Program-made: the position numbers and the translations under genes
Notes under the pieces: generated by a model
Told to the model about the DNA's origin: nothing
What the model saw: the letters and a program-made list of their open reading frames with translations, nothing else
Database searches by the model: none
Shown here: positions 1 to 64,000 of the stretch, one piece after another
Layout of the letters: each line of letters begins with the position of its first letter
How positions within the stretch are numbered: the first letter of the stretch is position 1
NCBI GenBank assembly: GCA_020746875.1
Contig: JAGTJL010000006.1
Coordinates: 2,852,001-2,916,000 of the forward strand
DNA: 64,000 nt
Direction: 5' to 3'
Source of the DNA: Rhexocercosporidium sp. MPI-PUGE-AT-0058
Taxonomy: Eukaryota; Ascomycota; Leotiomycetes; Helotiales

Positions 1-1614
1 ATATAAATAATAGTTTCGTATATATTAAGTAATATTTTTTATTATATTTATTTAATAATATTTTAAATATAAAAGCTTATACGTTTTAAACTTTTTTAAT
101 TAAGTTTATTTATAATATATTAATATTAAAAACTATTGGTTTTTCGACGTATAATAAATTTTTTTTAAAAAAAAAATTTAATTATTTACTTTTAATTTAT
201 TTTCGAAATATTTAAAAAAGAATTTTTATTTTTATTTTTATATATAATTTTTTTTAAAAAAATATTTTGAATTTATTATTAAAAACCTTTTTGTTTTTAA
301 TTAGTATTAAGTTTATTTTATTTAATTTCACGCTAAGGTTATAAAAACTTAAAACTTATTTAATTTTAAATAAAAAATCTTTTATATAATATTAACTTTT
401 AATTTCGGTTTTTTTTTTATAAAGTCGATATATAATAATAAAATAATAAAATAGCAAAGCTTTCGCTTATTTAGCTTTTCGACTTATAAGCTTTTTAGTT
501 ATTATAAAATATTTTAATATTTATTTAATTTTTTTGTAATTTAAAGCGCTATTATTTTAAAAAGCTTATAATAATTAGTATTTTTTTAATAAATTTTATA
601 ATTATATTTTATAAAAATTATTATTTTCGAAAAATAAATTATAAATTTTTTATTTTTTTATTTAAATATATTAATAAAAAATTTCGCGGACGCCCAGAAA
701 TTAAATCCGCTATTTTCGCTATTTTCGCTAAAAGGCCGCCTTTAACGCTTAAAGCCGCCTTTTTAAATTTTAATTAGTCGTTAATATTAAAAGCGCCAGT
801 ATATTTTAATAAACCTTAAACTTAATTAAGTAATTTTTTATAAATATAATTTAAACGTTAAAATATTATAAATTAAAAAAATTATTTTAGCGTTTTTTAA
901 TTAACCGAATCTAGTTAGATTAGCGTTAATTTTAAGTTTCGCTTATATTTCGTCGAGCACGTCTTAAAAACTAATCTCGCTAAAGCTCTTACGTTATAAA
1001 TATTTAAGTTAAAAAAATTATAATAAGAAAATCGTTTGTTTTAAGTAAATTATATACGCACGCCAGCCGGCCTTAGCCTTAATCGGGCGTTATAAGAAGC
1101 ATATTTATTATTATTATATTATAATTATTATTAATATATTATTAGTATATTATTATTATTAGTAATACTTTTATAAACTTTATTAATATATTAAATAAAA
1201 TAAAATAATAAAGCCTTACTTTTAAAAGTAAGGTTATAATACACTAGTTTATTTCGGCGCTTTTTACGCTTTCGGCGCGCTTTTAATTTATTATAATAAG
1301 AAACTGTCCTTAAAATTTTCGATATATAACTTTGGCTTTAAAAGCGCTATTCTGGCGCTTTTAGCGCCGTTGACGGACGTCCGCTTCTCGATTTTTTTGC
1401 AAATATATAATTGAAATATTACTCCAGCAATTATATTATTTAAAGTATTAATCTAAATTATAATAATATAAAATTATTATTAATATTAAATATATTTTTA
1501 GTTTTTTGAATATATTTTAATAATTTTTATTAAAATTAAATAAAACGTTTAAATAAATAAATCGGAATATAAATTTATTACGTATTTTTATAATTTCGAA
1601 TAAAACGTTAATAA
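1..1614. other. RIP-degraded AT-rich DNA, no gene seen
   Basis: Very AT-rich sequence with abundant TTAA, TATA and residual CpG (cgcta, tcgaa) but few CpA or TpG, the pattern left by RIP on repeats. I see no reading frame, RNA gene or intact mobile element. It is probably decayed transposon sequence of unknown family. Confidence 0.7.
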
Positions 1615-1975
1615 TGAAAAGAAGAGATTTAATATAAATAATAATTCTTAATTCTAGGGGAAACTGCGTTTAAATAACTACTTTAGAAGTACTCGCAAGC
1701 TTAGCTTAATTAGGCTATAGTAGCCGCGACTAGGCCAGCTAGCTTTAGCCAAGCTAGCTAAGCCGGTATATGAAGCTTCCGGTAGTATTAAAGTTTAGCT
1801 CGGTTATAGGCTTTAGCTACGCTGAAACTTGCTCAGTTACGACTGTTTCTAGGCTTTGTATTCGTTTAATATGCTTTATAAATGTTTTAATATACGAGCT
1901 TATTATACGAGCTTTCGTTTATTTATACGAGCCTCTTGTTAAGCGAGTTTAGCCGAGGCTTAATATAATCTTATA
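1615..1975 (-). mobile_element. Solo LTR, family S, minus orientation
   Basis: On the minus strand this 361-bp unit starts TATAAGATTATAT (TG decayed to TA) and ends CTCTTCTTTTCA. It is flanked by a perfect 5-bp target duplication aataa (1,610-1,614 and 1,976-1,980). It matches the solo LTR at 63,558-63,960 in inverted orientation: both share a stretch around aagcctcggctaaactcgc near the start, a tagttat...gtttcccc block, and the terminal aaatctcttcttttca with C-to-T differences. No internal region or partner LTR lies nearby, so it is a recombined solo LTR. The 60-codon open frame at 1,770 inside it is incidental. Confidence 0.8.
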
Positions 1976-1980
1976 AATAA

Positions 1981-2613
1981 AAGTTTCAAAATTATAAAAA
2001 TAATTGCATACTTTTTATAATAATTAATACTTTTTAATTTTCAATTATTTAAACTTTTCTTAAATTAATAAAATTTTATTAATTAAAATAATAAAGCTTA
2101 AAAACTTGGTTTGTAAAACTTTAAGTTTTTACTTTTTAATATTCGCTTATAAGCCGATATTTTTTAATATATTATTCGAAAAATAAAAATATTATTAAAA
2201 TATATCGTATAAAATTTGTTTACGTAATTAAATAAAACCTTATATTTATATATATTATACGAAATTCGAAAAGTTATTAATTTTTCGAAATCCTAGTTTA
2301 ATTTAATTTAATAAAAAGCTTAATATATATTAATTATTTTGCTTATTTTTGCCAAAATATCGTTTATTAATAATAATAAAAAATAGGTTTTGCGAATTAT
2401 AGCCTTTACTTTTAATAATTAATATAAAAGCGTAATTTTTTATTTGCTTTTTTAATAAATAAAACAAAAGCATTAAATAAAAGTTAATTTTCTTTTAAAA
2501 TTATTTAAAATATTTTAGTATATAAGTTATTATTTTATATAATATATATTTTAAATCGTAATAATTATAATATTCAAACTCTTTTCTATAATTTAATACT
2601 TTAATGTAATATT
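1981..2613. other. RIP-degraded AT-rich spacer
   Basis: AT-rich DNA between the solo LTR and the left LTR of the first gypsy element. I see no gene, RNA or terminal repeat in it. Confidence 0.6.
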
Positions 2614-2875
2614 TAACTTTTTATTAAATAGAATTCACGGTAGGCAAAGCTTCGTAGAAGTTCAGGGTAAATTATATTTAAAGAATTAATCTCTAGCCTT
2701 TAAAGAAGTCCAAAAGAGAAGCGTATATATAAAAGAGATTACTTATAAAGGAAAGCAAAAGCCGGCGTAATTAAAAATATAAGCGAGATTAATTCTATTA
2801 ATATTATAAAAGCTTCGGCTCTCTTATATTATAAGTCCGATTTTATATAAACAAAATAAATAAGTATATATATAA
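2614..2875 (-). repeat. 3' LTR of first gypsy element
   Basis: This 262-bp repeat aligns along its length with 11,071-11,330. Shared blocks include ttcacggta, tctctagcctt, gaagtccaaaagagaagcg and gccggcgtaatta. It is more AT-rich than its partner, with CA-to-TA and TG-to-TA changes. Because coding is on the minus strand, this left copy is the 3' LTR. Confidence 0.85.
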
Positions 2876-5800
2876 TAATTATTCCTTCTCTTAATAATAA
2901 CGTCCGCGATATTACTGCTTTAATTAATAATATATTAATACGCTTTCGCGTCGCTTAAAGCGAGGACTAAGCCGCGGTAAGTCGGATAACCGTATTCCGG
3001 TTAATAAGTTTAGTTAATTAAATTAATACGGTTATTTAAATTATTACGCTAAGTATATAATATTATACCGCGATTAGTCCGTCGGACGTCGTTCAATTAC
3101 TTTATAAGCTATTTCGTATAATATATTAATATTCTTAGCTTAATAAATAAAGATAGTTTTATAAAATAACAGAAGATATTTATTTTAATTATAGGACTTT
3201 TACGTATATAAATAAGAATTCTTATATTTATATTCGAGTATTATAATTATTATTATTATTAAAAAATTATCTTCGGTCGGCGAAATAATAGGCAGGTTGC
3301 GCGCTAATAGCGTATTCGCGTTTATTTACTAAATGAATAAAATACAAATAATGTAAATATAATAATAAAATTACGTAGTAATTACGACTTTGCTACTCCG
3401 CCGAGACGTATATATAAATAACTTCTTCGTCGCGCTAATAATAACCTTTTCTCTTTAGCTTATTTATATATAATACTCGTACTTATACGTCGCTATTTTC
3501 CCGTTTCTTTCTTTTTTTTCTTTTTTAATTAATTATTAACTTTATTATTATATCTTTTAGATAACGTCTTAAGTTTATCGCATTTAATAACCTTACGAAC
3601 TAACTTCGTAAAAGTTCTTATAATTAATACTTTAAAGCTATACTAATCGACTTCTTCTTCCGTTATATTAATAAAAAAGGCAAAAAGAATTGCAACCGCT
3701 ACTCCGAGTAAAAGTCTGTTTATATTATCGTACGTACTTATATTTATAAAGTTTATTAATAATATAATATTAAACGCATTAAAAATAAACCGTATATTAA
3801 TTATAAAATAAATAATTCTCTTATTTTTTTTATAAAAAATATCCGTATTATAAAGAACTTTACCTTCGATTTCGAAGACTAGCTGCGCGAGAATAATTAA
3901 TATAATACTAGCGTCGCCCTTAAGGATTATAACTTCACGCTTCTTACGGGAGTTTAGAGCTTCGTTATTTAGCTCGAGAAGTACCGTATAACCGATTCTT
4001 TGTCGCGCGTATCTTTTAAGCCCAATAAGAAAAATACTAATTAAATCTCTTTTTTTATTAATACTTTTCTTATAAGTTATATATTTTTCTTTTAAAATAT
4101 TATTAATATATTAATAAAATAAAAGAGTTCGAGAAGTTTTATAAAAATATAATACGCTTAATCGGCAATATATTTAAGTTTAAGAAGGCTTATATTATTA
4201 CTTTTGCTTCCGAGTCCGACTAGATCACGCACCATTTAATAAAGGAATTAATAATTAAGATTTAATTATACCGCGAAGTTATAATAACTATTATAAGTAT
4301 TCCGTACCCGTTTTATTACTAATATATATTAATATTATATTAAAGCAATATTACATCGAACGAGACTATTAGAGCTATTTCAGGAGATATTTTGTAATTC
4401 TTTAACGCTTAATAAATATTACGATACGGGTTTAAGTTTAGCGTTAAAAAGTTTAAGATTTTCGAATAATTCAATTTATAAAATAAATATTTTATACTTT
4501 AAGTACTTGCGATAGAATTACGCTATTATTTTATAGTTAAAATAAAATCTCGTTGCTTTTTAAATTATAATTTAAATATATTTTATAAGTTTATTTTTTT
4601 TTTAAATACAGTATTATACTTACGCCGGCGCTGCTTTTAAAGCTTTAATAAAACCTTTAAAACCTTTATAAGAAAATATAAGGAAAAAGTATTTTTATTT
4701 ATAATCGGCGGTGTTTTCTTAGCTTCCCGATTTTTTATAGTTTTCCGGCCTTTTCGTAAGTTACGCGAAAGTTTTATATTTCTTTATATTCAGTATTTGA
4801 CTTTCTAATTTATAATTCTTATTATATATATTAAGAGTTTCTTTAATATTCTCGAGATTTAAGTATATTAAGAGTTAAGTATTATAATCTTTTAGGAAAT
4901 CTTTTTATTTAATTAAATATTTCTTAATTTTACTTCTTGTATTTTATTTATAATTAAGAATGCTTTTAACTTCTTATTCTTAAAGATTATTTTCTTCGCT
5001 TAGCTCCGGAAGCTCACCGAGTAGGTAATTATTTAGTTACTTACTAGCTTATATTATATATTCCTTTAATAAAAATATATAAAATATTAAGTAAAGCTTT
5101 TTATATAAGCTTAGCAGTTTTGGAATATATATTGCATTACTTACGTACTTAATAAGCCGATATATTTTAGCGATAGCTTTTTAATTTTTAATCGAATATT
5201 CTTAATATTAAATATTATTTATTATTTTAATTAAAAATATTTATTCAAATGTTAAGCGTTATAATAGCTTTTCCGATTTTATTACGCATAATCTTAAACT
5301 TTCGTAAGTTCAGCTTATTAATTATTTAATAATTTAATTCTATCTCAGGCAGCTAATACTTCTTTTTCTTGAATATTATTCTTAAGGTTTTATAATATTA
5401 CCGGCTTATAGCTATAGTAGACTTAAAATAGAAATATTTAAAGCGTTTAATAAAAGGAATTATTATAAGTAAATTCAGCAAAAGCTAGTTTCTTTATTTA
5501 ATTTTTCTATAATATTCCGCAGAAAGCGCAGAAATATATTTTTAGATTTTGATTTTGCTTTTTATTTATGTATTTAAAAAATAATATATAAAGCTTAGTT
5601 TTTATTTAATATATATATAAAAATAAAGAATAAACCAGAATTTATTAATAAATATCGTACTTTTATTAAATACAATACTTTAAAGTACGCTAAAAAGAGA
5701 AAATACTTTCTTAAATAATAGTTCTATAAGTTCGGGAATATTAATTGTTTTATAATATATTAAGTATTAAGCTATCTTCGAATACGGGTTAATAACTATT

Positions 5801-8800
5801 AATATATAATTAAGATTTAAGCTATTAAATAAGTCTTTATAAAGCGGTAATTTTATAATGAAATTTATTAAAATCTCGGACTAAAGCCGCGAAAGCCTCG
5901 GGAGACTTATTAAAAGTTTATATAACGCATATCGTTTTAATTTAATTCTTTAATAAATATTATATTCTTTAATATATATTTTAATATTATCTTTTATTAT
6001 ATCTTAAAAATAAGTTCTGTAAAAGAATTATAAAGTTTTTATAATACGGTAATACCCTATTAATAAGTTATTATAATGAAGTTTTATAATTTTTGTTCTC
6101 AATATTAAATTATTTAAAATATAAATTCTGAAATATTATTAGAAAAGTTCTGATAAATCTAGGTTTTACTTTTGATTTAGCTGAGATTTAAGTTTATTTA
6201 TTATATTTATTATACTTTTGCAGTTTTGATTATTACGTTAAGCGAAAATAATTAAATCCCGCAGCGGCTTCGTTAATAAAGCTAGAACTATTTAACTTTT
6301 AGTTATTACTTTTATTTATAATATTAAAATAAGATATTTATAATTATTAATTCCTGCGATAAGCGGCTAATTTTCGCTCTTTATATATAATAATATCTTT
6401 ATAAATAAAGCTATTATTTTAAATATAATATCCAGAGAATTAAGTTTTATATATTTAACTTCTAGAATTCTTTTCTAAATAACTCGTTCCGGTTTTATTA
6501 GCATTAGGTCCGGCCTTTTATTAATAAGATCTTAAATAATATTAAATAGTTTTTTTAATAATATTTTATAATTCTTATTTAAGAATATTTTAATATTAAT
6601 TCTTCGATTTCGTAAAGTATTTATAAAAGCTCTTTTTAATTTATTTTAAAATATTAGTAACTAAGTAATATCAATAAGGCTTTCAGATTTCCGATAATCT
6701 AGCCTCTTATCAAGTTTATCCGTTAAGTTTGCGGTACTTTTATAATAATAGATTTCAAAATTATAAATAATAAGATATATTACTTATTATACTTATCGAC
6801 TCTCGAAATATTTCGCTATTATAAAATACTTAAAATTATTATAATCCATAAGTATTTTAATAATATATTAACTATCCCTAAAATGATATTTTTATTCCTT
6901 AAAATACTTAATAATAGCTAAAAGCTTTTTATCGTAAGTAATATAATTCCGCTTAATATTAGTTATCTTACGGGATTAATACGTAACAGGTTTTTAATAT
7001 CGCTTAAATTCTTCTTCAGAATTAGCTTACTAAAAGAGAGTATTAATAATTACAAATCTAAAAGTATTAGTTTTAACCCGAATGCTTTTCGTAAGATCGA
7101 AATGCCTTATAAATAATATATTAATAAAAGCTACTTTTAAATTTTTAAAGCTTTTTTTAATTATATTAAAGAATTCAAAGGATTCTTTTTTAATTTTATT
7201 CTTTATATTTTAGAAAGCTTCCGTTAAGCTTATAATTATTTTAAAATATTTTAATATAAATTTACGATAAAAATTCGCAAAGTTTAAAAAAACTTAAATA
7301 TCTTTATAAAATTCCGGCTTTAATTATTCTTAAATCGAATAAATCCGCTTTAAGTCCGCTTAAATACCGATTAATTCGATTTTAAATCCTAAGAAGTCGA
7401 TTTAATTTATTTTAAACTTATACTTATTAAGTTTAATAAAGAGCTTATATTTACGCAATTATTCTATAATAGCTTTAATATACTTACGGTATTTTTTTTT
7501 ATTTTTTATTTTTAAAATAAATTAAGATATTATTAAAATATATAATAATAAAATAATCGATTAATCCTACTAACGCTTTATTAATATACGCTTAAAACGT
7601 AATTAAAGCGTTAAATAACCTAAAAAGTATTATTAAATATTTAAAATATTTATATTTTATACGAAAAGCTATTTTTTATTTATATTCTTTTTTAATTTTA
7701 ATATAATAATATATATGTTTTAAATTTAAAGCCGTAAATATTATAACTCCGCCGAGACGGTTTAACGTCTTATTAATTAAAAGAAAAAAATAGCGATTTT
7801 TAATTATTATTTATTTAACTTTCTATAATCTATATATAAACGTAATCTTTTATCTTTCTTTAATATAAATAATATCGGCGTACTTACAGGACTTTTTAAT
7901 AAACAAATTTATCTTTTTTATAATAAGGCAATAAAGTATTCCTAAAGCGTAATAAGTTATAGTTCGGAAAGGTTATAAAAAGAATTATACGAAAGTAATA
8001 CGTTAATATTAATAATATACTCGAATTCTTTAGGAAGAGTAATTAGCGGATTATCGTCGTATATATTTATTATATTTACAAGTTAATCTTAGAGAAGTAT
8101 TAGCTTAAGAGTTTTTAATTAAATAACTAATACTTACGACAGATTTGCGACGCCGGTATTAAAACGAATATCCTACGATTGCTTCAAATACTTACACGAT
8201 TTTAAATTCTTTAAATAATTATAATTAAATTAAGATATAATTATAATATAAAGTATTATTTTAAAGTCGGTATTAAAAATATTAATAAACTCCTTTACTA
8301 TTATAATTTAGATTTCGTCTTAAGTTAAAGCGTAAGTTTATTTCTTAAGTTTTTAATTATAATACCCGGCGCTCTTATATTTAAGGAATTCTATTTTTAA
8401 AATTATATTATATTTTAAATTTTTATAATTATAAAATCTTTCTAGAAAGGTTCTCGAGATTCTACGGTCGTCTTATATAATTATATATAAGTTATAAGCG
8501 TTAATTACCCGGAATTAATACTTATTAAAAGTCATAAACTTTTAATTATAATTAAATAAAAGAAAAAACTTTTATAATTTAATTTTATATTTATTAAATA
8601 AATTATAATTTAAGCTATTATTTATTAAATTATTAAATAACGCATTCGTACTTATCTTATGTTACTTTAATCTTATAGAAATATACAAGCGTTTAAGAAT
8701 ATCTCTTAAGCCTTCGACGCTTAAGACTTAATATTACTTTTTTCCGCATTCTTTCCGGTATTAAACGGCTTTTATTCCTTAACGCGTATAATAATATATA

Positions 8801-9615
8801 TCTTCTTTTTATTTAAAAAAAAAATTCTTTATTACGTTATAACGCTCTTTAAGTTTAAGCTTTTAAAGATTATTTTGCGCTTATTATATAAATTTAAAAT
8901 AATTATAATCTTTAAATTAATAACTTTCTTACTTATAAAAACGGCAAGATATAGTATTCTTAATAAAGTTCTTTTTCTTATTGTTTTTACTTTTATTAAA
9001 AGGTCGGAAACTAAAAGCTAAAAAAGCGCTATTAAATGCGCGCTTCTTATTATTACTTTTAAAATATTCTTTACGGCTTCTCTTACGAGATCTACTATTT
9101 CTAAGATTATTATTACCTTATCCGCCTCCGCTTCCGTTATACTCAGCTTTTAGTGCATTAGAAAATACTTTTTAAATTCTTTTAATAAAAGACTTAATAT
9201 TATTAGCTAGTTTTTTCTATTATTAATAAATATTAAGAAGGTTTATAAAAGCGTAAGAATTAATTTATTATGCCGTCGGTGCATACGTGATTACTTTACG
9301 AAAGTTAATAATAATATTATTATTAAACATCCGAGTATTACAGTCTGTAATAAGTATAATAAACCGTCGGTATATCGCTTAAATAAACTCACCCGGTTAC
9401 TAGCGGAACCGCTTAATATTTTTAATAACCTTAGCACTTCGAGTTTCTTTAAAAGTATAAAGCTTTTTTAAGAAGTCGATAAACAAGTTCTATATTAGCA
9501 GGATACTTTCGAGTTTAGTTATAATTTACTTCGTATTATTTTAATAAGTTAATAAGTCGCCTTTTATATTTACAGCTGAGACGCGTATTCGATTCGCATG
9601 CGTATTATAACTATA

Positions 9616-10107
9616 CAGTATGAGCAAAAATAATCACGTTAATCGACTAATAATCAGATTAATTGATTAGATTAGATTAGAATTAGATTAATTAATTTAA
9701 ATTAATCTAGATTAATCTGATTAATATATAACTTATAAAAATACTCATTTAATTGATAAAATGCTGTTTATTTACTTATAAATATTATTAATGTATTATA
9801 TTAATAAACTAATAATCATATATTATATAAACAATAAATAACTTAAAGATCGATTTTACTTCGCTTAAATTAGCCAAGTCTCTAAAGCTTTAATTGACTT
9901 TATTTTGAGTATATACTAAGCCTTATTCGGACTAGTCCTAAGAGTTTAAGCCTAATTAGGATGCGGCTCTTGTATTAATTATATTAATCGATTAACGCTT
10001 GATTAATTTGATTAGATTAGATTAGAATTAGATTAATCTAAATTTTTCTTGATTAGAATTAGATTAACAGCCATTAATTTAATCTAATCTAATCATTTTT
10101 TACACTG
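9616..10107. mobile_element. hAT-type MITE (492 bp)
   Basis: Non-autonomous DNA element with imperfect terminal inverted repeats (CAGTATGAGCAAAAATAATCA at the left, CAGTGTAAAAAATGATTAG on the opposite strand at the right). It is flanked by a perfect 8-bp target duplication taactata (9,608-9,615 and 10,108-10,115). An 8-bp duplication with CAGTG-like ends is the hAT signature. The interior repeats gattagattagaattagatt near both ends and encodes nothing. It keeps many CA and TG dinucleotides although the surrounding gypsy gag is RIP-mutated, so it probably inserted later. Confidence 0.85.
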
Positions 10108-11070
10108 TAACTATATAAGCGAGCTTTAAAGATCTCTTCTTAAGCATTTTTCTAATTTCGCAAGCTTTCGAAACTCTTTTCCTTATATTTTTTAAGAATT
10201 ATAATCGTAAGGCATTTCTCACGGTCGCGCTTATCTTTCGCTTAGGCCGTAATATATTTTAATAAAATATAAGCGTCTAGATTTAAATATATTAATAATA
10301 TTATTTTAAATTTATAAGCTACGTAATTTGCCGTAAGTAATACAGTTATTTCCCGAGAATATCCCGGGGCCGATAAAATCCCAGGCCAAGCAAGTTAGCT
10401 TCTAATCTTAAATTAAAGTTACGCTTTATTGTCTCTTATTAAAGTAGTAATAATAAAATCTAATATTATATTACGGGTTTATTAAAAGCTTTTTTCAACC
10501 GTATATTATTTATTTATTACGTTTATATAAGCGACGGAGATTGCCTAAAAGCGGCGAAATTTAGCAAAACTATTCTTATAATAAGTGAGCCGCGTCTTCG
10601 CACAAGTATCCTTAACCTTAAACTTAATTAATAAGCGTATATACTCTTCGAGCTCGCGCTGCTTTTAAGCGATCTATTCTTCAGTAAGTATACTTAAAGC
10701 CGCAAGATTAATATTAATATTAAAAATAAAAAACATTATATTATCCGTTATATAATCGGATATATTTAAATTATTTCAGTTTAAGTTATAATTTTACTTT
10801 TTTTTTCACGAGTATAAATAAGCTAATTATAAGTATAAGAAGATTCCTTATTACTATTATCGCGAGTGCTTTAAAGCAGTTTATTATTAAAAGCACTTTT
10901 GCTTTTAATATTATAAAAGAAATCTATAGATTTTATAATCTTATAAAGAATATTACGAGTAGTACCGCCGAAGCGAGTATTACCCGCAAGTCTAGCGATA
11001 CTAAATATATTTACTTAATAAAAAACCGTTCTTTTATCTTTTATATTACTTTTTTATAAAATAAAAAAAT

Positions 11071-11330
11071 TGACTTATTAAATAAAGTTCACGGTAAATA
11101 AAGCTTTATAAAGGTTTAAAGTAAATTATATTGAAAAAATTAATCTCTAGCCTTCGAAGAAGTCCAAAAGAGAAGCGTATATATAAAAAGAATTACTTAT
11201 AAAAGGAAGTAAAACGCCGGCGTAATTAGAAATACAAGCGGAACTAATTCTATTAATGCCGTAAAAGCCTCGGCTCTCTTATACTACGGGTCCGATTCTA
11301 TACAGATAGAATGAATAAGCGTACACATCA
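11071..11330 (-). repeat. 5' LTR of first gypsy element
   Basis: A 260-bp partner of 2,614-2,875. On the plus strand it begins TGACTTATTAAATA and ends GTACACATCA, giving canonical TG...CA ends. It keeps more CA/TG than the left copy, so the two LTRs were mutated to different degrees. Confidence 0.85.
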
Positions 11331-12180
11331 TACTTTTTAATATATTTTAACGTTTTGTTTTATACAAAATTTTGTAAATTCGATTTATATTTTTAATTTT
11401 TCGAATTTCGTTTTGTTTTTTAAATATATAAATTAAAATATTAAACGGTATATTAAATTTATACTTAAAGTCGGAAATACTATTATTTAATTCCGCTTTT
11501 GCTTTTATATTAAAATTAATATTGTCATTTTTATATAATAGCTATTTATAATTTAAAACATAATTTGCCACTTTTTTTTGTTTATTTAATTTAAATAAAA
11601 AGTTTTTAATATTAATATTTTTTTAATAATGTTTTTAAAAAGCGTTTAATAATAATTGCTTTTTAGTATTCCGAAGCTTTTTAAATAATAATAGCAATTT
11701 TTTTTTAAGTTTTTAGGCCAAATAAGGCATCGGCTTTTGCTAATTAATTTTGGTTATAAGCAATATTTTGTTAATAAGTAAATTAAACGCGATTTCTTTT
11801 TTTTTTAAAAAAAAAACGGTTATAACTTTAATTTAATTGCTTTCAAAAAATTATATATAAAAGGTTATTTTAATAAATCAAAAGTAAATAAATATATAAA
11901 TAATAAAAAAGTATCGTAAAATAGTTTGATTATAAAATAAACAAATATAATATATCGCGTCGCGTTTTTTTTTCGTATTTAAAATATTATTAAACTTTTT
12001 TAAATAAAAATAGTTAAGCTTTAATATTATATAATAGCTTAGTAATTTTATATATAAGTACGCAAAAAATCGAAAGTAATTAAAGCCTTATTTATTAACG
12101 GGATTATATTTATAAAATACTAAAGCTAAGAAAAAAAAGGGTTGTAAAAATAAAGCTTTTAAGTACTTAGTCTTTTCTAC
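11331..12180. other. RIP-degraded AT-rich spacer
   Basis: AT-rich DNA with poly-T and poly-A runs downstream of the gypsy element. No gene, LTR or inverted repeat was recognised. Confidence 0.6.
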
Positions 12181-12520
12181 TGGCCTACCGATCAGGTCAT
12201 GTAACAGTTTGTATTATTTGCTTATAAAGTCACGAGGTTCGGGTCTCGCGCTAGTATATTTAAACTTCTAAGCTTTACTCAAACTTGCCTCGAAACCTGC
12301 TTTCTAAACCTGCCTCGCTTATATAAACCTGCTTAGGTGGATTTGCTAAATCTGCCTCCAAGGAAATCGGCCTAGTGACAGTGAATCTTGATCGGTACTG
12401 TCACACCCTCGGCTTTCAGTTTTAATAACCGAGGTATTTTGGAACTTTCTACGCGTTTTATTTTACTATATGAACCGACAACCAGACCCAGAGCAGCCTA
12501 CACGGCAATTTACACGTGAT
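12181..12520. other. Low-RIP unclassified patch with inverted repeat
   Basis: About 340 bp of near-normal composition between AT-rich blocks. It holds an 8-bp inverted repeat gtgacagt...actgtcac (about 12,375-12,404) and a repeated cctgc/cctcg word set (cctcgaaacctgc, aacctgcctcg). A TGTCACACCC string resembles the start of some fungal LTRs, and a gttcgggtc string vaguely resembles a pol III B box. Neither is enough to classify it. Confidence 0.4.
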
Positions 12521-12835
12521 ATATAAATATTTTAATTATAATGTATATCTTTTATTTTTATTATTATATAATTAATATAAAATAAAAATATTTTATTAAT
12601 ATTTTAATATAAACAGAATTTCGTATTAATTAATTAGAAACTAAAATAAAGTAAATAAAAATAAAATAAAAATATAAGATAAAAACGAATTGTAATTTAA
12701 AGTTTATAAATATAAAAGCTATTAAACAAGCTTAAATTATAAAATTAATGAAAAAAAAACCTTAATATATTAATAGATTTTACTAGTATAAGCAATTATA
12801 TAAAATTTCAAGAGTTTTAAAGTTAATAAGATTTA

Positions 12836-13271
12836 AAGTGGATGAGTTGTAACTAAGCGAGGTGGTCGGAAGAAAAGGGTAGCCAGAAGAAGGAGGTAGC
12901 CGGAACAAGGGGGCACGCACTTAATAGAAGTGTACCACGGGCAGGGTCTCGCCTCAAGAACGACTTGCTCGATATAAACTTTAATTGAAAGTTCGTCTTC
13001 GGTCTAATATCTCTTACTGTCGGTAGTCGTACAGAGGAGGCGTATGGCATGATATTCGGTGACTAGTTTCAAATACCTTGTACACAGGGTTCTTAATTTA
13101 TCAAATATCCCGCCCCCTGGTAACACTAAAAAGGAGACATATAAAACCTCCAGCAAAAGTTTAACGTTAAGAAAGACAACCAGATCCACAAGATTATTTA
13201 TTCTCTCTTGAAGTACTCGCCTTTTAGTACATTGTCTGTGAAGTCAGTCCCACCCCGTCGGAAATTTAAAG
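12836..13271 (+). promoter_or_regulatory. Upstream region and likely promoter of the IPT-LOG gene
   Basis: Composition returns to normal at about 12,836. A TATAAAA box lies at 13,140-13,146, about 125 bp before the start codon, the only clear core-promoter element here. The start context aaagATG has A at -3, favourable for fungal initiation. Open frames on the minus strand here are short and resemble nothing known. The promoter is bounded upstream by RIP-type DNA, so nearby heterochromatin could influence expression; that is inference. Confidence 0.5.
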
Positions 13272-14787
13272 ATGCATTTTATTTCAATCATCGGCCCGAC
13301 AGCTGTTGGGAAAACTAAGCTGGGTGTTGCAGTCTCTAAGGTCGTCGGAGGAGAGGTTATTTCCGTCGACAGCTTGCAGTGTTACAAAGCTGGAAGCATT
13401 GTCACTGCGAAGGTAAAAAACGAAGAGGCTGACGGTGTGGCACACCACTTGGTTGACTACCTCCAGGCTTACGAGGAGCCGAATGACTTTGTCGCTCGAG
13501 CAATTGATAAGATGGAAGAGATGGAGAACTGTGGCCACATGCCAGTATTGGTTGGAGGGTCAACTTCATTAACAATCCCTCTTCTCCTTGCGGCCCCTGA
13601 ACGTGGCTTTCAACATTTTACGATACTGCTATGGTCGCCAATACTCTCTCTCCAACCCAGGATTGAGGAAAGAGTAGACGAGATGATAGGTAGAGGCCTT
13701 CTCAACGAGCTGAGGGAACTCAAGCGACTGGAAAAGGAACATTTGGGGACCCCTAACTTCCAAAAAGGCGTTTGGAAAGCAATTGGATACAAGGAGCTCT
13801 ATCCTTGTCTTGAGGCTTTGGATGGAGATGAGAATCATGATCTTTTGAGGGAGTGCCTCACGTCGATGAAACAAAACACTGTTGACTACGCAATTACGCA
13901 ACTTTGCTGGATGCAGCAAACCCTGATTCCTTTGCTTGCTCAGCTCCAAGTACCATCTGCGAGTCTTCGAGTAAACGGTGGCGCCGTCTGGAAGGATGAG
14001 GTCGAAATCCCTGCCCTTCGAATGGTCAATGGATTCTGGAATAATGCAGCACCAGCAAAGGAAATCTCTCTGGTCGCACCCTTGAAGATGTCTGACTCTT
14101 CTAAAAGACCCACCATCTGTGTTTTGTAAGTTTCTTAGCCCTCCTCAACGGAGACTCCGTCAGTTTACTTACGACTGCAGTTGTGGCTCCTCCGCTGGAA
14201 CCTCCCCTGCTTATATAGAGGCGGCACGGTCTCTTGCCTACACCTTTCATCGGAGAAATATCCATCTCGTTTATGGCGGGGGGACTACTGGTATTATGGG
14301 TGCACTAGCTCACACTCTGGTGTCGCTCTCCGGTCCATCTGCGGTCAGCGGTATTATACCTGAGGCGCTGGTCAAATATGAGCAACGGATGACAGTCAAT
14401 TCTGTTGAAACTTACAAAGACGAGTTCGGAAGCCGGACTGTAGTCAAGGACATGCACGCACGGAAGCATTTGATGGTACAGAATGTGATTAATGGTGGTC
14501 CGGGAAGTGGATTTGTGGCACTTAGTGGCGGTTACGGGACAGCGGAAGAGTTGATGGAGGTGACGACATGGAGTCAGCTTGGAATCCATAACTTTGGTGT
14601 TTGTGTCTTCAATGTCAATGGTTTTTACGATGGGCTACTCTCATGGGTCAAGAAGATTGCCAACGAGGGATTTGTACCGGCGGTTGACGCTGATATTATT
14701 ATGCAGGCATATTCAGCTGAGGAGGTCGTCGAATCCCTGGGAGCTCATGTGGCGGCGGATGGCAAGGCAAAATTGGACTGGGAATAA
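13272..14787 (+). CDS. Bifunctional cytokinin synthase: adenylate isopentenyltransferase fused to LOG phosphoribohydrolase
   Basis: Two exons (13,272-14,125 and 14,181-14,787) encode 486 aa. The IPT half (about residues 1-235) would transfer a dimethylallyl group to AMP/ADP/ATP. It shows a P-loop GPTAVGKT (8-15), D33 in ISVDSLQCYK, HHLVDY (58-63), VGGSTS (94-99) and ERVDEMIGRGLLNEL. The LOG half (about 282-486) would release the active base from the riboside monophosphate. It shows VFCGSS, YGGGTTG (316-322), MHARK (376-380) and SGGYGTAEE (400-408, usually PGGYGTxxE). About 45 low-complexity residues link the halves. No signal peptide is evident, so it is probably cytosolic. The fused architecture matches the IPT-LOG enzymes reported in Claviceps and Fusarium. 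Both halves are open with no nonsense codon although RIP-mutated repeats flank the gene, so it appears functional. No P450 partner is visible. Splicing is inferred from sequence only. Confidence 0.93.
14126..14180 (+). other. Intron of the IPT-LOG gene (55 bp)
   Basis: It starts GTAAGT and ends CTGCAG, with a branch-point-like ttactta/cttac shortly before the acceptor. Removal joins GTTTT to TTGTGGCTCC and restores the LOG motif V-F-C-G-S-S. Without splicing, the IPT frame would end at TAA (14,127-14,129) just after the residues ICVL. The length is typical of fungal introns. Confidence 0.93.
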
Positions 14788-15331
14788 TTGAATAATGTTA
14801 GGCTCAATGCAATGTACCTTTTCTTGCTATTTGGAGAGACTTGCCGTGTCTACCCCTCCGTATGGAATTGCTTGCATATGCAAAACACTACATATGTCTA
14901 CCACACTTTTAAAATTGAAAAACTATGGACATCTTCGGTGAGGTATTAGTCCACCAGCACCCACCTATTGCACCAATGAATATTGCTGCGGTCTCGATTC
15001 TATACGCAGCAATCCTATTGCTATATGCAGAATAGAAGCTACGATTATATCAGATGCGTATCCCGTTTTATATACTTTTCCTTGTATAATATAGCTTTCT
15101 TTAAGAGCGATATAAACCCCCTCTTACACGTCGGCTGATCCTCATTATACTTGAGTCTCCTCGCTAAGCTCGTCGATTGCAGCAACTCTGATATAATACT
15201 AACACTAACATTTTATTGCCCCCCACGGCACAATAGTATAAGGTTGGACACATGAAAATTATATTTCTTGAGTAAGTAAGAGAAATATTCCTGCTGCCGC
15301 CTAACAGTATTCTCCATAGTATCGACTGTCA
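14788..15331. other. Intergenic region downstream of the IPT-LOG gene
   Basis: Normal-composition DNA without a convincing reading frame. It must contain the terminator of the IPT-LOG gene, and possibly a promoter for the next gene (a gatataaacccc string at about 15,109-15,120 is TATA-like). I see no RNA gene or repeat. Confidence 0.5.
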
Positions 15332-15646
15332 ATGCCGTTTTTTTGGTGGTGCGGGAGCCGAGATGTCCGTGCATGCAAAACTTTACTATTGATTGCCATT
15401 ACCATTAACCCCAACCCCAGAATCCATCACCAAACCTATTTAAATCATCAAAACCAAGATGCAAGAACAACAATTAACCTAGCCCCAACCCATCCCCCAG
15501 CCATTGGCCCATTTGATTCAGATGAACGTGGAGTATGGCGTGCTGATTTGTATAGGCAATGGATGTCGCTATGCAGTCAGTCCGGCAAGCATTTCAGAGC
15601 ACTTGCGCAGAAAGCATCACACAGCAAGGAGTTGCGACAACAAGTA

Positions 15647-17501
15647 ACGTAGGTGGTAAGCGAGTGGTTATTGTAAACGAGTGGTTACGCCCCCCCACCT
15701 ACCCGAACAGAAATCACTAATATTAATCAACGCGTAATTATTAACTCTTAAAACTAGTTTTATTCTATTATCTACGTGCTGGGCATGTACGGGCATTATG
15801 TTCAGTTGCTTTACATATGCTACACCTTGCTAAGGCGCGTGGTTGGGGCTGTGCACGTGGTTCTGCCTCCTCCTCTATAAGCCCGTTTTCAGCTATTTCT
15901 ACTAGTTCTATGCCCTCTTGAACTGTAAGAACCCCCCTAGGTTGTATAAAAGACCTCCTTATTGCTCTCTTCCTCTTTTGACGTGCGTTTTCGGCCCGTA
16001 ACTGCTTATTCTCCTCTGCTAGAATTGAAGCATTATGCATAGCTATTTTGCACCCCTTAACTAACTGCTGAAATGCGAAATCTGTAGGACTAGAAGGGAT
16101 ATTTGGATGCATCCGACGCTGTAAAGACTCTTTAATTGACTTTGCTTGAAGATCTACTGCTTCGGGATACTGTGGTGTCTTTGGAGTCCATGGTAGAGGT
16201 AGTGTAGGTGGGGGAGTAGGTGTACGGATCTGTATATTAAGCTTTGAGAGCACGCGTTCTGGGTCGAAAGGGACTAATCCGGTAGCTGCAAAACCACTGC
16301 GTGCAATAGCAGGAGTTATTGATTCCGGACGTGCTCTGCTATATGCTGTAAGGAAGTCCGCTTTGTCGATATAGTTGACTCCATTACGCATTAATTGCTC
16401 GATCTGACGCCCGTACGCGCGTTTTAAGGTTGCAAAACAGCTCACATCCAAAGGTTGTAATAGATGAGAGCTATGCGCGGGCATACAGAGAGTAATAATC
16501 TTGTGCTTTGTACAAAATAGGTCGAATTCCGGTGTTATATGACTCCTATGCCCATCCAGAATTAAGAGTCTATATACTCCCTTTGTACGTGGTGCTGTAT
16601 ACGGCTCAAAAACAGTAGAGAGCTATAAAAGACCTAACTGATCATTGGTCCACCCCTTTTCACTGAGTGCAATTACCTAATCGCGTGGTAAATCGCTGCT
16701 GTACCACGTAGAGATATGCACCTTTCCCTCAAGAATAATCACAGGAGGAGGCCCGTCACCTGTAGAGTCAATTGACTCAATAACTGTAACCCATTCGCGA
16801 TTCCCTGGTTGAACAGCAACTGCTCTACCTGCTCTTTCCTTGCTTGAAACTACTTTTGCAGTAGCTATCACCCCTATTTGGAACCCCGTCTCGTCAAAGT
16901 TATGTATATCCTCCACTAGGATACCGTATTTCGCGATTGTGTTCCGTACAAGGTCAAACCAGGCTCGTATAATTGAGTAATCTTCGCAAAGAGCACGCTG
17001 GTAGTCGTATTTTCTTGTATATTTCGATTGGAGGGAGTGGTGCCGTTGTACGTAGTTATACACCCATTTTTGCCTAATAACCAAAGCTTCCACTACTCTT
17101 GCGCCACCGCGTTTTGAAAGCAGTATATTAGCTATTGCGCGTATAGACTGGAGTCTCACGGGTAGACCTCTTCCAATCATAGCTAATATCCATTGCTCAA
17201 GGGTCTGCTCTTCTAAGTCCGTAAGTTTCCTGCCGTTGGGTGTAGAAACGCGTCTTTCAGGGACACCCTTTACGCGTCGTGATGCTGTAGAATATGGTGT
17301 ATTAAAAGCTTTGCAAGCTGTAAAAAGGTGCTTAAATTGGCCATTTTGAAAGGCTTGTATAGCAAGAGCGACTCGGCCTTCGTTTTGTGACATTTCGAGA
17401 GTAATTGGTTGAGTTATTCGTGGTTAGGTGTAGAGAGTTATGCGCGAAGGTGGGGGGGCGTAACTACTCGTTTACAATAACCACTCGCTTACCACCTACG
17501 T
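15647..17501 (-). mobile_element. Fot1/Pogo-type Tc1-mariner DNA transposon (1,855 bp)
   Basis: The termini are inverted repeats of about 54 bp starting ACGTAGGTGGTAAGCGAGTG at both ends, differing by one base. It is flanked by TA target duplications (15,645-15,646 and 17,502-17,503), as expected for this superfamily. It contains one transposase gene on the minus strand, of the usual Fot1 length. Composition is near normal, so it is much younger than the AT-rich elements around it. It interrupts an unrecognised gene on the plus strand. Confidence 0.95.
15768..17393 (-). pseudogene. Fot1/Pogo transposase with two in-frame TAG codons
   Basis: The frame runs 541 codons from ATG at 17,393 to the stop at 15,768, interrupted by TAG at 16,677-16,679 and 16,623-16,625. 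Both sit where related transposases have Trp (after LPRD, and in QLGLL.LST), so each is a TGG-to-TAG change typical of RIP. Domains in order are an N-terminal Psq-like helix-turn-helix (about 1-50), a CENP-B-like helix-turn-helix (about 54-130), and the DDE catalytic core with NFDETG, LILDGHRSH and LLQPLD. The second and third Asp are separated by 35 residues (DD35D). A C-terminal CX2CX4HX4C knuckle (CSICKATEHNARTC) follows. It would bind the inverted repeats and cut and paste the element, but it is inactive unless the stops are read through. Confidence 0.93.
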
Positions 17502-17940
17502 TAGACCGTTATATTCAAGAGTTTCCATTTGAGTATGATTATTCCAGTGTTAGGATACCCCCAGACGGTTAAGCCCCACAACCCGTCATCCCGGTTGTCA
17601 ATGGATTATAGTGCAAGCATTACCCAGCAAAGCCATTCAAAACCCAGAACCGAAAGGCCATCAAGGTACATGGAAACGAAGAACATGGCAAGAAGAGGGT
17701 CGCAGACGTGGATTTGTTTGATCCAGTCAGGTTGCAGTTATGGTTTCGGGAAGGGAAAGAGCGGTATTGGGTTGTGGATAAGAGCACGCAGCCAGTCCAG
17801 TCCGGTCAGCAAGGCCAGTCCGTTAGTATTGGTGAAGCCGAGGGTATATACTACATCGGATTTTGGGTGAAAGGCGGCAATTCCCCCTATTGCCGCCGGA
17901 AAGAGAAGGCGGTCACTGAGGCTAACACTTTGACCTTCTT

Positions 17941-18590
17941 ATCACCTGATAAGGGTTCGTTAAAAGTAGAGCACTCCTTACTTATTACACGGACCACCGT
18001 ATACGCGTTTATACTAGTGAGAGAGGCATTAGCGCGTCTTCTTCTTATTTTATTACTTAAAATAATAAGCGTTTATATTATTAAATTCTCATAATAGATC
18101 TTCTCTCTTTTAGTTTAACTTATAATATTTTAATCTATATGAGCTGTAAATATATAATTCATTTTACAGCTATTGTAGGGCACTTGTACGATTATTATAA
18201 AGCTGCTATCCTACTCGGTAAAGTCCAGGAATACGCCCGTCTCTTTACCCCCGACTCTTTTACTTCCCCGGGAAGTGAAACAGCTTTATGTGCTAACTTA
18301 TACGCCGCCGATTGCTTACTTGCGAATCTACGATAATACTTACTCTTGCAAGCTATGCCCTCCTAATTAGCTATATATAATCCGAAGCAAGCGGATTCTA
18401 CTTAATTATTTAAAGGAGGCATATTAATAAAGTAAGAGTAAAAGCTTTATAAACCGGCCAGCTAAATTACGTCTTCTATTTAGCACTATTATTTATTTCT
18501 TTATCGTTTGCTAAACCTTTTATATAAAAGACTACACCCCCTACTTTTTCGTTAATAACGGCAAGATTAGCTTTAATCTAGCACCGGCAT
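17941..18590 (+). other. Transition into RIP-type DNA, possible decayed coding
   Basis: Composition drops from normal to AT-rich. A 65-codon frame at 18,139-18,336 (starting MSCKYIIHF) continues in the same frame to about 18,590 with only TAA/TAG stops, which suggests RIP-decayed coding. It may be the upstream part of the telomere-linked protein relic that follows, but I cannot match it to that family. Confidence 0.35.
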
Positions 18591-20830
18591 AGCTCGCGGA
18601 AGCACTTAAGAAATTATCCTTTAGCCTTCGAGAACAAGTGAAGCAGACCCTCGCTCAAAAGCTTTAAGCACTTCAGCCTGATATTACCTTGCGTTATAAG
18701 ACTGAAGTCTTTTTATAACTCGACCTAACGTAATAAGAGCGGTACTTCCGGGGTTATAACTTAAGTTACGTCGCACGTCTCCTTAATCTATTATTGCCTT
18801 ACCCCTTCTTCGACCCCGATTAGCTAAATAATCACCTCGTCCTCGTACTTAAATCGTTCGACCGTCTTATTAAGTAAGCCCGTAAATCGCTCCGAACCGA
18901 CCGGATTAATATCTTTAATTAATAGCGTGTTAATAGCTTTTTTACCCGTCGTATTACTAACTTTTCGTTAATACATAAGCTTTACAAAGGAACTTATATT
19001 ATATATAAAAAAGTATAAAAGCAACCGCTAAGCTTTATTTATCGGCGCGTCTAGCGGAACTAAGGCCCTGAGCTCTTTTATTATCTAACTGACGCTTAAG
19101 TAACAGCCCTCGATTGAGTAATATAAGCTGCGGCCGAGCTTGCCTAGGAATAGTAAAGCGTTAGTCTGGCGCTAATATAACTTTAGTAAAGTCTCGATTA
19201 TATTACGATCCAACTTTATATCTCGCTATTAAATTATGCTTTATTCGACATAATTTATAATAATATCGTCGTTGTCTTTATAGCGGTTCTCGGTATTAGA
19301 AATCTTAAGTTATCGGTTAATTAGAGTGCTATATTTAGCGATTTTTTATATTATACTCCTTATTTTTCTGCTTTTGTCAAAATAGCTTAGTTTTTTATTA
19401 TTTAACGGGCGGTGCTTACAGTAGATCGAGGAGAGGTTCTATATATAACTGATATATTGAATGCTATATAAGAGCGCTTTATGGTATATAGCACGCATTC
19501 TCTTATAAACTAAGCATAAAAGCTGCGCAGTTTTGGGAAGTAAATTAATAAGATTATTATTTCTTTAGGATATATCTCCTGGATTAATAATAGTGAATAC
19601 TTTAGCTATAAGGGCTTCGAATTAAGGATGATCGACTTAAAGAAGTTCTTAGCGACTTAAACAGCTGTTATATAACCCTCGCTCTTAGAGGAGTTATTAC
19701 GTGTATATCCAGACGAGAAGCGAGATAAGGTTATTCTATTAATTAATCTTTTCCGATTTAAGGACGACCCGGCGAATGGCAAGCCCGGCTGGTGCTTCCT
19801 GGACGACCCACGGAATAACTACTTTTAAAGACATGATCGATAGCTGCTTAATCGCGTGCTAGATAAGGGTTAGTTATAGCAGGAGTTCCTGATTAAGAGT
19901 ATAAAGGCCTTATGGCGGCCTAAGACTGCTGAGCAATACTTAAAGCAGGTAAATATTTTCCTTCCTTATCCATATCTTAAGAGGCCAGCCTGCACGGGGA
20001 ACTGAGCTTCTTAGCTTATAGCTACGTAATATTATTCACGGGTTATAGCGGAATATCTTTATCGAGAATAGCCTTATTAGCTTTATTACTTTTTATTATA
20101 AGGGCTATAACGTTTCCGGGTTAATTAAGATTACCTACCGGTATCTGCCCGAGGCAATAAGTGAGTTCTTAGTCTATTACGCTTAGATTATTTAGCTATT
20201 CTGTAAGTAATTGTGTATACTTACTTTAAACGAAAGCCTTAATACGCTAACTTTCCTTTAAGCGATTAAGAAAGGAACTTATAGCGAGCCGTGGCTAAAT
20301 AGTCGCTTAATGAACGTCCTTATATAATAGTTCAAGCAGCATCTTAATACCGATGCAAATATCTTTCTTTGGCGGCACGTAGCGATTACTATCTCTCGCC
20401 GGCATTTACGGCAAGCCAAGTTCCGGAAGGACTACGGAGCAGACGCTAGCGGAACCTGAAATAACGCACAAGCTGTATATGCTGCTAATATAGCTAATAT
20501 AATTTATATTAAAGGAATTAAAGAAGCACCGGGTCATATTGCTTCTGCACGTGTAGAATACCGGCAGATCAGTAGAAAGTGGCATGTATATCTGAGGTTT
20601 TCTGGCTTTCAGAGGCTGGCTCGGATACAACCCACGGGTCCACAAACATCCGACCTCAGACAGGCTACCGAATCCTCAGTCAATTATCAAGCGCTACTCA
20701 AACGCAAAGTCCTCGGTGAATTGCCAATTCAAAGTCAGATAATTAAAAGCAATAAATCTAATACCCATTTACAAGACATGCAGAAAAGAGAGTCTTTACG
20801 CCGTGGAGTTGGAAAGGTGGGATAGAGAAC
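18590..20830 (+). pseudogene. Relic resembling fungal telomere-linked (TLH/RecQ-type) protein, N-terminal half
   Basis: A RIP-decayed plus-strand coding relic. Stops are TAA/TAG at likely Gln or Trp sites. Readable blocks are LREQVKQTLAQKL (about 18,630), WCFLDDPRNNYF (about 19,790-19,825), FLIKSIKALWRPKTAEQYL (about 19,890-19,945), GTELLSL (19,998 onward) followed by RNIFIENSLISFITFYYKGY (about 20,050-20,110), RYLPEAISEFLVYY (about 20,139-20,180), and APGHIASARVEYRQISRKW (about 20,527-20,583). From memory these blocks resemble the conserved region upstream of the helicase in large fungal telomere-linked or RecQ-like proteins. I see no helicase P-loop or DExH box, so only the N-terminal half survives. 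It could instead be another recombinase-like repeat protein. If correct, it points to a subtelomeric origin. Confidence 0.5.
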
Positions 20831-22036
20831 ATGCCTCAGTATAAAGGGTGTAAAGTACAACTTGTGGGAGGTAAAATAGATTTATAGGTGATAGTAAAAA
20901 TAAAATACGGTTACGTGCCTCTAATACATTCGCGACACTAGTGTCCTACGAGGCGCGGGCTCTTGTGGCTTTGGTTGTAGCGTATGGTTCTGGCTTTCTT
21001 TTTCCTCTTTTGCGCCCGCGGACAAGACTTCCCTTGCCAACTTTTACTTCTTTTGGGTTAGGGTTACTACACCTAAGTTATCTATTACGAAGAGGTTTTA
21101 GACCAGATCCCGTATCGAGGCCAATACCATATATAACGAGTATAGCAAATTAGCTTAACTACTAGCAACAATCTAATAGGCCAGCTTCAGGTGTTATAAT
21201 TTTAATATCTACTTTTAGCCGTGCTCACTTTTTCGACTTTAATATAATTATCTCTCGAAGGCCGATACATACGTTACACACGGCATTAAACAGGCTTTCG
21301 ACAAGAGAAACATTAAATCCAAGAGTCTATTCTATGAAGTCGAGGCGGGGAGTTCGGAAGAAAGCACGCCACACGGCCGTGTGAAACTCGATTGCGATTT
21401 CAAGTAGTCTTAAAAGCGGTCCTTGACAGAAGTAGCTGCTAATTTTAATTTAATATACGGCCTAGCGCTAAAGGCCAGAGTAATTTAATGACTTCGTCTT
21501 AACATTCGGCTTGACGGCGATGCTTTTGAGAAACCGCGAAACACTTATAGTAGAGCACACTTACTTATTGTTTTAGTACTTATTTGACTTAATATGGCCC
21601 TTAAATTATATTCTTCTGATAATCCTCGAATACCACAGGAGAGGTTAGCCTGCGCTTATGCAGACAGATTCTTAAAGAGTCCCGCAGGTAACGTAATTAA
21701 GTTAGAACCGTTGGCGATTTCTTCGCTAACGCCGCAGCATAAGATCTTTGATTAAAAAGTGAGAACTAACAATTATAAGTTATTATTATTATTAATATTG
21801 CTGATTAAATATTTTAATATATGTAGATACCGTCGAGTTATTATTAAAACCATTAAGAACTGCAAGTGGTAAGGAATTAATAAAGTTATTATATATAACG
21901 AGTTACCTAACGTTAGTTACAAATAATATTATGTTTGTCTTCTCGGCCCAGAATATATAAATCGAAAACTTAGTTTATTTTATTTTTATGTTAGGCTTAG
22001 TAGATTTCTCCTAGAATTCCACCTTAAAACGCTAAC
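20831..22036. other. Mixed-composition intergenic DNA, unassigned
   Basis: Patches of normal composition (about 20,640-21,160 and 21,280-21,460) alternate with AT-rich DNA. A 70-codon frame at 20,941 starts with GTG and is dominated by Leu, Pro and Arg, so I do not consider it a gene. No LTR, inverted repeat or RNA gene was found. Confidence 0.5.
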
Positions 22037-22239
22037 CATAACGCTAGGTGTACGATTCAGGGGTTACAGAGTCAGGCCAGGTTCGGACTAATTCCGGAGG
22101 CATATATAAAGAAGCTCCCACACCTCTAGAGCTCGATATCTTCTTGTTTCCTTCGTATTAAACCTATTAATACTCGATAGCCTCTGCTAATATACTCCTA
22201 TATACCTCTTGCACTGCTGTCTTAATTAATGTCGTTATA
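22037..22239 (+). repeat. 5' LTR of gag-only element
   Basis: This 203-bp copy aligns with 23,944-24,146, sharing acgattcaggggttacagag, ttccggaggcatatataaa and gctcgatatcttctt. The shared tatataaa is the likely LTR promoter TATA box. Confidence 0.85.
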
Positions 22240-22880
22240 TTAAACAAGAAGATCGACTCCGCCGAGGACAGCATTAAAAAAACATCCTACTAGAAGTCTC
22301 GATATCGTTACAGTCCCGAAATACGTCCGGAAGACGTCCGTTTGTCACTGTCTATGTCAAATCAACTCTACGAAATCGATAGTTATGTCTTCAGAAGAGC
22401 TAGGATTCCAGAGATCTTCTAGCAACTAGCGAATCAGAGCGTGATTCGAGCTCAGCCGTAACCAGTATACGAAGTCGCCTTTGTTAGCCGTACTTTAATC
22501 GCTCCCTCCGCACAAAGGCCGCTGTAGACAGGATTGAGGTTCAGCCGGAAGCTGTATCGATACCTTCAATTCTCCGCCTTTGGATTTGCATATGGTACGA
22601 GACCCCGACTACCTCGAGTACCGCATTTACTACTGGAAACCCCGTTGCCGGAAGCTTCGGATACTTGGAAACACTCGCTCCGACGCTTGTTTGATTACCT
22701 GTTTCAACTACGACTTTCCCCTCACGCTAGCCGAAAGCTAGACGTGTACAATTTGGCCCTCGGCAATCGACCTCCCTCTTGCCTTTAACAACTTCTTTTA
22801 TACGACTCAACGTCGTATACTTTTATACTCGTCAAGTGTTTTAGTTACGCTACGTTGCCTCGCTTGTTCTCGCTTCTGCT

Positions 22881-23850
22881 ATGCCACCTAAAGCCGCTCG
22901 TACAAAGCCTCCCCCGAACCTCTCAGAGACCTCTCCGATTCCGATATTAACAGCCTGAGAGTCTCTATTCAATTAATTAAAGAGCGCCAGACGCAGTCAG
23001 ACGCGACGACTCAACGCCTTTCCGAAGGTATGACTCGCATCGAAGCTTTGCTCTCTTAATTAGTCGTTTAACCCCCCGCGTCGCCAGCAGCCTCTCTTGC
23101 AGTTCGGTCTACTTCCGAGTCAGTTTCGGACGGCTTTCGGCCGCTTAAGGTTCAGCTGACGAAGAAAATCGAGCCTTTAGACAACGGCTTATCCCCCTCC
23201 TTCACCTAATAGAAGTCGTCCGTATAAGACAGATTATAAGTCAATACGAAATATTACCCTACAGAGAGAGCTCGGAAGGCTTTCGTATAGGGTTCTACCT
23301 CCGGCCTAGCCTGTGGCTACCTTAAGCCTCGTTATACGTCGACTTCTACGTTTCCATTCGTGTCGGCGGAAGAGATGATTTAGCTCCTGGAATTATACTT
23401 CCTTACCGGACTAGAATCGGACCAGTTTCGACGGCATTCTAAGATATTCAAATAAAGGATGACGAGTCCTTCTTACAGTTCCGCGCCCGTTTCCAGAGTG
23501 CCGCCATTCAGGTTACCGTAGCTCCTTCGAAATATTTATTTTATTTGTGGTCCAAAATTACCCTTAGACTACGGACCGCCGCTGCCGCAGTCAAGTCTAC
23601 ATAAAGAAATAACTATTCCGTTATGGTTACACAGCTGACCGCACTTGATTCGGAGCTTTCCCGACTACGTATTGCTTTTGTACAGCCGCAACACGTATTA
23701 CCGGTAGCTCTACCTGCGCCAGCACCTGCAACCGTTCCGTTAATTAAAGACGTACAATACTACTACTACAAGCAATTTAACTATTATAAGGAAGACTGCC
23801 CGGTACTTGCAAAGAAGAAGTCAGACGGTAGACAGTTAAGTACCGGATAA
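22881..23850 (+). pseudogene. Broken gag gene with decayed zinc knuckle
   Basis: A gag-like frame starts MPPKAARTKPPPNL at 22,881 and is broken by stops and at least one frame change. The last open piece (23,623-23,850) holds YYYYKQFNYYKEDC, which fits a CX2CX4HX4C zinc knuckle. Two Cys and the His have become Tyr (TGC to TAC, CAY to TAY), exactly the changes RIP makes. Gag would form the particle that packages element RNA; this copy cannot make a working knuckle. Confidence 0.65.
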
Positions 23851-23943
23851 GCGTGGTTTTAGTGTTTTTATATTAATTTCTTTCCTTTACACAGTCTTTA
23901 CCTTTCTCGGCATAAGGGCAAGCCTCTTTTAGGAAAGGGGTAA

Positions 23944-24146
23944 TGTAACGCTAAGTATACGATTCAGGGGTTACAGAGTCGGGCCAGGTTCGGACTAGTT
24001 CCGGAGGCATATATAAAAAGGCTCCTACACCTCTAAAGCTCGATATCTTCTTATTTTCTTTATATTAGACTTATTAATACTCGATAGCCTCCGCTAATAT
24101 ACTCCTATATTTCTCTTGCACCGCTGTCTTAGCTAATATCGTTACA
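23944..24146 (+). repeat. 3' LTR of gag-only element
   Basis: A 203-bp partner of 22,037-22,239, starting TGTAACGCTAAG and ending ATCGTTACA. The short run aggaaaggggtaa just before it is a plausible polypurine tract for plus-strand priming. Confidence 0.85.
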
Positions 24147-25170
24147 AGAATTTCTTTATATCTTGCGACTCGACTTTTAAATCTTTTTTAATTTGTTAAA
24201 GAGATCTTAGCTATTGCGCCTAATTATTTTTAATATTAGAAGCGGCATTGTGTCTCTAAAGGTGAACCTTAAATATAACGGCCTATCTTAAATAATAAAA
24301 TTTATTTCGGTAGTAAACTATTTAAAAAATCAAGTTATAATATTATATGAATAATGATATTCACGGAACTACGTAAATATGGAGAATAAGTTAATACAAG
24401 GGTTGCATGTCGCAGGAAGTAAACAAAGAGCACTTGACGCTAGCTACTTTAGGACTAGCTTATAATAAGAGCCTTTTATATATAAAGCTCTTATTAACAT
24501 ATTAAAAGTAGCTCTTCAGACTTGAATTAAATACATACTTATAACTAAAGCTTTGTACCGTATGTATCGAGTCTTATTACGATTGACTAAGTTATTACTT
24601 ATTACCGGGAAGAATAGGTAATATAATGCAATTAATACTGATTAACTTATAGATTAAAGCACTTAAATTACGCTGTTTAGCTAAAGATAATAAAAGAAGA
24701 GAGTTATTAAAATATTATAAAAGTAATACTTTAAATTTATTATTATAATAGTTTTACGCAGTTACCGGGAGGGATTATATTAATTAAATTCGTAAAGGCA
24801 AACCGACCTTAAGTTTAGCTAACGATTCTTATTACTTTACGCGGTTGCCGGGAAGGACTGTATTAGCAGGCCTTTAGAATTAAATTAAAAACACAAAAAC
24901 TAGTAAAAATAACTTATTAAATAACTCCTTATACTTTTAATTTTATAAAAAGACCGACGCGCGTATAAATATATTATTCTTCGAAATCCGACTTCAATAC
25001 TCCGCTTTACTTTATAATAATATTTTAAAAGATCTTTATTATTATATAATTATGAAAATATTAAACTTTAATTACTTTATAATAAATAAACTTACTTAAA
25101 TATAACTCGTTTCCGCTATAATTTAAATAGTTTAGAAAGCGAGGAATTATTATATAATGTATTACCCGAC
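24147..25170. other. RIP-degraded AT-rich DNA, target of outer gypsy
   Basis: AT-rich DNA with no gene recognised. Its right end was cut by insertion of the outer gypsy element at cgacc (25,171-25,175), and the other side of the same target resumes at 44,992. Confidence 0.5.
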
Positions 25171-25175
25171 CGACC

Positions 25176-25430
25176 TGTTACGGCTGGCTAGAGGTTGATA
25201 CGGTGCAAGAGATAGCTTTGTATTTAGACCTAAAGCTACGCTTAAAATTAAGAAGAAAAGACAAAAAGAAAAGGAGAGCTCTCTATAAGAGGGAGCTCTA
25301 ATATAAATATACAAAAGGTCCCCCTAGCCTTTCCCGATTAGGCCTAGCGCCATAATTACCATGCCAAGGCAATGCTATAAGCGATGCCGAGCTCGTTTAA
25401 TTAAAATATAAGGCTTAGGGAATTATAATA
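25176..25430 (-). repeat. 3' LTR of outer gypsy
   Basis: A 255-bp copy sharing gctacgcttaaaattaa, ggtccccctagcctttcccg and gcgatgccgagctcg with 44,731-44,986. It is the 3' LTR because coding is on the minus strand. Confidence 0.9.
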
Positions 25431-27109
25431 TTACCCCCTTCTCCCGAAAAACTACGTCCTCGTAATTATAGTTATAATAACGTCGTCCTTTAAGTCGTTA
25501 TAGTCGTCGACACCAATATTATATGCCTTTAATTATTAAAGTAATGCCCTTAAAAGTCTTTTAGCCGCTTTATTATTAAAGTAAAAGTTCTTAATTATAT
25601 AAAGTATAATTATAATATCTAAGCACAAATACTATTATAAGTCCTCGTCGGCGCCTAGCCACTTAATGTAATAGAATAGCTTATTCTTTATGACCTTAAA
25701 GCCTAGTATAGCTTCAATTTCTTATTCGTCTTAATTTAATAAGAGTTAAATTAGCGACAGCGTTTATCTTACTTGTCTTAATAAGGGATTATTAACGTAC
25801 TTTTATAACGAATAAATATAAAATATAAAGTATATAATTTAATCTGTCGATAGCTTTACTTTTTAATTCTCTCTTTCTTTTAAGAATACTTTAATTAAGC
25901 TATACTATTTATTAAAGAGTTTTTTTAAAAGACGGTCGACATTTCAGTTTTAAGTGTCGACTAACACTAAGTTATTAACGTCCTAATCGACAGCGCGTCA
26001 ATTACAATTAGCTAAACGTTCCATTTTCTTTTATTAAGCCTTTAGTAACGATTATATAACTTCTATAACTTCCTTTATACGTAAGGCGACTTATAAAGCC
26101 TCTTCGCGGTTAAGCTTTTTTATTGCCGTAATAAGTAGTTCTAGATTTATTAAGTCTTAAGAAGTCCTTAGCTTTACGTCGTTAAGTAATTAAAAAGGCG
26201 TGAGGTTGTTAAGAGACTCGTAAGGCAAGGTAAGCTACGTAATGTTTATAATAGGCAAGAGGTCACTTTAATTGTCTTAATAATAATAACAGAAAGGGCG
26301 GAGCTATTACTTAATATATTAATTTATTACTTTAATCTAGCCGTCGACATTAAGATTATATGCCGTCGTTAACTTTACTTTAATACTAAGTATACGGCAA
26401 TACTTTTTCCAAAAGGAGGAAATGAATTACAAACTCTAGTTTAAGATAATAAACTTTAATATGCCGAAATAGTAAGTTTAATAAATTAAAAAAAGAGTAG
26501 TCATGCCTTTAATAGTAATTATGTTATTATAAAGTATTAAGACCGGTTTCTTAAATAAGTAATTAATAATAATTATAACGAAGTTATAACTACTCTTATT
26601 TAATAACAACTTTATAAAATCTATTATAAAGTATTAATACGGCCGAGCGAGAATAAGTAAAAAGTATAAAAAATTAAGTGTTTTATTTCTTTTAGCCTTT
26701 TACTTAAAGCAATTATAATTCGCTACATAACGGCCTACGTCCGTAAAAAGGCCATTCTAGTAGTATTTACGGCCTAATATAACCTTTATCTTTCCGATTC
26801 CGGCATAAGCGACTAAAGGTTGCGAGTGCATATAACGTAATAACGACGTACGAAACTCTGGCGGTTCTATAAACACTTCTAAACGACCTTAAAAAAGAAG
26901 CTTGCTATTCGACAACTCGTAGTCTAAGTCGTTCTCGCGAGCTCTTTGTCGAAAAGGCTTTAATAAAAGAGACTCTTTATTAACTATAAGCACTTAATTA
27001 ATCACGTCGTATTTAGCGATATTATATATAATTATAAAGTTAAAGTCTAACTCTTTCGCGGCAAGTGCTTTCGAGTCGATTAACACGTAGTCTTATTCTA
27101 AAGCTTACT

Positions 27110-27193
27110 CTACCTCTTAATTTAACTCCTAATTTACCTCCTAGTCTACCTCCTAGTTTACCTCTTAATCTACCTCCTAGTCTACCTCTATAA
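27110..27193 (-). repeat. 12-bp minisatellite, seven units, within outer gypsy pol
   Basis: Seven 12-bp units (consensus ctacctcctagt) run in tandem. On the minus strand they keep one open frame (27,040-27,243) that encodes a repeated four-residue GGRL/RGKL pattern. Gly- and Arg-rich tails occur in some retroelement proteins, but the repeat could equally be slippage in dead DNA. Confidence 0.75.
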
Positions 27194-28099
27194 AAGCTAA
27201 AGAGGCAGCTAAAGTAGCAACCATACGACCATTTTATACACACCGCCTTATAATTTCCAGTTAAGCATTTTACGCCGTTGTCGAACGGAAAATAATTTCA
27301 TAAAAAAGAGGTATATTTAAATACTTTAATTAAACGGCCTCGACTAAAGGACGTTTTTTTCTTAAAAGTATTCTATTTACTAATTTAATTACTTATTTAA
27401 AAAACCACGCTTAATATATTTCTTAATTAAGTAATTGCAATAGCTTAAAAGAGTCGACAACTACTAATTAAAGGTTAGCGGTAACTAAAGGGTCAATTTT
27501 GTCGTCTATAATAAGTTGCTAACTATAAATAGCTCGCTTACGAGCCTCTATTATTATAAAGTCTTAATCTCTTTAGGAAAGAGTATTAACAAAAGTATTA
27601 ATAATCCCGGTATAATACATAATCGTAAAATAAAATTCCACGAAGAACTCGGCCTAACGTGCTTACTTAGTCATAAAATCCTTAATAGTCATAAAGTATT
27701 CTAAGGCTCAGTAATCCGTATATACGTATACATTCTTTTAAGTACTTAATAATTCTAAGTAATATTACTTAAACGACTAAAAGATTACTAATATTTCTTT
27801 ATTATAAATTAAATAATTAAGCTCGAGATTTACTATAGTCTTAAAAAAGTAACTTATAAAGTAAAAAATGCCGTCCTCTTAAAATTAAAATAATACGTTA
27901 ATAATAACTCTATTAAAAGAGTCGGTCTTTAGCCGCGTCTACTTTATTAAATCGTAATAATAAAGGACTAGTACAAATTAAAGGGCTTCTTAAAGAGTTT
28001 CTTACGCGTTTTTATAAACGTTATTAAAGTCAAAGGGCACGTCTTTTTTAGTAAATATTATAAGGAGTTAAGCAATACGACTATAATCTTTAATAAACC

Positions 28100-28700
28100 G
28101 GCGGTAAAAATTACAAAACCTAAGGTAACTTTATACGCTATATACGTTGCCGGCGTATTTCCAGTCTTTAATTATATTAACCTTTTCCGGGTTTACTTTT
28201 ATGCTATTGACGTCAATAATAAAACCTAAGAATTTCGTCTTTTATACGTTAAACTCGGACTTTTTAATATCGGCTTATAGTCCGTGCGCTTATAATATTA
28301 CTATTACTTTCTTAATATAAACCTCATACTCTTCGAGGGTTATTAAATATATAAAAATATCGTTCATATAAGCCGCGCAAAAGTCGTCTAAATATTCCAT
28401 TAAAATGTCGTTAATAAATCGCTAAAAAGTCGCCGAGCCATTTATAAAGCCAAAGGGAAGGACCTTATACTTATACGTGTCATACCGAATACAAAAGGTC
28501 ATATAATCTTCGCTCTCGGGGGATATATAAATATAATAAAAGGCTTATTAAATATTAAACTTTATAAAGATTTTTACTTTATAAATATAAGTCATTATCT
28601 TATTAATTAAAAGAATTAAATATAAATCCTTTTTTAATAAGGCATTTAATTTTCAGTAATCGACATAAAGCCGGAGACTGCCGTCGGCCTTCTTAATAAA
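28100..28700 (-). pseudogene. Reverse transcriptase remnant of outer gypsy
   Basis: On the minus strand the frame reads YKYKVLPFGFINGSATF, then ILMEYLDDF, then AAYMNDIFIYL, then the connection AHGL*ADIKKSEFNV and KTKFLGFIIDV. These are the Ty3/gypsy polymerase palm motifs, with the active-site YMDD changed to YMND and Gln codons changed to stops. The domain would copy element RNA into DNA; this copy is inactive. Confidence 0.85.
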
Positions 28701-29413
28701 AAGAATAAGAGCCGCATATAATACGCTAAAGGGCTTAATAAAACCTTTATATAAGTTATTAATAATATACTACTTAGTTTTCGACAGCTATTTTTTAATC
28801 ATACGCTAAAAAAGTTTAAAAAATAAGTCATTCTCTTTAATAAGCTCGATTTAATAGTTTACGCTTTAGCGATACGCTAATAGTTCGTCGGAGGCTCGCC
28901 GGAAGAAGAGAAGAGCATACTCTTAATACTTTGCCGAGAGCTTCTTACTTATTAACTCATTATCTTACACGTACTTAGCCTCTAAGGCTTCCTTTAAAAT
29001 CAAGTCTTTATTCATTAATATAAACTCGACACTTAACTAGTCTAAGGCCTCTCGTCGACGGCGAGTCAGCTTTTAGTCGATTTTATATACTAATATTATA
29101 AAGGTTTTTATTTTATTTTTTTTAGCTTTCTTAAGTTAGAAGTATATCGTAAACATTATCGTTATTAATATTAAAAAGATTTCCGTAATAAGCGCCTTAA
29201 GCTAGTGCTTTACCAGGGGGGCTCCACAGGCTCCTTTATTTTTAAGTAATAATCCCGAATCACAAGATGTCGACGGATTTAATTAATTTTCTATAATACA
29301 TAGGCGCTCCTTAACCTTTTTAATAAAGCTCGAGGGTCGAGTCGGCGAGACGTTAATTATAAGTCGTCTAAAGACCTTAGACTTAAGGGAATCGTCGAGT
29401 GCCGCAATCCTGG

Positions 29414-29894
29414 TGTTACGGTCCGTGTATTTACTCGGTGTAAATACGGTGGGTTATATTAATCTTAATGATTAAGAAGTAAGTGTATTACGTACAATAG
29501 AATAAATAATGACTAATATAATTAAGATATTATTTTCAGTTGAGCACAAAGCTTTTATTTAATAATAAACGTGCTAGTCTTTTATAAAACCTTTATTTCC
29601 CTTAAGACCGCTAAGACCGCTAAACCTCTGGCGGTCTATCGGTCCTAGCGGTCGTTACGTAAAGAGGTCGCGTAATCTAAAGGCCTATTTGCCCTCTAAT
29701 CGTTTATCGAAAATAATATTTATATAATATATGACTTATAAAATCCTAAGTATTAAGGTCTCTTAAAGAAATACTTTTAGAAATAATACTCTCTTAATAT
29801 ATTTCTCCTAAGATTCTTACCTTTTTAAGCCTATAATCCTGAGTATTACGCTGTCCCGGAGTCCAGTGTCACGGGACGCGGGGCGTTCGTAACA
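29414..29894 (+). mobile_element. Solo LTR (481 bp) inside outer gypsy
   Basis: It starts TGTTACGG and ends CGTAACA and is flanked by a perfect 5-bp duplication cctgg (29,409-29,413 and 29,895-29,899). It is much less RIP-altered than its host. It contains a GC-rich hairpin near its centre (gaccgcta at 29,606-29,613 pairing with tagcggtc at 29,646-29,653). No partner LTR is in the window. Orientation is unknown because solo LTRs lack coding; plus is nominal. Confidence 0.9.
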
Positions 29895-30075
29895 CCTGGC
29901 TTGCCTTTAATAATAATCATTTAAGTTTAAAAAAGCGTCCCTTTATTTTATATTAAGTTAATAAGACTTAATAATTAGTTTATTAAAACGTTAATATCGA
30001 CAAAGACTCGTTAATTAAAGTACGACTATACGGACATACTTAACAGTTATTTTAACCGATTGCGGTTCTTAATAT

Positions 30076-30356
30076 TGTGGTGGGGTTGACCTCAGAGGCC
30101 CATTTGTCACGTAATTAAGCTGCATCTTATTATATTTAAGATAGCCTTTAAGGTAATATCCTTTAAGGAAAAAAACGATTTTTATTATTATAACTTTTCC
30201 TTCTTATTTAAACTATACCTCTCTCCTCTTTTAATAGATTATATACTCTAAATATATAATATCTTGAGTACTTGTTAAATAAGTATTTCCTACGGTTACT
30301 CTCCGGCACTTGCTTCGCTACCCTCTTATTATATATTTAATATTTTCCCCTTTACA
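30076..30356 (+). repeat. 5' LTR of inner gypsy
   Basis: A 281-bp copy matching 42,373-42,653 throughout (for example tagcctttaaggtaatat and aacgatttttattattata). It starts TGTGGTGGGG and ends CCTTTACA. The sequence that follows, ttggtgaccgacg, is the likely primer-binding site. Confidence 0.9.
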
Positions 30357-33300
30357 TATTTTGGTGACCGACGTAAGGAATAAGTAAAAAAGCTAAAGTA
30401 AAGTACGTAGAGAAGCCTAGAGGCCCTTATATTAATTATAAGGACTGAAACCGATAAGTGCTCGAATTAATATAAACCTATTTACTTAAAGATCTCCCAG
30501 CCTTTAGAGTAGAATTAAATACGGCACCTCGACAATTTCTTATAATATAATAAAAAGCACAAAAAGTTTAAAAGGAAACTATTTATCTTTAATATAAGAA
30601 TACTCAGATTATTAGAAAAGCCAGCTCTAGCACGTAGAATATTAATACTGAGAAGGTCAGACCGAAAATAGCCGGATTACGTTATTAAAAACGCCTTAAT
30701 TAATATTAAAATATATTTAATACTTTAGAAAACGAGAAGTAAACTATTTAAAATGAATCCGGCAAATTTTAACGCTAATCGCACTTTTAATAAGCGTATT
30801 TATTACTCTTTTCTTCTTCTTTTCCACTAGTGGCCTACTTAAGGCTAACGAGACGGAGTTTAATAAAAAAGGTATATAAGGTTTTATCTTATGCCTTTTT
30901 AATTAGTTTCGGTTTTAAGTTATTTTACGCCGAAATTAACTTTAATAATAATAAAGCTTTAGCATTTAACGAGATTTATTTACTTCGCTTAAGCTTATAT
31001 ATTTGTTTATTATAAAGACAAAAGGCCTAGACTTCGGCGTCTTTCGGGCTCTACTACCCCGGGAGGAGCTTAAAGCTATAAGCTCTTTAACTTAATATTT
31101 TATTTATATATTTCCTTTGTTTTCTCGAGCTCGTATGTTCTTCCTTCTTTAATATAATATATTATATTTTTTATTCTTTTATTAATAATATTAAGCGCAT
31201 TTACTCTTTAGCAAATCATTAATTTCACTAAGAAAAATTAATTATATTTAAAAACAATACCAAAAACAACGCCTTCAGCGGCAACTTAAAAGGCAAAGAG
31301 CTTAAACGACTTATTAATAACTTCTTTATAACCCGAGAAAGCTTTGCGACTCCGATTATAGACTATTTTACTATTAAGACTAACTTTATAAACTTTATAA
31401 GCTCTTCTACTTTTATGCTTATTAAACCCTTAATAAAGCCTAATATTACTGGAATTACTAACCCTACTTTATTATAACTACTAAGAACACTTATAAACGA
31501 TACTCCGATTATAAAAAAGAGAAAAAAGAGAAACAAAAGTAATAGTAGTAACTTACGACAAAATATATTTAATTATAATTAAAGTAATAGTTATTCAGAA
31601 AGCTCCGGTATAAAAGCTTAAGCTGCCTCTTAAGCTTTACCGGCTTATATAATACTTACTCAGCTTATATACCCTTAAGCTATATTATATTCGCCTCCAA
31701 AGTAAAGAGGACTTAACCTCGCTAATATAAGCTATATAACACCGCTTCAGACTTAAGTTACTTCTGCTTAGGCTTTTTAATTAATACGACCTACGCCAGG
31801 ATAATATAAACTTATTAAAACCTTTATATTATACGAAGTAAACGAGGCTTTAAATAATTACTATTACAAAACTACTTTTAATAATATAACGTCTTAATAG
31901 CTTATATCTTAAGCCGCACGACTTATCACGGACTTTATTAAAGGACTTCCTTATTTCGTAGTAGCCTAAGCTATACCGACTTTAGGCACCTTTAACTACT
32001 TATATTTTAATAAGAATAATATTACTAAGTTCTTCAAGACTTTAAAGCAGCTCTTTACGGCTCGAGGTATTACAGATAACGCCGAAAAGAAATAATATAT
32101 CGTAGACTATTATACTCTCGAAGTAGGCCAAAATATCGAGTGGCTCCCCGACTTCTTTAATAGCACTTATTAAGAATTAATTCAAGAAGTTATAAAAAAG
32201 TATTAAACGTTTAACTTTAAGTAATATTATTATATTTTTTAAAACTTAAAAAAATATTTAATAATTTTAAATATATTATAAAAGATGCTTTTAAATCTTA
32301 ATTTTAATAATTTTTTTAAGCTTTTAAAGAAGTTAGTCGAGCTTATATATAAAAGAAAATCATTATAAAGCGGTAAATAATTATAAAGTTTTTAATAGCT
32401 TTACTTAAGTATTTAAGGCGAAAGGCCGGAACTTTTATAAAAAATAATAATACTTTTAATATAAAAAATATATAATTTTTTAATAAAATATACGTAAGAA
32501 TAAAAGGCTTATTCTAAGTTAAGCGGAAAATCGATACTTTAATTAAAAAGGAAATATTATTTATACGAATTACTCGAGCCGACCGTCTTCGACTCGAGTC
32601 GAGTAATAGTAAAACTCCCTTTTTAGCGGCACAGTTCGGGGGGCTTAACCTTATAACTCGCCTCGAGCTTATAAAGTATAAGGACAATTCTTTAGCTCGA
32701 GAGATCGACGACGTTTTTAAGAAAAGTTCGGTGCTTCGTCTTAAATTAAATTAAGAAAGGTATATTTAAAAAGAAGTTATTTTTACTATCGAGAGGCTGA
32801 TTTACGATATTAATTAAGCTATAAAATAAAATATTAATATAATTATAAAAGAATTAAATAATTTACGTATTTTATACGCTATTATAAAAAAAAGAAAGAA
32901 TCTAGAGTTAATAATCAAAATTAAAGCTTTATTTACTTACGAGTCGATCGCATACTCTGAAAAAGCTAAGGTATTTTATTAAGATTTTAAAGTAAGCTCT
33001 AAATATAATCGACGTTATAATATAAAGAACGATATAAGTACCGGATGCTTCTTTTGCTTTAATAAGCCGATTCCGAGTGCTAAACCTTAAGGATTTCATA
33101 AATATTAAAATTAATATTACGAGTTTAAAAAATAGCTTAATTTAAGAATTATTTATAAGAATAAAAACAATTATATTTATATAAGCTCTTAAAAAGAAAG
33201 AATAAAAGCTTAAGCGGTTTAATTTCCTTAAAACAAATTAAAAAAAGAAGTCCTTATTTTATAAATAATTAATATAAAAAGAGACTTAAACTTAAAGCAA

Positions 33301-34619
33301 AAAGAAAAAATAATTTAAAAAAAGCTCTAAAACGCTTAAAAAGCCCTTTTAACTCAATAAAACATTATACCGAAGTCAACTTTAAAAGGACTAATACTAA
33401 AAGCAAGTTAAAAGCCCTAGGACTATTCAGATATTCTTATTATTCGATTCTTTAATATAATAAGATTAGCTAACGTTTAAAACATATTTATTACTTTTGA
33501 TTTAAAAAGAATAAATAATAACTTTAAAATAACATTTATAAAAATAAGACGACAAAATACTATTACTTTTAAAACAATAATAAAAGCTGAATTATATATA
33601 ACCGGAACCTTATTTTAAAAACGTTTTAAAGCTTAAGTTAATTACGGAAGATTAAAAGTTCGCAAAGAAGTTAAGAATGCCGTCAGATTTTAAGAGCTTA
33701 TAAACGTAAACCCTCTAATTAAAGCACTTAAAGCAAAACCTATTTAGATTATTATAAGAGATAATAATAAGAATATTATTTTTAAGAAATTAAAAAAAGT
33801 TACTTTAATTATAAGTCGAAAAAGACTAACTACTATTAAATTACTTTTTACGAGGACTATTCAAAAACACGCTAAAAACAACTTACTTATTATCGTTAAA
33901 GTGACTTTAGGCCGACTTCGCGTATATTAAGCGTTGTCGTAAAACAATTATACGCTAAATAATACGCTAAATAAACTTCTTACTCAAAAAGAGCTCTTTA
34001 AAAACTTAACTTTAAAAGAAATCCTTATTTTAATCGATTTATTAAAGATAAGTTAACCGAAGACTATTAATTAAGAGATTCAGGACTAGATCGTTATTAT
34101 TAGTGTTAAAATTATAAAGTATATAAAAGCTCTTTAAAATTATAATTAAAAAGGGAATAATATTATATTTTAACGCCTCTTATTACTTTAAGCTAATACT
34201 TCGGATTCTATATTAAGAAGATTACGAGCTTCGTAATAGCTTAAACGCATTTTCCTTAAATAAGAATAATGAATTATTATTTATTCTATTATATTCCGAA
34301 TTAAACTTACGCATAAGCTTTAAGTTTAATAAAGAAAATAAAAGTATTAAGTCTTTATAATATAAGAAATACTGATTTAATAATTAACTTTTTAATTATT
34401 ATTAAGCTTAATTCCTTTTTTTAACCCGGTGCTCATAATCTTAACTGCTATCTTAATAGCGCTTTAAAAAGTAATAGTTTTAAAAGAAGAACTTAAAATC
34501 GACTTACTGCCAACCGCTAAAATTTACTTAATCGATATACCTTAAGAACCGAGTTATAAGTAATACTTTTTAACGCCGAAGTATATGATTATTATACTTA
34601 AGAAGATAAGACTTAATAA

Positions 34620-37600
34620 TATCCGAGTTACTTTTAATTTCGGCGCAAAAGTCAGTTATATATTTTATAATATTATTATTTAATTAAAAGTCTTTATTAT
34701 AAAAAGCGACTTTATAGCCTTAAAGAATATTATAAGTATAAAATCGCGATTTCTAAAATATGCGGATAACGTCCCGGTTATAATAAAAGATTACATTATC
34801 CTTATTAGGTTTTATATTATAAATATCTTAAATATTAAAATTATTTTTAAATTTTTATTCTTTTAAATTACACGCGTTTTATTTAAATACTTATTTAATA
34901 TAAAAGGCGGTCCAGTTTACGCTAACTTATAAAATAAGACTACGCGATTAATTACTATTATTAAAGCAGCTAAACTTATAAAATACGCTAAAAGCATTAA
35001 AGCTATAAAGTCTAAGAGCTAAGCTAATAGAATATTATTAGATTCGGAATTAAATTATTTAAAATCCGAAACTAACTCGAGAAACAAATAACTAGCTATA
35101 ATTAAAGTTTTATAATTACTACCGTCGAATACTTTCTAAAAAATACTTCTTTTAAGCTCGAGGACGAGCTTTTTTATAAAAAGGACGAAAAAACCTTTAA
35201 TAATAAAAGCAATTCCTCTTTCGAAGACGTCTTATATATTTTCATTAAATATATAAAGCGAGAATTTATAATTCTAAAGACGGACCTTTACGATTACCCC
35301 CTTTATAAAGACTTTATTAAAGCTCCTTTCGGCAGAAAACGTATATTTAATACCGTATTAATTGAGAAAATTAAGCCTATCTTTTAATTTATTATAAACT
35401 ATGATATTTTATTAATAACGTCCTTATTTAAAGAACGTAAATAAGTTTCGCGGGTTTATATTATATATAAAATAAAAAATAAAAAGATTAAACTTATAAA
35501 TTAAATAAATAAAATAAGAAATGCGCTTAAAGGCCGTAAAAACTAATATAAAGTCTTTAAAGAAAGGGACTTTTTTCAAAAGCAAGTTAAAAAATACTAA
35601 AATATCTTACTTCTTCGTTTTGCCGGCTTTCCTTACGAATTTAAGATTACGGAAAAGCGACTTATTACTTTAAATATTAAAGATATATTATAATCAAAAG
35701 AAAAAGCCCTTTTCGACGAAATTATATTAAATTAAAAAAGTGCTATTATATTTAATTAAATTAAATATAAGAAATTCTATAAGAATGTTTTGCTACTTAT
35801 AATTATTAAAATAATAAACCATAAAGCCTAGCAAGCATTATACTTTTTATTTCTTAAAGCGTTAACTCCCGAAGTTAAGAAAATAATAAAAGACAGATTT
35901 AACCGTAAGGTTCTCGAACTCTTTAAAGGGCTATATTATAACGCTTAATTTTTAATTAAAAAGAAAAAACTAAGAAAATACCGCTTAATTAACTCGGCAA
36001 TTATACTTAACGCAATTACTTTAAGAGACGCTAACTTATTTCCTTTTATTAACGAATTTTTAAAGGAATTTATAAGGTGCTATATCGCGAGCTTAATAGA
36101 CTTATACTTAAGTTATAATTAATAAATATTATATCAAAGCAGCCGAAATATAACAGCCTTCTTTATGCTTAATATTAGACTAGTCCGAAATATAACGTTA
36201 TTTTAAAGAGTTATAAACTTTATTACTTAATTTATAAAAATAATCAATAGAATATTAAAAGATATTATGCCTTTTATTATAATGCCGTTTTTAAATAACG
36301 TTAATATAAAAAGACTATATATAAATTATAATTAGAAGAAAGCATGGCTTAAAATTCGCTAATTTGTCTTTAAGCATTTTCTTAACCTCGATAAGATATT
36401 AAAACGCCTTAAGCGCGCTAAAGCTACTATAAGCTTTAAATCTCGGTTCTATCGTAATAGTATAAACGTCGTCGATTATATATATAACTCGTAAGAAAGA
36501 AAACCTTTAATTATATATTTAATTAAAATATAAAAATAAAAAGAATTAAAAAACGTTATAAAAGTCAAAGGATTTCTAAATTTAATTACTTACTTCCGCA
36601 TTTAAATTAAAGACTTTTATTTATTAGTCAAGCCGTTATACGACTTTATTAAAAAAATATTAAATTTATATAAAACCCCGTAACTTATAGCTAAATAATA
36701 AAAACCCTTTAAAATATCTTATGCTCCTTCTTAATACTTTATAAGATTAATTACTTTAAAAGCGCTAGCGAAATCGTCGTTTTTATAAACTTCAATAAAG
36801 TCGGATAAGGTGGTTTCCTTAATTAACGTGACTTAAAAAACAATAAGCTTAAACTAATAAGGTATAAGAGCAGCTTTTAAATAAAGGTAAAACAAGATTA
36901 TAACGCTACAAAAAGAGAATATAAAGGCATACTTTTAATCCTTAAAAAGCTCAAAATTTAATTTATAAGAGTCTATTTTATTATAAAGATTAACGTAAAT
37001 ACTCTTATTATTTAATTTAAAGAAGCTACTTACGATTACCTTAGTGCGATACTCACTTACTAGCTCGCCTAAATTAAGCTTTTCGACTTCGAAGTACGCC
37101 ATATCAAAAGTATCACGCATATAATAGCAAATGCTTTCTTAAAAAGACTTAAACACCTTAAGAATACTAAGGAAAATACCGAAAATAATAATAATAAGGA
37201 TTAAATCTTAATTAAGCTTAATATAATTAGAATTTATTCGGTAAAAGCGAAAAGCACGGAAGACTTAATAAAAGAGCCAGAGACCTTTAATAACCTTAAG
37301 CTAACTTAAAGACGCGATATCCTCATTAATATAAAGCGAAAAGTCTAAGAACTACAAAATAAGTCGAATGATTAAGTAATACTTAATAACGACTCGTATA
37401 TAAACTAAAAGAGCGAAGCAGACTTATTAATATCTTTAAAATATTATAAAAAATATTATTAAAAGATAATTATTTACTTAATTACGCTTAAAACTTTAAA
37501 AAATATAAACTTAAAAGTCTTTTATATATTTAAAAAAGAAGCATTATTATACGGAGTTTATAATTAACGTATTTAAAAACTTTTATTAAAAGGCGTATTT

Positions 37601-38750
37601 ATTAAACTCGTTATTAATATTAATAAAGATAAGGTATATATCTTATAAAACTATTATAATAACTCCGGTTATAAAAAAAGAAAAAGCATATATTACCGCA
37701 TTTCCTAGCGCTATTTTTAAAAAAGCTATTTCAAAGACTCCGCGGAATTCGTTAAAATATATAATAAGTATATATTACGTAATATTAAGCGACAAAAAGA
37801 GCTTATAATTCTAATTACTTTAAACGGACTTATAAAAAAATAGGCGCTAAATATTACTTTTATATTAATATAAAATAAGAAAAAATATCTCGTTATCGCC
37901 CAGGATAATATAAGCGGTTGAGTCGAAGTCAAGGCGCTTACTTTAAAGGAGGCTAAAGGCATTACTAATTTTATTTAATAAGATATTATTTACCGATATA
38001 GGCTGTTTTGAAAGCTAGTAATTAATAAAGGCATAAAGAATATAAGCGAAGTCGTTAACTTACTGAATAAAGTAGAAATTTAATAAATTTAAATATTAAC
38101 TTATAACGCGAAAGCTAATAGTATGATCGAGCGGGAATATAACCTTATTAAAAATACTCTTTTTAAAATAGAAAAAGATTAAACAAATAATTTATTAGCG
38201 GTTCTGTTTATTAACCGTATTATAATCTATAAACTTATAAACTATACCTTCTTTTATATAGTTTATAGCAGAAAACCAGTTCTTTTTATTAAAATACGTT
38301 ATTTTATTTAGAAAAGCTTCTTTTTAAAAGATATTAAGAGTATTAACGATTTAATTTATATTCGAACTCTTTAATATTAAATACGGAATAATAATATAAA
38401 AAAAGCTAAGCTTTAAAAAACACGCTATAAATAAGAAAGAAAAGAAGCTTTCGACGTAAAAAAAGATATTCGAAATAAGCTATTATAAATTAAAAATCTA
38501 ATTCTTAAGCACGATTTTATTTAAGAAATCGATATATTAAGGAATAAAAAGCTTAACTTTCGGTAGCTAAGACTTTACGAAATTTATAAAGCCTTTCTTA
38601 AAAAGAGCTATTATAAGCTAAAAGAGTTAAAAGTCGACGGTATACTCTTTCGCGATACTTTTATAATTAATCGCCTTAAGCTATTTTATAAACGAAAGCG
38701 CTTTATTTATTATAAAAATAATAAGCTTTTAACGACAATTTAATATAATA
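34620..38750 (+). pseudogene. Pol remnant of inner gypsy: protease, reverse transcriptase, RNase H, integrase
   Basis: Readable blocks in order are a protease core (FNFGAKVSYIF, where D of the usual DSGA has become N), GLYYNA.FLIKKKK and KYRLINSA (reverse transcriptase start), SLIDLY, then FLNNVNIK, the decayed catalytic FLDDV (about 36,280-36,310), and LDKILKRLKRAKATIS (thumb). An integrase segment near 37,920-38,200 contains VEAK and DIIYRYRLF on its RIP-altered strand. Frames change and carry TAA/TAG stops, so no protein is made. FLDDV in place of YxDD is common in one group of fungal gypsy elements. Confidence 0.8.
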
Positions 38751-38759
38751 ATAATAAAA

Positions 38760-41700
38760 ACTAGCTTAAACCCAGTCTCGAGGGGCGAAATTTACAAAGC
38801 CTTAAAGACCTTAAAAAGCTTATAAAACAAGTTATATAAAACGATAAAATCATTATTAAAATACTTAAAAAGCTAACTTATATAAAACGAAATTAATATT
38901 AAGTTATTATTTACTTTTCTAATAAATAACTTAATCGCCACGACTAATACTATTAACTACTCTTTATTACAATTCTTATAGCTTATCGCTTAACGTTATC
39001 GAACGCTAAATTATAACGAGAACGCACTTTTTATATTTTATAAAAGAGACGAAAATTAAGGCACAATAATGAAAGTATATATTAAAACACTAGGAGCTCT
39101 CCCTTAAACAACAAAAAGTCCTCTTAATACTTTAAATACTATTTACGCTTATAAATACCCTTCAATCGCATTTATAAGTCGTTCTGTAATAATAATACTA
39201 ATATTCCAGTTGAGCTAAACAATATGTTTACGGTGACTGTCTTTCGAATAATTTAATATTATTAACGCTAGACGTATAGGCTCGAAAGCTTGTAAATATA
39301 GTAATTATTAATACGTTATAAAATTAAAAAAGTCCCTGAGAAACTCAAAAAGAGTTTTGATTTTATAAAATAATTTAATTAAATTAAATTGATTATAGCT
39401 TGCGCTATAAAAAAACAAAATCCAATCGAGCACTTACTTCTTATTAAATCTTATAAAAAGTTAAATAATAAGTTAAATAAAGTTCTTTCGATAAGCCGTT
39501 CCGGAGCGTTAATAGTCTTAATATATTAATAAGTTAAGCGTTAAAAATAATAACCCTTTAAAACACACTGCCGAAGTAAGCTTATATAATAAGTCCCTAA
39601 AAGTAGTCGAAGATTAGAAATTCTTCCTTAGTATTACTTAAATACCTTATAATGAAAAAGATTTACTTTAATTAAAATAATTCTTAAAGCTATAATAAAT
39701 AAGCCATTAGTTTAAAAAGAAAATATATAACGACTAAGAGATTACGCGTAATTAAACGACTTGAGATTTAAAGGAACTTATAAGATTAAATGAATAAAAT
39801 TAATTTATATACTTAAATAAATAATAAAGCGCGCGACAGGCTATAAGTTATTATAAAGGAAATAAGCTATTATAATTACCTTATACCGGTAATAAAGATT
39901 GTCAGATTTATTATTAATAATATAAAAAGTTCATTTAAATATTAATAATTCTAATATAACGTACTTGAAAACGGAGCCTAGTACTTTAAGATTATAACGA
40001 TTAAGTTAAAGATAAGTAAAATAAGTACGGCTAATAAGTTATAAATCTTTAGCTTTTCTATATCTCTCCTACGCCTTTAACCCTTTATATTACAAGTGCT
40101 TTATTCTTAATTAGACTATTAGTCCTCGGAAATCAGCGGTCGAGTTATCGTGAGCCTAAAGTTTAACGTAAAGGTTATTATTAAATTCTATAAGTTCTTT
40201 CGATCGACGACTGCTAAGTCTAGGCCTTTACGCTACTTAAGTGTTAATAATAATAATTTAATTAAGAGTAAAAGTATAAAACAACGAATTAAATACTATA
40301 ACAAGCCGAGCCTGCTTTAAGCTATTTTAGGCAACGCATCGAAATGCTAAAGTAATAACGATTTTATTTCCTTGGAATTTCGGTTAATTAATTTTAAAAT
40401 AATAAGATAAGCAGAATTACTTTATATAAAAGGAGATTTTAATTAATCTGAATTACACGCTTCTTCCTTAGCCGTTCCGAAATCTCGCTTATTAGAATTC
40501 AAATACCGCTATTATAATTCTGTCGTAATAATAACTTTATAAAGGACTTAAGCGGATAAATAATGCCTTATTATAAGCATTTAAGCTATTCATAAGTATT
40601 CCTCTGACTTTATCTTTATAAAGTTATTTCTTATTAAGTAAATTAACCAGACTTCAGGTCAAAAGCTTTCCTTAGTCAGATATCAGTCCTTAAACCCTTA
40701 AACCAAAAATATTAATTAATTAAAAAAGAGTATTATTACTTCCGCTTTTAAAATATGTTTACTTCTTTTCTAAACTTAAAATTCGGCTCAGCTTACACCG
40801 GCTTATAAAGGTATTCGGAGTATATTTTTATTACCTTCAGAGTTATTATAAAATTATATTAATATAAAGTTTTTTAAAAAGAAACTTTACTTTTAAATAA
40901 AAGAAGTTGCCTTAATAAAAAAGGACTTCCGGAAAGCTCGATATTATTAATTTAGAAATTGCTTATAATATAATTAATAAAAGCTTAAAATAAATAACGA
41001 GGTTAAAAACACTTCTCATTTTAATAAAGCAATTAAAGCTACGCCTTTAATTTAAATTTTTAAATTATATTAGAAAATTATTAAGATTTAGAAGTTAACG
41101 ATATTAAATAAAAGAGAACTTATCTTTAGCCTCTTACTCTTCTTAGCTAATTAATAATAAGAAGCAAGTCGACGGAAAGCGACGATAAAGGCGGTCTAAA
41201 ATAACTTATAACTTATTAAAGCTTTAAAGGTTGTTCTCGAGAAGCTTTTATCCCGTAACTTATCGCCAGGAAAAGAAAGAGACTGTAAGGAAGATTAAGC
41301 AGTTCGAAGTTAATATATAAAGTATAATATCTTTTTTTTTCTTTTTTTAAATATAATAAATTTTAGCCGCTTATAGTAATTTACTTATTTATTAAAGAAT
41401 AATAAGAAGATATAATAAGAAATTATTAAGGTATTATTAGCGCTTTTATTTAATATAATAACCGTTAAAATAAAAGGAAAGAGAATCACTTAAGACCGAC
41501 TTCGTTGTTATTTAATATTAATTTATTAAAGAAGTAAAAGTAAAAAGAAAAAAATAAAAGTAAAAAAAAGACTTAATTAAATTAATAAAAGAAATACTTT
41601 AATTAACTTCTTTTTACTTTTTTATTATACTTCGAACCTTAAAGGTAAAAAGACTGTCCTCCGATTACTTATTTACCTTTAATTTTATATATTTATGTAT

Positions 41701-42372
41701 TCTTATTTCTTTAATATACCCTTAATATATTTCCTTTTATTTTTAATAATAATTAAGAAATTAAAAAAGTTCATAAAAGATTTATTAAAATAAAAGTATA
41801 AAAAAGAAGCGAGGTCGTTAAAGATACGCTAGCTTAAGGTATAAGGGAATATCGACGAATTCGACGCGTTATAAGAATCGATCTTTATTCTATAAGGAAA
41901 GTCAGTCTTTACGCTATAAGGAAAGGAGTCGAGAACTCATTTAAAATACTAATTATACGCCGATTTATTTTAAAAGAATTATTTTAATTTTATTAAAATT
42001 GAAGTTTACTTGAATATAATATCCAAGAAAGCAAGTTTAAGCGGCAAAAATAATATAATAAGTATTAAGAGATATAAAAAGACTAATATAAGTATAAAGA
42101 AACGCGTAAAGCCTCCTTAAGAATATTATAAAAAAAAGTAATAAAATTATTAAAAAAAAAAACAAGGAAAAAGAATAATAAAATAAAAAACAATATTTAA
42201 GGGTATTAAGCGAGACGATTATTTACTTCTAAAGGTAAAGTGCAGGTCACCTGACATTTACCTGTCCTTATTTAGATATATTTTCCTTTAAGTATTTAAA
42301 ACTTTAAAATTATAATATTAATTCTTATTTCTTTACTCGAGGTCGAGTATAAGTTTTCTAAAGGGGGACGTA
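38760..42372 (+). other. Unexplained 3.6-kb tail of inner gypsy between integrase and 3' LTR
   Basis: RIP-type DNA with no readable domain. The part at 39,080-41,300 has coding-like texture in places but no motif I can name. The part at 41,300-42,300 is mostly A-rich and T-rich low complexity. It could be an extra gene, a further decayed nested insertion, or non-coding sequence. Most gypsy elements have far less sequence here. Confidence 0.5.
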
Positions 42373-42653
42373 TATAATAAAGTTAACCTTAGAGGCTTAT
42401 TTGTTACGTAATTAAGCTATATCTTATTATATTTAAAATAGCCTTTAAGGTAATATTCTTTAAGGAAAAAAACGATTTTTATTATTATAATTTTTCTTTT
42501 TTATTTAAATTATACTTCTTCTTTCTTTTAATAAATTATATATTTTAAATATATAATATCTTAAGTACTCGTTAAATGAGTATTTCCTACGGTTATCCTC
42601 CGGCACTTACTTCGCTACCCTCTTATTATGTGTTTAGTGTTTTCCCTTCCATA
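42373..42653 (+). repeat. 3' LTR of inner gypsy
   Basis: A 281-bp partner of 30,076-30,356. It is more RIP-altered at its start (TATAATAAAG against TGTGGTGGGG) and less altered in places near its end (tgtttagtgt against tatttaatat). Confidence 0.9.
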
Positions 42654-42989
42654 ATATATAATTACTTTAAGTTATAATACTTAAGGAACTTTCGACTAAT
42701 TAAGACGTTAATATTTCCTAAATTAATTACTAAGAAAGGGAAGTTAATTCGCCGGCGGTTAATAATTAAAATAAATAAGATAGTCGTATTAATTAACTTG
42801 CCTTTCCTACTATTATAATTAATTAAGACGATTAATTAAGGGAGTATTATAAAAAAAATATTAAATTGCTTAACGAGCCGGTATACGAGAGAAGTTTTAA
42901 TTACACCGAAAATATTTACTTCGCTATTAATATATATAAGTATTTTAATAAAAAATCCATTCCTTTTTAATTTAATATTAATTAAGAAT

Positions 42990-44520
42990 TATCGTCCTTT
43001 AATAAGAGCACGGAAAAAAAATATTAAGTTCTTTTATAAGTTATAGCTTACGCCGAGGTGTAAGTCTTTGCCACGGTTTAAGAGTTTTTTAATAACTCGT
43101 TAATCTTTAAGTCTTTACCGGCGACTAACTTAAAAATTAACTTATTAAAAGCTTAATCTCTTCGGCGCTTAAGGCAGTCGCTAGTCTAGTGGCTAGTTTT
43201 ATTATAATAAAAGCAAATATTAAAGGAGACGTCTTTAAGAATAAGGGGCGGTATAAAAGACTTAAGGCGGCAAAAGAATAAAGCCGGAGATAGCAAGCGT
43301 GAGTAAACCTTTAGCGACAGTTTATAGGTTAATATTAAAAGTCTTTATGCTATTATAGCCGGCGTAGAAGAGGTTATACGCCAGCCTTCCTTCTTAAGAA
43401 TGCCGCGCACGTCGTAGTCGTTAAAGGTAACGTTAGCTTAAGCCTTATAAGTCGTCATAACCTCCTTTAATATAATATTACGGAATTCCCGGTTTATAAT
43501 AATTAAGAATTCGTTAAAGGCCGTGTAATTTCCGTTTATCTTATACTTTTTTATATAAATTATACGCTTAAAGGCCGGAGAAACCTTTTCGTATACGTCT
43601 TTAAACTAACGAGAGCGAGTAATCTTATTAATAATAGCATAAGAAGTAAATTTAATTCGGAAGTCGTTATAAGTCATATTACTTATTAATAGCTAATTAT
43701 ACATTCTCTTAATAACTTAAACTCGATTATAATTAAAAAATCACTAATCTAAGGCCGTTAAAACGTCGGCGGCAGTCTCGAAAGTACTAGCAAATTCGGG
43801 GTTTATATATTAAAAGATAATAATCTTTGCCTTACTAGCGGTATATTGAAAATAAGCCTTAATTTATAATATTCTATTTTTAAAGTTACTTAAATACTTT
43901 TTTATAAATAGCTTTATCTCTATCTTTTAAGTATTACGCTCGATATCGCCCTTATAATCGTTAAAAGGGATATAAGAATACTTGACTTTAAAAGGCTTTA
44001 TAACTTAAACTGAATTATTTAACTTTAATAAGTAATAATCGGTAGTTAACTAAAAGTCCGCCGTAAGAACACGTATCGATCGATCGCTTTAAGGAGAGGG
44101 AGTGCGAGTCTTTTAGCGAAAGTTATTAAAAGTATATTAGTCGAGGGCTTACTTAATAGCGACAGCAATAGCAGAGCTAACGGAGATCTCGATTAATTAA
44201 TTTACTTTTACTTATTAAGCGAGGGTAAGGCCCTTTATAATAATAATAAGCTTTAATAAGACGTCGAAGTAGTTCTGAGGTTTGTCTTCCGAGTCAAAAT
44301 CGAATTCTTCGAAGTTATTAGGTTCCTTTATGAAAGTCTCGATTAAAAGAATAAGAGTATCGGTAAAGCCTAGCCGTAAGAAGGCGCTTCTTTTTCTAAA
44401 GCTTCGCCGACGGAAGGAAAAAGTCGGAAAGAGTAATAATATAAGATAAAAAAGTATTTAAGGTTATTAATTAATTTATTAATTAAATATAAATCGAAGT
44501 CGAAGTTCGAAGTCGAATAA
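42990..44520 (-). pseudogene. Gag remnant of outer gypsy
   Basis: On the minus strand a long coding-like stretch reads LGFTDTLILLIETFIKEP, then NNFEEFDFDSEDKPQNYF, then further decayed sequence. The acidic character and the position just after the 5' LTR (44,731-44,986) suit gag. Stops are TAA/TAG. The stretch was separated from pol by the inner gypsy insertion. Confidence 0.6.
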
Positions 44521-44730
44521 TATACGTTAAGTTATATAAGGCAAGTTAACGGCAGAAGAGTTTCTAGCTTTTTTTAAAGCAATTTATTACTAATAAAGAA
44601 ATACTTATTTATTAAATAAGCTAAAGTATTAAAGTTCGTCGTCAACTTATTATAAAGGCAGGGAGACGTGACGCGTAAGACTTAGTGAAATATAACGCTT
44701 TATAGCGAAGAAGTTATTAGTCTTTTCTTA

Positions 44731-44986
44731 TATTACGGCTAATTAAAGATTAATATAATATAAAAAAATAGCTTTATATTTAAACTTAAAGCTACGCTTA
44801 AAATTAAAAAGAAAAAATAAAGAGAAAAAGAGAGCTCTTTATAAAAGGGAGCTTTAATATAAATATATAAAGGGTCCCCCTAGCCTTTCCCGATTAGGCC
44901 TAGCGCTATAGTTGCTATGCTAAGGCAATACTACGAGCGATGCCGAGCTCGCTCGGTTAGAATACGAGGCTCAGGGAATCGTAACA
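44731..44986 (-). repeat. 5' LTR of outer gypsy
   Basis: A 256-bp partner of 25,176-25,430. It ends GGGAATCGTAACA on the plus strand, immediately followed by the cgacc duplication. Confidence 0.9.
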
Positions 44987-44991
44987 CGACC

Positions 44992-46217
44992 TTTTAATAA
45001 ACTATTATTAAAATAATACGTAAATGCCGAAAGCAATAGTTAATAAGAAAAGCAACTTATATACGCGGCAAAATAAGGTAATAGAAATTCATTATATTTA
45101 AAGTAATTAAAGAGCGATTATACCGACTTTCATAAACGAATTAAATAATATAAAAAAGGAATTTTTTAAGACGATAGCTTATAATACGAATTATACGACG
45201 ACTTTATAAATTAATAAAAGAAAGACTAGAAAACCGTTAAGACAAGTAACTTGAATATAATAACACAAGTATTATAATTACGTAAAATTAACGTCAACTT
45301 TACGGAACTACTTACCGATGCTTTTTAAACTTATTAATAACTAAAAGAACTACCGAAATAAGAAAATAATAATATTATTCGATTATTTAAAGGAAAGAAG
45401 ATAATAATCAACTTAATTTACCTAAAGAATCGCTAAGAGGAAATATATTAAGCAGAGCTATAATATAAAAAGGTAGACTAATATGCTACGTAATAACTAA
45501 GAAAAGGCAAATAAATTACGCAATTAATAAAAGTCTATTATAGCTCACTATTAGCAAAAGCAACGATAAATCAAGCTCGACTTTTATATTAAGAAATATT
45601 AATTCCAAAGTCTTTATACTAGGAAACACTAAGTCCGCGACTTCTAAATCTAGTACTAAAATATTAAATTATAATACCTCTAAGGAATCAACGCCCTCAG
45701 TCTTATATCGGTTAATAAGAATATTTAAATACACGCACTTACTAAGAGGAACTATTCTACTAATAATAGCACCGAATGCTAAAGATATAATACATGAAGT
45801 TAACTGACTTTACTCCTTAAATGCGTATAACTACGGAACCGACTTAATAAAGAGTATAATAATAATATCCTAACGTATAAGAATAATAACAAGCTAACGA
45901 TTACTATAATTAGCTATTATTACTATCACTTATATAAAAATATAGAAGACTCGGACAAAAGCTAATATAATTAGAGAAGATATATCGTATAAAAGACAAA
46001 TATGCCGGCATTAGCGATATATTTAATCTTAAGCTTAATATCTTTTACGATTATTATATAAGAGCCGATATAAGTAAAAACGATTATGCGAAAGCTTTTC
46101 TAATAATATTATAAGAAGACGCACAGACGTATTATTATAACAGTTTAATACACTTTCAAAAAACCTTTATATATATATTAAAGGCTATTTCCTACTATTT
46201 TAAAGACGTAAGTTTTA
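44992..46217. other. Partly RIP-altered DNA, unassigned
   Basis: About 1.2 kb between the outer gypsy and the copia element. It keeps somewhat more CA than its surroundings and has coding-like stretches with TAA/TAG stops, but I recognise no family. It continues the target DNA left at 24,147-25,170. Confidence 0.4.
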
Positions 46218-46474
46218 AACGTGTTAGATTTGACTTCGGTAACTCGTGCCGATTCTACCCTAGAATAGCCGAGGGAGTTTCTACTGCTTACGCGGCCCGG
46301 AAATTACCTTCGTATTCCGGGAAATTATACTTGTATTCAATTACGTAGCTCGTATAAGCTACGTAATTAATTAAGTAATTGTAGAAACTTCTAAAGAAGC
46401 TATTATTTTATATATAACTACCGAAGAGCTCTTCTAGCTCTTTAAGTAAGCAAGCAATTCTCTCTTTTTAATTA

Positions 46475-48632
46475 TGTAAGGTTCATAAGGTAGAGTGTCA
46501 CGACAGTTGTAATTTAAACTGATCTTTAAGGAAGTAAGAGAGGACTAGGAGTGATTTCCCTTTAAGTATATGAGTCCCTAGCCTCCGCCAAGCCTCTACA
46601 CTAGGCCCGATTAAGCCGTAAGCTTACTTTTTATTTTACTCTTAATATTACTCCCTTTCTTAGGCCATAGTCCCTAAGGCTATTAGCCTTTGACTTAGCC
46701 ACGTATTACTTTCGTATCTCTTTCGTAAGGCCTTTATAACGTCTTTATTTCCTTTTGTATTTATATTAGGCTATTATAAACCTTAAAACCTCGTAGGAAA
46801 AATAGAAAAGTATATATAATAGTAATTAGTCCTCTTATAAACTTAAATGCCTTTATAAAGCTTTCGTATGTCTTTAGAATTATACTATGCCGTAGCTTCT
46901 TTTATAGTCGTATTATTACCTATTTAAAGGCCTATCGAAGCTTAGTCGTATCGTTGCTTTTTCGGAGCTATATTATATCGGGGTTCTTTTGGAGTCGTGT
47001 CGAAGTTCTATTAAGCTGAGTTTATTATAATTGTCTTAAATCACCCCCTTTCTTTAAGGTAGCCTCTTAGCTACGTATATTAACGTATTTTAAGTTAAAG
47101 GGAATATTTAAAAAAAAAAATTCTATAATAATATAGCTTTATAGCCTCTTATCGGCGCACGTTCAGTGCACATTTAAACGGTTTCTTAGCCTTTTTGAAG
47201 ACGAGTCGGTGCCTTATTTATACTAGCTCTTTCTATAAGACGTTTTAAATAACTTGAATTCGCATTTCTAAGTAAGTATTAAAGTGGCTTCGCTTGTACG
47301 GAGTATACCACTTAATAAGTCACTTGTGGCTTATAGTTTTACTTAAGATAACGTTTATTAACTATTAAACCTTTATTTATTATAATATAAGTATAATTAC
47401 TAGCTTTACGGCGCTTTTATAGAGTTAAATTATATTTCGACGCTCTTTCGGAGTTAAATTAACGCTCTTATAAAGCCGGACCAAGCTCTTTCGGAGCTAA
47501 AACGTATGTTATTCTCTTTTAATATATTAATTCATAAAGTATTCCTTTCCTTTATAATTATAATACATAGCCTTTATATAACGGTTAAAAAAGTGATCAG
47601 TACTGTTACAAAATCGATAAGTATTTTGTGTCGCCTTTATATGTGTTTTATAACTCGTTTATATCGACTCTATAGTTAAAGTCGTAATCACGTCTATGGC
47701 CTTCATTCGACGTATAAGCCGTAATATTTCTTTACGTGTATTAGGCGGTAACTATTATCGTAATAAGTCTCTTTATAACTTAGGCCGGAGCTTCAAAAAT
47801 AAAATATTTGCCTTATAGTAGTCTTTTATAAGGCCTAAAGTTTTTTTTAAGTAGTCGAGCCTTTTGGCGAAGTCGTCCATAGTCTTTTCGTCTTTTTGCC
47901 GAGCCTCTTTATATTAAATTAATGCGTTAAAACGCTAGGAAATCGGGTTCTGTATCGAATTAAAGAGTTAAATTTTAAAATCTTCTTATGAAACTCTTAC
48001 TTTTGTATTTTTTTTAACTTTACTTCGCTTATATATTATTTACATTTTTTTCGGCCTCTTTACAAACGTAAGCATATAATAGGTTATTTTGTTTTTATTT
48101 ATAAAGTAAAAGTACTCTTTGTCGAGTTTAAATCGACGCTCCACTTTTAATATAAAAGCCTATGCCTCTTCGATTATTTTGCCTTTATAAGTAAGAAGCT
48201 TTCGGAGCTTTAGTGGCTTTTAAATCGACTTTATATTATCTTTGTATTTGCTTTACTATCGCCGTTTAAAGACTAAAGAAGGCCTTTCGATATTTGCCGC
48301 TGGCATAATTAAATAACTACTTTTAGCGTCGCTTTAGTGAGTTGCCGGTGTAGCTCTTATATTCCGCGACATGTTAAGTCTATATTAAATCGTCTAAATC
48401 GACTTTATAATGCCTTCGAGTTAATAGCGAGCTACCTCTTATAAGTAAAGAGATTAAAATATAAGATTCATAAAATAGAGTATTACAATAGTAGTAATTT
48501 AAACTAATCTTTAAAGAAGTAAAAAGGGACTAAGAGTGATTTCCCTTTAAGTACATGAGTCCCCAGCCTCCGCCAAGCCTCCGCATTAGGCCCGATTAAG
48601 CCGTAAGCTTACCCTCTATTCTGCTCCTGACA
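46475..48632 (-). mobile_element. Gag-only LTR element nested in the copia LTR
   Basis: Two 173-bp LTRs (46,475-46,647 and 48,460-48,632) share aatttaaactgatctttaa, gtgatttccctttaagta and cccgattaagccgtaagctt. Target duplications are aatta/aatca (46,470-46,474 and 48,633-48,637), one CA-to-TA change apart. The 1.8-kb interior has no polymerase. On the minus strand it reads a gag-like frame near 47,640-47,950 (TMDDFAKRLDYLKKT, then DYYKANILFLKLRPKL). It would need a helper element to move. Confidence 0.85.
47600..47960 (-). pseudogene. Gag remnant of the nested gag-only element
   Basis: A minus-strand frame of about 110 codons reads RFNALIQYKEARQKDEK-like sequence, then TMDDFAKRLDYLKKTLGLI, KANILFLKLRPKL and RKEILRLIRRMKAIDV. 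Decayed Gln codons appear as TAA/TAG. The helical, charged composition suits a retrotransposon capsid domain. No zinc knuckle was seen. Confidence 0.55.
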
Positions 48633-48690
48633 AATCACGTGTCCTCACTTACTGTGCTTCCTCATTCTGATTGGCTCGCCTATTTTCACA

Positions 48691-49518
48691 TAGTAGCAAT
48701 TCGGCAATTCGCTAAGGCGGCCAATAATATCAGTCAACCGACACACACTTCCCGATCGAGACGACTAAGCTGAGCTTTCTCGGCTAATACCGCTTCGGCT
48801 ACTTCCGTTCAAACGCTTGTCGATAAAGCCATACTAGCTTCTCTTAACTGAAGTAAGCTAGACCCCTTTAAGCCCTTACTAACCCAATTAGGACGTATTA
48901 CGGACCCGAGGCCTTTAACCCTAAGACTAAACCCTAAGGAAATCATAACCTAGCGGTCCCTAAACGTTATAAGCGCGCGTAGCCACCTAAATTGCGGTTT
49001 TAAGTCTTATAACAAACTTCTCATTCCTAGGTGCCCATACCTTTTACGGCGCTAGCAGTGGCTATAAGTAGCGTGCTAGCGTAGCTTATATTAAGGAGTG
49101 GCTGTCCGAATCGTCATTAGTTTAGCATAAATTACAGTGGTTTTTAAGCTTTATTAATTATATAAGAAGCTATCCTCGGAGAAGGTTACAGCTAATTAAG
49201 CTTATTTTACTTCCTGTAAGAGAAACCGAGCTAGTAGTGACGCTAGCGTTGTAATAAGAGCCTAAGCAGACAGCTGGGAACCCTGTTATAATACTAGCTA
49301 AGCGAAACCCTCGGTAAGGTAATAATAAGTCCTTGGCAAAGGCTTTTTACCTTAATTAATCGATTTTAAATCGATTTAAGGCATACTAAATCAAGGAAGG
49401 TAGCCTCAAAGTAAGGTTAAAGACTTAAATAAAGTCTAAGACTAAATAGTTTAATAAATCACTATAAGTAATAATCGCCTAAAGGAATCAAAGCTAAACT
49501 CAATCGAGATAAGCTTAA
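48691..49518 (+). other. 5' leader of copia element
   Basis: About 830 bp between the 5' LTR and the gag start, keeping many CA and TG dinucleotides. It contains a palindrome (cgattttaaatcg, about 49,361-49,373). It has no convincing frame and would be the untranslated leader with packaging signals. Confidence 0.5.
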
Positions 49519-49915
49519 AATGGCTGCTACTGCCTTTAAAGGAGAGAAGCTAATAAGGAAGTCTAATTATATTAAGTGGATAAATCCCGCTAGTCTATTC
49601 CTGGAAATTAACGGCTATATGCCTTATATTTTCGGCAAAGCTTTACCTCCGGATTAATCCTTATATTACGCTAAGGGTACCGAAGGAGGTAAAGCCGTAT
49701 TAGCCCCCTATTTTTATAAGTTAGCCGTAAAATATCACGAGAAGCTAGACTACTTTAAGACGCAAAATCAAAAAGCGCTAGGAGCGCTAAAGTCGATTAT
49801 ATTACTGGAAAATTAAGAGCGATTTAAAGACAAAGATATAACTAAAAAGCTATAAAACGCTATTTAATTTACTTTCGGCCAATTAACGCTTGAGTTAGTC
49901 GGCCGTTATATAAAC
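49519..49915 (+). pseudogene. Copia gag, N-terminal part
   Basis: Starts MAATAFKGEKLIRKSNYIKW at 49,519 and reads on through LFLEINGYMPYIFGKALPPD, KLDYFKTQNQKALGALKSII and FTFGQLTLELVGRYIN with a few TAA stops. This is the usual capsid layout of fungal copia gag (UBN2-like). The frame is lost at about 49,915, where foreign DNA begins, and the missing part resumes near 58,200. Confidence 0.75.
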
Positions 49916-50099
49916 AAAAAAAAGAATTAAATAAATAAATTCACTTATATATAATAATTAAGTAAACAACCTAATTACATAAACTAACGATTTTCCTACT
50001 AAACTTAAACTTATAAATACTCAACAACTCACAAATCGACTGCTCTCGATCTACCACTTAATTAATCTATTAATTAATTAATTAATTAGCTGCTCCCTT

Positions 50100-51700
50100 T
50101 AATACTATGAGTGTCTTTAAACGCTCCGCTAAATCGTTATAGTAGAACGACAATTTACTCGCTAAAATAAAGTAAGTGGCTCGATTTTTAATTTATTAAT
50201 TTCGATTTATTAATTGGAGATCGACTAATTAAAAATTAATTAATTAAAAAATAACCGCTAACTTATAATAAGTTAAGGCTATTATTAATAACAAAAAGAA
50301 AGTCGTCGTTAAGGCACAATTGTCGGCTACTCCCGTCCCCGCCCCCGCTCCTCGCCGTGCCGCTGCTGCTCCCCGAGCTTTAAAGCAATTAATAGGTGCT
50401 CGTTATAAGGTTTAAATGATAGGGAATTACTATTCGAAACGTTTAAGGTATGTCAATTGTAATTCAGACTGATCTCTAGCCTTCTAAATCCTCTCTACTC
50501 CCCTCCGAAGTAAATAAATAAAGATATTAACACGTGATCTGTGCCAAGCCTGCAAACCTTCCGTAAAACCCCCGACCCTCCTTATACTAGATTCCACTCC
50601 TGACACTCGTATAATAGTCTATTTAGACTATATTAATAACGCCCTTTAAATAAAAGATAGCGGTTAATATTATAATACCGTTAAAAAAGGTATTTATTGC
50701 TTCGCCTACTCGTCCGGCCACAAATGCGTAATTACTCTTATTACTGCTTAAACTCCTTTTCTCGCATATTATAATACGTTAAAAAATAAAGTTAATAAAA
50801 AGGTAAGTCAATTTAACTACTCTTTTCTTATTTTTTAATTTATTATTAATTTTTTAAGAACTAAAGCAATTAAGAATCCCGGTCCGTGCCGCCCTTAAGG
50901 GTAGTAATATTAATAGAGTTGCTATTATTAGCGCTACTATTGGTTTTAGTAATAGAGTTACTCTAGGAGTTACTAATAAATTTAAAAGTAATAATAAAAA
51001 TAATAATAATAAAGAGAATAATAAGTTATTTACTTTATTTTTAGAAAATTAAATTAATTTAGTTAATTTTTTTTTTTAAAAAAAAGAGCTTTTAGCTACT
51101 TTTATAACTTATGCTCATATTATTAAAAAGAAGATTACTATTACTATAAGTACTCTTTTTATTAAGAAAAGTAATAAAAAAGTAACTAATTATTTTACTA
51201 CTACTATTACTATTAAAGCTGCTCGCGCTGCTGCTGCTGAGGCTATTACCGGAGTTACTCGCGCTTATAGTCCGGGCCTTAGTGTTCTGGCTTTTTAAAC
51301 TATATCTACTTATAGAGTTATTCTTATTCTTAAGTAAGAAGCTTAAGTTACTCGCGTTAAAAAGTTAATTAATATAATAATTAATATTTTAAGTAAGCTA
51401 GTTCGGGAGGTTTTAAGCCTTTTACTTTTTAATAAATAAATTACTTTTTTATTTTTTAAGGCTTAAGAACCTCTTATTCTTTAAGTGTCTTCTTATATTT
51501 TAAAAACTAAAGCTTACGTTTACCTTTAAATTAAAGAATCATTAAAAACAATTAACCTTTTAAAATATAATAATTTATACCCCCGAGTTTAATTAATCTT
51601 TAATAAAATAAAATTATAAATGGAAATTTATAAAAGAGAATTTTATAAAAGAATACATAATAATATAAATAAAGCTTTTTAATTAAAAGGTACGCTTATT
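50100..51700 (+). pseudogene. Unassigned plus-strand coding relic
   Basis: A coding-like stretch reads KNKKKVVVKAQLSATPVPAP and APRRAAAAPRALKQLIGAR. It then continues past the solo LTR with IIVYLDYINNALQIKD and YCFAYSSGHKCVI. Later blocks (about 51,220-51,600) read TRAYSPGLSVLAF and KTKAYVYL. Its stops are TAA/TAG. The Pro/Ala-rich start and the Cys near SSGHKC give no firm family. It could be a gag-like protein of an unknown element or a captured host gene. Confidence 0.4.
50404..50605 (+). mobile_element. Solo LTR related to the gag-only element LTR
   Basis: A 202-bp unit starting TATAAGG and ending CTCCTGACA, flanked by a perfect 5-bp duplication ctcgt (50,399-50,403 and 50,606-50,610). 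It shares tgtca...ttgtaatt.a.actgatct, ccaagcct and the end ctcctgaca with the LTRs at 46,475 and 48,460, but it is clearly diverged. When it is removed the plus-strand relic reads through (GAR then IIVYLDY). Confidence 0.85.
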
Positions 51701-51789
51701 ATATAATTACTTTAAGAATAAATAAAAAGTAAAGAATATATATAAAAAACTGCTTTAAAACGAGTCTCTTAAAGAGTTACTTTAATTAA

Positions 51790-54700
51790 GCACAAATATC
51801 CACTAAGTTAATAAAAGCAATAAGTGCTTTAAATTTCTGCCGAAAGAGGTTTTTAATAAGTCCGTTAGCTAGTATATAGCCTATAAAAAGATATTTTATT
51901 ATAAAAATGCCCTTTTAAAACTCTTAACGTAATTACATATTTTAAATATTAACGTGGCGCAACTTTGTGGAAATACGCTGATTTTCACTATCAATTAACC
52001 GAATCGTTTATTAATTATTACAGAAAATTGTCTAAGCTTGTAAGGAGCTATCACGTGGGGTGTGCTCACATGGTATTCTCTCTATATAGTAGAATAGCTA
52101 ATCGAGGCTCAGCTTCGGTTATTATACCTTTTAGTCCGTGCTAGTTCAGTAGTAAAGCTATTCACCTACGGTTCCTAACAGAATAACCGAAGCTAGCCGA
52201 AGATTCCTTTTCTGAGTTCTCCGCAGTGCCGGGGTTTTTCCGGAGATCAGGCAGGCGAGGAGACTTCCTCGATAAAACTGTCATATGATTAAGTGTACAT
52301 TATGTGATTAGGCTTTAAGTAAACTATATTACTAAGCGTATAAGTGGGTCTTATACGTTGCCCGCACTACCTAAAAGGGGTACCTGCCAGGGGTTAGGTG
52401 CTTAAAGGGGGGGTAATATAAGGAGCTATCACGTGGGGTGTGCTCACGTGGTATTCTCTCTATATAATAGAATAGCTAATCGAGGCTCAGCTTCGGTTAT
52501 TGTACCTTTTAGTCCGTGCTGGTTCAGTGGTAAAGCTATTTACTTACGGTTCCTGACAAAGCTGCTCTTATATTAAGGCGTAATTTTTAAAAAAATCGCT
52601 AAAGTGCTATATGTTCCTTGCCGGTGCGCTTAACTTTAAGAAGCTCTACTTATATTATAAACGTAATAATTATATCTTATAAAGCTATTTTTTAAAGAAT
52701 TAAACCTTTAAAAAATATGAAAATATATTTATTAAAAGATCGCCTTGTCTCGATATTATCCGTAAAAAAAGCATTTAATATTATTATAAGGTAAGAGTCG
52801 CGCAGCTTATAATTATAAGTAATCGCTAAGAAACGAGTGCCGAAAAGGTAATAAATTATCTAGTTAATTATAGTTAAGTACTCTTAAAAAAGATTAATTA
52901 AAAAATAAGAAAGCCGTAAAGTAGTAAAAGCGACGTTTACGCGTAATATAATTATAATATAAAGTATTAATCCAACCTTTTCTTAAAACTCCTTAATTTA
53001 AGCTAGAGTAGCTTATTCTTAATTTTTTAATAGCTCGACTTAAAGTAATAATATATTTAAGTAATTTTTATTTACTAATTTAAATCGAAGAACAACCTTT
53101 TAAATATAAGTATCGTATATTAAAGAAATAGTCTTTACTAATTAATCTCTAATAATACGAACGCTTAAAAACTATTCCGTTTACTCTCTTTTAATAAGCT
53201 TATATATTATATTTAAGCCGTTAATAATTGGTTTGGCGTCTTTAAAAGCCGAAGTATAATAAAACACTTAAATATCGTCGACATAAAATATTACAAATAC
53301 CGTATATTACTCGTTTATAAATATATAAAGCTCTTTTTTATAAATAATTAACTCTAAAGTTATTAAAGTATAAGTGAAGTCACCGTATTATAGCGCCGAT
53401 AAGTCCCTAAGTTTATAAAGTGCGCAATTAATTTCTATTATTATTCAGTCTTATTTAAAACCGTCCAGTAAATAACAGCGTACGCGAGCACTTATCTCAC
53501 TTCGTTTAACGTTAATAAAGGCATTTACCACATTAAATTAAATTATTTTTAAATTAAATTAAGCTATAATAGTTATAGCGGTTCTAAAAGAGTAAATAAT
53601 TAAAGTAATTATATATATTAATAAAATTAACGTTTTAGGCTATAAGTCTCCTCTCACAACGATTCGAGAGCGACAGCGGGTTAAATACCTTAACGAATCG
53701 ACTTTAGCGTAAAATACTTATTTTAAAGGAATTAATTACTTAATAGTAAACGTGTGTTTAACGACTCTTTAGCAGTTACGCGACTTAAGGTTAATAATCT
53801 CCTTAATAACGTTAACTCGAAAGTGCTCTCTTAACAGGTAGTCCTTAAGGTCTTTTTAATTTAATAAGTCCTTAGGCATTTATAATTAATAAATCCGTAA
53901 AAGCTTAACTAATTATTAAATTTCGACATTTTTAAATATAAACGTTAATATAATAGCGTAAACTGCGCTCAAGTCTTTTATGTCTCTTTACATTAGTTCT
54001 TAATTAAGCCAAAAAGTCCTTAAAAAATCCTTTAAGTATTTGTAGTTATTTAATAATTATAATAATTCCGTAATTAACTCTTTAATAATTGCTATATAAA
54101 CGCTTTAATTCGGTTTCGTTACTTTATTATTAACTTAAGTCTTTCGACTTTTATTAATTACTCGGTCTTTTACTCTTTTCCTCTTAAAAAGTTTAAGTAA
54201 GCCGGAATTTAATTTAATTAAAGCCAAAAGTAATAAGCGTAAACTTAACTCTTCGTCTTCTTTTAATTTTAATAATTATAAATACTCCTCGTACTCAATT
54301 ACTTAAAACAAAGCTTTTAATTACTTAAAGCCGACACTTTCTTTAAGTGCTCTTTAACGCTTAAGACCGCGCTTTTAATTATATAATCCTTTAAAGTAAA
54401 TTATAATTTATAATATCGACTTCCGCTTAAGGCTTATATTATTTTAAAACTTTAATATATTACGTAAAACACTTTTCTTAATTACGCTTTTAAACGCTAA
54501 TTATCTTAAAGTATTAGCTCGTTTTAAATTCTAATTAAAGTACTTATAAGTAAAAAGTCTAATACTTTTTCTTAATTAAATTACCCCCGAATTCATATTA
54601 ATAAGCGGCTAAATAAAATTAAAAGCTATTAAATTAACTAAAAGTGGCGTATTTATTTTTATTAACTTAATTAAAAGGGGAGTAAATAACTCCACCCTCG

Positions 54701-57700
54701 AGCTCATAGGCTCGTCGACTTTTATTCTCTGTTTAGAGTAATAAACGGTATTTTTAATTTTAATATATTAAATGCGCTTAATCGGTTAATTATAATAAAA
54801 CTAGCGTCTTAATCTCCTTCTTCTTTTTTTAATATTTCCGTAAAATCCTTTAATATTAAGCGCGACTAGCCGACCGCTTTCTTTATATTTAAAAATCCTA
54901 AATAAAAGACGGTTTCGTTAAAAATAACATTCTAAGTCACTATTACACACTATAATTAAGACACTCAAATCTTATAAATATTAAATAAAACGTATTTAAT
55001 TAAATAACTAAAGTATACTCACGAGTTAACTTTAAAAGCTCTCTTTTAATATAGAGCTTCTCGGTCTTTAACTATAAAGTAAGCTTTACAGCCGTACGTA
55101 TATAAGTTGCTTTAGTTAGGCCGTAAATCGGTTGTTAACTTCAGCGTAAGCTTAAAGTTATAATACCGAAAGTATTACTTAAACCAAGCTTAAAACACTT
55201 TATTTAGACTCTTAAAGCCTTTACGAGTAAATAAGCTTATATTATAAAAAACAATTGCCGTTATTATTAATTCCGTCAAAAGCGCCCGAAGTAAATTAGC
55301 GAAAAGGCGCATCTTAATCGATTTATTAATTATTTCTTTACTTACGCGCTTAGCTCCTCTATTAAGTTAATATATATATAAGGAGGTAAATTCAATATTA
55401 ATACCACTTTCTTTATATTACTTTTTATACTTAATTAATTTATTAATTTTTATAATTAAAGTATCGTTATCTTAGCGTATTTTATAAACCAAGAGCCTGA
55501 ATTAACGTCTCGTCCACGCCTTAAACGGTTTAAGAGCATTTAAGATAATAATTAATCCTTTAGTTTTTAAAAGCCGCTTATAAAATTTCTTATTATATTC
55601 GTCCTTAATTAATAAAAGCTAATTATTCCCGTTAAACTTTATTAAAAAGTTAAATAAATCCTAAGAAATATAATAAAAAGAACAAATAGCTACTCTTTTT
55701 AATTAACGACGACTTGTCACTTATTATACTATAGCCATTATATAATACTCGCATTTTAATTAAATTAAACCTTAAATCTCGACGTTACGCGCATTTTTTA
55801 CTAAGTTTTCTAAAGCTTCCTTTTCTAAATAACTTACGCGTAAATGTCATAAATAAGCTTCGTCGACTCGTGGCTTTAAATATCGTTTATTTAATTAAAA
55901 GCCTTAGCGAATACTTCTCTTTAACGTTAAAAACATTAAAAAGCTATAATTTAAGTAAGTTAAAATATAGCGAATAGTTAAAGAAACCAAAGAATAATTA
56001 AAAGGCTTATATTTAAAAAACGCTAAGTTAAATTATCGCTATAATTATTTTAAAACCAGACTATCTTTAGCTATTCTCGTACGTAAAGTATAATCTAAAC
56101 TATTATATTAAACTTTTACTTATAAAAGACGAGCTTTAAAATAATATTAACATTAAAGCCTTTAATAATAGCGACGTTTAAAAAAGTTAAATTGCTTATA
56201 TTCGGTCCGTTAAGGCCATAAAAAGCACTTTTAAAGACTTAAGTACCGCGGCCCTTAATTATTAAGCTTAACATTCCGGCTTTAATATTATTATCTATAA
56301 TAAATTTAATAAAGCTTTTAGAGATAAGGAGAACTTTTAAATTTATTAAATAAATAATAGTTTTATTATTAAATAAGGTGCTCTCTATAAGCGGATGGCA
56401 ATTTATATTTATAGTAGCATATACCTCCGTAATAGCGAAAGCTTTGTCGAGAAATTCAGGGCTTATAAGATAAGCTTAAACGTTTTTAGAATATCTTACT
56501 TTTATTAAAGTAATTGGTTTTAAAGTTATAAAAGCTATTAATAATTAAGTAAAAAAGGAATTATCGAAAAGCGGTCCGAAAGCCAATTACGTTATTAATA
56601 ATATATTCTTATTAAGTTTAGCGATTTCTCGGCGGAGGTTAAGGAAGTCGCTTTTTAATTAAAGTTAAGTCTTTTTAATTTCCTTTATTAATAATAAGTT
56701 CTTAAGGTTATTTGCCGTTAATTCGTCGTAATAATACCGTAATTTATAATAATTAATAGCCTTATAGCGGTAAAAGCGGTACTTATATAGGTAAGTATTT
56801 ACTCGCGTGTTTAACGACTGGTTTCGTTAAGCCGATAAGGTTACGGGAGTATTTAATCTTTTTTAAAAGTAATATATAAGCCTATTGTCTTTTATTATTT
56901 AAAAGCTATAAGTAATTCCTTATTAAAAGTAAATAACTAATTAACGTAATTAAATAAAAAGTACTAATTTATTACCTCGAGAACATTATCTTTTAATAAT
57001 TTAAAGTACCGTTTGCGCGCCTATTCCGGTGTAAGCTTCTCTTATACCGCCTTAATAAAGTCAAGCACTATTAATAATCCTTTAACGTTTAATAAGTCGT
57101 ATAAAAGAGCATCTTAATAGGCCGCTCTTTATTCTTAAAGCCACTCCTTAAGATTAACTCGTCCTACCTTAATAATAATAAGCTTCTTCTTATAAGTAAA
57201 CTATACTAGCGTGTAAACACTTATTTTTGAAGGGGCGTAATCTCTCTTAAGAATTTAAAGGAATAATTAAAGAATCTATAACTTTAATTAAGGGTCTCCG
57301 TCTATTATCTTAATTAATTACTCCTTAATAAATAAGAAATTAATTGTTTCTTAAATCTACTTATAGGCTGCCTTATAAGCTCGAGCCTTTTCCGTCTATT
57401 ATACGAGCTTCCCTACGTATTCCCTTATAAAAACAGCATATATTAAAGTTACATTCTTAATTATAGCCTTTACTAATAATAATGCGCTCGACTTAAGGCC
57501 TTTCTCTATAGAGTCGCGAGCATCTTCGTCTTACTTCGCCTAAGCTTAAAAGTTGTGCTTAATAATTTCTTTATTTTATTATATTCTTAAATCATTTAAT
57601 AATAAGGGTTTCGGTTCGGCGTCGAAAAGGTTAAGAGTAATTAATAACGTAAGGTCTACCGAATTTTATATCTTATAAAAGATATAAAAGGATTTAAACA

Positions 57701-58150
57701 CTTAATATTAAGGAGTCTAAGTGCGCTTATTATAATTAAGAGGAGTTCGATTATTTAAAGAAGAAGCTGAAGTTAAGTTTATTATAGCGAAAGAGTTATT
57801 CTCGTAAGCTTTAAGTATTTAATAAAAGAGGAAGGATTAAAGAGGTATTAAGTTTAATTATTTAGCTTTTATACTCGTTTAAAGTAAAATAAAAGAGTTA
57901 ATAGAAAACAGCGGTATAAATTACACTTTATAATAAAGTAAAATACTTTATAACGTATAATAAATATTTTCTATTTATAAACTTACCTTATAGGCTTTAT
58001 TTAAATTAATAGCGCATAAAGGGAAGAATATTAACTTAATAGCTTCGTTAATAGGGCTTATAATTATAATATAAAAGTAAATTAAAGCACTATAAGTAAT
58101 TATAATTAAATTAAAGTAATTAATTATTCTTTTAAAAGCCCAAAAATTAA
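51790..58150 (-). mobile_element. Second copia element, minus strand, RIP-killed
   Basis: Minus-strand copia pol motifs are present. The RNase H end reads ILANGLIKNLFRQKFKALIA (about 51,820-51,900). The reverse transcriptase reads FVIFYVDDI (about 53,275-53,302). An integrase-side segment reads LLLIKDEYNKKFYKRLLK, then FKAWTRRQFRLLVYKIR (about 55,480-55,600), and a gag-like start lies at about 57,975-58,160. The order and direction fit one element reading right to left. I could not find a matching LTR pair. Confidence 0.65.
52039..52558 (+). mobile_element. TRIM: 520-bp miniature LTR retrotransposon
   Basis: Two 142-bp LTRs (52,039-52,180 and 52,417-52,558) share aaggagctatcacgtggggt and aatcgaggctcagcttcggt. 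They start TGTAAGG (TATAAGG in the second) and end CCTAACA/CCTGACA. The interior is only 236 bp and non-coding, ending in a polypurine tract aaagggggggtaa. A perfect 5-bp duplication aagct flanks it (52,034-52,038 and 52,559-52,563). It is little affected by RIP although it sits in RIP-killed copia, so it is a late arrival. It must rely on another element's enzymes. Confidence 0.93.
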
Positions 58151-58194
58151 AAGAAAACAATTGTTCTCCTAAAGGCGGTCTATAGTAGCAGAAC

Positions 58195-58560
58195 CTAATT
58201 AAGTCACGTGCAGTGCCAAAAGAGCAGCTGCCCGTGCCTATACGACAGTAATCTAATCGAGCGCTATATACCTAAAGCAGTTAGACTGCGAGATTCTTAA
58301 GCCTGTAATAGCTAGCCTAATATTAAAAGGCTTGCCGAGCTCTTTTGACGCCTTTTTATCTCGTAAATACGAGAAAATATTAGGTGATCTTAAGAATATT
58401 AATATTAACGGTCTAATTAACGACCTAATTTCGGAAGAAGCTCGCATAGGCGCTAACGCCGACCTTAACGCTAATAAAGCGTTTAAAGGCGGCAAAGGCG
58501 GTAATAAAAAGCATTATAATAAATGTAAAGTCACGGGATATATAACGTCTACGTACTAGG
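58195..58560 (+). pseudogene. Copia gag, C-terminal part with zinc knuckle
   Basis: Gag resumes with TCSAKRAAARAYTTVI, then YLKQLDCEILKPVIASLIL and LPSSFDAFLSRKYEKILGDL, and ends near HYNKCKVTGYITSTY. The latter fits a CX2CX4HX4C knuckle in which two Cys and the His have become Tyr. The open piece is 58,332-58,559. It is the continuation of the gag half that ends near 49,915. Confidence 0.75.
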
Positions 58561-61500
58561 TCTTATACCTTAAGCTAAAGCCTAATAATTCGGAAAATCT
58601 GAATAAAAAGCCTAATAAGGCTAAAAAAGCTAAGTAATTAAAAAGCAAATCAAAAACAAAGTCTACGAAAGCTATTATAGCCGTATTTAAGATTATTACG
58701 CCGCCTAATAAATATATAAGAGCTAAAAAGCTTATAAAGGCATATATAAACGACTTATTCTTATTAAAGGGTAAGTTAAATATGAAACCTAAAATGCAAC
58801 TTGAACCTTTTCTATTTATGAATATTTTTATAAATATTATAAGGGAATTAAGCGAGTCCGATTTTAATTAATTAAAAGAAGATATTATAAATTAAGCTTT
58901 TAAAACCGTCTATAATTACAAACTAATTCTAGACTCCGGTACTAGCGAGTATTATACGCTTAATAAAGGATAGTTACTTAACTTTTAATTTACTTTTCGC
59001 AAATCCATTATAATCGCTAATAGCAACGTATTACCGATATTAGGCACGGGAGATATTCCTATTAAGGGCAATAACAGCTTGAAAGTAATTATATTAACGA
59101 GTAAATTATATTCCGAGGCTAAAAACGACTCTTTTAAGTTCAAGGAAAATAATTAAAAAAAGTTAATTAATTAATTTTACCGAGAATAATATTTTATTAA
59201 AGTATAAAAAAGGCTAATTATAAACTAAATAGAATTATAACGCTTATTACCTTTAAACGGAAGTCGATAATAACGCTCTCGAACCTATAATATATTAAAT
59301 AGACTTAAATTCGCCGTTAGACTTTTATTATAAAAAGTTAATATATATAAATAAAGAGTCGATTCTTAAAACGATCGAGAAAAGCTATAAATTAAAGAAA
59401 ATTTAATAAAAAGTCGTAGAGCTAGCCGACTATAACGCTTACAATAGCGGCAAAATACACGTAATCGGTAATAAAAAGCCTATATTAAACGCACTACTTT
59501 TAATTATATTTAATATTAATATTACGGGGCTTTTTAAAATTAAAAGACTTAAAAAAGAGCGCTATTTCCTTATTATTATATATAAAAGATTAAGAGCTAT
59601 TTAATTATATACTTTAAAACTTAAAGCCGACGCTTATAACGTCTTAATCGACTTTTATAATATAATTAATAATTAATCTAATAATTAAAATAGCGTTAAA
59701 TATAAATTTATAGCAAATATTAAAGCTTTTAAGCTCGATAACGCTGAGGAATTCAAGTTTAATAAATAGACGTATTATTACAAATAAAAAAAGTATATAT
59801 ATAAATATATTAGCCCTTATTCCCTTTTTTAAAACAAAATAGCCGAAAAGTTAAATAAATACTTAATAGAGCGGCTAATTAATGTCTATAAGGCTAAAAG
59901 ATTACCTTTGTTTTTATGGCCTTACTTATTATAAAGAATAACTTATATTAAGAATCGGTTATATAATTCCGTTATAAAGAAAACTTTTTTTAAAGCTTTA
60001 TGCGGTAAATTATCGATAATCGACTATATTCACATATTAGGCTTTTTAACTTACGTACTTGAGAATAAGAAAGCTTATAAATTAGCTAATAAATCCGACA
60101 AAGGTATTCTTATCGGTTTTAAGTCTTTTAATAATTACTTAGTTTATTTACTAAGTAAAAGAATCGTTATATGCTTTAAAAACGTCTTAATTAAAAAGGA
60201 TTTAATCCTTAAGGACGATATAATAAAAGAAACCGATATCTTCGATTATAATAATATAGTCGAAACACTTGAAGAGTTTAAAAGCGCTAACGATGATATT
60301 ATTAAGTCAATAAGTAGTACTAACGACGAAATGCCTAATAAAGGCAATATAAGCGAAAAGTCGCTTATCGACTAATTAAAAGGCGAGAAAACGGATTTTA
60401 AAGACGAATCCGACTTATTCGCACAAAAGCTCCTTTAAACGCTAAAAGCTAATAAGAAGCCTAATACGGCTAGCCCGGAAATGCCTAAAACGCTTATTAA
60501 AAGGCTTAAAAAGAATTATTTGAGCTGGGAGCCTAACGTCGTAACTAGAAACGCTAATACTAGCGCTAAAGACTTTAACTCTTTAGAAAATTAACTAATA
60601 ATACATTTAAGCTTTAAAACGACTATTCGCTAGCTAAATAATTAGTTAATCGAAGAAAAAAAAGAAGCTTTTTCTATTTATAAAGACGCTAAGAGACTAG
60701 CTTCTATGGCTTTAATAAGCTCTAAAATCGACGAAGACTTCGATTAAGGGCTAATAAAGCTGCCCAAAAAGCTAAAAGTTAATAAAATCGTTATTAAACG
60801 AATTAAAAGCCTTTAAATTTACGAGCTTAAAAGCCTTAAAAAAGCTATAGCCTCTTCGTATAAAGATTATTAACTAAAAGCTATAGAAAAAGAAGCCAAT
60901 TCCTTAAAAAATCACGAGACTTGGGAAATAATACCAAAAAACGCTAATAAGACTTATAAGCCTTTAAAAACAAAGTAGATATATAAAATCAAAGAATCAC
61001 TTAATTACTTCGAATTCAAAGCTAGATTCGTCGCTAAAGGGTTCGAGCAACTCTACGGCCTTAATTACGTAAACACTTTTACTAACATAATAAAATAAAT
61101 AGCTTAGCGATTAATATTCGCCTTAGCGGTTCTTTATAGTTAGCTTATATAGAAAGTCGATATAATATCGGCTTTTATATAAAGTAATATTAACGTAAAT
61201 ACTTTATATATAATATCTCCCGAAAGCATAAATACTTAAAAATACGCTAATAAACTACTCTTACTTAATAAAGCCTTATACGAGCTAAAATAATTAATTA
61301 GGCTCTGGTTTATTACGTTAAAAGAAGTCTTAATTTAAAAACTCGGTTTTCAAGCTTTAATTATCGAGAATTGTATCTTAATTAATAAGGAATAATAACT
61401 TATAGTCTTTATTTACGTAAATAATTTAGCAATAATTAGCTTAAGCGTTAATAATATTAAATCCTTTATTAAAGAGCTTAAAAAGCTTTTTAAATTAAAG

Positions 61501-62370
61501 AATTTAAAATTAATAAAGGATTACTTAAATATAAATATCGAGTATAACTTAAATAAAAGTTGTATAAAGCTAAGCTAAGAAAGCTATATTAAGAAAGTGC
61601 TAACGCGGTTTAATATGACCGATTATAAGCTTAAAGATATACTAATAGATTTAAAAGCTAAACTAAAGTCTAATCTTAATTAGGCTAATAAAAAGGAAAT
61701 AAATTAATATTAATAAATTATAAGCTGCCTCTTATTTCTTACGCTAACTATTAGACTCGATATTTGCTACTCGGTTATAAAGCTCGCTCGATTCGCTAGT
61801 AACCCTAGCGCTAATCACTTAATTGCCTTTAAAAACGTGCTTAAATACCTAAAAGGATTAAAAAAGCTAAGACTAATTTACGAAAAAAGCTTTAATTAAT
61901 ATATAAGCGGCTATTACGACGCCGATTACGCCGGAGATATTAATACGGTTAAATCGACTAGCGGCTTAAGCTTTTATTTAACGAGTTACTTATTTAACTA
62001 GAAAAGCAAGCTTTAAAGTATTATAACTTAAAGCACGACTAAGGCCTAATATATAATTATTAATTCGGCTTTTAAAGAAGCTGTTTATATAAAGCAGCTT
62101 TTAATCTAATTAAGCTATTATATGCAGGAACGATTCCTTATTTATACGGACAATAACGGCGCTTTCTTATTAATTAATAACTTTTAATTCCACGAGAGGA
62201 TTAAACATATTACCGTTAAATATTATTACGTCCGCGCCTTTATAAATTAAGGCGAAATAGACTTAATTTATATAAAAGAGTTTAAATAAAAAGCCGACGG
62301 CTTTATAAAGCCATTAAATAAGCTTAAATTCATTGAATTTATAAGGCTTTTAAAACTAGCCGAATAAGGT
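58560..62370 (+). pseudogene. Copia pol: protease, integrase, reverse transcriptase, RNase H
   Basis: In order: a protease core LDSGTSEYYT (about 58,932-58,960); an integrase core segment (about 59,740-59,900) and its tail KAYKLANKSDKGILIGFKS (about 60,070-60,125); a reverse transcriptase with KARFVAKGFEQLYGLNY (about 61,020-61,070) and the active site IYVNNLAIIS (about 61,400-61,440, from YVDDL); and RNase H with YYDADYAGD (about 61,912-61,940), YTDNNGAF and ADGFIKPLNKLKF (about 62,295-62,340). Stops are TAA/TAG. The set and order are diagnostic of Ty1/copia, and it encodes nothing functional now. Confidence 0.88.
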
Positions 62371-62553
62371 TAAAGCGGAGGAAATAATAAAGGAAATAAG
62401 ATTATAATTTATATTTTTCTCTTTTTATATTTAGCCTATTCTCCGTAAAAGGTTATTTTATGTATTTATTTTATTCTTATAAATATAAGCTCTGCTTTAA
62501 AGCTAGCTTATATATAAGTTTATAAAGTTATTACGTCACTTATTAAGAGGGCG

Positions 62554-62863
62554 TGTTAGATTTTACTTCGGTAACTCGTGCCGATTTTACCCTAAAATAG
62601 CCGAAGGGGTTTCCACTGCTTACGCGGCCCGGAAATTACCTTCGTATTCCGGGAAATTACGCTTGTATTTAATTACGTAACTCGTATAAGTTGCGTAATT
62701 AGTTACGTAGTCGTAAAAGCTTCTAAAAAAGCTATTATTTTATATATAACTATTAAAGAGCTCTTTTAGCTCTTTAAATAAGTAAATAAGTAATTCTCTC
62801 TTTTTAATTACGTTTCCTTACTTATTACGCTTTCTCATTCTAATTGGCTCGCTTATTCTCACA
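62554..62863 (+). repeat. 3' LTR of copia element
   Basis: A 310-bp copy starting TGTTAGATTTTACTTCGG and ending GCTTATTCTCACA. It shares ggcccggaaattaccttcgt and attccgggaaatta with the other copies of this family. Confidence 0.9.
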
Positions 62864-62904
62864 AAAAGAAAAGCGCGATTTCGAAATACGCTTAATATAC
62901 TTAA

Positions 62905-63221
62905 TATTGGATTTTACTTTAGTAACTCGTGCCGATTCTACCTTAGAATAGCCGAAGGGGTTTCTATTACTTACGCGGCCCGGAAATTACCTTTATATTC
63001 CGGGAAATTACGCTCGTATTCAATTACGTAGCTCGTATAAGCTACGTAATTAGTTACGTAATCGTAAAAGCTTTTAAAGAAGTTATAATTTAATATATAA
63101 CTACCGAAGAGCTCTTCTAGCTCTTTAAGTAAGTAAATAAGCAATTAATTCTACTTTGTCTTTGATCACGTGTCCTCACCTACTGCGCTTCCTCATTCTG
63201 GTTGGCTCGCCTATTCTCACA
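62905..63221 (+). mobile_element. Solo LTR of the same copia family
   Basis: A 317-bp copy starting TATTGGATTTTAC and ending CCTATTCTCACA, flanked by a perfect 5-bp duplication cttaa (62,900-62,904 and 63,222-63,226). It lies only 41 bp after the 3' LTR of the full element, in the same orientation, but its own duplication shows an independent insertion. Its end region (gatcacgtgtcctcacctac) is less RIP-altered than that of the neighbouring copy. Confidence 0.9.
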
Positions 63222-63226
63222 CTTAA

Positions 63227-63552
63227 ACTAGGGACTCTTTATTTAAATCGCTTAAAAATAATATACTTTCATTTTCGCTTTTAATAAAATAAAAGTATAT
63301 CTTACGCTTAGCTATTAAAACGGAATAAAAGGACGTTATAAGCTTTGTCGCATTCTTTAATAATTATATTACGATTATAGATAAATATAGTCTAGAGAAT
63401 AAGGTCTTAATAAATAAGCTTATATTATCTATTCTCTGATTATAACATCCTCTCTTAATCTATTACTAATAGTTTTTCTTTAAAAGTTCCGGTTTCGTAT
63501 TTTTCGAGGTTTAATAAAGGGATTTAGCCCCGTCATACTGTCGGGAGACGTC
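63227..63552. other. AT-rich spacer
   Basis: RIP-type DNA between two solo LTRs. No gene or repeat boundary was seen. Confidence 0.5.
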
Positions 63553-63557
63553 GATTT

Positions 63558-63960
63558 TATAAGATTATATGAAGCCTCGGCTAAACTCGCTTAATAATAT
63601 AAGATTATATTAAGCATACCTTTCCATAACTCAACTACCTTTGTATAAAGCTCCGGCTTTGCATAAAGCCTCGGCTTCCGTGCTTTGAACCTCGGAAGCT
63701 TTAAGCTTCCGGTAAAGGGTTATTCAGGGCTAAAACAGTGGCTTCATCAAGCCTTAAGCTTCCGTGTTTCAAACCTCGGAAGCTATAGTAATATAAAGCT
63801 AGTCTTGATACAAAGCTAGTTTCAATATAAAGCTAATAACCGATGCGAGAGCAAATAGCCGATGCGAGAGCTAAATAGCTTGGCGCCTAAAAGTAGTTAT
63901 ATAGACCTAGTTTCCCCCGAAGTAATGGAATCATCATTCACACCAAATCTCTTCTTTTCA
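63558..63960 (+). mobile_element. Solo LTR, family S, plus orientation
   Basis: A 403-bp unit starting TATAAGATTATATGAAGCC and ending AAATCTCTTCTTTTCA, flanked by a perfect 5-bp duplication gattt (63,553-63,557 and 63,961-63,965). It matches 1,615-1,975 in inverted orientation. It has two internal repeats: a 26-bp unit cttccgtg...cctcggaagct at 63,675-63,700 and 63,759-63,784, and a 19-bp tandem ccgatgcgagagc.aaatag at 63,840-63,878. It is far less RIP-altered than the left copy. Confidence 0.85.
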
Positions 63961-63965
63961 GATTT

Positions 63966-64000
63966 AGAGGCTATTAAGAAACCGTTAAACTAAGAGATAT
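63966..64000. other. Window end, too short to assign
   Basis: Thirty-five bases after the solo LTR, with no feature recognised. Confidence 0.4.

Follow-up and report, generated by a model that had tools for sequence, protein, structure and literature searches.

This locus raises the question of whether a gene lying between repeats affected by RIP can still encode a complete cytokinin synthase, and how such an enzyme came to be in a fungus of the Helotiales. The DNA analysed, termed the window, is a stretch of 64,000 nucleotides from Rhexocercosporidium sp. MPI-PUGE-AT-0058 (Leotiomycetes, Helotiales). It corresponds to C56:2852001-2916000 in an assembly of 62.7 Mb and 60 contigs. Judged from its sequence, an IPT-LOG fusion gene in this window very probably encodes an intact, single-copy, bifunctional cytokinin synthase (adenylate-IPT/LOG) that releases isopentenyladenine (iP), descends from an old fusion, and persists between RIP-mutated repeats. 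The strain is presumably a root isolate, as its name suggests, and we take it to be a member of the 41-genome Arabidopsis root set. The part of the main text of the 41-genome Arabidopsis root study available to us (PMC8664821) contains neither the word Rhexocercosporidium nor the word cytokinin.

Gene model and coding integrity

The gene occupies positions 13272-14787 of the plus strand, with an ATG at 13272 and a TAA ending at 14787, and its product of 486 amino acids is free of internal stops. Exon 1 (13272..14125) encodes the IPT half, which comprises residues 1 to approximately 260, followed by a low-confidence linker and the first LOG residues (TICV..). Exon 2 (14181..14787) encodes the LOG half, annotated as a cytokinin riboside 5'-monophosphate phosphoribohydrolase, and contains the motifs CGSS..., YGGGT, DMHARK, and SGGYGT.EE. 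Both exons are separated at the domain junction by a 55 bp intron of phase 2 (14126..14180, GTAAGT...CTGCAG), which was predicted in silico. If the intron is left unspliced, an immediate in-frame stop follows (TTG TAA). Within the range tried, two alternative GT/AG pairs likewise yield open products, of 490 and 471 aa, but were rejected as they destroy the conserved LOG start motif. Measured from stop to stop, the IPT frame (295 aa) is the longest of the 10 frames of at least 120 aa in the window, and the LOG frame comprises 233 aa. A TATAAAA sequence at 13140..13146, read approximately 126 bp upstream of the ATG on the same strand, is a putative core promoter. The gene forms a compositional island, with a GC content of 49% and a composite RIP index of -0.62, whereas the window as a whole has 29.6% and +0.87. 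Splicing, expression, substrate choice, and product are deduced for this gene from sequence and comparison.

The IPT half scores 98.8 bits with the Pfam model IPPT (PF01715, cut-off 23.6) and 31.7 bits with the model IPT (PF01745, cut-off 20), and the LOG half scores 93 bits with Lysine_decarbox/LOG (PF03641, cut-off 27). The latter also matches, over residues 1-200 of 201, the LOG from Claviceps purpurea (PDB 5ajt, E 4.4e-63), although that protein is unfused. For the IPT half, AlphaFold confidently predicts the fold of a dimethylallyl transferase. Conserved columns were counted without the window row in an IPT alignment with 15 relatives and a LOG alignment with 12 relatives. The gene keeps all 35 columns that are identical in the 15 IPT relatives and, inside the aligned piece, all 65 columns that are identical in the 12 LOG relatives. 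After removal of P0001 and the tRNA-IPT, 50/50 invariant columns of the IPT half are kept in comparison to the 13 relatives. At the 90% level, 59/59 IPT columns and 76/82 LOG columns are kept; three of the other six LOG columns lie outside the aligned piece and three, each conserved to at least 90%, are replaced (residues 11, 56, and 93 of the LOG piece of exon 2). The catalytic roles of conserved residues in the IPT and LOG halves are assumed here. The initial annotation had described both enzymatic halves as open and as containing all main motifs, and the uninterrupted frame, the Pfam scores, and the kept invariant columns bear this out.

Six-frame searches of the genome detected one IPT-LOG gene, one tRNA-IPT (C7), and two stand-alone LOGs (C1 and C18). 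No protein identical to the product of the window gene is present among the best 120 of 1748 and the best 120 of 3182 database matches, whereas the host tRNA-IPT is present among the database matches. The IPT-LOG gene thus seems to be absent from the public annotation of the host, although the search for an annotated protein had length limits and a gene model outside these limits could be missed.

Repeats and RIP around the gene

According to dinucleotide indices, a RIP signature is found in 57 of the 64 one-kb bins of the window, including 13/13 bins at 1-13000. The seven bins without this signature (13001-18000 and 19001-21000) are explained by a young pogo-like transposon and weakly mutated DNA downstream of the gene. 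On the left flank, the repeat at 2901..5000 occurs in dozens of other places with 81-85% identity (40/122 candidates scored), and the repeat at 7000..9615 occurs in at least 33 other places with 82-86% identity (34/376 candidates scored) and shows RIP-type differences between copies. Upstream of the ATG, the closest repeat detected is a weak one at 12553..12834, with five other matches of 69-76%. On the right flank, a repeat extending from 43000 to approximately 44990 is found in at least 39 other places (40/589 candidates scored). Around the gene, no repeat was detected between approximately 12.84 and 15.64 kb.

The pogo/Tc5-like DNA transposon is located at 15645..17503 on the minus strand and begins 858 bp downstream of the gene. 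It has 61-nt inverted ends that are 95% complementary, and the domains HTH_Tnp_Tc5 and DDE_1. The reading frames of the element are broken between 16622 and 16677. In the genome, 13 other copies of at least approximately 1.5 kb are 71-99% alike, with the 99% copy located at C45:1911831. Compared with three copies, the element shows transition to transversion counts of 22:0, 68:0, and 102:1, and CpA is the top transition context (16/22, 32/68, and 62/102). These nearly transition-only differences with a preference for CpA suggest that RIP-type mutation was active recently. The left repeat at 7000-9615 was compared with three copies as well (L120-L122), resulting in counts of 333:30, 331:27, and 349:27. 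Here, CpT is the top context (180/333, 159/331, and 174/349), followed by CpA. Taken together, an excess of transitions is seen in 6/6 repeat pairs, with CpA commonest in 3/3 pogo pairs and CpT commonest in 3/3 left-repeat pairs. The preference of the heavily mutated left repeats for CpT over CpA departs from the textbook preference of RIP, unlike the young pogo copies.

The initial annotation had placed the gene in a RIP-affected, repeat-rich compartment, and the proportion of RIP-positive bins, the high-copy repeats, and the transition-dominated copy differences agree with this description. Its further claim that the DNA on both sides is saturated with RIP-type changes stands in part. Repeats with such changes are present on both flanks, but the right-hand neighbour of the gene is a young and lightly mutated pogo-like element.

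Further elements were noted in the window and beyond. A 199-nt direct repeat (window positions 22039-22237 and 23946-24144) is 89% alike over a distance of 1.9 kb and possibly represents the ends of one element. At 59935-60375, a frame with a retroviral SH3-like domain is probably a Copia-type remnant. The final 500 bases retrieved from C56 contain 22 TTAGGG units, and the end of the gene lies approximately 109 kb from this contig end. The last 214 kb of C56 contain 67 frames of at least 130 aa, and 10 of them, from elsewhere in that stretch, were tested. Two are assigned to HET, one to a NACHT-type domain, one to P450, two to MFS, and one to a fungal transcription-factor domain; the other three comprise one Helitron, one Tc5/DDE, and one frame without a family. 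These assignments speak neither for nor against the idea of the initial annotation that the compartment is of a kind in which effectors and host-interaction genes often occur. The two HET frames and the NACHT-type frame, all long and open, lie on the telomere side of the window (L015:5197-7524, L019:5524-7860, and L017:86-2896). A Starship cargo was considered and rejected: a loose search for DUF3435 (PF11917) yielded 99 matches genome-wide, of which a single one is located on C56, at 954 kb, and none falls into the window.

In such surroundings, the gene could be an intact but silent relic that is kept off by heterochromatin over the RIP-mutated repeats. The repeat-rich position, with RIP-rich DNA that could silence the gene, the proximity to the telomere end (about 109 kb), and the lack of a matching protein of the host annotation among the matches listed are in line with this explanation. 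It is nevertheless unlikely, as the coding sequence has neither a stop nor a RIP signature and keeps the columns that are invariant in relatives. In addition, a second lineage, represented by the metagenome sequence P0001, retains an intact IPT half with 93% identity. The two sequences differ in 20/284 residues, of which five changes have the RIP direction in the window, nine have it in P0001, and six have neither, and leakage of RIP into the gene was rejected on these counts. The preferred reading is that the gene persists as a small single-copy island amid RIP-mutated repeats. This case suggests that annotation can miss intact genes within RIP-rich DNA.

Predicted activity and the P450 partner

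According to the proposed mechanism, the adenylate-type IPT half would transfer the dimethylallyl group from DMAPP to AMP, yielding iPRMP. The LOG half of the same protein would then cleave off the ribose 5'-phosphate and release free iP. For CpIPT-LOG, the fused enzyme of C. purpurea, both reactions are reported in the part of the review available (PMC7913349), with DMAPP being preferred and ADP/ATP not being used. The accessible portion of a Fusarium study (PMC6337686) names ATP instead of AMP as the substrate, which counts against the AMP reading. CpIPT-LOG has the same order of IPT followed by LOG in a single protein and the same motifs as the window gene; other Claviceps orthologues comprise 496-502 aa and are approximately 51% identical.

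According to the same review, as far as its text was available, all fungal IPT-LOG genes, including that of C. purpurea, are clustered with a P450 (PMC7913349). In Fusarium, the IPTLOG and P450 genes are paired, and the P450 is thought to make trans-zeatin (PMC6337686, partial text). In contrast, the searches detected no cytochrome P450 gene within 50 kb of the IPT-LOG gene in the window. The nearest one (C56:2813386-2815145) lies in a separate island approximately 50 kb upstream, and its similarity to the cluster P450 is 23-36% (92/292 candidates scored). The best relative of the cluster P450 in the host is encoded on contig C3, with 37-42% identity. A P450 relic beside the gene was rejected. 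In tblastn searches, two queries hit the window at approximately 3.87-3.96 kb with E values of 0.65 and 4.1, which is chance level, and the frame at approximately 3.9 kb lies inside a high-copy repeat and, with the threshold relaxed to E 10, still shows no match to a P450 family. Since a linked P450 is lacking, iP rather than trans-zeatin would be expected as the main product, unless an unlinked P450, with the one on C3 as the best candidate, hydroxylates iP.

Deletion of tRNA-IPT alone, or together with IPTLOG1, left the seedling symptoms caused by F. mangiferae unchanged (PMC6337686, partial text). In C. purpurea, deletion of the two cluster genes partly reduced cytokinin and did not affect virulence, according to the portion of the publication at hand (PMC4765853). 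Therefore, a role of the window gene in virulence should not be assumed.

Relatives and descent

Homologues were drawn from the best 120 of 1748 and the best 120 of 3182 database matches. The best full-length relatives show 50-53% identity over 97-99% (among the best 120 of 1748 matches). All named two-domain proteins in this set belong to Fusarium, Clonostachys, Dactylonectria, Ilyonectria, Microdochium, Claviceps, and Ustilaginoidea, which we take to be Sordariomycetes. The Fusarium enzymes, including IPTLOG1 and IPTLOG2 of the Fusarium fujikuroi complex, share the domain order and comprise 482-498 aa in full length. The Pfam domains, the best relatives, and the alignments with their conserved columns agree in assigning the gene to the fused type known from Claviceps and Fusarium, as the initial annotation had put forward. 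No other named Leotiomycete fusion is present among the matches listed in either set. Cadophora sp. DSE1049 contributes the only named Leotiomycete IPT that is not of the tRNA type in the best 120 of 3182 matches (P0266, 42% identity), and it has no LOG. In a search of the prior literature that mainly covered sources other than subscription journals, no Leotiomycete IPT-LOG was found. The closest sequence among the matches listed, P0001, is a frame of the IPT half that ends at the same splice point as in the window gene. Another one, P0060, is 65% identical.

Based on the ends of unspliced frames (protein ends only), the splice point at the junction appears to be shared with several relatives. 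An immediate stop at the junction is seen in P0001, P0099, P0243, P0244, and P0245, and a short run-on in P0115, P0246, P0247, and P0248, with P0246 originating from F. decemcellulare. The stand-alone LOG that the host encodes on C1 is interrupted at the corresponding residue, whereas the one on C18 reads through. Thus, the splice point could have come with any LOG. At the start of the LOG half, the window gene has a C (CGSS), as do 4/4 stand-alone LOGs, in contrast to the G found in 8/8 Sordariomycete fusions aligned.

In a LOG tree of 55 rows rooted with a bacterium, the window joins the fusions with a support of 100/99 and branches off before all other fusions sampled. A placement of the LOG half with stand-alone LOGs is weakly disfavoured (p-AU 0.076). 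Plain identity does not separate fusion from stand-alone LOGs, as the mean values are 57.6% for Sordariomycete fusions (n=19), 57.1% for Helotiales stand-alone LOGs (n=7), and 55.2% for Sordariomycete stand-alone LOGs (n=8), and the highest identity of any row, 60%, belongs to a stand-alone LOG. For this reason, the competing explanations of descent were given slightly more weight. IPT trees were calculated with 66 and subsequently 61 rows. P0068, a second F. austroafricanum protein with 37% identity and a long branch, was left out of the later trees. The window groups with a clade of eight stand-alone IPTs, three of which are named Eurotiales proteins (Penicillium/Aspergillus), with supports of 97/95 (66 rows) and 94/88 (61 rows). 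The IPT half is 55% and 53% identical over 83% to P0085 and P0242 from this nearest clade, which have no LOG half, unlike the window gene. Regarding the alternatives, a grouping of the window with Sordariomycete fusions is not rejected (p-AU 0.209), and a position outside both groups is nearly rejected (p-AU 0.056).

One explanation of this pattern is an independent fusion of a local IPT with a local LOG within the lineage. The affinity of the IPT half to stand-alone IPTs in both trees speaks for this, as does the stand-alone LOG alternative, which is not rejected by its p-AU. On the other hand, the LOG half groups with fusion LOGs (100/99) and apart from the C18 LOG of the host, which groups with Cadophora, and the inferred junction splice point is common to other fusions, though also present in the C1 LOG. 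On balance, an independent fusion is improbable. A single old fusion offers the simplest account, in which either the Eurotiales-type genes lost their LOG half or the IPT tree is slightly wrong, and most likely the gene shares an old fusion ancestor with the Sordariomycete genes.

Horizontal transfer in recent times, from a donor resembling Fusarium or Claviceps, would fit the restriction of all named two-domain proteins to Sordariomycetes and the lack of other named Leotiomycete fusions, each among the matches listed. Such a transfer is very unlikely, as even the best full-length rows reach only 50-53% identity and the window lies outside all sampled Sordariomycete fusions, including those of Fusarium, in both the IPT and the LOG trees. 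Furthermore, the identity of the LOG half to the Sordariomycete fusions is no higher than that of the C18 LOG of the host to Sordariomycete LOGs (mean 62.2%, n=8), and the distance between the window and Fusarium therefore looks like an old divergence. Transfer from an older or unsampled donor is still conceivable. A miscalled tRNA isopentenyltransferase or generic P-loop ATPase is scarcely credible: in sequence comparisons, the highest scores are those of the Pfam model IPPT and of tRNA-IPT structures, but the IPT half is fused to a LOG, lies far from tRNA-IPTs in the tree, and in the alignment lacks both the insert and the C-terminal C2H2 stretch of the host tRNA-IPT (P0121, C7), which we take to be a tRNA-binding element and a zinc finger, respectively.

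A more far-reaching and doubtful reading regards the gene as a still functional survivor of the original fusion, which would have arisen before Leotiomycetes and Sordariomycetes diverged and before a P450 was teamed with it, and as a lone synthase of iP only in a fungus that associates with plants. As part of this reading, the junction intron could serve as a switch. Retention of this phase-2 intron would result in an IPT-only protein, so that the splicing state would select between nucleotide precursor and free hormone.

Returning to the preferred reading of an old shared fusion, the enzyme type itself is already known from Claviceps and Fusarium. What appears to be new is the Leotiomycete host, the position as the deepest LOG branch, and the lack of a P450 within 50 kb. 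If the enzyme is active, the occurrence of fused enzymes that synthesize cytokinin de novo would extend from Sordariomycetes to a Leotiomycete. The gene may then also help to date the IPT-LOG fusion and, being naturally free of a linked P450, could serve to address whether iP alone is sufficient. Pyrenopeziza brassicae is presumably close to the genus Rhexocercosporidium. In the part of the literature source available (PMC5521058), this species is listed as producing cytokinin.

Two minor observations concern the sequences compared. The fungal IPTs P0085, P0078, and P0241 exceed the Pfam cut-off for Arginase over the IPT region, which is likely a false match. An arginase assignment for Eurotiales-type IPTs was rejected as spurious because of this location, with P0242 scoring below the cut-off. 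Besides, contig L040, which is assigned to a MAG of Deltaproteobacteria, contains a LOG gene whose product is 55% like that of the window. The match spans more bases than its residues require, which resembles an intron, and the contig is probably fungal and mis-binned.
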